Origin: Parabacteroides sp.
GTDB lineage: Bacteria > Bacteroidota > Bacteroidia > Bacteroidales > Tannerellaceae
Direction of reading: 5' to 3'
Length of the DNA: 40,965 bases
Assembly (NCBI GenBank): GCA_017481945.1
Contig: JAFUOJ010000030.1
Location: 1 to 40,965 of the forward strand
Below the pieces are notes generated by a model that saw nothing but the letters and a program-made list of their open reading frames with translations, searched no databases and was not told the DNA's origin. Of the stretch, positions 1 to 40,965 are shown piece after piece (position 1 is the stretch's first letter; the number at the start of each line of letters is the position of its first letter). The translations under genes and the position numbers were made by a program.

Positions 1-894
1 AAAAGCTAAATCGACACACTTATCTCCTTCGATATCTAATGTGTCCATTATATAATAATGGTAATAAGTCGTCGCTAATGTTGAAGATAATGGACTAACA
101 AAACGATTTAGCAAAATAGGAATATTATTATCAAAAATATTGACACTCTTAAAGATTTCTTCTAAGTTAGAAGTAATACCTCCTCCATCATCTAATGTCT
201 TGTCAATACCTTGCATACGTTTCGCACGTATGATTGTTTTCTCTGTTTTAGGATCTTTTCGGTAGTAAAAATCAGATAAATTTTCACGGATAGAAACAGT
301 TAAAATAGGTTTCCCGTTAAATTCAGAGGTGTCTAGATAATTCTTTATGAATTTGAATTTCTTTAAGAACTTATTCTTATCTAAATTAGGATTGAAATCA
401 TCCAGTGATAAACTCAATTTTTCATATATTTCAGTTTGGTATTCGGGTTTAGCTTCAATTCGATTGTCGTTCTTATGAGCGATAACTTGCTTGATAAGAT
501 CTACTGCCGGATTATTTTTTCGGCTATATTTTTCTCTTTTAGGTTTAACAACAACTTCAGCGATTTCAAAAGAGGTTGGTTTCAATGAAATAACTAAGTT
601 ATTGTTTTCTTGTCCCGCTTTTAGATTGATGATTTTAGTATCATATCCCAAAGAAACTGCTGCCAATTTTGTAAAACCTTGGTTGTTCTTGAGAGTGAAT
701 TTACCATTGTCATCGGTCATCCCTCCGATGGTTGAACCTTCAAAATAAACAGAAACAAAAGGAAGTAATTCTCCTGTAATTGAATCTTTTACGATACCAG
801 ATGCAGAGGTGTAATTCTGTGCAAGTAGTTGTATGTTTGCAGTTGCCAAATGCAACAGTGTTATAAATAATATATATCGGATAACTCTTTCCAT
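1..894 (-). CDS. DUF5686 / carboxypeptidase-regulatory-like domain protein (3' part outside window)
   Basis: The reading frame is open for 298 codons from an ATG at 894 to the left edge, so the C-terminus is missing. Residues 1-25 form a signal peptide ending near LLAQ, so the protein is exported to the envelope. Residues about 30-110 form a carboxypeptidase-regulatory-like beta-sandwich (SGIVKDSITGELLPFVSV, then GMTDDNGKFTL), as found at the N-terminus of many Bacteroidetes outer-membrane proteins. The part that follows (SRKNNPAVDLIKQVIAHK, then YQTEIYEKLSLSL) matches what I know of the DUF5686 family, whose C-terminal half is predicted to be a beta-barrel. The exact function is unknown. A TACCTTTG promoter element lies 38 bases upstream of the start. 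Confidence 0.8.
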   Translation of the reverse strand, partial: MERVIRYILFITLLHLATANIQLLAQNYTSASGIVKDSITGELLPFVSVYFEGSTIGGMTDDNGKFTLKNNQGFTKLAAVSLGYDTKIINLKAGQENNNLVISLKPTSFEIAEVVVKPKREKYSRKNNPAVDLIKQVIAHKNDNRIEAKPEYQTEIYEKLSLSLDDFNPNLDKNKFLKKFKFIKNYLDTSEFNGKPILTVSIRENLSDFYYRKDPKTEKTIIRAKRMQGIDKTLDDGGGITSNLEEIFKSVNIFDNNIPILLNRFVSPLSSTLATTYYHYYIMDTLDIEGDKCVDLAF

Positions 895-931
895 GTATTT
901 AGCGTTATACCTTCTTGGGTAATGTAGGCAA

Positions 932-939
932 CAAAGGTA
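932..939 (-). promoter_or_regulatory. Bacteroidetes -7 promoter box for the DUF5686 gene
   Basis: On the minus strand this reads TACCTTTG, a match to the Bacteroidetes TAnnTTTG -7 element, about 38 bases before the DUF5686 start. I see no clear TTTG -33 element. Confidence 0.55.
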
Positions 940-1022
940 AGATATTTATCGATTAGAATAATAAAGGGGATATTAATAAACTTTAATCAGGAAAAATATG
1001 GATGTGAAAAGTCTATTAACAG

Positions 1023-1050
1023 TTTGTTTTTGATATTTTGGTTATATTTG
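1023..1050 (+). promoter_or_regulatory. Promoter for the CHC2 zinc-finger gene
   Basis: TTTG at 1023-1026 and TATATTTG at 1043-1050 match the Bacteroidetes -33 and -7 elements. The 16-base spacer is a little short of the usual 19-21. The predicted transcript would start about 75 bases before the gene. Confidence 0.5.
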
Positions 1051-1133
1051 TCTCTTAATTAGAGACATTGGGCTTTTATGATATAGTATCAGACAAAGCT
1101 TTTGTCGTTTCTTAAACTTGAAGTCTGGTGAAG

Positions 1134-2324
1134 ATGAAGATTTATAGACAACAGATTATTGAAGCTGTACGTTTGGAGGATGTTGTACAACGGTATACGA
1201 ATTTATATCGTGGAAGTAAGTCAGGGAAGACAAAGCGAGGAAAATGTTTGTTTCATAAAGATCGGGGAAATGCGCTTAGGATAAATGTTACAGAGCAAAT
1301 TTATGAATGTGATGTTTGTAAGGAAAGAGGGGATGTGATTCATTTTGTTCAAGCAATTGTCGGTTGTAAAGAGTTTGATGCTATACGTATGTTAGCCGAA
1401 TGGTATCATATTCCAGTGGAGCAATTAGAAAATTTCACTTCTGACACTGAAGAAAAAAGAAAAAAAGAATCTGTTAGCCGGTTATTTTCAATTCATCAAG
1501 AAAGAGAATTTTACTTCATATTACGTTCTTTATCCTTTTGCCAATGTAATAATCCGATTTTTGTATATGCACATAAATTATTAGAACTTGGAGTATCTCC
1601 AACGGTTCTACCGGATACTTATAGTCATATTTCTGGTCGAATGCTTTTTCCAGTAAGGAATGGAGAAGGAGTTTTACAAGGATTTGTGCAATATATGGGA
1701 GGAAAGGATCAAAAAAGATCTGTTTGTTATCCTAAGGATTTAGTAAATAGACATTTATTAGGACTTTATCATGCAACTGATTCTATAAAAAAATGTAGAT
1801 TCGTTTATTTAGTTTGGAATAATAAGGATCTATTAATTATGCATACGATTGGATTCACGAATACAGTGGCTTGCTGTGAAGAGGAGCTTACCTTTGTACA
1901 TGTCAGACAACTTCTATATTATATAAATCAAGTAGTTATTGTTTATACAGAAGAAATATATAAGCAAGTTAGAACAATGAAAGCGGCTGCTCGTTTATCT
2001 TTTCATGGGGCAGAAATTTATTATTTCCCTTTGTCCCAGAAGTTATCTTCGATTTTTCTTCATAGGCAAACGAAGGAACTTGAGTATTTCATTCGGCAGT
2101 CCACTCGTTTAATCTTTTTAGAAAAAATGAAAGACTATTTATTCCTGCAGTTAGAAAAAATTGAACTTTTGCTAAATGAGATTTGCTCTTTCGAAGAGAA
2201 ATTGGAATTACGAGCAAAACAGTTTTTGATTCGAAAGAAGGTGGATAAACTAAGTATTCTTTTAGAAAAAAATTGGCAATGTCTTTATAAAACAAATCAG
2301 GAGGAAGTTAAACTATCCTCCTGA
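1134..2324 (+). CDS. CHC2 zinc-finger, DnaG-primase-like protein with degenerate TOPRIM region
   Basis: The 396-residue protein begins like the DnaG primase zinc-binding domain, with C38-x2-H41 and C59-x2-C62 in the CHC2 arrangement, followed by the helical segment FVQAIVGCKEFDAIRMLAEW. Residues about 168-190 (GRMLFPVRNGEGVLQGFV) and 207-213 (LLGLYHA) match the primase core. The TOPRIM catalytic residues are not conserved: the position of the VEG motif reads YLVWNN, and the position of DGD reads VYTEE. DnaG is usually about 600 residues or more, and the helicase-binding C-terminal domain is not recognisable. This is probably a primase paralogue that binds DNA or zinc without priming. A GTG at 1128, two codons upstream, is an equally possible start. 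The stop codon lies inside a terminator hairpin shared with the convergent gene. Confidence 0.75.
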   Translation: MKIYRQQIIEAVRLEDVVQRYTNLYRGSKSGKTKRGKCLFHKDRGNALRINVTEQIYECDVCKERGDVIHFVQAIVGCKEFDAIRMLAEWYHIPVEQLENFTSDTEEKRKKESVSRLFSIHQEREFYFILRSLSFCQCNNPIFVYAHKLLELGVSPTVLPDTYSHISGRMLFPVRNGEGVLQGFVQYMGGKDQKRSVCYPKDLVNRHLLGLYHATDSIKKCRFVYLVWNNKDLLIMHTIGFTNTVACCEEELTFVHVRQLLYYINQVVIVYTEEIYKQVRTMKAAARLSFHGAEIYYFPLSQKLSSIFLHRQTKELEYFIRQSTRLIFLEKMKDYLFLQLEKIELLLNEICSFEEKLELRAKQFLIRKKVDKLSILLEKNWQCLYKTNQEEVKLSS

Positions 2325-2334
2325 TTTGTTTTTG
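2293..2334. terminator. Bidirectional intrinsic terminator
   Basis: A perfect 13-base-pair stem pairs 2293-2305 (CAAATCAGGAGGA) with 2316-2328 and is followed by a T-run on the plus strand. It contains the stop codon of the CHC2 gene and lies between convergent genes, so it probably serves both. Confidence 0.8.
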
Positions 2335-2344
2335 TAGGGGGTGA

Positions 2345-3619
2345 TTAAAATACTTGCATTTCGTTTTTTACGGTGGTTACACCAATCAAACGGTCATGGC
2401 GAGCTCCCATTGGACGGTAATAAACATATATGCTATATTCATTTTGTGTTTCATAGAAATTCCCTTCAATAGGTCCTGTTTCTCCAATAGTAGTACCTGT
2501 TGGAACAAAGATATATTGATAATTGTAACTTCCTTGTTTTAAAAGAACAGCTTTTTCATATTGATTGGTTTCAAAATTATAACCCATTTTACTTTTTTCA
2601 TCCAGAACGTTATTGTATAATTCGCCATTGAGATAAACATTTCCATTCGGTAATGGATCACAAGCAAGAGAAAAATGTACAATATAGTAATCTGCTTCTG
2701 TATCAGGGTCATTACAATTACTACAATTAATAAAAAAACGTCCGTCTTGATCTTGATCATATTGATAGTTTTTTTTATTACGAGGTTCATCTGTCATAAG
2801 CTCTACGTTATAGTAGGGATTGTGAAAAGATATTTTCTCAACGTGCATGCCATTGTATTTACTACTTAAAAATTCCATACGACGGTATTCATTCCCTGCA
2901 GGAAAAATTAAATTGCGATTGTTTGTATAAGCGATTTGATTTTCCATGATACTGATAGGTTGTAGATTTGTAACCATATTATCTCTGCGATTGTCTTGAT
3001 AAACAAAGATTTTTAGATCCGTTTGTGGATAAGTAATGGGAAAATTCCTATTATTGATAATGAAACCAACTTGTTGATGGCTTTGATTAGTATCAATATC
3101 TGTATTTCCACTAACAGTGGCAGAAATATTAACAAGAGGTTCTACTACCGAAAAACAAGCAGTGAAAAGAATTAGATCAGGATTATTTGTTTGATACACT
3201 TGTACAGCATAATTTCCAGATACCTTAAATTGAATATTATCATTTGGCAGTAGTAACCGATAATTGGTATATTGAGTTGTTGTTCCAATAGAATTGGCGA
3301 AGTCATCAATTGTCATACCTTGAAAACCATTCATGTATTCAATTGGACTTAACATTGATTGTGTCCAATCTCCATTACAATGAATGATGTTGTAGGAGTA
3401 ATCAGTATATCCTTCTCCAAGACCATCAAAATTTATTTCAATTTGTTCTTCTCCTCCTAAAACGATGAAAGGATTTGAAATCATTTCCCCTGCTACTTTC
3501 ACTTGGAGTGTCTTTATTTGTTTACTATTGACATTCGTGAAGTAGGATGTTTGTGCGTTTACCCCGATGAAAAGGGTAAAAAACATCATAAAACATAACT
3601 TAAACTCTCTCTTTCTCAT
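2345..3619 (-). CDS. DUF5103 / type IX secretion system plug-family protein
   Basis: This 424-residue exported protein has a signal peptide (FMMFFTLFIGVNAQ) and no further membrane segment. The N-terminal part reads TSYFTNVNSKQIKTLQV, then IEINFDGLGEGYTDYSYNI and IIHCNGDWTQSMLSPIEYM; this is the signature of DUF5103. That family includes the Plug protein that closes the SprA translocon of the type IX secretion system in Flavobacterium. The C-terminal part is beta-rich (DPLPNGNVYLNGELYN, then GSYNYQYIFVPTG), like carbohydrate-binding or Ig-like folds. No other T9SS gene is in the window, so a secretion role here is inferred from the family. It converges on the CHC2 gene and diverges from the nqr operon. 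A TAATTTTG element at 3638-3645 on the minus strand is the likely -7 box. Confidence 0.8.
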   Translation of the reverse strand: MRKREFKLCFMMFFTLFIGVNAQTSYFTNVNSKQIKTLQVKVAGEMISNPFIVLGGEEQIEINFDGLGEGYTDYSYNIIHCNGDWTQSMLSPIEYMNGFQGMTIDDFANSIGTTTQYTNYRLLLPNDNIQFKVSGNYAVQVYQTNNPDLILFTACFSVVEPLVNISATVSGNTDIDTNQSHQQVGFIINNRNFPITYPQTDLKIFVYQDNRRDNMVTNLQPISIMENQIAYTNNRNLIFPAGNEYRRMEFLSSKYNGMHVEKISFHNPYYNVELMTDEPRNKKNYQYDQDQDGRFFINCSNCNDPDTEADYYIVHFSLACDPLPNGNVYLNGELYNNVLDEKSKMGYNFETNQYEKAVLLKQGSYNYQYIFVPTGTTIGETGPIEGNFYETQNEYSIYVYYRPMGARHDRLIGVTTVKNEMQVF

Positions 3620-3680
3620 ATTTCTCTCATTTTATTACAAAATTATGGAATTATTTCTCTAATTATTTCCCATACTCTGC

Positions 3681-3709
3681 TTTAAAGCATAAAAAAATGT
3701 TTACTTTTG
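3681..3709 (+). promoter_or_regulatory. nqr operon promoter
   Basis: TACTTTTG at 3702-3709 fits the Bacteroidetes -7 box and is preceded by TTTA at 3681-3684, with a 17-base spacer. Transcription would start near 3716, downstream of the ATG at 3697, so that earlier in-frame ATG cannot be the nqrA start on this transcript. Confidence 0.6.
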
Positions 3710-3744
3710 CGGTAAAATTACATATAAACAATTTTAGTTCTATC

Positions 3745-5094
3745 ATGGCAAATATGATTAAGATTAAAAAGGGTTTAGACATTAATCTGAAGGGCAAAGC
3801 TTCGGATGTACTGTTAAATGGGGGCAAAAGTGATAGTTATGCTATCGTTCCCGATTATTATAACGGTATTATCCCTAAAGTTGTTGCTAAAGTAGGAGAA
3901 AAAGTCAAAGCAGGTTCTGTCTTGATGATTGATAAGAACCGCCCGGAAATCAAGTTTGTTTCGCCAGTTAGTGGCGAAGTTACTGCCGTAAATCGAGGAG
4001 AAAAGCGTAAGGTGCTTAGCATTGTTGTAAAGCCAGACGCTCAGATTGAGTATGAAGATTTCGGTAAAAAGAATGTGGCTTCTTTAAAAGGAGAAGAGGT
4101 AAAAGATGCTATTTTAAATGCAGGTATGTGGCCTTTTATCAAGCAACGTCCTTATGATATTGTTGCTTCTCCTGTGGAAACACCACGTGATATTTTTGTT
4201 TCTGCATTCTTTTCTGCTCCATTAGCTCCAAACTTTGATTTTATTGTAAAAGGTCAGGAAGCTGATTTCCAAACAGGTTTGGACGCACTTACTAAACTGA
4301 CAACAGGTAAAGTGTATGTGGGAATCCGTAAAGGATCTTCTGTTCGTGTGAATGGTGTAGAAACTGTGGAAGTAGAAGGACCACACCCTGCAGGGAATGT
4401 TGGTGTGCAGATCAACCAAATTAAGCCTGTTAATAAGGGAGAAGTTGTTTGGGTAGTAAATCCAACTGATGTAATTGTTATTGGACGTTTGTTTAATAAA
4501 GGAATCGCTGACTTTTCTCGTTTAGTGGTAATTACAGGTTCAGAGACTACAGAAAGAGGATATATTAAAACAATAGCAGGTTGTACGATTAATAGTTTAG
4601 TTGCTGGAAAGATTTTAGAAGGTAATGAAGCTGTTCGTATCATTAGCGGAAATGTTTTGACTGGAACAAAGGTTCAAAAAGAAGATTATTTAGGTGCTTA
4701 CGATAATCAGATTACTGTTATTCCAGAAGGTAATGAAACTAATGATTTCTTTGGTTGGGCAACACCAGGCTTTGGTAAATATAGTGTAAGTCATTCATTC
4801 CCGACTTGGTTAGTTGGTAAAAATAAAGAATATGTGATTGACGCACGTATCAAAGGTGGTAAACGTGCAATAATTATGTCCAATGAATATGATAGCGTAT
4901 TTCCGATGGATATTATGCCAGAATATTTATTGAAAGCAATAATTGCATTTGATATTGATAAGATGGAGAACTTGGGTATTTATGAAGTTGCTCCAGAAGA
5001 TTTTGCTCTTTGTGAATTTGTTGACACTTCTAAGATTGAGCTACAGAAAATAGTTCGTAATGGTCTGGATCTGTTATACAAGGAAATGAATTAA
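3745..5094 (+). CDS. nqrA: Na+-translocating NADH:quinone reductase subunit A
   Basis: This is the peripheral cytoplasmic subunit of Na+-NQR, the respiratory complex that oxidises NADH, reduces quinone and exports Na+. The frame encodes 449 residues, the normal family length, beginning MANMIKIKKGLDINLKG. The early segment FVSPVSGEVTAVNRGEKRKV is characteristic of NqrA and resembles the lipoyl-like fold of RnfC. I chose the ATG at 3745 because the promoter elements overlap the earlier ATG at 3697 and family members begin at this sequence. It is the first gene of a six-gene operon in the standard order A-B-C-D-E-F. In Bacteroidales, Na+-NQR links NADH oxidation to the menaquinone/fumarate respiratory chain. 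Confidence 0.95.
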   Translation: MANMIKIKKGLDINLKGKASDVLLNGGKSDSYAIVPDYYNGIIPKVVAKVGEKVKAGSVLMIDKNRPEIKFVSPVSGEVTAVNRGEKRKVLSIVVKPDAQIEYEDFGKKNVASLKGEEVKDAILNAGMWPFIKQRPYDIVASPVETPRDIFVSAFFSAPLAPNFDFIVKGQEADFQTGLDALTKLTTGKVYVGIRKGSSVRVNGVETVEVEGPHPAGNVGVQINQIKPVNKGEVVWVVNPTDVIVIGRLFNKGIADFSRLVVITGSETTERGYIKTIAGCTINSLVAGKILEGNEAVRIISGNVLTGTKVQKEDYLGAYDNQITVIPEGNETNDFFGWATPGFGKYSVSHSFPTWLVGKNKEYVIDARIKGGKRAIIMSNEYDSVFPMDIMPEYLLKAIIAFDIDKMENLGIYEVAPEDFALCEFVDTSKIELQKIVRNGLDLLYKEMN

Positions 5095-5116
5095 TAACAT
5101 TAAAACATAAAATACA

Positions 5117-6319
5117 TTGAAAGCGTTAAGGAATTATCTCGACAAGATTAAGCCTAACTTTGAGGAAGGCGGAAAACTGGCGATGTTCCGTTCTGTTTTT
5201 GACGGTTTTGAAACATTTTTGTTTGTTCCAAATTCAACATCAAAATCAGGCGTACACATTCATGACTGTATGGATTCAAAGCGTACTATGACAATTGTTA
5301 TCATCGCTTTGTTGCCAGCTTTGCTTTTTGGTATGTACAATGTCGGTTATCAGCACAATTTAGCAATTGGTTCTGATCCGGGATTTCTTATGACATTTAT
5401 TTATGGTTTCTTGGCTGTTTTGCCTAAAATCATTGTGTCATATGTTGTAGGTTTAGGTATTGAATTTACGGTAGCTCAGTGGAAGAAAGAAGAAATTCAA
5501 GAGGGTTTCTTGGTTTCTGGTATCTTGATTCCGATGATTGTTCCGGTGGATACTCCATTATGGATGATTGCTGTAGCTACTGCATTCGCAGTTGTTTTTG
5601 CTAAAGAAGTATTTGGAGGTACTGGTTATAATGTATTTAACGTAGCATTGGTAACTCGTGCATTCTTATTTTTCGCATATCCGGCTGCTATGTCTGGAGA
5701 CCAGGTGTTCGTTCGTACATCTGATACATTTGGATTAGGAGCAGGTCAAGTTGTTGATGGTTTTACTGGTGCAACTCCATTAGGACAGATTGCTATTGCT
5801 GGTAAAGAATTAATTGGTTCTTTCCAAGCTACTAATATTTTAGGAGAACCTATTTCTACAATGGATTATTTTATTGGTTTGATTCCAGGTTCTATAGGTG
5901 AAACTTCAGTATTAGCAATTTTGATTGGTGCTGTTATTTTACTTGTAACTAAGATTGCAAGTTGGAAAACTATGACTTCTGTATTTGTTGGTGGTGCAGT
6001 GATGTCTTTAATCTTTAATATGATTGGTACAACTGTGGCAATGTCTGTATCTCCGTTAGATCATTTGTTCTTAGGTGGTTTTGCTTTTGGTGCAGTGTTT
6101 ATGGCAACAGATCCTGTTACATCGGCTCGTACGGAAACTGGTAAGTATATTTATGGTTTCCTAGTTGGTGCTATGGCTATTATCATTCGTGCACTGAATC
6201 CGGGTTATCCAGAAGGTATGATGCTTGCTATTCTGTTGATGAATGTATTTGCTCCGTTGATTGATTATTATGTAGTGGAAGCTAATATCAATCGTCGTTT
6301 GAAAAGAGCAATGAAATAA
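5117..6319 (+). CDS. nqrB: Na+-translocating NADH:quinone reductase subunit B
   Basis: NqrB is the large membrane subunit that forms the Na+ channel and carries a covalently bound FMN. The 400-residue product has about ten hydrophobic segments and the flavinylation motif TGAT at 217-220, with T220 as the expected FMN-threonine. The N-terminus (NYLDKIKPNFEEGGKLAMFR) is typical of the family. The start is TTG at 5117, supported by conservation of the N-terminus; there is no recognisable Shine-Dalgarno sequence. It begins 22 bases after nqrA. Attaching FMN requires the flavin transferase ApbE, which is not in this window. Confidence 0.95.
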   Translation: MKALRNYLDKIKPNFEEGGKLAMFRSVFDGFETFLFVPNSTSKSGVHIHDCMDSKRTMTIVIIALLPALLFGMYNVGYQHNLAIGSDPGFLMTFIYGFLAVLPKIIVSYVVGLGIEFTVAQWKKEEIQEGFLVSGILIPMIVPVDTPLWMIAVATAFAVVFAKEVFGGTGYNVFNVALVTRAFLFFAYPAAMSGDQVFVRTSDTFGLGAGQVVDGFTGATPLGQIAIAGKELIGSFQATNILGEPISTMDYFIGLIPGSIGETSVLAILIGAVILLVTKIASWKTMTSVFVGGAVMSLIFNMIGTTVAMSVSPLDHLFLGGFAFGAVFMATDPVTSARTETGKYIYGFLVGAMAIIIRALNPGYPEGMMLAILLMNVFAPLIDYYVVEANINRRLKRAMK

Positions 6320-6338
6320 CTTATAAAAGGTAGAAATT

Positions 6339-7010
6339 ATGAATAGAGATAGTAATGTATATACCGTTGTTTATGCTTCTGTAATGGTTATCCTTGTTGC
6401 TGTATTATTGGCATTTACATCACAATCATTGAGAAGTTATCAAAAGGCGAACGAAGACAACGATAAAAGACAGCAAATTTTACGTTCTATTAATGTTTCT
6501 GTCCCTGCAAATGAGGCAGAAGCAAAGTATAACGAATTGATTAAAGATGCGTTCTTGATTAATATAAATGGAGAAAAGGTAGGTGATGCTCAAGCTGCTT
6601 TTACAGGTGGTCAAGATGGTGAATTTCCTGTTTTTGTTGCAAATGTAGATGGTCAGACCAAATATATTATGGCAATGAATGGTGCTGGTTTATGGGGACC
6701 TCTTTGGGGGTATATTTCTGTTGATTCAGATAAAAACACTGTATTTGGTACCGACTTTAGTCATGCTGGTGAAACTCCAGGTTTGGGTGCTGAAATTACT
6801 AAACCTGCGTTTAGTTCTCAATTTGCAGGAAAACAAATTTTTAAGAATGGTGAATTTAAATCTATTGCGGTTGTAAAACCGGGTAAGAGTGCAGCTGGAC
6901 AAGATTATGTTGATGGTATCTCTGGTGGTACAATCACTAGTCAAGGTGTTAGTAATATGCTCTTCGATAGTTTAAAGGGTTATGAAAAGTTTTTAACTTC
7001 TAAAGAGTAA
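6339..7010 (+). CDS. nqrC: Na+-translocating NADH:quinone reductase subunit C
   Basis: NqrC is a single-span membrane subunit whose outside domain carries a second threonine-linked FMN. The 223-residue protein has one transmembrane helix at about residues 8-28, then an extracytoplasmic FMN-binding domain with the motif SGGT at 195-198; T198 is the likely attachment residue. The motif has a glycine where the usual form is SGAT. The segment [15 protein letters not shown] is also typical. It lies 19 bases after nqrB in the operon and, like NqrB, depends on ApbE for maturation. Confidence 0.95.
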
Positions 7011-7014
7011 AAAG

Positions 7015-7644
7015 ATGGGATTATTATCAAATAAAAATAAAGAAGTTTTATTAGGCCCGCTTAGTGCGAATAACCCCGTTGTCGTACAGATGTTGGGTAT
7101 CTGTTCTGCATTAGCTGTTACTTCTAAATTGGAACCTGCTATTGTAATGGGAATTTCAGTAACGGCTGTGGTTGCTTTTGCTAATGTGATAATTTCACTA
7201 CTTCGTAATACAATACCTAACCGTATTCGTATTATTGTACAGTTAGTAGTTTGTGCTGCATTGGTAACAATTGTAAGTGAAGTATTGAAAGCATTTGCTT
7301 ATGATGTAAATAAGCAACTTTCTGTATTTGTCGGTTTGATTATTACAAACTGTATCTTGATGGGACGTTTGGAAGCATTTGCTTTAGGCAATGGTCCTTG
7401 GGAATCATTCTTAGATGGTATTGGTAACGGATTGGGCTATGCCTTAATTCTTGTTATTGTAGGTTTCTTCCGTGAATTACTAGGTTCTGGTACTTTATTG
7501 GGCTTTCAGGTAATACCACAAGCATTCTATGATTTGGGATATGTAAACAATGGTTTGGTCATTTTACCACCGATGGCATTGATCTTCATAGCAGTGATTA
7601 TATGGGTTCACCGTATTAAGAACAAAGAACTTCAGGAAAATTAA
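7015..7644 (+). CDS. nqrD: Na+-translocating NADH:quinone reductase subunit D
   Basis: NqrD is an integral membrane subunit homologous to RnfE. The 209-residue product has about six transmembrane helices. C30 (LGIC) and C113 (ITNC) match the conserved cysteines which, with those of NqrE, hold the intramembrane iron centre that relays electrons from NqrF to NqrC in Vibrio cholerae. The start codon follows the nqrC stop by 4 bases, which suggests translational coupling. Start motif [16 protein letters not shown] and the order in the operon separate it from RnfE. Confidence 0.95.
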
Positions 7645-7670
7645 TGCTAAACGATTAAATTAATAATAGA

Positions 7671-8288
7671 ATGGAACAATTATTAAGCACATTCGTCCGC
7701 TCAATTTTTGTAGACAACATGATTTTTGCATACTATTTGGGTATGTGTTCTTTTGTGGCTGTTTCCAAAAATGTAAAGACCGCTTTAGGATTAGGTATAG
7801 CTGTAACGTTCATCTTAACATGTACGTTGCCGATTAACTATATGCTGGAAAATTATGTATTAAAAGAAGGTGCATTGCAATGGCTCGGAACAGACTTTGC
7901 AGGTGTAAACTTGAGTTTCCTTTCTTTCATTATCTTTATCGCTATTATTGCGTCTTTCACACAATTAGTTGAGATGGTGGTTGAGAAATTTGCTCCGGCA
8001 TTGTATGCTTCTTTGGGTATCTTTTTGCCTTTGATTGCTGTAAACTGTGCAATTTTAGGTGGTTCTCTATTTATGCAACAAAAAGCATTTCCTAATGTAG
8101 GTGTTGCAACTGTATATGGCTTAGGCTCTGGTATTGGATGGATGTTGGCTATCGTTGGAATGGCAGCTGTTCGTGAAAAGTTAGCTTATTCAGATGTACC
8201 AAAACCATTGAAAGGTTTAGGTATCACATTTATCATTACTGGTTTAATGGGTATAGCATTCATGTGCTTCTCAGGTCTTAAGATTTAA
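7671..8288 (+). CDS. nqrE: Na+-translocating NADH:quinone reductase subunit E
   Basis: NqrE is the inverted-topology partner of NqrD and is homologous to RnfA. The 205-residue protein has about six hydrophobic helices and begins MEQLLSTFVRSIFVDNMIF, a strong family signature. C26 (YLGMC) and C126 (VNC) are the matching cysteines for the shared iron centre. It lies 26 bases downstream of nqrD and 28 bases upstream of nqrF. Confidence 0.95.
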   Translation: MEQLLSTFVRSIFVDNMIFAYYLGMCSFVAVSKNVKTALGLGIAVTFILTCTLPINYMLENYVLKEGALQWLGTDFAGVNLSFLSFIIFIAIIASFTQLVEMVVEKFAPALYASLGIFLPLIAVNCAILGGSLFMQQKAFPNVGVATVYGLGSGIGWMLAIVGMAAVREKLAYSDVPKPLKGLGITFIITGLMGIAFMCFSGLKI

Positions 8289-8316
8289 GTAATTAACGCA
8301 TTAAAGGATAATAAAT

Positions 8317-9606
8317 ATGATTTTATTAATGTCGGGCGGACTTACGATTGTGACCAGTACAGTTGTTTTCTTATTGATTACACTGATTTTGGTTGGTGCG
8401 CTTTTGTTCGCTAAAGCAAAATTAGTTCCCTCTGGAAATGTAAACTTGAAGGTGAACGGAGAAAAAAATATTGAGACACCGATTGGAGGTACTTTATTGG
8501 GTGCTTTACAAGGAGGTGGAATCTTTTTGTCTTCTGCTTGTGGTGGTGGCGGTAAATGTGGTCAGTGCCGTGCGCAAGTTATTGACGGTGGTGGTGAGAT
8601 CCTACCAACAGAAAAGGTTTTCTTTTCTCGTAAACAGCAGAAAGATCATTGGCGTTTAGCTTGTCAGTGCAAGGTAAAAGAGGATATGGTTGTTAAAGTA
8701 CCAGATGAAGTATTCGGCGTTAAGGAATGGGAATGCGAAGTTATTTCTAATAAAAACGTTGCAACCTTTATTAAAGAGTTTATTGTTGCTCTTCCGAAAG
8801 GGGAACACATGGACTTTATTCCTGGTTCTTATGCACAGATTAAGATTCCTACTTATACAATGGACTATGACAAGGATATTGATAAGAGCTTAATCGGAGA
8901 CGAATATTTACCTGCTTGGGAAAAGTTCGGTTTGTTTGGTTTAAAATGTAAGAATGAAGAGGCTACTATTCGTGCTTATTCTATGGCTAACTATCCGGCA
9001 GAAGGTGATCGTATTATGTTAACAGTACGTATTGCAACTCCGCCGTTTAAGCCGAAAGAACAAGGTCCTGGCTTCCAAGATGTAATGCCTGGTATTGCTT
9101 CTTCTTATATCTTTACATTGAAACCGGGAGATAAGGTAACTATGAGTGGTCCTTATGGTGATTTCCATCCGATCTTTGATTCTAAGCGCGAAATGATGTG
9201 GGTCGGCGGTGGTGCTGGTATGGCTCCGTTGCGTGCTCAGATTATGCACTTGACAAAGACATTGAAGACTACAGATCGTAAGATGTCTTATTTCTATGGT
9301 GCTCGTGCTTTGAATGAAGTATTCTATTTGGAAGATTTCTTAGCTATTGAGAAAGAATTCCCGAACTTTACATTCCATTTGGCACTTGACCGTCCGGATC
9401 CTGCAGCAGATGCAGCTGGTGTTAAATATACCGCTGGTTTCGTTCATCAGGTGATTTACGATACTTATTTGAAAGATCATGAAGCTCCAGAAGATATCGA
9501 ATACTACATGTGTGGTCCTGGCCCGATGTCAAAAGCTGTAGAAAATATGCTTGATAACTTGGGTGTACCGTCTGAAATGTTACATTTTGATAACTTTGGT
9601 GCATAA
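8317..9606 (+). CDS. nqrF: Na+-translocating NADH:quinone reductase subunit F (NADH-oxidising)
   Basis: NqrF is the electron-entry subunit: it takes hydride from NADH to FAD and passes electrons to a [2Fe-2S] centre. The 429-residue protein has one N-terminal transmembrane helix (about 10-32), then a plant-type ferredoxin domain with cluster cysteines C75, C81, C84 and C116, and a ferredoxin-reductase module. RAYSMANYP (219-227) is the FAD-binding motif, GGGAGMAPLR (297-306) the NADH site, and YMCGPGPM near the C-terminus is also conserved. The protein ends FDNFGA, as usual for the family. It is the last gene of the operon and is followed by a strong terminator. Confidence 0.95.
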   Translation: MILLMSGGLTIVTSTVVFLLITLILVGALLFAKAKLVPSGNVNLKVNGEKNIETPIGGTLLGALQGGGIFLSSACGGGGKCGQCRAQVIDGGGEILPTEKVFFSRKQQKDHWRLACQCKVKEDMVVKVPDEVFGVKEWECEVISNKNVATFIKEFIVALPKGEHMDFIPGSYAQIKIPTYTMDYDKDIDKSLIGDEYLPAWEKFGLFGLKCKNEEATIRAYSMANYPAEGDRIMLTVRIATPPFKPKEQGPGFQDVMPGIASSYIFTLKPGDKVTMSGPYGDFHPIFDSKREMMWVGGGAGMAPLRAQIMHLTKTLKTTDRKMSYFYGARALNEVFYLEDFLAIEKEFPNFTFHLALDRPDPAADAAGVKYTAGFVHQVIYDTYLKDHEAPEDIEYYMCGPGPMSKAVENMLDNLGVPSEMLHFDNFGA

Positions 9607-9633
9607 TCGTCTTCGATTAAGTACAGAAATAAG

Positions 9634-9670
9634 AAAAAGGAAGAGGAAATTTTTTTCTCTTCCTTTTTTA
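9634..9670 (+). terminator. nqr operon intrinsic terminator
   Basis: The stem pairs 9634-9645 (AAAAAGGAAGAG) with 9657-9668 and ends in a run of T. It begins 28 bases after the nqrF stop codon. Confidence 0.8.
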
Positions 9671-9697
9671 TTGTAAATAGTACCTGTTTCAAAAAAT

Positions 9698-9734
9698 ATA
9701 GCTCTTGTCTCGTTTAAAATGGGACAGGAGCTAT
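9698..9734. repeat. Second hairpin downstream of the nqr operon
   Basis: A 14-base-pair stem (9698-9711 with 9721-9734, two G-T pairs) sits 30 bases beyond the main terminator. It has no long T-run, so it may be a backup terminator, an RNA 3' end or a relic. The rest of the 320-base gap between nqrF and the next gene shows nothing recognisable. Confidence 0.45.
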
Positions 9735-9927
9735 TTGTTGATAGGTAGTATGTTTTATTCCATAGGTTTGGGAGAGAATAGTTCCTGGGTATAACTTGTG
9801 CTTTTATTAGAGAAAAAGGAGATGATTTATCTTTAACGTTCTTTTAACAGAATGGATTTGTAATATCGTGCAGCTTTTATCGTTTAAATTGTATCATAGA
9901 TTATGTGTGATTTTAATTCATTAAAAT

Positions 9928-10119
9928 ATGAGAGCTTTGATACTATCTTTTTTCGCAGTTATTTTGGCTTATTCTTTGATTTTTGATGAGAAGAAGCCTG
10001 TAGAACAGACATCCGTTGTAAAGGATACGAATTCTGTCTACATGCCTCAACCTGAAATTTTACAAAGCCCTGATTCTATTTTAGATCACAAGAGCCAGAT
10101 GGCTGTTGTTGATTTGTAA
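9928..10119 (+). CDS. Small exported peptide, function unknown
   Basis: The 63-codon frame begins with a hydrophobic segment (MRALILSFFAVILAYSLIF) that could be a signal peptide or a membrane anchor. A polar tail rich in K, D, Q and S follows. I do not recognise a family. The frame uses ordinary codons for this genome and its stop lies 5 bases before the end of the convergent RND pump remnant. It may be a genuine small protein or a chance frame; only the clean signal-like N-terminus favours it. Confidence 0.45.
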   Translation: MRALILSFFAVILAYSLIFDEKKPVEQTSVVKDTNSVYMPQPEILQSPDSILDHKSQMAVVDL

Positions 10120-10124
10120 AGAAT

Positions 10125-13100
10125 CTAAAGCTCTTCTATTTCTGCCTGGATTGTCCAATCCTTAGATCGTTCAAATTGCATGGGGTGTATCTTCTCTTGT
10201 AAATATTGAAAGAAGATAAAAAGAACAGGAACAATGAATAGGAGAGCAAGTGTTCCTATTATCATACACCCACAGCTCCGGAGCCCAAAGTTCGATTCCC
10301 ATTTGCTCCAACTCCTGTTGAAACCATCATCGGTAATAAACCAAAAACCATCGTTAACGCAGTCATTAAAATAGAACGTAAACGAACTTTTGCTGCACCT
10401 ACGGCTGCTTGTGTGAGTGACATTCCAGCTTCTCTTCGTTTAATAGCATATTCTGTAATTAGAATAGCCGTTTTAGCTAATAATCCAATTAACATAATTA
10501 ATCCTGTTTGCATATAAATATTATTCTCCAGATTCATTCCTTTTGCAAATAGGAAACTACCCAGTAATCCAAAAGGTATTGCTAATATCACAGCAAATGG
10601 GATTAAAAAACTTTCATAAAGAGCACTAAGGATTAAATAGACTAAGATGAAACAGATACTGAAAATCAAGATTGTATTATTGGATGAATTGCTTTCTTCT
10701 CTTGTAATACCTCCGAACTCAAATGTGTAGCCTTTAGGTAAAATATTTTGTGCTACTTCGTTGATCGTTCGGATAGCATCGCCTGAAGAATAGCTGCCGG
10801 CCGCTGCTCCATTCAATGCTATCGAATTGTAAAGGTTAAAACGATTCAGCGTTTGTGGTCCGTAAGTCTTTGTTAATTTAGCAAATTGACTGATAGGAGA
10901 CATTTCTCCATTTCCTGTTCGGACGAATAGGTGATTCATAGATTCCGGTGTTACCCGATAGGAAGGAGCTGCCTGAATCATAACTCGATATAATTTGGAG
11001 AAACGGTTGAAATTTGATATGTATTGTCCACCGTAGTACCCGGAAACAGTCTCTAAAATATCAGCTGGGGAGATACCGGATCGTTCACACTTAGCTGCGT
11101 CAATATCAAGAGTGTACTGTGGATAACCGGATGAAAAAGAAGAGTAAACGGCTCCGATCTCTGGACGCTGGGATAAAGCTTCCATAAATTGATGGGTGAC
11201 CTCATCTAATTTCTCTATAGATTTACCTGTTTTATCTTGGACGTGTAATTCAAAACCGTTGACCATACCATATCCGGTAATCATAGGTGGTGCAGCCGCA
11301 AATATTTGTGCGTCAGGTATCTTTGTAGATAAATTATTAATACGTTCGATGACGGCCAACACGTTATCTTCTTTATTTGGACGCTCTTCCCAATCCCGTA
11401 ATGTTAGGATAATCATACCAGCGCTGGCCCCAGAACCACTGAAGGAATAACCGGCAACGGTCGCATAATGTTCAACTTGAGGTATCTGTTGAATCTCTTT
11501 CTCTATGAGGGAAAGAACTTGAGTCGTGGTATGTAATGAAGTACCCGGTTTGGTATTAACACTTACCATGACGGAACCTGTATCTTCATCTGGTACAAGC
11601 CCTGTTTTTGTATGTCGCATTAAAAATGCTAATAAGACAAAAGCAATGACTAAAGAGCTCCAGACAAAAGGCCGATGGCGTATGAAATAGATAACTCCTC
11701 TGACGTAACGCTTTTGTAAGTACGAGAAGGCTGCATTAAAAGCTATTCGAAAGCGAGTCGCAAAGTTATTTTTTAGATTTCCCTCTTCATTTAGATAGGG
11801 AGTTAATAATAGTGCACAAAGTGCGGGAGAAAGGGTTAAGGCATTTATGGCTGAAATTCCTACTGCAACAGCCATTGTTATTCCAAATTGTGTATAGAAT
11901 ACTCCCGAAGTACCTCCAATCATAGATACCGGAAGGAATACGGCCATAAAAACTAAAGTTGATGTTATGATTGCAGCTGTAATCCCACGCATAGCGTCAT
12001 TAGTTGCCATATAAGAAGATTTATACCCAACATCGAATCTGGCCTGTACAGCTTCCACAACGACAATAGCGTCATCGACTACGGTACCAATGGCAAGAAC
12101 TAACGCAAATAAGGTTAGTAGATTGATAGAGAACCCAAGGAATGCCATAAAAGCGAATGTACCAATTATGGAAACAATAATAGAGATTGTAGGTATAAGA
12201 GTAGAACGAATGTCTTGTAAAAAGACATAAACGACCAAAACGACTAAAATAATAGCTTCGATTAAAGTACGAATAACATTAGCGATAGAGGCAAAAAGGA
12301 AGTCATTCACACTTAACAAATCTGCGAAAGCTAATCCTTCGGGTAATTCTGCAGACAGTTCTTCTATTAAAGAATCTATATTCTGAACTACTTCTGTTGC
12401 ATTGGAACCTGCACTTTGGTAGGCTTCTCCGATACATCCTGCGTGCCCATTTGTTAAAGCACGATAGGTGTAGGCTTCATCACCCATTTCAATTTTTGCA
12501 ACATCCTTTAGGTATAAAATATTACCATTAGGTAATGAACGGATAACAATATTACCAAATTCTTCAGGAGTAGAAAGGCGTCCTCTATATTTAATCGTAT
12601 ATTCATACGCATTTTCATGATTCTCTCCAAAAGCTCCTGTTGCCGATTCTAAGTTTTGTTTTGATAAAGCGGTCGTTATATCGGAGGGTATTAATTTGTA
12701 TTGTGCCATAATATCTGGCTTCAACCAGATACGCATAGAATAGTTAGAGGCTAATACACTAAACTCTCCAACTCCTGCAATTCGTTTCATACGGGGCTCT
12801 ACATTTATTTTCATGTAATTGTTAATGAATTGCATATCATAGCTATCGTCTGGACTATATAAGGAGATTACTTTTAATAAAGATTTTTGTTGTTTGATTG
12901 TTTGTACTCCTATTTTTGTTACTTCAGCGGGAAGTAATCCTTGAGCTTTGGATACTCGATTTTGAACATTAACAGCAGCCATGTCCGGATCAACCCCTTG
13001 TCGGAAGTAAACAGATATGACAACATCTCCTGTATTGGAGGCATCCGAATGGATATAACTCATATTTTCAACTCCATTGATAGCCTCTTCTAAAGGAACA

Positions 13101-13288
13101 ATAACGGCCTTTTGAACTGTTTCCGCATTTGCTCCGGGATAAGAAGTGGTTACCTGTACGGTAGGAGGTGCAATATCCGGATATTGTTCAACAGGAAGAG
13201 CTGCTAAAGAGATAAGTCCTATAATTACAATGGTAATTGAAATAACCATAGAAAAGACTGGGCGATCAATAAAGAAACGTAGATTCAT
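10125..13288 (-). pseudogene. RND multidrug efflux transporter (AcrB/MexB family), frameshifted near the C-terminus
   Basis: The intact frame runs from ATG 13288 to a TGA at 10262-10264 (1008 codons) and shows a full hydrophobe/amphiphile efflux-1 protein: N-terminus MNLRFFIDRPVFSMVISI, proton-relay pair D405-D406 in GTVVDDAIVV, and two periplasmic halves. These inner-membrane pumps use the proton gradient to expel drugs through a fusion protein and an outer-membrane channel. After TLGSGAVG the frame shifts: the next frame continues with the missing last helix (GTLALLFIVPVLFIFFQYLQ) and ends at TAG 10125-10127, giving an expected total of 1054 residues. One base appears to be missing around 10265-10270, where GGTGTATG stands for GGTGGTATG. 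The in-frame product loses helix 12. This is either a real mutation or a sequencing error. It is downstream of its fusion-protein gene, 3 bases away. Confidence 0.85.
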
Positions 13289-13291
13289 ATC

Positions 13292-14407
13292 TTATTCTCC
13301 TTTCTTTTGTTCATTTTTGATTGTGATAGTATCTCCCTCTTTTAATAGACCTATACCTGTAGTAACTATTACATCTCCCGGTTTTAATCCGGAAGTGACA
13401 ATATAATTATTACCATCATGTACAGGATGAACCGTAATGCGAGTATTAATAGCTTTTCCATCTACAACGCGGTAAACGAAGATTTTGTCTTGTAATTCGT
13501 AGGTCGCATTTTGTGGGATACTAATAACATTTTGTTGGATGTTAGGGATTAGTACGTTACCAGTCCCACCACTGAATAGAATACGCTTTTCGTTTGGAAA
13601 GACGGCTCGTAAAGAACCACTTCCTGTTTGTAAGTCTAATATTCCGCTGATAGATTCGATTCGGCCTGATTGTTCGTATGTAGAACCGTCGCTTAGTTGT
13701 AGCTGAACAGACGGGAGTTCGGTTATTGTTTTCTCAATACTGCCATAGTGACGGACTAATGTCTGTAATTGTTGTTCAGCCATAGAGAAATAAACATACA
13801 TCTCAGAGTTATCAGATACAGTAGTTAATGGTTGAGAAAGGGTTGGACTAACTAATGTTCCAACGCGATAGGGTAGATTTCCTATTACTCCATTGGCCGG
13901 ACTTTTTATTTCTGTATAAGATAAATTGTTCCGTGCGTTTAATTCTTGGGCTTGTGCCTGTTCCAATGTTGCCGTAGCTTCAGCTAAAGAATTACGTGAA
14001 AGTGAGAGATCATGTTGGGAGATTACATGCTCATGAAAAAGGAACTGTTTACTTTCATAATTTAATTTAGCATTTTCAACTTGTGCTTGAATCGCATGAA
14101 CATTTGCGATTGCTGTTTGTAAAGCTGCCTGATAGGGTACTTGATCAATTACAAAGAGTAGTTCTCCTTCTTTGACTAATTGCCCTTCTTTAATACAAAC
14201 TCGTTTGATGGTACCTTCAATTTGAGGGTAAATCTCTATGTCTTGCCTACCACGTACTGTTGCAGAATAGGATTCCATTTGTGTAATGTTTGTGGGAGTA
14301 AGTGTCAATACGGAATACTCAATAGGAGACTGTTCAGGTATTTTTTCCTGACAGGATGTACATAAAACAGTGGATAGAACCACTACTTGCCAAAATTGTT
14401 GTTTCAT
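13292..14407 (-). CDS. RND efflux periplasmic adaptor (membrane fusion lipoprotein, AcrA family)
   Basis: The 371-residue protein bridges an RND pump to an outer-membrane channel. It begins with a lipoprotein signal (VVVLSTVLCTSC, lipidated C19). The N-terminal barrel and lipoyl part reads GRQDIEIYPQIEGTIKRV and VKEGELLFVIDQVPYQAAL, and an alpha-helical hairpin follows (ANVHAIQAQVENAKLNYESK). The mirrored lipoyl half contains YTEIKSPANGVIGNLPYRVG. The C-terminal part is beta-barrel-like (TSGLKPGDVIVTTGIGLLKE). It is the first gene of a two-gene operon with the RND pump. No outer-membrane factor gene follows, so the pump would need one from elsewhere. A minus-strand TAATTTTG at 14430-14437 is the probable -7 box. 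The divergent AraC gene is the obvious candidate regulator. Confidence 0.9.
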   Translation of the reverse strand: MKQQFWQVVVLSTVLCTSCQEKIPEQSPIEYSVLTLTPTNITQMESYSATVRGRQDIEIYPQIEGTIKRVCIKEGQLVKEGELLFVIDQVPYQAALQTAIANVHAIQAQVENAKLNYESKQFLFHEHVISQHDLSLSRNSLAEATATLEQAQAQELNARNNLSYTEIKSPANGVIGNLPYRVGTLVSPTLSQPLTTVSDNSEMYVYFSMAEQQLQTLVRHYGSIEKTITELPSVQLQLSDGSTYEQSGRIESISGILDLQTGSGSLRAVFPNEKRILFSGGTGNVLIPNIQQNVISIPQNATYELQDKIFVYRVVDGKAINTRITVHPVHDGNNYIVTSGLKPGDVIVTTGIGLLKEGDTITIKNEQKKGE

Positions 14408-14429
14408 AGATTTTAATTTTTAGAGCGGG

Positions 14430-14437
14430 CAAAATTA
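14430..14437 (-). promoter_or_regulatory. -7 box of the efflux operon
   Basis: The minus strand reads TAATTTTG, 23 bases upstream of the adaptor start. On the opposite strand a TATCTTTA at 14525-14532 may be the -7 box of the AraC gene, which would then have almost no untranslated leader. Confidence 0.45.
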
Positions 14438-14540
14438 GATTTTACATGAAAGAGTATAGGAATACAAATCCTTACAAAAAGGCTATTTTTGAAAACTTCA
14501 TTTTCTATAAATAGTATTTCCCCGTATCTTTAGACTAAAA

Positions 14541-15368
14541 ATGGAAACTCATAAATCAAATAATAAAAAGAGCTATAATATGGCTTGTGATAATTTACAA
14601 GCTTTTATTAAATACCCGATACGAACATTGGGCTGCCGGTTGATTTTTTGTTGTACAGGGTTTGCTATCGTATTAGTAAACTTTGAAAGGAGAATAATCA
14701 AACGAGGAGATATTGTAGTCCTTTTCCCCGATACATCCTTTGTCCTTATTCAGGTTAGTCAAAAGTTTTGGGTCTATCAAATAGAACTATCTGCTGAGAT
14801 GACTGTTGATGTAACCTTTCAATTATCTTCTCTGTTTTTTGATAAAATCTATGATAATCCGATATTACCAACTACACCTCAACATCGAGAACTATTGGAG
14901 ATGTGGAGAAAACAAATAGAATGGATAGAAGAATGTGGAAATCCTAAAGCTATTCATTTGTTTGTACGCAATCAATTTCAAAACCTTTTTATAGTGATGG
15001 AGAGAGAAGTTCTTTCTACACCTGTTGTCTCTTTAATAAAACCAGTTAGTTCAACTCGGCAATTGTTTAATCGTTTTTGTCAGCTGTTAAGTGAAAACTT
15101 TTATTCTCAGCATGAGGTCAAGTTTTATGCAGACAAGTTATGTATTACTCCTTATTATCTTTCGAGGATTACTTTTAAAATGTTTCAAAGTTCCCCCAAA
15201 GAGATGATTGACCGTCAAATTATCATGGAGATGAAACATATACTTACGACAACTGATCTCTCAATAAAAGAAATAGCCAATCAGTTCCATTTTGAGACAT
15301 CCTCTTATATGGGACGATATTTTAGGCGTCACACAGGAATGAGTCCAACAGAATATCGTAATCAGTAG
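14541..15368 (+). CDS. AraC-family transcriptional regulator, probably of the efflux operon
   Basis: The 275-residue protein has an N-terminal sensing half (residues about 20-150, a cupin-like region containing IIKRGDIVVLFPDTSFVLI) and a C-terminal AraC/XylS DNA-binding domain with two helix-turn-helix units. The first is YADKLCITPYYLSRITFKMF; the second is IKEIANQFHFETSSYMGRYF, followed by the family signature FRRHTGMSPTEYRNQ. The gene diverges from the efflux operon, the usual position for a local regulator. An ATG at 14580 (MACDNLQAF) is an alternative start 13 codons later, and it would leave room for a leader after the putative promoter at 14525. The stop codon is 2 bases from that of the convergent DUF2007 gene. 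Confidence 0.85.
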   Translation: METHKSNNKKSYNMACDNLQAFIKYPIRTLGCRLIFCCTGFAIVLVNFERRIIKRGDIVVLFPDTSFVLIQVSQKFWVYQIELSAEMTVDVTFQLSSLFFDKIYDNPILPTTPQHRELLEMWRKQIEWIEECGNPKAIHLFVRNQFQNLFIVMEREVLSTPVVSLIKPVSSTRQLFNRFCQLLSENFYSQHEVKFYADKLCITPYYLSRITFKMFQSSPKEMIDRQIIMEMKHILTTTDLSIKEIANQFHFETSSYMGRYFRRHTGMSPTEYRNQ

Positions 15369-15370
15369 AG

Positions 15371-15586
15371 TTATTCTTCAGGAAAACTCTCTTTCAGGAT
15401 TATTTTTGCTCGTTCTAAATCATCTTCAAGAACTAAAACTCGTATATCAAAACTTTGCATATAAGATAAAACTTGATTAAGAACTTCTCCCTGCAAGACC
15501 GATTCGATTCCTTCATTTCTCAAAATATCTTGTAACATGTGAGCCTTAACACTGTCGGTAAAAGTGGTAAGAATAACAGTCTTCAT
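15371..15586 (-). CDS. DUF2007 family small protein (putative signal-transducing protein)
   Basis: This 71-residue cytoplasmic protein matches the DUF2007 family: MKTVILTTFTDSVKAHMLQD, then LRNEGIESVL and a C-terminal VLVLEDDLERAKIILKE. The ferredoxin-like fold resembles regulatory ACT or PII-type domains, and the family's role is unknown. The minus strand carries AGGAGG seven bases before the ATG. A strong Shine-Dalgarno sequence is unusual in Bacteroidetes and supports this start. Confidence 0.8.
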   Translation of the reverse strand: MKTVILTTFTDSVKAHMLQDILRNEGIESVLQGEVLNQVLSYMQSFDIRVLVLEDDLERAKIILKESFPEE

Positions 15587-15650
15587 ATAAAAACCTCCTA
15601 TAATTAGATAAGTAATAAATAAGAATATTCAACTGATAGAATACATAAAG

Positions 15651-15689
15651 ATAAAACATTGTTTTAAGATATACAAAACCATGTTTTAT
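15651..15689. terminator. Terminator-like inverted repeat
   Basis: The arms 15651-15665 and 15675-15689 pair at 14 of 15 positions around a 9-base loop. The repeat directly follows the stop codon of the minus-strand HsdR-N gene. The T-run after the stem is weak. Confidence 0.55.
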
Positions 15690-16139
15690 TTATAATTGTT
15701 CATAGTTTGGAATCTCTTCTAAAAAACAATAAGATTGGTTTATATAATCTATCTTACAACAGTAATGATTTAAACCATTACTTACGATTAGATATTTGAC
15801 ATGTAAAACCATATTATATCGCACTATTTGCTCGAATACAGCATTTGTAATAGGGATAGTGGGGGCTTTATATTCTATGATAACTAAAGGCTCTAAAAAG
15901 TGATTATATGCAACCGTATCGCAACGTTTGGAAGTTCTGTTTAGTTTTACTTGTACTTCATTTGCTAAAAGTTCCTTGGGATAGTTTTTGAAGTTAATTA
16001 AGAAATTGACAAAATGCTGGCGAACCCATTCCTCCGGGGTTAAGGTAACATATCTCTTTCGTATAAAATCAAAAATTATACGTTTTCCCTCTTTTTCGAC
16101 TATTTTAGGTGTAAAACCTGGTAAATTTAGTGCAAGCAT
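15690..16139 (-). CDS. Orphan HsdR N-terminal-domain (PD-(D/E)xK nuclease-fold) protein
   Basis: The 149-residue protein matches the 'type I restriction enzyme R protein N terminus' family (HSDR_N_2). Nuclease-fold residues are visible as CDTVAYN, then LVIIEYKAP, that is a D followed by E-x-K. There is no helicase or methylase gene nearby, so it is not part of a restriction system here. The end of the domain, IEYKAPTIPITNAVFEQIVR, is followed by VKYLIVSNGLNHYCCKID, typical of this stand-alone form in Bacteroidetes. It diverges from holA with overlapping promoters. A role in DNA repair or processing is possible but unproven. Confidence 0.75.
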   Translation of the reverse strand: MLALNLPGFTPKIVEKEGKRIIFDFIRKRYVTLTPEEWVRQHFVNFLINFKNYPKELLANEVQVKLNRTSKRCDTVAYNHFLEPLVIIEYKAPTIPITNAVFEQIVRYNMVLHVKYLIVSNGLNHYCCKIDYINQSYCFLEEIPNYEQL

Positions 16140-16142
16140 TTG

Positions 16143-16173
16143 TATATTTGTTATTGATTCTACATCAAAGATA
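16143..16173. promoter_or_regulatory. Back-to-back -7 boxes for holA and the HsdR-N gene
   Basis: TATATTTG at 16143-16150 faces holA on the plus strand. TATCTTTG on the minus strand (16166-16173) faces the HsdR-N gene. The two promoters overlap in under 50 bases of intergenic DNA. Confidence 0.5.
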
Positions 16174-16188
16174 GTGATATTATAAAAT

Positions 16189-17211
16189 ATGGCAAAAAAA
16201 GAATATACATACGAAGAGATTTGTCGGGATATTATTGCTAAAAAGTTTGCTCCTGTTTATATACTAATGGGGGAAGAACCTTTTTTTATGGACCAAATAA
16301 CAGATTTATTAATTGAACATGTTTTAGACGAATCAGAGCGAGATTTTAATCAGATTATTATGTATGGTGCAGATACTGATTCTATATCCATTATTAATGC
16401 AGCTCGTCGTTTTCCAATGATGTCAAAATATCAGTTAATTGTTGTTCGTGAAGCTCAGTTAATACGAGATATAGAAGTGCTTTCTAACTATGTAAAAAAT
16501 CCATTAATGTCTACAGTTTTGGTCATTAATTATAAATACAAAAACTTAGATAAACGAAAATCTCTATCTGTAAATACAGAAAAGGTTGGTGTTTTATTTG
16601 AATCAAAGAAAATACCTGATTATAAAATGCCGGCATTTATAACCTCTTTTTTACAACAAAGATCTATTAGTATTGATAATAAAGCTGCTCAAATGCTTAC
16701 TGATTTCTTGGGAAATGATTTAAATCGTTTGAGTAAAGAATTGGATAAATTAGCCTTAATATTACCGGAAAAAGGAATAAAAAGAATAACTCCTGAGTTA
16801 ATAGAAAAGAATATAGGAATTAGTAAAGAATATAATAATTTTGAACTAATAAAGGCGTTAGCTATAAAAGATGTTTTAAAAGCAAATCGAATTGCTCAGT
16901 ATTTTGAAAAGAATCCTAAGAGTAATCCTATTCAAATGACACTTCCTGTGTTGTTTAATTATTTCTCTAATCTATTAATTTGCTATTATACAAAAGACCG
17001 TTCAGAAGCGGGATTAATGGCAGCTTTAGGGTTACGTAGTGCATTCCAAGTGAAGGATTATGTACAAGGTATGCGTAATTATTCTGCAATGAAAGTCTTT
17101 AATCTGATTGGTGATATCCGAACAACAGACGCACGTTCAAAAGGAGTAGAGAATAGTTCCGTCTCTGATTCGGAATTGTTAAAAGAATTACTCTATAAGA
17201 TTTTACATTAG
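16189..17211 (+). CDS. holA: DNA polymerase III subunit delta
   Basis: HolA (delta) opens the sliding clamp as part of the clamp-loader complex. The 340-residue protein has the family's normal length. The start of the N-terminal domain is diagnostic: FAPVYILMGEEPFFMDQITD, followed by FNQIIMYGAD and ARRFPMMSKYQLIVVREAQ. The middle contains LTDFLGNDLNRLSKELDKL and the C-terminal collar domain ends in LLKELLYKIL. The start at 16189 gives the conserved N-terminus. It is followed by a good terminator, so the gene appears to be monocistronic. Confidence 0.92.
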   Translation: MAKKEYTYEEICRDIIAKKFAPVYILMGEEPFFMDQITDLLIEHVLDESERDFNQIIMYGADTDSISIINAARRFPMMSKYQLIVVREAQLIRDIEVLSNYVKNPLMSTVLVINYKYKNLDKRKSLSVNTEKVGVLFESKKIPDYKMPAFITSFLQQRSISIDNKAAQMLTDFLGNDLNRLSKELDKLALILPEKGIKRITPELIEKNIGISKEYNNFELIKALAIKDVLKANRIAQYFEKNPKSNPIQMTLPVLFNYFSNLLICYYTKDRSEAGLMAALGLRSAFQVKDYVQGMRNYSAMKVFNLIGDIRTTDARSKGVENSSVSDSELLKELLYKILH

Positions 17212-17235
17212 TATTTTCCTTAATTATAGATCTTT

Positions 17236-17292
17236 AAAGGGGACTTTTTCCTAAAACAGCATTTTGTTGGGATAGGAAAAAGTCCCTTTCTT
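17236..17292 (+). terminator. holA intrinsic terminator
   Basis: The long stem pairs 17236-17253 (AAAGGGGACTTTTTCCTA) with 17273-17289 and ends in CTTTCTTATTTG. It starts 25 bases after the holA stop. Confidence 0.75.
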
Positions 17293-17399
17293 ATTTGTTT
17301 ATCAGAACTTTATCCCTGTTTTATCCCCTCTGAGATTTGAATATTTTCCGTTAAGTGGACATTAGGCTGTAAAAATTAAAGAAAAAAGGGAGTTAAGTA

Positions 17400-17960
17400 A
17401 AAAAGCATTTTGGAGAGATTTACTTAGTTTACAAATAGAGACATTTTGTCAGTTGTTTAGAAATCCTTTTTTGAATAATGTGTGATTCTGTATACAAAAT
17501 AAAGGGTGTTATGATTGTAAACAGTGGTGTTTTGTACAAATAAACAACGTATACAATATTATATTGTAAACAATTTTACATGTGTTACAATTGTAATTTA
17601 CAAAATATGATTACAGTTGTATTTTGATAACCCCTTTTATCTATTATATCTGTTTTTATATTGTAAATCACATAATTCTAAGTAGTTAGAAAAAAATAGT
17701 AAATTATTACTTGATGTTTTATGTTACATTTGTATGCTAAGTTGTGTAAAATGCTATCTTTTTATTTGTTTATATGATTGTATATATCTGTTTATCTGAT
17801 TATTACACCTATTTTTAGAAGTGTTTCTTTATTCTGTTTTAGTAGAAAAATAGCTTGTTTACAAATATAATGTATATAATTGTGATTCTGTAGTTACAAA
17901 TATAAATGTTTAATGATATAAAATTAAATTGTACAATTGAGAATTATAGTTTATATTTGT
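17400..17960. repeat. AT-rich non-coding tract with clustered TTGTA/TACAA dyads
   Basis: The 832 bases between holA and the HTH gene hold no credible gene. Many short dyads built from TTGTA and TACAA halves occur: TGTATACA (17489-17496), TTTGTACAAA (17531-17540), GTATAC (17549-17554), TGTAAA-CAAT-TTTACA (17565-17580), TTACAATTGTAA (17585-17596) and TACA-GT-TGTA (17612-17621). TGTGATTCTGTA occurs at 17481 and again at 17881, exactly 400 bases apart, each time followed by TACAAA. GTTTACAAATA-type half sites recur at about 17428, 17858 and 17893. The composition suggests a regulatory region, perhaps with several operators for a DNA-binding protein. I see no DnaA-box cluster. Confidence 0.6.
17929..17959 (+). 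promoter_or_regulatory. Promoter for the HTH gene
   Basis: TATATTTG at 17952-17959 matches the -7 box, with TTG at 17929-17931 about 20 bases upstream. The transcript would have a leader of about 75 bases. Confidence 0.45.
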
Positions 17961-18043
17961 AATGCTGTTTCAGATTTGTTATTTAGGTATAAAAACGGAC
18001 AGAATGGCAGTTTTTGGGAACTTATTAAGGAAATAAAGCGGAT

Positions 18044-18493
18044 ATGATTGAACGTATTAATCAAATAATGGAACGAGAAGGCTTGAATTCATCTAAATTT
18101 GCTGAAGAGATAGGTATTCAACGTTCTGCAATGTCACATATTTTGAATGGAAGGAATAACGTGAGTTTAGATGTCCTTATGAAAATATTGGGGAGATTTA
18201 CTGATGTAAATACGGACTGGCTCCTATTTGGAAAAGGTGAAATGGTTAGAAATGTCTCTCCTGGAATCTCTGTTAACCCCCAAAATACGCCAATAAATCC
18301 GTCCGATCGGTCAGCTTCTTCTGAATATCGAAAGGAAATTGGGGTTGAAACACCTGTAAACATGTCTCAAAATACTGTTATAGAGAAACTTACATATCAA
18401 GAAAATTCATGCAAGAAAATAACCAAAATAATGATTTTTTATTCTGATAATACATTTGATACTTTCATTTCCGAGAAAAGTGAGAAAGAATAG
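18044..18493 (+). CDS. XRE-family helix-turn-helix protein
   Basis: The 149-residue protein has an N-terminal XRE/Cro helix-turn-helix (residues about 5-62: LNSSKFAEEIGIQRSAMSHI, NGRNNVSLDVLMKILGRF, then VNTDWLLFGKGEM), a form common in Bacteroidetes. The C-terminal half is low in hydrophobic residues (about 66-115) and ends in a short beta-like stretch (ITKIMIFYSDNTFDTFI). There is no recognisable ligand or protease domain. The long AT-rich tract upstream, rich in TTGTA dyads, is a candidate for its own operator region. The stop codon is followed closely by the pyrK promoter, so the two genes may be separately transcribed. No antitoxin partner is present. Confidence 0.8.
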   Translation: MIERINQIMEREGLNSSKFAEEIGIQRSAMSHILNGRNNVSLDVLMKILGRFTDVNTDWLLFGKGEMVRNVSPGISVNPQNTPINPSDRSASSEYRKEIGVETPVNMSQNTVIEKLTYQENSCKKITKIMIFYSDNTFDTFISEKSEKE

Positions 18494-18494
18494 G

Positions 18495-18502
18495 TATCTT
18501 TG
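18495..18502 (+). promoter_or_regulatory. -7 box for pyrKD
   Basis: TATCTTTG lies directly after the HTH stop codon and 26 bases before the pyrK start. There is no convincing -33 element. Confidence 0.45.
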
Positions 18503-18527
18503 TATATAATTAGATAAATCAATTTAT

Positions 18528-19310
18528 ATGAAGAAGTTCTTGCTGGATTTGAAGGTAACAGAAAATTGTCACCTTCATAAAAATTACTGCTTACTTAAGC
18601 TAACATCTGATCATATATTGCCGGAAATGCTTCCCGGGCAATTTGTTCAGGTTCGCGTAGATCATTCTCCTACTACTTTTCTACGTCGTCCTATTTCTAT
18701 TCATTATGTGGACAGAACTGCTAATGAGTTATGGTTATTAGTTCAACTTGTTGGTGATGGAACACGCCGAATGGCTGAATATAAACCGGGAGATGTTGTG
18801 AATGTTATGCTTCCTTTAGGTAATGGTTTTTCTATACCGGAAGAAAACAAGGGACAAAAGTTATTATTGATTGGCGGAGGTGTAGGAACTGCTCCCATGC
18901 TATATTTAGGTGCTGTTTTGAAAAAGGCGGGTTATACGCCTACTTTTCTTTTAGGAGCTCGCTCAAAAGAGGATGTGTTACAATTGGATCTTTTTGAACA
19001 GTTTGGGGAAGTGTATGTAACTACAGAAGATGGTTCCTTAGGGGAAAAGGGATATGTTACCAATCATTCTATTCTGAAAGAGGTTCATTTTGATCAAATT
19101 TACACTTGTGGACCTAAGCCAATGATGATGGCTGTCGCTAAATATGCGAATGCAGAATCAATCGCTTGCGAGGTTTCTCTTGAAAACACAATGGCTTGTG
19201 GTATAGGAGCTTGCCTTTGTTGTGTAGAGAAGACAAAAGATGAACATCATGTGTGTGTATGTACTGAAGGACCAGTTTTTAATATAGAAGAATTGACATG
19301 GCTGAATTAA
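18528..19310 (+). CDS. pyrK: Dihydroorotate dehydrogenase B, electron-transfer subunit
   Basis: PyrK passes electrons from dihydroorotate oxidation in PyrD through a [2Fe-2S] cluster and FAD to NAD+. The 260-residue protein has a ferredoxin-reductase fold with FAD motif RRPIS (53-57), nucleotide motif GGGVGTAP (116-123), YTCGPKPMM (192-200) and C-terminal cluster ligands C224, C229, C232 and C245 in CGIGACLCC and the later CVC. This marks the organism as using the NAD+-linked class 1B enzyme for pyrimidine synthesis. It overlaps pyrD by 13 bases, which indicates translational coupling and a 1:1 complex. Confidence 0.95.
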
Positions 19311-20209
19311 ATGTAAACATCGGTAATCTACAAATGAAGAACCCGGTAATGACGGCTTCGGGTACTTTTGGATATGGCATTGAATATGCTGACTTTATGG
19401 ATATTTCTCGCTTGGGAGGTATCATTGTAAAAGGGACAACCATTCAGCCTCGTGAAGGAAATTTATATCCACGTATGGCAGAAACTCCTTCGGGAATGCT
19501 GAATGCTGTAGGTTTACAAAATAAGGGTGCTGACTATTTTACGGAACATATTTATCCTCAAATTAAGGATATTGATACAAATATGATTGTAAATGTCAGT
19601 GGTTCTTCGGTAGAAACCTACGTAGAATGTGCAGAAAAGATTGCAGAATTAGATAAAATACCGGCTATAGAACTCAATATTTCTTGCCCGAATGTAAAGC
19701 AAGGTGGTATGGCTTTTGGTGTAACAACCTGCGGAGCAAGTGAGGTAGTTAAGGCCGTTCGTAAAGTATATCCTAAGACATTAATCGTAAAATTATCTCC
19801 AAATGTTACCGATATTACGGAGATTGCAAGAGCCGTAGAGGCGGAAGGAGCTGACTCAGTTTCTTTAATTAATACGATGTTAGGAATGGCTATTAATGCG
19901 GAAAAAAGAAAACCGGTTTTATCAACAATAACCGGAGGTTTATCCGGACCTTGTGTGAAACCTGTTGCATTGCGTATGGTATGGCAAACATATAAAGCTG
20001 TAAAGATTCCTATCATTGGTTTAGGAGGTCTTTCCAATTGGAAAGACGCTGTAGAATTTTTATTGGCAGGTGCTACAGCAATTCAAATTGGTACTTATAA
20101 TTTTGTGGATCCTACCGTTGGAATAAAAGTGATAGAAGGGCTGGAAGACTATTGTAATAGACATGGTTTTTCTTCTGTTCGAGAGCTAACCGGAGCATTG
20201 GATATTTAA
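19298..20209 (+). CDS. pyrD: Dihydroorotate dehydrogenase B, catalytic subunit
   Basis: PyrD oxidises dihydroorotate to orotate, the fourth step of pyrimidine synthesis, with FMN. The 303-residue protein is a TIM barrel with typical motifs: [13 protein letters not shown] at the N-terminus, the substrate-loop sequence [11 protein letters not shown] containing the class 1 catalytic base C130, KLSPNVTDI, and the FMN phosphate site [10 protein letters not shown] and [10 protein letters not shown]. The start overlaps the end of pyrK. The gene order pyrK-pyrD and the cysteine base (rather than serine) place it in class 1B. A terminator follows. Confidence 0.95.
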
Positions 20210-20228
20210 AAAATTATAAACTTAAAAG

Positions 20229-20277
20229 AAGTGCATAAAAGTGATCTGTTTTAGATTATTTTTTATGCACTTTTTTA
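20229..20277 (+). terminator. pyrKD intrinsic terminator
   Basis: A perfect 12-base-pair stem pairs 20229-20240 (AAGTGCATAAAA) with 20261-20272 and is followed by TTTTATTT, twenty bases after the pyrD stop. Confidence 0.8.
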
Positions 20278-20300
20278 TTTCTAATTCATTTTTTATTTTA

Positions 20301-20308
20301 TACATTTG
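20301..20308 (+). promoter_or_regulatory. -7 box of the alpha-galactosidase gene
   Basis: TACATTTG fits the -7 element and lies 64 bases before the start. The region about 20 bases upstream is T-rich, with no clear TTTG. Confidence 0.4.
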
Positions 20309-20371
20309 TTGCATACTTATTAATACCTTGAATTTATAAGGAATATCAGTAAATAACAAAGTAATATTATC

Positions 20372-22555
20372 ATGAAAATAAAATCAGTAATTCTATATAT
20401 ATTCTTATTGTTTGCATTCGTATTTAAAATAAACGGAGAAACAATTATTCCAATTACTACAAACGATATTAGTCTTATTTATAAAGTAGATGAAAAGACG
20501 GGACGTTTATATCAATCTTATTTAGGACAAAAGTTATCTTATGATTCCGATATTGCTCTTTTACCTTTGGGAAAAGAGGCTTATTTAACTCATGGAATGG
20601 AGGATTATTTTGAGCCTGCAATTCGGGTTTTACATAATGACGGGAATCCTTCTTTACTTTTAAAATATGTCTCTCATGAGAATAAACAACCCCAATCGGG
20701 AATCCATGAAACGATTATTCTTTTAAAAGATGAAGTATATCCTGTAGAAGTAAAACTACATTTTATTACGTATCCAAAGGAAAATATTATCAAGGAATAT
20801 GCGGAAATTTCTCATCGGGAAAAGAAACCTATCGTACTTTATAATTATGCTTCTTCTCTACTTCATTTGAATGCTGAGAAATATTTTCTGACCGATTTCT
20901 CCGGCGAATGGGCAAAAGAGGTTTGCATGAATGAAACTCCTTTGACGTATGGAAAAAGGATTGTGGATTCAAAATTAGGAAGTCGTGCAAATATGATTTG
21001 TTCTCCCTTCTTTATGCTTTCAGTAAATGAAAAAGCACAAGAGAATACCGGAGAGATATTATTAGGAACATTGGGTTGGACAGGTAACTTCCGTTTCATA
21101 TTTGAAGTAGATAATTTGAATGGGTTACGCATTATTTCTGGAATTAATCCGTATGCTTCTGAATATACTTTAAAGCCAAATGAGGTATTCCGTACGCCGG
21201 AATTTATTTTTACTTATAGTGCAGAAGGCAAAGGAAAAGCCAGTCGTGATATGCAACGTTGGGCACGAAAATATCAATTAAAAGACGGAGAAAAGTCTCG
21301 TATGACTTTATTAAATAACTGGGAAGCCACTCATTTTGCTTTTGACGAAAACAAATTAGTGGATATAATGGACGAAGCTGTTAAGTTAGGAGTAGACATG
21401 TTTTTGTTGGACGATGGCTGGTTTGCCAATAAATATCCGCGTAAAAACGACCGTCAAGGCTTGGGTGACTGGGATGAAACCGTGACGAAACTGCCTAATG
21501 GTATCGGTAAATTGGTGAAAGAAGCCACCAACAAAGGGCTTAAATTTGGCTTATGGATCGAGCCGGAAATGGTTAATCCTAAGAGTGAACTGTATGAAAA
21601 GCATAAAGATTGGGTGATTCATTTGCCTAACCGGGATGAATATTATTACAGAAACCAGATGGTTTTAGACCTGAGTAATCTGGAAGTTCAGGATTATGTA
21701 TTTGGTGTTGTCGATAATTTAATGACGAAATATCCGGGTATTGCTTACTTTAAATGGGATTGCAATAGCCCGATTACGAATATCTATTCTCCCTATTTGA
21801 AGAATCAGCAGTCTCATCTTTATATCGAATATGTACGTGGTTTATATGCGGTTTTAGACCGTGTAAAGGCAAAATATCCTAATCTTCCGATGATGTTATG
21901 TGCCGGTGGTGGCGGAAGAACTGACTATGAAGCCTTGAAATACTTCACAGAGTTCTGGCCAAGTGATAACACAGATCCTATCGCACGTATCTTTATTCAG
22001 TGGGGATATTCTCATTTCTTCCCGGCAAAAAGTATGGCTGCACATGTCACAAGTTGGAATAAACAGGCCAGCATTAAGTTCCGTACCGATGTGGCAAGCA
22101 TGTGTAAATTAGGTTTTGATATCCGCGTACACGATATGAATGAAGCGGATTTGGCCTATTGCAAGGAGGCGGTTATCAACTTCAATCGTTTGAGTCCTGT
22201 GATCTTAGATGGTGAACAATATCGATTAGTATCTCCATACGAGGGAAATAAAGACCATGCTGCGGTAATGTACACAAACGAGAATGCGGACAAAGCAGTC
22301 CTATTTGCGTACGACATTAATCCGGTATTCAAGTATAACTATTTCCCTACGCCGGTACGTTTACAAGGCCTAAAGAAGGACGCACGCTACAAATTAGAGG
22401 AGATAAATCTGTATAAAGGGACAGAATCTAAGTTCAAATATCATAATAAAGTATTGACAGGTGAATTCTTAATGCAGGTAGGTGTTCCCGCTTTTTCTGC
22501 TGATCCGACGATTCCGACTTCAAGTCGTGTCATAGAAATTACCGAGATTAAATAG
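20372..22555 (+). CDS. Alpha-galactosidase, glycoside hydrolase family 36, exported
   Basis: The 727-residue protein hydrolyses terminal alpha-galactosyl residues, as in raffinose-type sugars or galactomannan. Residues 1-22 form a signal peptide (ILYIFLLFAFVFKINGE), so it acts in the periplasm or at the surface. The N-terminal beta-supersandwich is followed by a TIM barrel with FLLDDGWFANKY (345-356), GLWIEPEMVNPKSELY (393-408), nucleophile D463 in FKWDCN, and acid/base D532 in FWPSDNTDP. All catalytic motifs are intact and the length is normal. It has no neighbouring SusCD pair or sugar genes and looks monocistronic. The substrate is inferred from the family. Confidence 0.93.
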   Translation: MKIKSVILYIFLLFAFVFKINGETIIPITTNDISLIYKVDEKTGRLYQSYLGQKLSYDSDIALLPLGKEAYLTHGMEDYFEPAIRVLHNDGNPSLLLKYVSHENKQPQSGIHETIILLKDEVYPVEVKLHFITYPKENIIKEYAEISHREKKPIVLYNYASSLLHLNAEKYFLTDFSGEWAKEVCMNETPLTYGKRIVDSKLGSRANMICSPFFMLSVNEKAQENTGEILLGTLGWTGNFRFIFEVDNLNGLRIISGINPYASEYTLKPNEVFRTPEFIFTYSAEGKGKASRDMQRWARKYQLKDGEKSRMTLLNNWEATHFAFDENKLVDIMDEAVKLGVDMFLLDDGWFANKYPRKNDRQGLGDWDETVTKLPNGIGKLVKEATNKGLKFGLWIEPEMVNPKSELYEKHKDWVIHLPNRDEYYYRNQMVLDLSNLEVQDYVFGVVDNLMTKYPGIAYFKWDCNSPITNIYSPYLKNQQSHLYIEYVRGLYAVLDRVKAKYPNLPMMLCAGGGGRTDYEALKYFTEFWPSDNTDPIARIFIQWGYSHFFPAKSMAAHVTSWNKQASIKFRTDVASMCKLGFDIRVHDMNEADLAYCKEAVINFNRLSPVILDGEQYRLVSPYEGNKDHAAVMYTNENADKAVLFAYDINPVFKYNYFPTPVRLQGLKKDARYKLEEINLYKGTESKFKYHNKVLTGEFLMQVGVPAFSADPTIPTSSRVIEITEIK

Positions 22556-22578
22556 AAAACAACTTTTTTCCCGTTCTG

Positions 22579-22668
22579 TTATTTAAATAAATTCTTTAGT
22601 TTCATATATTATAAAACTTCTATTTTATATATTATAAAACAGTTGTTTCATAATATATGAAACTTTTG
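22579..22668. repeat. Tandem near-palindromes with 23-base period upstream of the MgtC gene
   Basis: Three 19-base units start at 22599, 22622 and 22645, exactly 23 bases apart. The first reads GTTTCATATATTATAAAAC; the third is its inverted form with one change. A perfect 12-base palindrome (TTATTTAAATAA, 22579-22590) precedes them at about the same spacing. They fill the gap before the MgtC gene. Confidence 0.75.
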
Positions 22669-22692
22669 GTTTCTTGAAGATAAAAAAGAGAT

Positions 22693-23397
22693 ATGTTTGA
22701 ACAAATAAACGAAATACTGCATAGTACGGTTATTACACCTTATACCGCTGTACTCAAATTGTTGGTCAGTTTCCTCTTAGGAGCTACGATTGGTTGCGAG
22801 CGTCAATTCCGCAGAAGAGAGGCAGGAATGCGTACTTTTACGCTTATTTGTATGGGTTCGACTGCTGCTATGTTAGTTTCCATCTGGATTCCTCAGTGTT
22901 ATCCGGACTTTTTAAATGGAGATCCGGGGCGAATTGCAGCACAAGTTCTTTCCGGTATTGGCTTTTTAGGAGCAGGAGCTATCATTCAAAGTCATGGAAG
23001 TATACATGGATTGACGACAGCAGCCTGTATTTGGGTGATTGCAGTAATTGGTTTAGCGGTCGGAGCAGGGATGTATATTCCGGCGATTATAGTTACTTTT
23101 CTGACTCTTTTTATATTGATTAGTCTGGAATATGTAGAAAAGCGGATGTTTTTGAATGGAGTGAATAAAATTTTGACGATTACTTGTTCGACAGCGACCC
23201 CGGATTTAAAGGCCGTACGTAAGATATTAGAGGAAAAAGGTGTCTTTATTATGAGTGTTTCTTTTGAAGCTTTGTATCAAGAAGACAAGGCAATAATTAC
23301 TTATAAGGTGAATGTGAAGGCCATTTCTTCCTATACGAATCTATTTAATGCGATTCATGGATTAGGTTTTGTTTCGCAAATTAGATTGATGGCTTGA
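22693..23397 (+). CDS. MgtC/SapB family membrane protein
   Basis: The 234-residue protein has an N-terminal membrane domain of about five helices with the family signatures KLLVSFLLGATIGCERQFRR, EAGMRTFTLICMGSTAAML and LSGIGFLGAGAII, then LTTAACIWVIAVIGLAVGAG. A cytoplasmic C-terminal domain (about 155-234) resembles an ACT fold and ends IRLMA. MgtC proteins are linked to growth at low Mg2+ and, in Salmonella, to inhibition of the F-type ATPase. Whether that holds here is unknown. There is no mgtB P-type ATPase nearby. The stop codon lies within a terminator shared with the convergent gene. Confidence 0.88.
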   Translation: MFEQINEILHSTVITPYTAVLKLLVSFLLGATIGCERQFRRREAGMRTFTLICMGSTAAMLVSIWIPQCYPDFLNGDPGRIAAQVLSGIGFLGAGAIIQSHGSIHGLTTAACIWVIAVIGLAVGAGMYIPAIIVTFLTLFILISLEYVEKRMFLNGVNKILTITCSTATPDLKAVRKILEEKGVFIMSVSFEALYQEDKAIITYKVNVKAISSYTNLFNAIHGLGFVSQIRLMA

Positions 23398-23414
23398 ACC
23401 ATCAATCTAACTCT
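23381..23414. terminator. Bidirectional terminator hairpin containing both stop codons
   Basis: A perfect 12-base-pair stem pairs 23381-23392 (TTAGATTGATGG) with 23399-23410 around a 6-base loop. The MgtC stop (23395-23397) and the stop of the convergent gene (23402-23404) both lie in it. Confidence 0.75.
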
Positions 23415-23875
23415 CCTTTTAACATTTTTCCTGCAATACGGGCTGCTTCTTCGACAAGTACTACGCATGGGCGTTTCTTATAGTACTCTTTTGTCCGGAT
23501 TTCCGGAGATGGATTGGTGGAAGCTGCGTCAGTTGGCGATAGTAATTCGTGGCAAACGATAGAGCCATTTTTCTCTTTAAATAGATTAGCTACCTTTTGA
23601 ACCATTGCATAATTTCTCTTTCTTGCCTCCTGATTGCTTGTATCCGGGACCGGATATTTGAAGCCTGCCAGCATAGCCATTGCACTTACTGAGCCGCAAA
23701 CTTCACGCATACGTCCCATTCCTCCTCCAAAAGAGACGGACATATTCTTTGCCAGTTCGAAATCAATATTAAAGAGATCTGAATAAGCAAGAAATACAGA
23801 TTGGGCGCAATTATATCCGGATTTAAAATTCTGGATGGCCTGATTTACTCGCTCTTCTACATCAAATTCTTTCAT
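23402..23875 (-). CDS. C_GCAxxG_C_C family putative redox protein
   Basis: The 157-residue cytoplasmic protein matches the C_GCAxxG_C_C family, small proteins with conserved cysteines thought to bind metal or take part in redox chemistry. Visible signatures are SGYNCAQSVFLAY (C23), FGGGMGRMREVCG (C60), SIVCHELL and RPCVVLVEEAARIAGKML. The function is not established. It is the last gene of an operon with serB and the Dabb gene, on the same strand with short gaps. Confidence 0.8.
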   Translation of the reverse strand: MKEFDVEERVNQAIQNFKSGYNCAQSVFLAYSDLFNIDFELAKNMSVSFGGGMGRMREVCGSVSAMAMLAGFKYPVPDTSNQEARKRNYAMVQKVANLFKEKNGSIVCHELLSPTDAASTNPSPEIRTKEYYKKRPCVVLVEEAARIAGKMLKGELD

Positions 23876-23897
23876 TTGATACTCTTTTTATAAGGAA

Positions 23898-24200
23898 TTA
23901 AAACTCGTAATCGACGCAAGCTCTATCTGCTTTAACCGGGCCAATGATGTTCTTTGCCACAGCAACATGTTCAGGATGGTTGGCATACGTATTGACATCA
24001 GCCAAAGAATCCAATTCAGTCGTTAGGATAATGTCCCATGTTTCAGCCGGATTGATGTTGAAATCAAGGCGGATCATACGTAAAACATCTATTTTATTGA
24101 TTAAAGCTTCTAATGCAACTTTTATTTCTTGCATTTTAGCTTCTTTCGCAGCAGGAGTTTCAAACTCTTTCAGTTTGAACATAACAATGTGTCTAACCAT
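23898..24200 (-). CDS. Dabb (stress-responsive alpha/beta barrel) family protein
   Basis: The 100-residue protein begins MVRHIVMFKLKEF and continues LRMIRLDFNINPAETWDI, then YANHPEHVAVAKNIIGPVKA. This is the dimeric alpha/beta-barrel (Dabb) family, related to the plant stress protein SP1 and to some small cyclases. No catalytic role can be assigned. It lies between serB and the C_GCAxxG_C_C gene, 21 and 22 bases away, so all three are probably one transcript. Confidence 0.8.
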   Translation of the reverse strand: MVRHIVMFKLKEFETPAAKEAKMQEIKVALEALINKIDVLRMIRLDFNINPAETWDIILTTELDSLADVNTYANHPEHVAVAKNIIGPVKADRACVDYEF

Positions 24201-24221
24201 ATTCTTTTGTCCTTTTAGTTT

Positions 24222-25442
24222 TTATATATCCCAATAAGAATCTTTATATCCTAAGAAGTATAAAATACCGTCTAATCCGATAGTTGAGATGGATTGTTCG
24301 GCTGTTGCCTTCACTTTTGGCTTCGCATGGAACGCAATACCTAAGCCTGCTATGTTGATCATTGGCAAATCATTTGCTCCATCACCTACGGCAACTGTTT
24401 GACGAATATCTACATTTTCTACTTGAGCAATCAAACGAAGCAGTTCCGCTTTTCGTTTGCCGTCAACAATATCTCCTACGTGACGACCGGTCAATTTCCC
24501 GTTCTCAACTTCCAATTCGTTGGCATATACGTAGTCAATACCATATTTTTGTTTCAGATAATTCCCGAAATAGGTGAATCCACCCGATAGGATTGCAATT
24601 TTAAATCCTACCTTCTTTAAGATACGCATTAAGCGATCGACCCCTTCCGTAATAGGTAAATTTTCTGCTATTTCTTGCATAACAGAAACGTCTAACCCTT
24701 TCAATAGCGCACAACGTTGACGGAAGCTTTCGCAGAAGTCGATTTCTCCTCGCATAGCAGATTCGGTAATTGCCTTTACTTGATCCCCAACACCGGCACG
24801 TATTGCCAATTCATCGATTACTTCTGTTTTGATTAATGTTGAATCCATATCGAAACAAATTAAACGACGCATGCGGCGATACATATTCTCTTCTTGGAAA
24901 GAAATGTCGATTTCTTGCTCGGCAGAAAGTTTCATAAATGCGGCCTTCATCTGCTCTTTGTCCTTAGGAGTTCCTCGAACAGAGAACTCAACGCTGGCTT
25001 TAGGTGTGCGTTCGTTCTCATCTAAAGGGATACGTCCTGTCAAACGTTTAATATCATCTATGTTCAAATCTTGCTCTGCAATGATATGAGTTACGCCGGC
25101 AATTTGGCGAGCAGTCAGCTTACGGCCTAAAATAGTAATGATATATCGGTTTTTTCCTTGCATGGAAACCCATTCACTATATTCCTCTTCAGTGATAGGA
25201 TCAAAACGAATGTTTACCCCTAATTCATTACTTTTGAAAAGTAACTCTTTTAATATAGTGCCGGAAGTCCGTTCGCTTCCTTGAAATAAGATACCTAATG
25301 AAAGGTTACTATGAATGTTTACTAACCCGATATCTAAGATAGCGGCATTGTTTCGTGCTAATATTTCACAAAATGCGGCTGTAACTCCGGGGCGGTCTGT
25401 TCCATTAATATTAAGTAGAATAAGTTCGTCTTTTTGTTCCAT
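24222..25442 (-). CDS. serB: Phosphoserine phosphatase with N-terminal ACT domains
   Basis: SerB releases L-serine from phosphoserine, the last step of serine synthesis. The 406-residue protein has two ACT-type domains (about 6-85, with NGTDRPGVTAAFCEI, and 100-182) and a C-terminal HAD phosphatase with DMDST at 198-202 (nucleophile D198, acid/base D200), SGGFTYFG at 286-293 and GDGANDLPM at 353-361. The frame is open 55 codons further upstream, but I choose the ATG at 25442 because the family begins there and a TACCTTTG promoter box lies just upstream, inside that longer frame. The ACT domains suggest control by amino acids. It heads a three-gene operon. Confidence 0.93.
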   Translation of the reverse strand: MEQKDELILLNINGTDRPGVTAAFCEILARNNAAILDIGLVNIHSNLSLGILFQGSERTSGTILKELLFKSNELGVNIRFDPITEEEYSEWVSMQGKNRYIITILGRKLTARQIAGVTHIIAEQDLNIDDIKRLTGRIPLDENERTPKASVEFSVRGTPKDKEQMKAAFMKLSAEQEIDISFQEENMYRRMRRLICFDMDSTLIKTEVIDELAIRAGVGDQVKAITESAMRGEIDFCESFRQRCALLKGLDVSVMQEIAENLPITEGVDRLMRILKKVGFKIAILSGGFTYFGNYLKQKYGIDYVYANELEVENGKLTGRHVGDIVDGKRKAELLRLIAQVENVDIRQTVAVGDGANDLPMINIAGLGIAFHAKPKVKATAEQSISTIGLDGILYFLGYKDSYWDI

Positions 25443-25461
25443 ATCTTTATCTTTTGTGGAA

Positions 25462-25469
25462 CAAAGGTA
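25462..25469 (-). promoter_or_regulatory. serB operon -7 box
   Basis: The minus strand reads TACCTTTG, predicting a transcript start near 25455 and a very short leader before the serB ATG. This excludes the longer open frame as the start. Confidence 0.65.
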
Positions 25470-25704
25470 CATAAGATCTATACAAAAAACCATTGTTTCA
25501 ATAGGTAAAATGTAAAATTCTTCTTCTGAACTTGGTTGATTACCTTCTATAAGTGTTGCTTGCTTTCGACAATAGAGTCTATTTATTTGATGTAACAGGT
25601 TATACATCTTGTATAAACATGTTGAAAAACATGCTTTGATAACTGGATTTCATGCGATAAAACATATAAAAATACTTGCTTTTGTGAGAAAAAGTTTTCC
25701 GATG

Positions 25705-25737
25705 TTTGGAAGAAAAGTACTTTTTGTTGTATATTTG
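25705..25737 (+). promoter_or_regulatory. Promoter of the thioredoxin-fold gene
   Basis: TTTG at 25705-25708, a 21-base spacer and TATATTTG at 25730-25737 match the Bacteroidetes promoter well. The leader would be about 128 bases long and can form small hairpins (for example CCTGAAAATCAGG near 25796-25808). Nothing else is visible in the 430-base gap between serB and this gene. Confidence 0.65.
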
Positions 25738-25871
25738 CACCCGTTAAAAGCAAGTATAGTAAATCCTTAGCGAAGGAAAGAACACTTGTTATTTCCTGAA
25801 AATCAGGAGTCGGAACTTTTAAATCTGTGAGGAATGAATGTTTCGATTATGTTGAACATAAAAATGATGAT

Positions 25872-26372
25872 ATGAAGGTAAGAGCTTATGTTCTCTTAGT
25901 TATGGTGGCGCTTTTAGCAGTGGCAGCCGGAACAAAAAAAGCAAATCCAACAGAAGGTGTGAACCCTGGGGACCTTGCTCCGAGAATAGAGTTTTTAGGA
26001 AACGAAGAGGATTGTAGTTTCCAAAATCGTTCAGGACGTTACACTTTGCTCAACTTTTGGGCAGCTTATGATGCAGAATCAAGAGCCCGTAACGTTCAAT
26101 TATGGAATGAAGTAAACAAATGGAGTTCAGACAAAATTGCAATGTATTCCGTCTCTTTTGATGAAAAGGAGTCTATTTTTACAGAGACTGTGAAGACGGA
26201 TAAGTTAGAAGGAACTAAGCAATTTCATGAAGGACTCGGAAGAAAGTCAGAATTATTTGGGAAGTATCACTTACAAAAAGGATTCAGAAACTTCCTGATT
26301 GATGAGAATGGAGTGATTATTGCGGTCAATGTAACCTCCAAAGAGCTGACTAAAGTATTAGAAAGAATTTAA
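25872..26372 (+). CDS. Thioredoxin-fold exported protein lacking the CXXC motif
   Basis: From the ATG at 25872 the protein has 166 residues, with an N-terminal signal or anchor (VRAYVLLVMVALLAVAAG). The rest follows the TlpA/AhpC-like thioredoxin layout: GDLAPRIEFLGNEEDCSF, then RYTLLNFWAAYDAESRARNV, IAMYSVSFDEKESIF and GFRNFLIDENGVIIAV. Where redox-active members have WCxxC there is WAAYDAE, and the usual cis-proline before FLID is absent too. It is therefore unlikely to be a disulfide enzyme. A GTG at 25827, 15 codons upstream, is possible but places polar residues before the signal. The gene ends in a shared terminator. Confidence 0.75.
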   Translation: MKVRAYVLLVMVALLAVAAGTKKANPTEGVNPGDLAPRIEFLGNEEDCSFQNRSGRYTLLNFWAAYDAESRARNVQLWNEVNKWSSDKIAMYSVSFDEKESIFTETVKTDKLEGTKQFHEGLGRKSELFGKYHLQKGFRNFLIDENGVIIAVNVTSKELTKVLERI

Positions 26373-26390
26373 TCTGCTGATTATTATTAA

Positions 26391-26437
26391 ACGGGAGAGG
26401 CGATGTTCAAGCGAATATCGCCTCTCCTGTTTTTATA
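26391..26437. terminator. Intrinsic terminator, probably bidirectional
   Basis: The stem pairs 26391-26404 (ACGGGAGAGGCGAT) with 26417-26430 and has TTTTTAT on the plus side. It ends the thioredoxin-fold gene and lies just past the AraC pseudogene. Confidence 0.8.
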
Positions 26438-26442
26438 AGTTC

Positions 26443-26992
26443 TTAGTTGGAAGCTCTGTATCGGTTCGGAGTACAGCCTATTGTTTAGTAGTACTTTTAT
26501 ATTAGCTGCTACAAGCTGTTTCGTATGTTTATCTATATTTTGTTGTAACTCCTCCTGTATCTCGTGGAAACAGTTAATGATGATTTGTTGTTCTCGTTCA
26601 GACATGTGTAGGGCTTCATTGGAGGAATAAGAGAAGAAAGAATACTCCACAATTCGTTTACTCAAAGAAGTACCTCGCAGTAAATCGGGATGAAACATAA
26701 GGATCTATCCTTTAGGTTGATACGTTATACCGTTGTCATTGGCTCCGGCTATTTGCCCTGGTGCGATGAATACCAAAGTACCTTCTCGGTAGTCATATTT
26801 ATTACGTCCATAAAGAAGAGAACCACAGCTTAGTTGTTTTAAGAACACACAATAGAATCCGAATCTCTTTACACTATGACGAATCTCTTTTAAATCGGAC
26901 ATATTGACTACACTTATTAAAGGATGAAGCGTTTCAACTCCAAGCAAGTCGTTGTAATCCTGTACGGAATTAAGTTTAATGATTGTCTCCAT
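26443..26992 (-). pseudogene. AraC-family regulator remnant: nonsense codon plus deletion of the DNA-binding domain
   Basis: From ATG 26992 the first 95 codons encode the N-terminal cupin half of a Bacteroidales AraC regulator, ending PGQIAGANDNGITYQPKG. A TAG at 26702-26704 then stands where the family has W (PKG-W-ILMFHP), a single-base G to A change. The same frame continues with ILMFHPDLLRGTSLSKRIVE, through ANIKVLLN. There the helix-turn-helix domain, roughly 95-100 codons, is missing. The sequence jumps in another frame to GCTPNRYRASN and a stop at 26443-26445, which is the exact kind of C-terminus AraC proteins have. At least two lesions are therefore present. It diverges from the NTF2-like gene, which it may once have controlled. 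Confidence 0.85.
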
Positions 26993-27168
26993 GCTGATAG
27001 CTGTTTCTTTTTACAAAGGTATTATATTTGAGATGAAAGAAAATACCTGCTCTTTCGGAATAGGTAATTTATGTTTGAAAATAAGTAATTAAGGTATAGA
27101 ACGATAAGGATTCTTAGCTTATTTTTGTAGAACATTGGATTAACCATTTAATATTATACGTAATAGTC

Positions 27169-27672
27169 ATGAGAAAAAGTTTGATTTTATTGTTGGTATC
27201 TGTCATTTGTATGTCGGCAATGCCCGGTTTGAGTATGAAATGTTTGGCACAAGAGGCTAAATCGACTAAAGCTTCTTTTACAAAAGAGGAACAGGAGGTA
27301 ATAGATCTTTCCAGAGCTAAATGGCAATGGATGGCTGATAAGGAAGCAGATAAATTAGCAGATCTTTTCCATGAGAATGCCATTTTTGTTCACATGGGAG
27401 GTGCTTGGGGCAAGAAACAGGAGGTTGATATTATCCGAGGAGGTATGATTCATTATAAAAAAGCAGAGATTTTTGAAGAATCAGTTCGCTTTGCAGGAGA
27501 TAATACAGCGATCGTATTGGGAAAAATAAAGCTGATTGCCATTCTGGGAGGTAAGCATGAAGCTGTGAATCCTTTTTTAGTAACAGAAGTTTATGTGAAA
27601 GAGGGGAACCGTTGGAAGTTGGCTTCTCTATCTTTTACAAAGACAATGGAACGAAATGAGAATACTAAATAA
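27169..27672 (+). CDS. Exported NTF2-like (DUF4440/SnoaL-type) protein
   Basis: The 167-residue protein has a signal peptide (LILLLVSVICMSAMPGLSM, cleaved near CLAQ) and a single NTF2-like fold: EEQEVIDLSRAKWQWMADKE, LADLFHENAIFVHMGGAWG, AIVLGKIKLIAI and WKLASLSFTKT. Members of this fold include enzymes and small-molecule binders; the ligand cannot be read from the sequence. It is divergent from a broken AraC regulator, a common pairing in Bacteroidales, which suggests lost local regulation. A TATTTTTG at 27120-27127 could be its -7 box. Confidence 0.8.
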   Translation: MRKSLILLLVSVICMSAMPGLSMKCLAQEAKSTKASFTKEEQEVIDLSRAKWQWMADKEADKLADLFHENAIFVHMGGAWGKKQEVDIIRGGMIHYKKAEIFEESVRFAGDNTAIVLGKIKLIAILGGKHEAVNPFLVTEVYVKEGNRWKLASLSFTKTMERNENTK

Positions 27673-27755
27673 CCAACAATTATCATCAAGAACCTTCGTC
27701 GCTTTCTCTTTCATCCACTAAAAAACAGGATTGTTGTGCGACAAAAGTATTGGTA

Positions 27756-28033
27756 AGCGGTTAAAAATGGCTTCGTAGCCCTACGAAAGTCTTTTTAACC
27801 GCTTCGTGATATCTCCGTAGGCCTACGAAAGGACTTTCCACCGCTTGGTGGGAGTTTTGTAGGCCTACGTAGCTACTTTTTAGTGCTTCGTGGGACCTTC
27901 GTAGGGCTACAGAGGGACTTTTTAGTACTAAATAATACCATCGTAGGTCTACAAAAACCTTTTTTAGTGCTTGAAAATGGTTTTGTAGGCTTACGATGGC
28001 AATCCGAAGCGGTGGGAAGTTCCTCCGTAGGGA
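27756..28033. repeat. 42-base tandem repeat array with palindromic cores
   Basis: Seven units occur with the core GTAG starting at 27775, 27817, 27859, 27901, 27943, 27985 and 28027, every interval exactly 42 bases. The best core is the perfect palindrome CGTAGGCCTACG (27816-27827); the others vary at a few positions. A second dyad sits close to the half-period, for example TTTAGTACTAAA (27921-27932) and CCACC-GCTT-GGTGG (27838-27851). The array fills most of the gap between the NTF2-like gene and mutS2 and stops at the mutS2 stop codon. One plus-strand frame reads through part of it with a 14-residue period, but an early unit contains a stop. Confidence 0.85.
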
Positions 28034-30508
28034 TTATTCTAAATCAACTACCGTTATGCCGGCTCCTCCGAACTGTACATGCTCATCATGATAGCGTTGA
28101 ACGCCGGGAACACTGTGTAGATAGTCACGAATCAGCTGTCGAAGAATACCGGTTCCTGTCCCATGAAGGATACGAACTCGTGTCGCTCCGACCTGGATAG
28201 CGTCGTCAATGAAGTAGGTTACTGCCTGCAATGCTTCGTCACCTCGCATTCCTCTGACATCAATTTCTTGCTTGAAATGTATCTTCTTTTCGTGCATATC
28301 GTCCATAGTCTGGGCGCTGACGAAGGTACTTTTTTGAATTTCTTTCTTGATTTGCCCTTTGCTGACCTTCTCTAATAAATCTAATTTGACTGTACTTTTG
28401 ATCATACCGAAGGCGACAACTGCTTGTTTGCCTTGCAACTCCATGACAGTTCCGGCAGAGACTTGTCCTTTCAGTCGGACATTATCTCCAACCTCTATGA
28501 CGTCTCGATTAAACACTTGTTTGGTAGTCGGGGCCTGTTGTTTCTGCTTTTTACGCTCTTTGCGTTCCTGCAGTTTGGCCATTTTGCGAGCGATTTTGTT
28601 ATCCTCCTCTTCGGCAGAGATGACAGAGGCCTTAAATTCTTCCAGAGCCTGACGTGCCAGCTTGGTCTGTTCTTTTTCAGCTTGTGCCTCTTTGATTTCG
28701 CGGATGGTGTTTTCAATTTTGGCATTCGCTTGGGAGAGAATATGTTGTGCCTCCTCTTTAGCCGTCCGCATAATCTCCTTTCGTTCTTTATTGACCGCCT
28801 CCAAATCCTGTTCATAGTGGAGTGCAAGTGCTTCTAAGCGTTTCTCCTGCTGACGGATATTCTGTCGTTTGTTTTCCCAGTAACGTTTGTCGCGCACAAT
28901 ATCCTGCAGGTATTTGTCCATGTTGATATAATCCGCACCGACCTTTTCCGAAGCGTCTGCGATGACATCTTCCGGCAAACCGATTTTACGGGCGATTTCA
29001 ACAGCGAAGGAACTACCCGGATTTCCGATGGAAAGTTTGAATAGGGGCTGCATGAGATGGCGGTCATACAACATGGCACCGTTTACAACACCTACTGTCT
29101 CTTCTGCAAAATGCTTCAGATTCTGGTAGTGTGTTGTTATAACTCCATAGCTCTCTTTTCGGTTGAAGCGGTCTAAAAGAGCTTCGGCTATGGCTCCTCC
29201 GATTTGAGGTTCCGTACCGCTACCAAACTCATCAATGAGAATCAGCGTCTTGTTATTACAGTTTTTGACAAAATGCTTCATGTTTGTCAAGTGGGAACTG
29301 TAGGTACTAAGGTCGTTCTCAATACTCTGTTCGTCGCCGATGTCAATGAAAAGGTTTTCAAACAGTCCGGTTTTAGAACTTTCATAAACAGGAATCAGCA
29401 GACCGCATTGCAACATGTATTGCAACAGACCTACCGTCTTTAAGCAGACTGATTTCCCTCCAGCGTTTGGACCGGAAATAATCAGCAAACGTTTTTTCCC
29501 TCCTAATGTAATATCTAAAGGAACGATTTTCTTGTTCTGTCTCTGTAAAGAGAGGAAGAGCAGGGGGTGAGAAGCTTGAACCCAGTCGACCTGCTGCTTG
29601 TTTTCGACGGTCGGCTTGATTCCATTAATCTGTCCTGCGAATAGCGCTTTGGCGCGAATGAAATCGATGTCCGCCAAAAACTCATACGACTGCAAAATAT
29701 CGGGAATCAACGGGCGCACGAAGTTTGTGAATTCGGTCAGAATCCGCATGATCTCCCTTCGTTCGTCTCCTTCTAACTCACGAATGCGATTGTTGGCCTC
29801 TACAACTACTTCCGGCTCAATGAAAACGGTCTTTCCGCTGGCCGATTCATCGTGCACGATTCCTTTAATCTTTCGTTTGAAGGCCGGAATGACCGGAATC
29901 ATTAAGCGACCGTCACGCATGGTCGGGGTAACGTCTTTATCGACCACCCCTTCGGATTGAGCTGTACGCAGAATGGATTGCAAGCTGCGGGAAATACCGC
30001 TCATCGTGATAGTAATCTCTCGACGTATCTGTGAAAGTGTAGGAGAGGCGTTGTCTTTGATTCGCCCGAACTTGTCTAAAATGGCGTCAATCTTTCCGAT
30101 GAGTTGCGGGAATACAAGGATATTTCCGGCGAGGGCTGTCAACGCCGGATAGTGTATCTCCCCTTCGTCGGACGAAGGACGAAAGAAGCGGACGATGTCA
30201 TTGATGGTTTGGAGCGAACGTTTGAGGTCAAAAAGCTCCTTTTCATCCAACCAAGTACCTTCGGGACGGATTCGCTTCAATGAATAGCGGACGTCGAAGA
30301 AGTAATTGGCAGGAAATTCCTCTTCACCCTGTAGAATACGGACAAACTCGTCGGTTTGTTCGAGACGTTCCATGACGGTTGGATAGTCGGTAGAGAAATC
30401 CATCTCCGTCACTCGTTCTTTACCCAGTGGGCTTAAACACTTTTCGGCAATTAAAAGACGGACTTTGTCGAAGCCCGTCTTTTGTTCAAAATTATGTGGA
30501 TATATCAC
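28034..30508 (-). CDS. mutS2: MutS2-family ATPase/endonuclease
   Basis: The 824-residue protein has the MutS core ATPase with Walker A GPNAGGKS (346-353) and Walker B LILIDEFGSGTEP (422-434). A long coiled-coil (about 520-640) follows, then a KOW-like segment (VIEVGDNVRLKGQVSAGTVM) and a C-terminal Smr nuclease domain (about 745-824) with DVRGMRGDEAL and HGTGTGILRQ. The mismatch-recognition domain of MutS is absent. MutS2 has been linked to suppression of recombination and, in Bacillus, to splitting collided ribosomes. It begins 15 bases after the upstream PDZ gene and is probably co-transcribed with it. Its base composition is richer in G+C than the genes on either side. Confidence 0.93.
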   Translation of the reverse strand: MIYPHNFEQKTGFDKVRLLIAEKCLSPLGKERVTEMDFSTDYPTVMERLEQTDEFVRILQGEEEFPANYFFDVRYSLKRIRPEGTWLDEKELFDLKRSLQTINDIVRFFRPSSDEGEIHYPALTALAGNILVFPQLIGKIDAILDKFGRIKDNASPTLSQIRREITITMSGISRSLQSILRTAQSEGVVDKDVTPTMRDGRLMIPVIPAFKRKIKGIVHDESASGKTVFIEPEVVVEANNRIRELEGDERREIMRILTEFTNFVRPLIPDILQSYEFLADIDFIRAKALFAGQINGIKPTVENKQQVDWVQASHPLLFLSLQRQNKKIVPLDITLGGKKRLLIISGPNAGGKSVCLKTVGLLQYMLQCGLLIPVYESSKTGLFENLFIDIGDEQSIENDLSTYSSHLTNMKHFVKNCNNKTLILIDEFGSGTEPQIGGAIAEALLDRFNRKESYGVITTHYQNLKHFAEETVGVVNGAMLYDRHLMQPLFKLSIGNPGSSFAVEIARKIGLPEDVIADASEKVGADYINMDKYLQDIVRDKRYWENKRQNIRQQEKRLEALALHYEQDLEAVNKERKEIMRTAKEEAQHILSQANAKIENTIREIKEAQAEKEQTKLARQALEEFKASVISAEEEDNKIARKMAKLQERKERKKQKQQAPTTKQVFNRDVIEVGDNVRLKGQVSAGTVMELQGKQAVVAFGMIKSTVKLDLLEKVSKGQIKKEIQKSTFVSAQTMDDMHEKKIHFKQEIDVRGMRGDEALQAVTYFIDDAIQVGATRVRILHGTGTGILRQLIRDYLHSVPGVQRYHDEHVQFGGAGITVVDLE

Positions 30509-30523
30509 GTTATGTAGCTACTA

Positions 30524-31942
30524 TTATTTGATTTCGACTGTCATAGACCGACGGATAGTCGGGCGAACGATGAATTCCATTTCGTTCTTACCTCTCTTTA
30601 CCTTGAATGTACAAGCATTATTGCCTGACGGATTGATATACGGTGCATAATAATATAGGTAAGAGAAGACTGTTTTATTACCAGGCTTTTGGAAAGCTTC
30701 TGCGATTTGCGGATAGCTGAATGTGTCCCAGAACATACAACGTTTAAAACCGTTCGCGTCAGTAAAAATACTTTTCGGATCACGATATTGCATGGTGTTA
30801 GTAATAAAACCTTTGTAGGCAGCTGTCAATTCCTCTGCCGTATTGTCTAATTTATGGTCGTTGATTCTATCAATAACATCATTTGGACGAAGACCGGCTT
30901 CGTAGGCAGGAGAGTTCTTATCAACATCCGTAATCAACTCCATCCGGTCAATGTCGTAATTAATACCTGTGTAATTATAGTTTTTAGCACTGACTTTGAA
31001 CGGTACGCGACGCTGGTATTGAACGTAAGGATATTGCATACACATCAACGGAGCATGAATCCGAGCATAATCATCCAAATGATAAGAGCTTTCTAACAAC
31101 TCATTGGCTTCACATTCCCACAAAATACGTCCCGGAACCTCTTTTTGGTCAATCAGACGGAAACCAAACTGAAGAAGATACTCAGCTTCAGCCTCTGCAG
31201 CTGTTGGGCTAAGGAAGGGGAACGGTTCCATCTTACTGTGTAGGAAGTTGTAGCGGTAAGTAGGCTCTTTCTCTACCAATATTTTATTCGCACCCTTGTA
31301 ATTGGGGTTCTTATCGAAGAAATAGAACGTTTGGATCAAGATGTCCGGGTTGTCGATGTCGACAGACATTCCTTTCTTAGTCAATTCTTTCTCTATACTT
31401 TCGTTAATTGTAGTTTCGAGTTCGCTGTTGTTCTCGTCGATGGCAGAGAAAGCAAATGTTTCGAACTTCCCGAAGTCAACAGGGTCACTTGTTACGGTTG
31501 TCTTAAACGGACAGGTGAATTCGCGTTCACTGGTAGTCTCTAAACTATACATAGAAAAAGCGGTTGCCAACTGATCTTCTGTGATGGCATTACTTTTTTT
31601 ACACTCTTTCTTGATCAAAATCTGTTTCGCTGGATTTTTTAGATTACCGATTGTGAGAGTCATCTCTGTTTTACCTGCCAAATTAAGCATTTGATCGACC
31701 TCTTCCCGAGAAAGTTCGGAAGTTTGGATATCATCAATGGCAATAATCACGTCATTCATTTTGATACCGACAAGTTCAGCGGGAGAATAGGGGATAATAT
31801 TTGTGATAACAGGGCGTCCAATTCCCCATTGAGTGTTTTTACTGATATCATATTTAATTCCTAATCGACAAATTTTCCGGTTCTGAGCAAAACCAGTAAA
31901 ACATGCAAGTAGCAATAAAACGGACCAAATCGCTTTCTTCAT
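30524..31942 (-). CDS. Exported protein with PDZ, DUF4136-like and PDZ domains
   Basis: The 472-residue protein has a signal peptide (MKKAIWSVLLLLACFTGFAQ). Residues about 40-100 form a PDZ domain (IGRPVITNIIPYSPAELVGI, MNDVIIAIDDI). Residues about 150-300 resemble DUF4136 (VDFGKFETFAFSAI, NPDILIQTFYFFDKNP). Residues about 335-460 form a second PDZ-like domain (ITDVDKNSPAYEAGLRPNDV). There is no protease domain, so it may be a scaffold or an envelope-stress factor. It leads a transcript with mutS2. A TACCTTTG box at 32010-32017 on the minus strand is its likely promoter. Confidence 0.75.
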   Translation of the reverse strand: MKKAIWSVLLLLACFTGFAQNRKICRLGIKYDISKNTQWGIGRPVITNIIPYSPAELVGIKMNDVIIAIDDIQTSELSREEVDQMLNLAGKTEMTLTIGNLKNPAKQILIKKECKKSNAITEDQLATAFSMYSLETTSEREFTCPFKTTVTSDPVDFGKFETFAFSAIDENNSELETTINESIEKELTKKGMSVDIDNPDILIQTFYFFDKNPNYKGANKILVEKEPTYRYNFLHSKMEPFPFLSPTAAEAEAEYLLQFGFRLIDQKEVPGRILWECEANELLESSYHLDDYARIHAPLMCMQYPYVQYQRRVPFKVSAKNYNYTGINYDIDRMELITDVDKNSPAYEAGLRPNDVIDRINDHKLDNTAEELTAAYKGFITNTMQYRDPKSIFTDANGFKRCMFWDTFSYPQIAEAFQKPGNKTVFSYLYYYAPYINPSGNNACTFKVKRGKNEMEFIVRPTIRRSMTVEIK

Positions 31943-32009
31943 AATCTATTCTTATTGTTTTATTAATCTTTATTGTTCCTGTTCGGATGGTGAATCCTCT
32001 TTTATTACA

Positions 32010-32017
32010 CAAAGGTA
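32010..32017 (-). promoter_or_regulatory. -7 box of the PDZ gene and mutS2
   Basis: TACCTTTG on the minus strand lies about 70 bases before the PDZ-protein start. No perfect -33 element is visible. Confidence 0.55.
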
Positions 32018-32172
32018 AAGATATTTTTGTTCCCTATGAACAAGTTGGCAGCATATTTGATGTTATATAGGTGAAGGATACAAGTTGAAAAACTATAAAA
32101 GATAGATGTAGATAGAAGAATAACTTGGTATCTTATTGACAATTAGGTAATAATAAAAATATAAAATAGATT

Positions 32173-32775
32173 ATGGACAAGAAGGATTTGAATAGCAAGA
32201 ACGAAACTGGCAGTAAAAACGAAAATATAAATGTCGACGAAGCGACAAATTTACAGGAAGAACAGCCAAATGTGTCAGCTGAAAATACAGAGTCTGACAA
32301 TGTGGCGGAAGAAAATGCTGAGCAGAATGAGTTAGAAGAACTTAAAAAGAAGTATAATGAGTTGAATGATTCTCATTTACGCTTAATGGCTGAATTTGAC
32401 AATTATCGCAAGCGTACTTTGCGTGAAAAGTCAGAGCTGATTAAGAATGGAGGCGAAAATGCTTTAAGTAATCTACTCCCTGTTGTGGATGATTTTGAAC
32501 GTGCATTGCAGAATCTTCGTACGGCAGAAGATATAAAGGCTGTCAATGAAGGAGTAGAATTGATCTATTCTAAATTCATGTCTTATTTGTCACAGCAAAA
32601 TGTAAAGCCAATTGAAACTGTCGGTAAGCCATTTGACGCAGAAACCTCTGAAGCTGTCGCTTTAATCCCTGCTCCGGACGCAGATATGAAAGGGAAGGTT
32701 CTGGATTGTGTACAAACAGGTTATACCTTAAATGAAAAGGTAATCCGACATGCTAAAGTAGTTGTTGGAGAATAA
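32173..32775 (+). CDS. grpE: Nucleotide exchange factor GrpE
   Basis: GrpE releases ADP from DnaK in the Hsp70 cycle. The 200-residue protein has an acidic, disordered N-terminus (about 1-50) followed by the long dimerising helix (ELEELKKKYNELNDSHLRLM, then EFDNYRKRTLREKSELIKNG). The beta-domain has the family signature GKPFDAETSEAVALIP and ends GYTLNEKVIRHAKVVVGE. It lies 45 bases before dnaJ, the usual Bacteroidetes pair. dnaK is elsewhere. I could not recognise a clear promoter in the 230-base gap upstream. Confidence 0.95.
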   Translation: MDKKDLNSKNETGSKNENINVDEATNLQEEQPNVSAENTESDNVAEENAEQNELEELKKKYNELNDSHLRLMAEFDNYRKRTLREKSELIKNGGENALSNLLPVVDDFERALQNLRTAEDIKAVNEGVELIYSKFMSYLSQQNVKPIETVGKPFDAETSEAVALIPAPDADMKGKVLDCVQTGYTLNEKVIRHAKVVVGE

Positions 32776-32820
32776 GAATTGTTAGAATAGCAGCAAATAA
32801 CAACAGAGGCAGATACAAAC

Positions 32821-33975
32821 ATGGCAAAGAGAGATTATTATGAAGTACTGGGTGTTGAAAAGAATGCTTCAACAGATGAAATAAAAAAGGCTTATCGAAA
32901 AAAAGCAATTCAATTCCATCCAGATAAGAATCCGGGAGATAAACAGGCAGAAGAAAACTTTAAAGAAGCAGCAGAAGCCTATGACGTATTAAGTGACCCA
33001 CAAAAACGTCAGCGATACGATCAATTTGGTCATGCAGGAGTCGGAGGTGCTTCTCAAGGAGGTGGCTTTGGCGGAGGAATGTCAATGGATGATATTTTCT
33101 CTCAATTCGGAGATATTTTTGGAGGACACTTTGGAGGATTTGGTGGCTTCGGCGGATTTGGTGGTTCACGAGGTGGACGCCGTGTAAATCGGGGTTCGGA
33201 TCTACGGGTGAAGGTTAAACTAAGCCTGAAAGATATTGCGACAGGAGTTGAAAAGAAGATTAAGGTAAAGAAATATGTAACTTGTTCTAAGTGTCATGGT
33301 AGCGGGGCAGAAGATGATCACAGCTCAAAGACATGCGATACTTGTCATGGTAGCGGTGTTGTCACACGCGTAACCAATACTATTTTAGGACAAATGCAGA
33401 CTCAATCTCCTTGTCCGACTTGTAATGGAGAAGGAAAGATTATTACAAAGAAATGTTCTGAATGTAACGGGGAAGGTATCGTTCGTGACGACGAAGTCAT
33501 TACAATCAATATCCCTGCCGGAGTTGCAGAAGGTATGCAACTTTCGATGAGTGGAAAAGGAAATGCAGCTCGCCGCGGAGGTATAAACGGTGACTTATTA
33601 ATTTTAATAGAAGAGGAACCACATCCGGAATTGATTCGTGATGAAAATGATCTTTTATATAACCTATTATTAAGTGTGCCGCAAGCTGCTTTAGGAGGAA
33701 CGGTAGAAGTTCCAACAATTGACGGAAAAGTAAAAGTCAAAATAGAACCGGGAACACAGCCTGGTAAAGTCTTACGTCTACGCAATAAAGGTCTGCCTTC
33801 TGTTAATAGCTATGGAACAGGTGACCTATTAGTCAATGTAAGCGTTTATATTCCGGAAAACTTATCTTCATCTGAAAAAGATATTTTGAATGGTTTGGAA
33901 AACTCTCCAAACTTTCAACCGAAAAAATCAGTAAAAGATAAAATCTTTGATAAGTTCAGACGTATGTTTGATTAA
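32821..33975 (+). CDS. dnaJ: Chaperone protein DnaJ
   Basis: DnaJ delivers clients to DnaK and stimulates its ATPase. The 384-residue type I protein has an intact J-domain (1-70) with HPD at 33-35, a glycine/phenylalanine-rich linker (about 75-125), and a zinc domain with four CxxCxGxG repeats ([32 protein letters not shown]; about 150-225). Substrate-binding C-terminal domains follow. All motifs are conserved, and the length is normal. It is transcribed with grpE, and a strong terminator follows the stop. Confidence 0.96.
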
Positions 33976-33992
33976 ACCTATCTCAGGAATAA

Positions 33993-34039
33993 AAGAAAAG
34001 TCCTTTCTACCTCAATTATAGAAAGGACTTTTTCTTTTG
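33993..34039 (+). terminator. dnaJ intrinsic terminator
   Basis: The stem (AAAAGTCCTTTCTA, 33996-34009, with 34019-34032) ends in TTTTTCTTTT. It begins about 20 bases after the dnaJ stop. Confidence 0.8.
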
Positions 34040-34057
34040 TAATAACTTATATAAAAC

Positions 34058-34093
34058 AAAAAAGGTTCAGAAAATAATTTCTGAACCTTTTTT
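34058..34093 (-). terminator. tRNA operon terminator
   Basis: The perfect 16-base-pair stem pairs 34058-34073 with 34078-34093 (AAGGTTCAGAAA with its complement). It is rich in T on the minus strand and lies just past tRNA-Tyr. Confidence 0.75.
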
Positions 34094-34094
34094 G

Positions 34095-34177
34095 TGGGCA
34101 GTGATGGATTCGAACCACCGAAGGCGAAAGCCAGCTGAGTTACAGTCAGCCCCATTTGGCCACTCTGGTAACTGCCC
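34095..34177 (-). tRNA. tRNA-Tyr (anticodon GTA)
   Basis: On the minus strand the 83-base sequence starts GGGCAGT and ends ACTGCCC plus A, forming a 7-base-pair acceptor stem. The anticodon loop CTGTAAC gives GTA. A long variable arm (GCTGGCTTTCGCCTTCGG region) marks a class II tRNA, as expected for Tyr, and GGTTCGAATCC is the T-loop. CCA is not encoded. It lies 7 bases after tRNA-Thr. Confidence 0.95.
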
Positions 34178-34184
34178 CCATTTG

Positions 34185-34258
34185 AGCCTCTTGTCGGATT
34201 CGAACCAACGACCCCGAGATTACAAATCACGTGCTCTGGCCAACTGAGCTAAAGAGGC
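34185..34258 (-). tRNA. tRNA-Thr (anticodon TGT)
   Basis: The 74-base minus-strand sequence has acceptor arms GCCTCTT and AAGAGGC, D-arm AGCTCAGTTGGCCAGAGC, anticodon loop TTTGTAA (TGT) and T-loop GGTTCGAATCC. It heads a two-tRNA transcript with tRNA-Tyr. Confidence 0.95.
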
Positions 34259-34298
34259 ATTCTTTTTTGTTATTATCAATCTCTCTCGATTGCGGTTG

Positions 34299-34306
34299 CA
34301 AAGGTA
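34299..34306 (-). promoter_or_regulatory. -7 box of the tRNA-Thr/Tyr operon
   Basis: The minus strand reads TACCTTTG about 40 bases upstream of tRNA-Thr, directed into the tRNA pair. Confidence 0.6.
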
Positions 34307-34493
34307 CGCTTTATTTTTAATTATGCAACTGTTTCCTGGAAAAATAATTTCATTTTTTTTGAGCCTTTGTAGGCAGATTTCCTTTAAAAAATTACCTCCG
34401 AGGCAATTAGCAGTTCCCCCGGAGGCTGATAATTTTTCTCAAAATATAATTCTTGGATGTTTTTTAGTTGTCTAACGCTCTTTTGAACAGATT

Positions 34494-35084
34494 TTATTTC
34501 TTGCTTCCGTTGAATCTTTGGCTTACAATGTCCCAATCGACAATCTTCCATAGCGCATTTAGATGATCCGGACGTCTGTTTTGATAATCTAAATAATAGG
34601 CATGTTCCCAAACGTCAAAGCCCAGTAGCGGACTCAAGCCATGTACGACGGGATTACTTCCGTTGATTTCTTTTGTAATGACAAGCTCGCCATGTTTGTC
34701 CTTAGATAGCCATACCCAGCCTGAACCGAACAATTCCGTCCCTGCCTTTACAAACTCTTTCTGGAAGTTTTCAAAGGAACCCCAGCCCTTGTTGATTGCT
34801 TCGGCAAGTGCTCCGGTCGGTCTGCCACCGCCATAAGGCGAAAATTGAGTGAAATACATATTATGGTTGAGTGTCTGCCCTGCATTATTAAAAAGAGCCC
34901 CATCAGCCTGTGCGACGATCTCTTTCAATGTTTTATTCTCAAAAGGAGTCCCCTGAATCAATTTATTCAGGTTATTTACATACGTCTGTAGATGTTTACC
35001 ATGATGAAACTCGATGGTCTCTTTTCCAATGGTTGGCTCCAATGCGTCAGGCGCATAGGGGAGTTGAATTAATTCAAATTTCAT
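34494..35084 (-). CDS. sodB: Superoxide dismutase, Fe/Mn type
   Basis: This enzyme converts superoxide to oxygen and hydrogen peroxide. From the ATG at 35084 it has 196 residues, with all four metal ligands: H27 (EFHHGKHLQTY), H74 (NHNMYF), D157 and H161 (FDVWEHAYYLDYQNRRP). The length and the ligand spacing match the Fe/Mn family, and in gut Bacteroidales such enzymes can often use either metal. The frame is open 26 codons further upstream with a hydrophobic stretch that looks like a signal peptide, but family members begin at MKFELIQLPYAPDALEP-like sequences, so I take the internal start. Confidence 0.93.
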   Translation of the reverse strand: MKFELIQLPYAPDALEPTIGKETIEFHHGKHLQTYVNNLNKLIQGTPFENKTLKEIVAQADGALFNNAGQTLNHNMYFTQFSPYGGGRPTGALAEAINKGWGSFENFQKEFVKAGTELFGSGWVWLSKDKHGELVITKEINGSNPVVHGLSPLLGFDVWEHAYYLDYQNRRPDHLNALWKIVDWDIVSQRFNGSKK

Positions 35085-35201
35085 GACTTCTTCTTTTTTA
35101 TTTGTTAATTGATTGCTACTATCTGTTGTCAGCAACAAAAGACTGAGGCATAATGTCAGCATGATTCATTCGTTTTTCTTTCTAACATTCAGGGGCTATT
35201 C

Positions 35202-35235
35202 TTTGTTCAACTTTCAACTATTTTCCCTATTTTCG
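35202..35235 (+). promoter_or_regulatory. Possible promoter of the 116-residue gene
   Basis: TTTG at 35202-35205 and TATTTTCG at 35228-35235 (22-base spacer) resemble the Bacteroidetes promoter with one mismatch. Confidence 0.4.
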
Positions 35236-35259
35236 CTCACGAATATTAATCGATACACT

Positions 35260-35610
35260 ATGACAACTATTCAGAAGACATTGGCAGAGCTGCCAGAGGA
35301 GAAGAAAGCCCTATTTGCTCCTGTTTTTGGAGATATAGATAAATTTTACACAACTGTTTATCTGATTGCTCGTAATGAGCACGTGACAGACCAGGAGAAG
35401 CCTGACCGTTACGAAGATCGTCTGCAAGTCATTCGCCAGATTCGCAACAAGGTAGAAAAGTTGGTTGATTCCTTTGGTTTGGAAGGATCCGAGATTGTAG
35501 CGGATATTGCCAGTGATTATTTTGAAGACTTTGTTAATTACAAAGAACCGGAGATTTCCCTCACGAATGAAGAATTCATCGGGATTATTCAGAAGATTTC
35601 AAGAACGTAG
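35260..35610 (+). CDS. Small cytoplasmic protein of unknown function
   Basis: From the ATG at 35260 the product has 116 residues and no signal peptide or membrane segment. It is acidic and probably helical (MTTIQKTLAELPEEKKALF, then RLQVIRQIRNKVEKLVDSFG and IASDYFEDFVNYKEPEI). I do not recognise a family. The open frame extends upstream to 35113, but that part is hydrophobic, low in quality and would overlap the 5' end of sodB on the other strand. A possible promoter at 35202-35235 fits the later start. A 41-base repeat array follows its stop. Confidence 0.65.
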   Translation: MTTIQKTLAELPEEKKALFAPVFGDIDKFYTTVYLIARNEHVTDQEKPDRYEDRLQVIRQIRNKVEKLVDSFGLEGSEIVADIASDYFEDFVNYKEPEISLTNEEFIGIIQKISRT

Positions 35611-35636
35611 GAAAAAGCAAAGAATAAGTTCTACTG

Positions 35637-35880
35637 TTTTCCAGCCTCCTGAAAAGTCCGAAACGATTTGAAAAGTGTTTTCCAGCTCCTGGAAAGCACT
35701 TTTTTGTTTTCAAAAATGATTTCCAGGGTCTGGAATTGATTTTTCAGTTTTCAAAAGTGTTTTCCAGCTGCTGGAATTGATTTTTGAAAAGTGAAAAACG
35801 TTTTCCAGGAGCTGGAAAAGACTTTTGGGTTCTTGAAAAAGATTTCCAGCGGCTGGAAATTATTTTTTGAAAATCTTATG
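35637..35880. repeat. 41-base tandem repeat array with palindromic cores
   Basis: The core TTTCCAG-NNN-CTGGAAA recurs six times. Its CCAG starts at 35641, 35682, 35723, 35764, 35805 and 35846, always exactly 41 bases apart; the first copy is degenerate. The three central bases vary (CTC, GGT, CTG, GAG, CGG). Near the half-period lies a second, A/T dyad such as TTTTG-TTTT-CAAAA (35702-35715). A 41-base period cannot keep a reading frame, so this is not a repeated protein. Confidence 0.88.
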
Positions 35881-35890
35881 GTCGGAAAGC

Positions 35891-35921
35891 TTTGCTGCTT
35901 CCTAAAAATTATATACGTTTG
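35891..35921 (+). promoter_or_regulatory. Consensus promoter of the glycyl radical enzyme operon
   Basis: TTTG at 35891-35894, exactly 19 bases, then TACGTTTG at 35914-35921: a perfect Bacteroidetes promoter. Transcription should begin near 35928, giving a leader of about 215 bases. Confidence 0.75.
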
Positions 35922-35969
35922 TGACGATTTATATGCATTCTCTGTGTATAACTTTTAAATGAATACAAT

Positions 35970-36017
35970 ATGTTCGTTAAATCTTACAGACGACTATTCA
36001 ATTGCCTGATCGCTTAG
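35970..36017 (+). CDS. Putative 15-codon leader peptide
   Basis: A short frame (MFVKSYRRLFNCLIA) starts at 35970 and ends in TAG at 36015-36017, inside the loop of a terminator-like hairpin. It lies in the leader of the glycyl radical enzyme operon. Translation is not shown; the placement resembles attenuation leaders. Confidence 0.35.
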   Translation: MFVKSYRRLFNCLIA

Positions 36018-36113
36018 CTGGCAATTTTCTTTTCGCTTTTGCCTGTTCGGGCAGGGGCTTTTCCCTATACATTATATATATGGTAGTCCGGTCAAGAGGT
36101 GGACTTGCTATAT
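36000..36113 (+). promoter_or_regulatory. Structured leader with terminator-like hairpin, candidate attenuator
   Basis: Three hairpins follow one another. AATTGCC (36000-36006) pairs with GGCAATT (36020-36026), then TTTCTTTT. CCTG and CAGG (36042-36045, 36051-36055 region) form the second, followed by GGCTTTT. AGTCC (36085-36089) pairs with GGACT (36101-36105), flanked by outer TATA arms. The first looks like an intrinsic terminator before the coding region. Confidence 0.5.
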
Positions 36114-36145
36114 CAACATTCATCAGATAAAAACAATTTACAAAT

Positions 36146-38584
36146 ATGAATACATGTACAGCTCAACGCGCACCTCACAGTGCGTCTAACTTTGCACCCT
36201 CAGTGGAGGCAAATGCTTTTGGTATGAACGACCGTATCAAACGTCTTCGGAAAGAAACTTTTGACGCGGAACCCTCTTTGTCTATCGAACGAGCGTTGAT
36301 TGAGACTCGTTTTTATAAAGAGAACTACGGAAAGTATCCGATACCTATCTTACGGGCTAAAAACTTTTATGAAATCTGTAGACAGAAGACGATTTATATC
36401 GGCAAGGACGAGTTGATCGTGGGAGAGCGCGGGCCGAAACCAAAATGTGTGCCGACATTCCCGGAATTGACCTGCCACAGTGTCGAGGATTTGCATGTAT
36501 TGAATACGCGCGAATTACAACGCTATACAATCAGTCAGGAAGATATTGATACGTATGAACGGGAAGTAATTCCCTATTGGAAGGGACGTACGCAACGGGA
36601 ACGTATTTTTGGCCACGTGCCGCAGGAATGGAAAGAAGCGTATGAGGTCGGCATGTTCACGGAGTTTATGGAGCAGCGTGCCCCGGGCCATACAGCGTTG
36701 GATGGAAAAGTCTATCGGTTTGGTTTGTTGGATTTGAAGGAGCGGATTCAAAAAGAGCTGGATGATTTGGATTTTATGAACGATCCGGAAGCGACAGACA
36801 AGCAGGAGGAGCTGACGGCAATGGCTATCTCGTGTGACGCTGCCATCCTGTTTGCCGAACGTCATGCGGATCTGGCTGACGAGATGGCTTTGACAGAAAA
36901 GGATCCGAAACGTGTGGAAGAGCTGCGTAAAATTGCAGAAGTGTGTCGTTGGGTCCCGGCCCATGCGCCGCGTGACTATTGGGAGGCTATTCAGATGTAT
37001 TGGTTTGTCCATTTGGGAACAATTACGGAATTGAATGGTTGGGACGCGATGAATCCGGGACATTTTGATCAACATTTGGCTCCTTTTTATGAAAAGGGGA
37101 TTGCGGAAGGAACTCTGACACGTGATCAGGCCAAGGAATTAATGTCCTGCTTCTTTATTAAAGTGAACAATCATACGGCGCCTCCTAAAGTGGGTATCAC
37201 AGCGAAAGAAAGCGGTACGTATAATGATTTTACGAACCTGAATATCGGTGGCGTGAAAGCGGACGGCAGTGACGGAGTGAGTGAAGTCTCGTACATCATG
37301 TTGGAGACAATCGAAGAGCTTCATATCTTACAGCCAGGAAGTGCCATTCATATCAGCGCCCGAACACCAGAGCGCTTTTTGCGTGCCGGCTGTAAAGTGA
37401 TTCGTCAAGGTCATGGTTACCCTTCGGTTTTCAATCCGGATGTCTATATACAGGAGTTAATGCGTCAGGGGAAATCTTTGCATGACGCACGAGAAGGGGG
37501 ATGTAGTGGATGTATTGAAGTGGGTGCTTTTGGTAAGGAAGCCTACGTGTTAACGGGTTACTTGAATGTACCGAAGATTTTAGAGGTAACGCTCAATAAC
37601 GGATGGGATCCGGTGTCTGGTCGTAAGGTGGGATTGGAGACGGGAGATCCGCGTGGATTCGCTACGTATGAGGAATTGTACGCTGCCTTCTTGAAGCAGG
37701 TTCAGTATTTTGTGGATATGAAGGTGAGAGTAAGTAATTATATCGACCGTATGTTTGCGAAGTATGCACCGGCGACCTTCTTGTCTCTCTTCATTGATGA
37801 CTGTATTGCGAAGGGAAGAGATTATTATAATTGTGGACCACGTTACAACACGACTTATATACAATGTACCGGTCTGGGAACAATTACAGATAGTTTGGCA
37901 ACTTTGAAAAAGCATGTATTTGAAGAAAAGCGTTGGTCGATGGATGAACTGTTGCAGGCAATGGCTAATAACTTTGAGGGAGCGGAAGCAATGCGCCAGA
38001 TGATTCTGAACCGAACTCCATTCTTTGGGAATGATGATGAATATGCTGATAATATTGCGGTGAAAGTCTTTAATGACCTGTATGACGCTATCGAAGGGAA
38101 ACCCAATACGAAAGGGGAATGTTTCCATCTGAATATGTTGTCTACGACTTGTCACGTCTATTTTGGTAAGGTAATGGGGGCAACGCCTAATGGCCGTCTG
38201 GCTGGTCGGGCTATTTCAGACGGAACCTCTCCTTCACACGGAGCGGATACACACGGACCGTCTGCCGTAATCAAATCGCTTGGTAAATTGGATCAGGTGA
38301 AGAGTGGAGGAACCTTATTGAATCAGCGTTTCTTACCAAGTTTATTAAAGAGGGAGGAAGACATCTCGAAGTTGGCTTCGTTGATTCGTAGTTATTTTGC
38401 CTTGGGTGGACATCATATTCAGTTTAATATTGTAGATACTGAAACGCTGTATGCGGCTCAAAAGTGTCCGGAAGACTATCGAGACCTCTTGGTTCGTGTC
38501 GCAGGGTATAGTGACTATTTTAACGATATGAATGCCGATCTACAGGCCGATGTGATTATGAGAACAGAACAGGAAAGTTTTTAA
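36146..38584 (+). CDS. Glycyl radical enzyme, trans-4-hydroxy-L-proline dehydratase-like
   Basis: The 812-residue protein belongs to the pyruvate formate-lyase/dehydratase superfamily, which is active only without oxygen. The thiyl cysteine is C456 in GGCSGCIEVGAFGKEAYVLT, with E458 as the likely base, and the glycyl radical site is G787 in RVAGYSDYFNDM. The stretch CSGCIE-x-GAFGKEAYVLTGYLN resembles hydroxyproline dehydratase (HypD) more than formate, glycerol or choline lyases; RAPGHT (178-183) also fits. HypD makes pyrroline-5-carboxylate from 4-hydroxyproline, as from collagen. No proC reductase gene is next to it. The first 26 residues are atypical, and an ATG at 36224 (MNDRIKRLRKETF) is the more usual family start. 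The activating enzyme follows 6 bases later. Confidence 0.8.
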   Translation: MNTCTAQRAPHSASNFAPSVEANAFGMNDRIKRLRKETFDAEPSLSIERALIETRFYKENYGKYPIPILRAKNFYEICRQKTIYIGKDELIVGERGPKPKCVPTFPELTCHSVEDLHVLNTRELQRYTISQEDIDTYEREVIPYWKGRTQRERIFGHVPQEWKEAYEVGMFTEFMEQRAPGHTALDGKVYRFGLLDLKERIQKELDDLDFMNDPEATDKQEELTAMAISCDAAILFAERHADLADEMALTEKDPKRVEELRKIAEVCRWVPAHAPRDYWEAIQMYWFVHLGTITELNGWDAMNPGHFDQHLAPFYEKGIAEGTLTRDQAKELMSCFFIKVNNHTAPPKVGITAKESGTYNDFTNLNIGGVKADGSDGVSEVSYIMLETIEELHILQPGSAIHISARTPERFLRAGCKVIRQGHGYPSVFNPDVYIQELMRQGKSLHDAREGGCSGCIEVGAFGKEAYVLTGYLNVPKILEVTLNNGWDPVSGRKVGLETGDPRGFATYEELYAAFLKQVQYFVDMKVRVSNYIDRMFAKYAPATFLSLFIDDCIAKGRDYYNCGPRYNTTYIQCTGLGTITDSLATLKKHVFEEKRWSMDELLQAMANNFEGAEAMRQMILNRTPFFGNDDEYADNIAVKVFNDLYDAIEGKPNTKGECFHLNMLSTTCHVYFGKVMGATPNGRLAGRAISDGTSPSHGADTHGPSAVIKSLGKLDQVKSGGTLLNQRFLPSLLKREEDISKLASLIRSYFALGGHHIQFNIVDTETLYAAQKCPEDYRDLLVRVAGYSDYFNDMNADLQADVIMRTEQESF

Positions 38585-38590
38585 TCGGTT

Positions 38591-39496
38591 ATGTTGATTT
38601 TCGATATAAAGCGGTATGCAATTAATGACGGGCCGGGCATTCGGATTACTATTTTCATGAAAGGATGTCCGCTGTCATGCGTTTGGTGTCATAATCCCGA
38701 GGGTGTTTCCAGCCGGAAACAGAAGTTATATACGAAGAAGAAATGTATCGGCTGTCAAACCTGTGTCAAAGTCTGTCCCCAACAGGCTTTGACACTTACG
38801 ACTGAGGGAATCGTGACGGATTCGTCTAAATGTAATTTGTGTGGAACTTGTGCTGCCGAATGTCCTGCGTTAGCTATGGAAATATCCGGAACAGAGTATT
38901 CGACAGAGGCTCTGATGAAAGAGATAGAAAAGGAGACGCTCTTCATGGACCGTTCGGAAGGCGGAGTTACTTTCTGTGGGGGAGAACCGCTTTTACATCC
39001 GGAGCCTTTATTGGAATTACTTCGGAAATGTGGAGAATTGAGAATTCATCGGGCGGTGGATACGACCTTGTTTGCAAAACCAGAGATTGTACGCGAGGTC
39101 ATGGAAAACTGTGAGTTATTTTTAGTCGATCTGAAACAAATGGATTCTGCTAAGCATAAGCAATATTGCGGAGTCCCGAATGAGTTGATTCTTTCTAATC
39201 TTAGAATGATTGCAGAGCAGGGGCAAGATTTCTATTTGCGTATTCCTTTGATTGAAGGGGTAAATGCCGATGAAGAGAATATAAGGCAAAGTGCAGAGTT
39301 TTTAGCCTCTCTTCCTTGGAAACACCGAACGGTAAACTTATTGCCCTATCATGATATAGGTAAAGGAAAGCATGAGAAGTTAGGTACGATTTACAATCCG
39401 AAGCAATATCCGTTTTCTGCTCCTTCCGAGGAAAATCTTCAACATTGTCGTGAGATTTTTGCGCAGTATGGGATTGTAACAACTGTAGGCGGGTAA
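38591..39496 (+). CDS. Glycyl radical enzyme activating protein (radical SAM)
   Basis: This 301-residue enzyme uses S-adenosylmethionine to make the glycyl radical on the upstream enzyme. The radical SAM cluster motif is C26-x3-C30-x2-C33 (GCPLSCVWC). It is followed by a two-cluster ferredoxin insert with C52, C55, C58, C62 and C81, C84, C87, C91, typical of dehydratase activases and absent from pyruvate formate-lyase activase. Later motifs are FCGGEPLLHP and LLPYHDIGKGKHEKLG. The start is 6 bases after the enzyme gene, so the two are co-translated partners. Confidence 0.93.
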   Translation: MLIFDIKRYAINDGPGIRITIFMKGCPLSCVWCHNPEGVSSRKQKLYTKKKCIGCQTCVKVCPQQALTLTTEGIVTDSSKCNLCGTCAAECPALAMEISGTEYSTEALMKEIEKETLFMDRSEGGVTFCGGEPLLHPEPLLELLRKCGELRIHRAVDTTLFAKPEIVREVMENCELFLVDLKQMDSAKHKQYCGVPNELILSNLRMIAEQGQDFYLRIPLIEGVNADEENIRQSAEFLASLPWKHRTVNLLPYHDIGKGKHEKLGTIYNPKQYPFSAPSEENLQHCREIFAQYGIVTTVGG

Positions 39497-39557
39497 GTTT
39501 AAGGAGGTATATTGGGCACTTTTACCTTCCTATTTGTTCTGAAAAAGTCAGGAGTAC

Positions 39558-39589
39558 TTTTAGATATTATAGGTTATTTTGTATATTTG
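39558..39589 (+). promoter_or_regulatory. Promoter for the GtrA-family gene
   Basis: TATATTTG at 39582-39589 with TTTT at 39558-39561 and a 20-base spacer. The transcript would begin near 39596. Confidence 0.5.
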
Positions 39590-39607
39590 CCCATCAAAAA
39601 AAGACGT

Positions 39608-39997
39608 GTGGGAGAAATAAAGAACACAGTTCGTATACTTCGATTCATCTTAATTGGCACTTTGAATGCCTTGATTACAGCTTTGGTTGTTTGGCTAATG
39701 ATGGATAAATTGAATTGTAATTATATAGTAGCAAACGTTGCTGCTTATGTAATTGCGCAGACTCATAATTTCTTTTGGAGTAAATATTGGATATTTACCT
39801 CTCGGAACGGGAAATTTCATCGTGAAATTCCTCTTTTCTTAATTGCTTTTGCTTGTGCGTATGGTTCTCAGTTCTTGGCTTTATTGATTATGGTAGAAGC
39901 TTTAGGACTGAATGAATATTTAGCGCAATTCCTTGGTTTATTTGTTTATGGTGCAGTTAATTTCTTGATGAATAAGCGAGTTACATTTAAGAAATAG
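39608..39997 (+). CDS. GtrA-family membrane protein
   Basis: From the GTG at 39608 the protein has 129 residues and four transmembrane helices, with motifs RFILIGTLNALITALVVWL, ANVAAYVIAQTHNFFWSKYW, FTSRNGKFH and LGLFVYGAVNFLMNKRVTFK. This is the GtrA/DPMS-like family, small membrane proteins thought to flip or present lipid-linked sugars for cell-surface polysaccharides. I prefer the GTG because a promoter box (39582-39589) lies upstream of it. A TTG at 39512, nine bases after an AAGGAGG, would give 161 residues and is the alternative. No glycosyltransferase is adjacent. Confidence 0.8.
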   Translation: MGEIKNTVRILRFILIGTLNALITALVVWLMMDKLNCNYIVANVAAYVIAQTHNFFWSKYWIFTSRNGKFHREIPLFLIAFACAYGSQFLALLIMVEALGLNEYLAQFLGLFVYGAVNFLMNKRVTFKK

Positions 39998-40085
39998 AAC
40001 AGGGAATATGATTACTATCCAATTAAAAATGTACTTTTTCGTATAAATAACCTTTATAGCTCTTTTAATTGTGGAAATTCCGCTT

Positions 40086-40093
40086 TATTTTTG
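40086..40093 (+). promoter_or_regulatory. -7 box of rhaB
   Basis: TATTTTTG at 40086-40093, with TTTT at 40063-40066 and a 19-base spacer, lies 31 bases before the rhamnulokinase start. Confidence 0.45.
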
Positions 40094-40124
40094 TAAGATA
40101 AAAACAAAAGATATATTTTATACC

Positions 40125-40965
40125 ATGAAGAAATATAATTTTTTAGCATTTGACATAGGGGCGACGAGCGGTCGTGCTGTATTAGGGACGTTAGAAGGAG
40201 ATAAGTTTGAAATGCAGGAGATCCATCGTTATCCGAATGCGATCATGGAGTTGCATGGCAAATATTATTGGAACATCTACCGTTTATACGAAGCTCTAAA
40301 AGAGAGTTTAGTCATTTGTGCCCGACAGAATATCCAACCGGATTCCATAGGGATCGATACCTGGGGAGTTGACTTTGGCTGTATTGGAAAAGACGGTTCT
40401 TTACTTGGACTTCCTCGTGCCTATCGTGATCCGTATACGGAAGGAGCTCCGGACGAGTATTTTAAGCGTGTTCCACGTGCAGAGGTCTATAACCGTACCG
40501 GAATTCAAATCATGAACTTCAACAGTCTGTTCCAACTATTCCGAATGAAGGAGGAGGGATTCGCTCCGTTGGAAGCAGCCGAAGAAATACTATTCATCCC
40601 GGATTTATTATCATACTTACTGACCGGAAAGAAGGTTTGTGAATATACAGACGCTTCTACCTCCCAGCTATTAAACCCGGTAACAAAGGAGTTTGAAAAG
40701 AGATTATTGGAAGCAGCCGGTGTACCGGCTTCCCTACTTCGCCCGGTGGTCATGCCCGGGACACGTGTCGGTGAACTGACAGACGCGCTTGCCAAGGAAA
40801 CGGGAATCGGGAAAATCCCGGTAGTAGCAGTAGCCGGTCACGATACCGCTTCAGCAGTAGCTGCAGTTCCGGCTCAAGACCGTGAATTCGCTTATCTGAG
40901 TAGCGGAACATGGAGCTTGATGGGTATCGAAACCGAAGAACCGATCATCACAGAAGAATCATTCA
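40125..40965 (+). CDS. rhaB: Rhamnulokinase (3' end outside window)
   Basis: RhaB phosphorylates L-rhamnulose in rhamnose breakdown. The frame is open for 280 codons from ATG 40125 to the right edge and so is truncated. The N-terminal FGGY-kinase part is clear: AFDIGATSGRAVLGTL, then IDTWGVDFGCIGKDGSLLG, LPRAYRDPYTEG and TGIQIMNFNSLFQL. A phosphate-binding stretch, VAGHDTASAVAAVP, and YLSSGTWSLMG follow. These features fit rhamnulokinase rather than xylulo- or glycerol kinase. In Bacteroidales the gene is usually followed by rhaI and other rhamnose genes, which would lie beyond the window. Confidence 0.9.
   Translation, partial: MKKYNFLAFDIGATSGRAVLGTLEGDKFEMQEIHRYPNAIMELHGKYYWNIYRLYEALKESLVICARQNIQPDSIGIDTWGVDFGCIGKDGSLLGLPRAYRDPYTEGAPDEYFKRVPRAEVYNRTGIQIMNFNSLFQLFRMKEEGFAPLEAAEEILFIPDLLSYLLTGKKVCEYTDASTSQLLNPVTKEFEKRLLEAAGVPASLLRPVVMPGTRVGELTDALAKETGIGKIPVVAVAGHDTASAVAAVPAQDREFAYLSSGTWSLMGIETEEPIITEESF

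Follow-up and report, generated by a model that had tools for sequence, protein, structure and literature searches.

Three palindrome arrays between genes

The window, that is, the whole 40,965-nucleotide stretch of Parabacteroides sp. DNA analysed here, contains three arrays of palindromic sites (dyads), without assigned strand and all outside long open reading frames. The first (22579..22670) is an AT-only 23-bp array between a GH36 alpha-galactosidase gene (20372..22555, forward strand) and an MgtC family gene (22693..23397, forward). It has four dyads at 23–23.5 bp (centres 22584.5, 22608, 22631 and 22654) with half-step dyads between them (22619.5, 22642.5 and 22666), and is weaker than the other two; it was missed by our array detector and entered manually into the array set. 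The second, a 42-bp array (27771..28000), occupies the convergent intergenic region between a DUF4440/SnoaL-like gene (27169..27672, forward) and mutS2, encoding MutS2 (28034..30508, reverse). Six cores of the CGTAGG-CCTACG type, with GTAG...CTAC at 27775, 27817, 27859, 27901, 27943 and 27985, are separated by five steps of exactly 42 bp (TRF period 42, score 112). The third, a 41-bp array (35637..35873), carries five exact TTCCAGnnnCTGGAA cores at 35680, 35721, 35762, 35803 and 35844, with four steps of exactly 41 bp, and a degenerate sixth core at 35639, one period before the first exact one (TRF score 176). It lies between an ORF without a Pfam match and of uncertain start (35113..35610, forward) and a pyruvate formate lyase-like gene (36146..38584, forward). 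As genes were called with our own codon-usage caller, which missed this ORF, the array was labelled divergent in the orientation counts.

A sequence-only reading of the window had proposed these three arrays, and they are real and intergenic. It had also placed a second dyad near the half period of the two longer ones. This is clear in the 41-bp family, where a T5...A5 dyad at half period is 76–94% paired at four positions, and partial in the 42-bp array (CCACC-GCTT-GGTGG, TTAGTACTAA). Against 500 first-order Markov shuffles per intergenic region, the dyad counts of the three array regions (5, 3 and 6) were reached in 4/500, 19/500 and 8/500 shuffles, respectively. Dyad number by itself is thus only moderately unusual; it is the period that rules out chance, because five shuffles of 713,818 bp (window included) produced no arrays. 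Rfam reported only two tRNAs above gathering score in the whole window and nothing at the arrays, and a plasmid search with the 42- and 41-bp arrays gave no match.

Arrays are restricted to two period bands

We scanned Parabacteroides genomes blind to sequence for inverted-repeat arrays, permitting periods of 12–120 bp, with a detector that is biased towards paired, evenly spaced units. In 998 kb it returned 39 array rows whose modal period was always 21–23 bp, 40–42 bp or double these, and another 400 kb added 26 rows (65 in total) likewise confined to these values. The same scan found no arrays in shuffled sequence, in 21 genomes from other Bacteroidales families (323 kb) or in 300 kb of E. 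coli. The arrays, present in eight sampled Parabacteroides genomes, are intergenic and involve several genera; two Parabacteroides genomes (G014, 96 kb; G029, 140 kb) were array-free in the scan. The sequence-only reading had proposed a scan for inverted-repeat periods of 20–23 and 40–43 bp, and this strong intergenic excess over shuffles and the other bacteria sampled is an outcome in its favour.

The count of 60 arrays excludes rows with a period above 45 bp (every second unit) and rows that record the other dyad of an array already listed; one of the four family rows of the scan, with a 63-bp step inside a 901-aa ORF of G019, was also left out of later counts. The period is 23 bp in 11 of the 60 arrays and 21, 22 or 40–42 bp in the others, with three to nine units per array. 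Lag and TRF surveys, which are independent of dyads, gave the same picture: among 113 intergenic tandem repeats with a period of at least 17 bp, none falls at 25–39 or 47–79 bp, and a three-turn class of 31–33 bp is absent. In genome G034, 540 kb yielded 34 arrays (27 stretches, two of them chosen for known hits), and extrapolation from this partly preselected sample gives perhaps 200 array places in a genome of this kind. At mutS2 loci across species, the detector found an array at one of 30 (G000), while two more repeats close to mutS2, of 42 bp in L228 and of 22 bp in L226, came from TRF; this comparison is of little use because the gene after mutS2 differs in most species.

Spacer length is rigid while sequence diverges

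In the long arrays the second dyad lies exactly at half period, with 0.48–0.54 of positions paired versus about 0.25 elsewhere. A set of 17 distinct spacers, only 56% identical and with at least 110 substitutions, shows no change in length. Likewise, the spacer between paired TTCCAG cores measures 25–27 nt in 47 of 47 cases, though 12–40 nt were permitted, and the core of the 41-bp window array forms 22 pairs at six places in the window genome with a spacer of 26 nt in 21 of them and 25 nt in one. Changes within dyads are often compensated: among 1755 dyad cells, 39 were altered on both sides, of which 34 remained paired and five were unpaired, and 92 were altered on one side only.

The sequence-only reading had described the shared design as tandem palindromes, which needs correcting. 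In a test of low power, only 38 of 94 intergenic tandem repeats with periods of 20–24 or 40–46 bp showed a significant consensus dyad (p<=0.05), and some 22–23-bp arrays are clearly non-palindromic. Dyads are therefore not required for the step, and they may be secondary to it, since the step is also seen in repeats that lack a significant dyad.

This last observation would fit a copying process without host function, in which replication or repair duplicates tandem or foldback half-units of about 10.5–11.5 or 20.5 bp and template switching yields the palindromes. Alternating inverted half-units would also produce the symmetry of the long arrays about both core and half period. In addition, spacers within an array are homologous: in arrays of at least five units, identity is 0.743 between adjacent (71 pairs) and 0.713 between non-adjacent units (125 pairs), so that the "variable spacer" of the sequence-only reading is variable only in a relative sense. 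However, adjacent units are then hardly closer to each other than distant ones, spacer divergence at unchanged length is unexpected for a purely neutral array, and fixed four-unit elements are dispersed. We consider this origin of the step somewhat unlikely.

Many cores, some of them dispersed

The 60 arrays cluster into about 45 core families, although a few dissimilar cores may have been joined in this clustering and the 21-bp family is divided between two clusters. The diversity is illustrated by the arrays found behind rho in three species, which have unrelated cores and a 41-bp step common to all. The core of the 42-bp window array, in turn, occurs paired at three places in the window genome, two of them beyond the window array. 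These counts support the proposal of one element class in which geometry is shared and each genome has numerous different cores, and the scan, Rfam and core clustering showed neither a lack of excess nor one known repeat family behind the arrays. The further suggestion of the sequence-only reading, that sequence drifts while geometry is kept, tells part of the story: several cores are dispersed multi-copy families and not one drifting sequence.

Such dispersal raises the alternative that the arrays are non-autonomous mobile elements, MITE- or REP-like, whose regular dyads serve as transposase substrate. Of 38 genomes, three carry a four-unit 21-bp element, with copy numbers of 17, 9 and 13, every copy being exactly 80 bp although 70–90 bp were permitted in the search; the flanks of some of seven copies inspected by eye look like inverted repeats, and a phage search with this element gave no match. 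G034 has mosaic elements at six places and the array-rich G039 at one, and TTCCAG arrays occur at six places in the window genome. A general explanation by mobility is nevertheless improbable: 38 of the 45 core families occur once in the sample, unit number varies from three to nine, and the Y1 transposase family PF01797 (RAYT, IS200/IS605), matched in 8 of 38 genus genomes, is absent from seven of the eight array-bearing ones, G039 having one.

Gene context and RNA structure

The sequence-only reading had offered an mRNA-end structure, and the arrays could also be read as strings of RNA hairpins at transcript ends, stopping transcription or protecting mRNA. Predicted RNA folding is much stronger for the window arrays than for shuffled sequence (z -11.4, -9.6 and -4.6), which is expected of any palindrome array. 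Of 53 placed arrays, 7 (13%) lie between divergent genes, a context that makes up 23% of intergenic bases, and inner mismatches of the four-unit family have a polarity that agrees with gene direction in five of six usable loci. Overall, though, dyad changes display no RNA-strand asymmetry, and between same-strand genes G-U mismatches are not in excess over the A-C type (19 versus 15). Median array distances of 127 bp to the upstream stop and 146 bp to the downstream start reveal no 3'-end preference, and in one species (G140) rho is already followed, ahead of the array, by a hairpin that has a T run and resembles a terminator. Neither gene orientation nor mismatch type supports a 3'-end role, which would moreover leave the step of 21–23 or 40–42 bp unexplained, and we regard it as highly doubtful.

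Comparison with known repeat systems

The literature searched, largely outside subscription journals, yielded no account of arrays like these in Parabacteroides. The nearest published system is the BrickBuilt minisatellite/MITE of Porphyromonas gingivalis, a member of a related Bacteroidales family, in which tandem 23-nt intergenic repeats vary in unit number and are predicted to form long stem loops (PMC4596501). The likeness, judged from this description, would lie in the intergenic tandem 23-nt unit, a period found in 11 of the 60 arrays. BrickBuilt, however, is described there as a single sequence family confined to one species, having a leader, a tail, small inverted-repeat ends and no spacers (PMC4596501), whereas the 60 arrays reported here have about 45 cores and steps of 21–23 and 40–42 bp and involve several genera.

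REP/BIME elements, as outlined in the sources consulted, resemble the arrays in being intergenic palindromes with regular spacing, alternating symmetry and dispersed copies, and differ in sharing a sequence tagged by GTAG or CGTC and in depending on RAYT (PMC2817692, PMC3733652). Intergenic dispersed palindromes are indeed present among our arrays, but when we looked for such a tag at one end of the palindrome, only 4 of 60 arrays had it close to the core in half or more of their units; together with the scarcity of RAYT genes given above, this led us to reject membership in the REP/RAYT system. CRISPR arrays, defined in the consulted text by a repeat-spacer layout with unrelated spacers (PMC3733652), share the regular layout and some dyad symmetry. 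They were rejected because spacers are homologous within each array, the whole unit here being just 21–42 bp. Ordinary bacterial minisatellites (VNTRs) are short tandem repeats of variable unit number, as are our arrays; the latter, on the other hand, are confined to two narrow intergenic period bands and carry dyads at core and half period.

A proposed spacing-based explanation

Taken globally, the observations comprise a discrete step, a length that stays rigid despite spacer divergence, an exact half-period dyad, compensated changes, no overall RNA-strand asymmetry, an intergenic position, many cores and dispersed copies. On this basis we favour, with a probability of roughly 0.4, that the arrays are intergenic DNA elements that keep spacing, with sites roughly two helical turns apart. 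Short arrays would do so with a step of 21–23 bp, and long ones with two alternating dyads some 20.5 bp apart, giving the 40–42-bp unit; core letters would be exchangeable as long as spacing is kept. In the likeliest mechanism, an array would act as a track for an oligomeric DNA-binding or wrapping factor that engages one helix face repeatedly, candidates being nucleoid proteins and topoisomerases, for example gyrase, and this factor may pack or relax DNA between genes, by analogy with what has been suggested for REP/BIME arrays. We infer that the step would be kept by selection, not by a copying mechanism, and that a protein would read it. Several observations speak against this spacing-based explanation: no single helical repeat has both 22 bp and 41 bp as multiples, the three-turn class of 31–33 bp is missing, 92 dyad cells are altered on one side only, the step extends to repeats lacking a significant dyad, G014 and G029 gave no array, the RAYT test revealed no reader protein, and the detector is biased towards paired, evenly spaced units.

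Extended to the genus, the explanation would define an element class by geometry: Parabacteroides machinery would read or keep sites every two turns, with unrelated palindromes and some non-palindromic motifs interchangeable at a step of 21–23 or 20.5 bp. We put this broader formulation forward tentatively.

Implications

Bacterial intergenic repeats (REP, ERIC, BOX, MITEs) are usually defined by sequence, and a class defined by spacing only would therefore be missed by similarity-based repeat finders. If the step stems from copying, the arrays would expose a fixed-length duplication process. If, on the other hand, their geometry is selected, they would point to an as yet unknown way in which common gut bacteria read DNA, and a geometry-defined class, if true, would amount to a sequence-free code in intergenic DNA.

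Three arrays in the window

The window, contig 22 of a draft Parabacteroides genome of 2.79 Mb in 45 contigs, carries three arrays of palindromic cores, all intergenic. The 42-bp array, between a DUF4440 gene and mutS2 in convergent orientation, has six GTAG...CTAC cores at 27775 to 27985 with every step exactly 42 bp. The 41-bp array, between an ORF that has no Pfam match and a gene resembling pyruvate formate lyase, holds five TTCCAGnnnCTGGAA cores at 35680 to 35844 with every step exactly 41 bp, and a degenerate sixth core lies one period upstream. A weaker, AT-only 23-bp array at 22.6 kb lies between the genes for a GH36 alpha-galactosidase and an MgtC-family protein; its dyad centres follow one another at 23-23.5 bp, and further dyads stand at the half-steps. 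Paired 42-bp cores are found at three places in the window genome, and paired 41-bp cores at six. Rfam matches in the window are limited to two tRNA genes, both of them on the minus strand (34095-34258).

A common step among unrelated cores

The sequence-only reading had proposed a sequence-blind genome scan for inverted-repeat arrays. Requiring three or more similar dyads in a chain, with all periods of 12-120 bp allowed, we obtained 39 array rows in stretches of 11 genomes of the genus (998,383 bp, without the window), with modal periods of 21 (8), 22 (8), 23 (8), 40 (3), 41 (6), 42 (4), 46 (1) and 82 bp (1), the last two representing every second unit; controls (713,818 bp including the window, shuffled five times, periods 14-70) gave none. 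A further 400 kb of genome G034, in which two of the 20 stretches had been chosen for known hits, yielded 26 rows with periods of 21 (5), 23 (2), 40 (1), 41 (10), 42 (5), 83 (2) and 84 bp (1). Other genera of the family (19 genomes, 320,099 bp) presented four rows, one of them within a long ORF, while none was detected in other families of the order (21 genomes, 323,442 bp) or in 300 kb of E. coli. Three genomes of the genus had none: G014 (96 kb sampled), G029 (140 kb) and G022 (just 4 kb).

For the anatomy we used 60 non-overlapping arrays with 254 units, drawn from G034 (34), the window genome (8, two in the window), G039 (7), five other genus genomes (8) and other genera of the family (3). 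Their periods are 21 (14), 22 (7), 23 (11), 40 (2), 41 (16) and 42 bp (10), and they fall into about 45 core families, 38 of which were met once. In the 28 long arrays, mean dyad pairing is 0.86 at the core, 0.48-0.54 at exactly half a period and about 0.25 (0.19-0.35) at other offsets, so that these arrays can be seen as inverted half-units of ~20.5 bp in alternation. Where neighbouring dyads differ in sequence, they are most often 20-21.5 bp apart (11 pairs, 0 in the shuffle), with 0-9 pairs in the other 2-bp bins, the second highest being 52-53.5; mosaic elements join two unlike dyads at a 21-bp step.

The step in repeats without palindromes

Tandem Repeats Finder (TRF) reported 113 intergenic repeats with a period of at least 17 bp in the genus stretches, distributed as 5 (17-19), 55 (20-24), 0 (25-39), 39 (40-46), 0 (47-79) and 14 (80 or more); the 23 such repeats in called coding sequence are spread over these bands as 7, 12, 2, 0, 1 and 1. 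In 54 kb of G034 intergenic DNA, exact 7-mer repeats peak at lags of 41 (729), 42 (428), 22 (286), 23 (178) and 21 (154), with 103 for lags 25-38 combined. Peaks at 20-23 and 42-44 appear in other genera of the family, and small ones at 21-22 and 42-44 in G014 and G029. In other families lags 20-24 total 122 versus 86 for 25-38, and in E. coli 28 versus 35.

The step extends beyond the palindromes noted in the sequence-only reading: a consensus dyad (p<=0.05) was detected in only 20 of 55 genus TRF repeats in the 20-24 band and 18 of 39 in the 40-46 band, with a test of low power for short units, and 22-23-bp arrays without palindrome exist, such as repeats of TATAACTATAA. Non-palindromic tandem arrays of ~22 bp that have TTTATAACTATAA, or the complementary sequence, as their motif, with the same step and no clear dyad, occur at several places in the sampled stretches of G034 and G039 (L188:5734-5820, L107:19519-19593, L189:6511-6569, L180:17447-17502, L193:1591-1643 and 4237-4290, L109:184-235, L182:1877-1926). 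A dispersed direct repeat of ACACAGATGACACAGATTTAACAGATGACCACAGATTT type with a 19-bp step is seen at three G034 places (L178:12258, L188:4030, L189:16474), and in two species 22-bp repeats of ATGCCTAnnnAAACTTCC lie immediately next to mosaic dyad elements of 21-bp step (L183:11191-11248, L112:5351-5404).

The strongest rival to a DNA element read by its spacing is a copying process whose step is fixed, because dyad-less repeats share the step and foldback synthesis would yield alternating inverted half-units. We consider it somewhat unlikely; taken as pure neutrality, it is at odds with a length that stays rigid although spacers diverge. In arrays of at least five units, unit-to-unit identity is 0.87-0.89 for cores and 0.71-0.74 for spacers. 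In the TTCCAG family, that of the 41-bp window array, 17 distinct 26-nt spacers (mean identity 56%) have accumulated at least 110 substitutions and zero length changes. Its spacers measure 25-27 nt in 47 of 47 pairs (12-40 allowed), found in 6 of 59 genomes of the taxonomic family, and one of 22 pairs in the window genome has a 25-nt spacer. Single TTCCAG pairs at 41-bp spacing also occur in three records whose titles place them outside Bacteroidota (L065, Chelativorans; L068, Geminicoccaceae; L069, Cognatishimia) and may be due to chance. Of the 194 steps in the 60 arrays, 186 have the modal length and 8 are off by 1, the maximum jitter per step that the detector accepts. Among 1755 dyad cells, which are not independent events and come from a detector favouring paired units, 34 were changed on both sides and paired, 5 on both sides and unpaired, and 92 on one side only. 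Some cores are dispersed: three of 38 genomes contain a four-unit 21-bp element, in 17, 9 and 13 copies respectively, and every copy is exactly 80 bp long (70-90 allowed).

DNA or RNA level

Folding of the window arrays as RNA is strong (z -11.4, -9.6 and -4.6), which is bound to hold for any palindrome array. Between same-strand genes, mismatches of G-U type (19) and A-C type (15) favour neither strand, and the median distance of arrays to the upstream stop is 127 bp, that to the downstream start 146 bp. Gene context is same-strand for 36 arrays, convergent for 10, divergent for 7 (one a gene-call error) and undetermined for 7; the 53 placed arrays (68, 19 and 13%, versus 60, 17 and 23% of intergenic bases) indicate that divergent regions are somewhat under-represented.

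Thirty rho loci were fetched from 38 genomes searched, two of them with less than 300 bp downstream. Arrays follow rho in three, with three unrelated cores, each at 41 bp, in 7, 7 and 6 units; TRF found weaker 21-23-bp repeats in several further loci. The far-side gene of the window genome's rho locus was the same in none of the 29 others (tblastn). In genome G140 rho and the array have between them a hairpin that has a T run and resembles a terminator, and in G039 a long imperfect inverted repeat (AAGACGCGGAG...CTCCGCGTCTT; L255:3400-3640) lies between rho and the 41-bp array.

Taken globally, a DNA-level element is favoured, and single families may have an RNA role. Seven copies of the 21-bp family provide six usable loci, and in five of these the polarity of inner-unit mismatches matches gene direction. 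In these four-unit elements (L103:3292, L104:13701, L129:2339, L178:5384, L180:8811, L194:7429 and the divergent L107:8929) the outer units are near-perfect palindromes, and the mismatches in the two inner units have a single polarity within each element.

Mechanism and relatives

The kept spacing suggests, with a probability of roughly 0.4, a DNA element read by its spacing, in which each array would most likely be a repeated docking site for a putative oligomeric DNA-binding or wrapping factor acting on how intergenic DNA is packed or on its topology. Neither this reading nor a copying process explains why no single helical repeat has both 22 and 41 bp as multiples, or why a three-turn class is missing.

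Among described systems, BrickBuilt of P. gingivalis is presented in PMC4596501 as a 23-nt intergenic minisatellite inside a MITE with leader and tail; it is one family in one species, whereas the present arrays comprise many core families. REP/BIME elements, as outlined in PMC2817692, resemble the arrays in having regularly spaced palindromes of alternating orientation; tests for the REP tag and transposase gave no support for membership. CRISPR is ruled out by the homologous spacers. We place the arrays with intergenic palindromic or minisatellite repeats, as a variant of them, and a class defined by geometry only may be new in kind.
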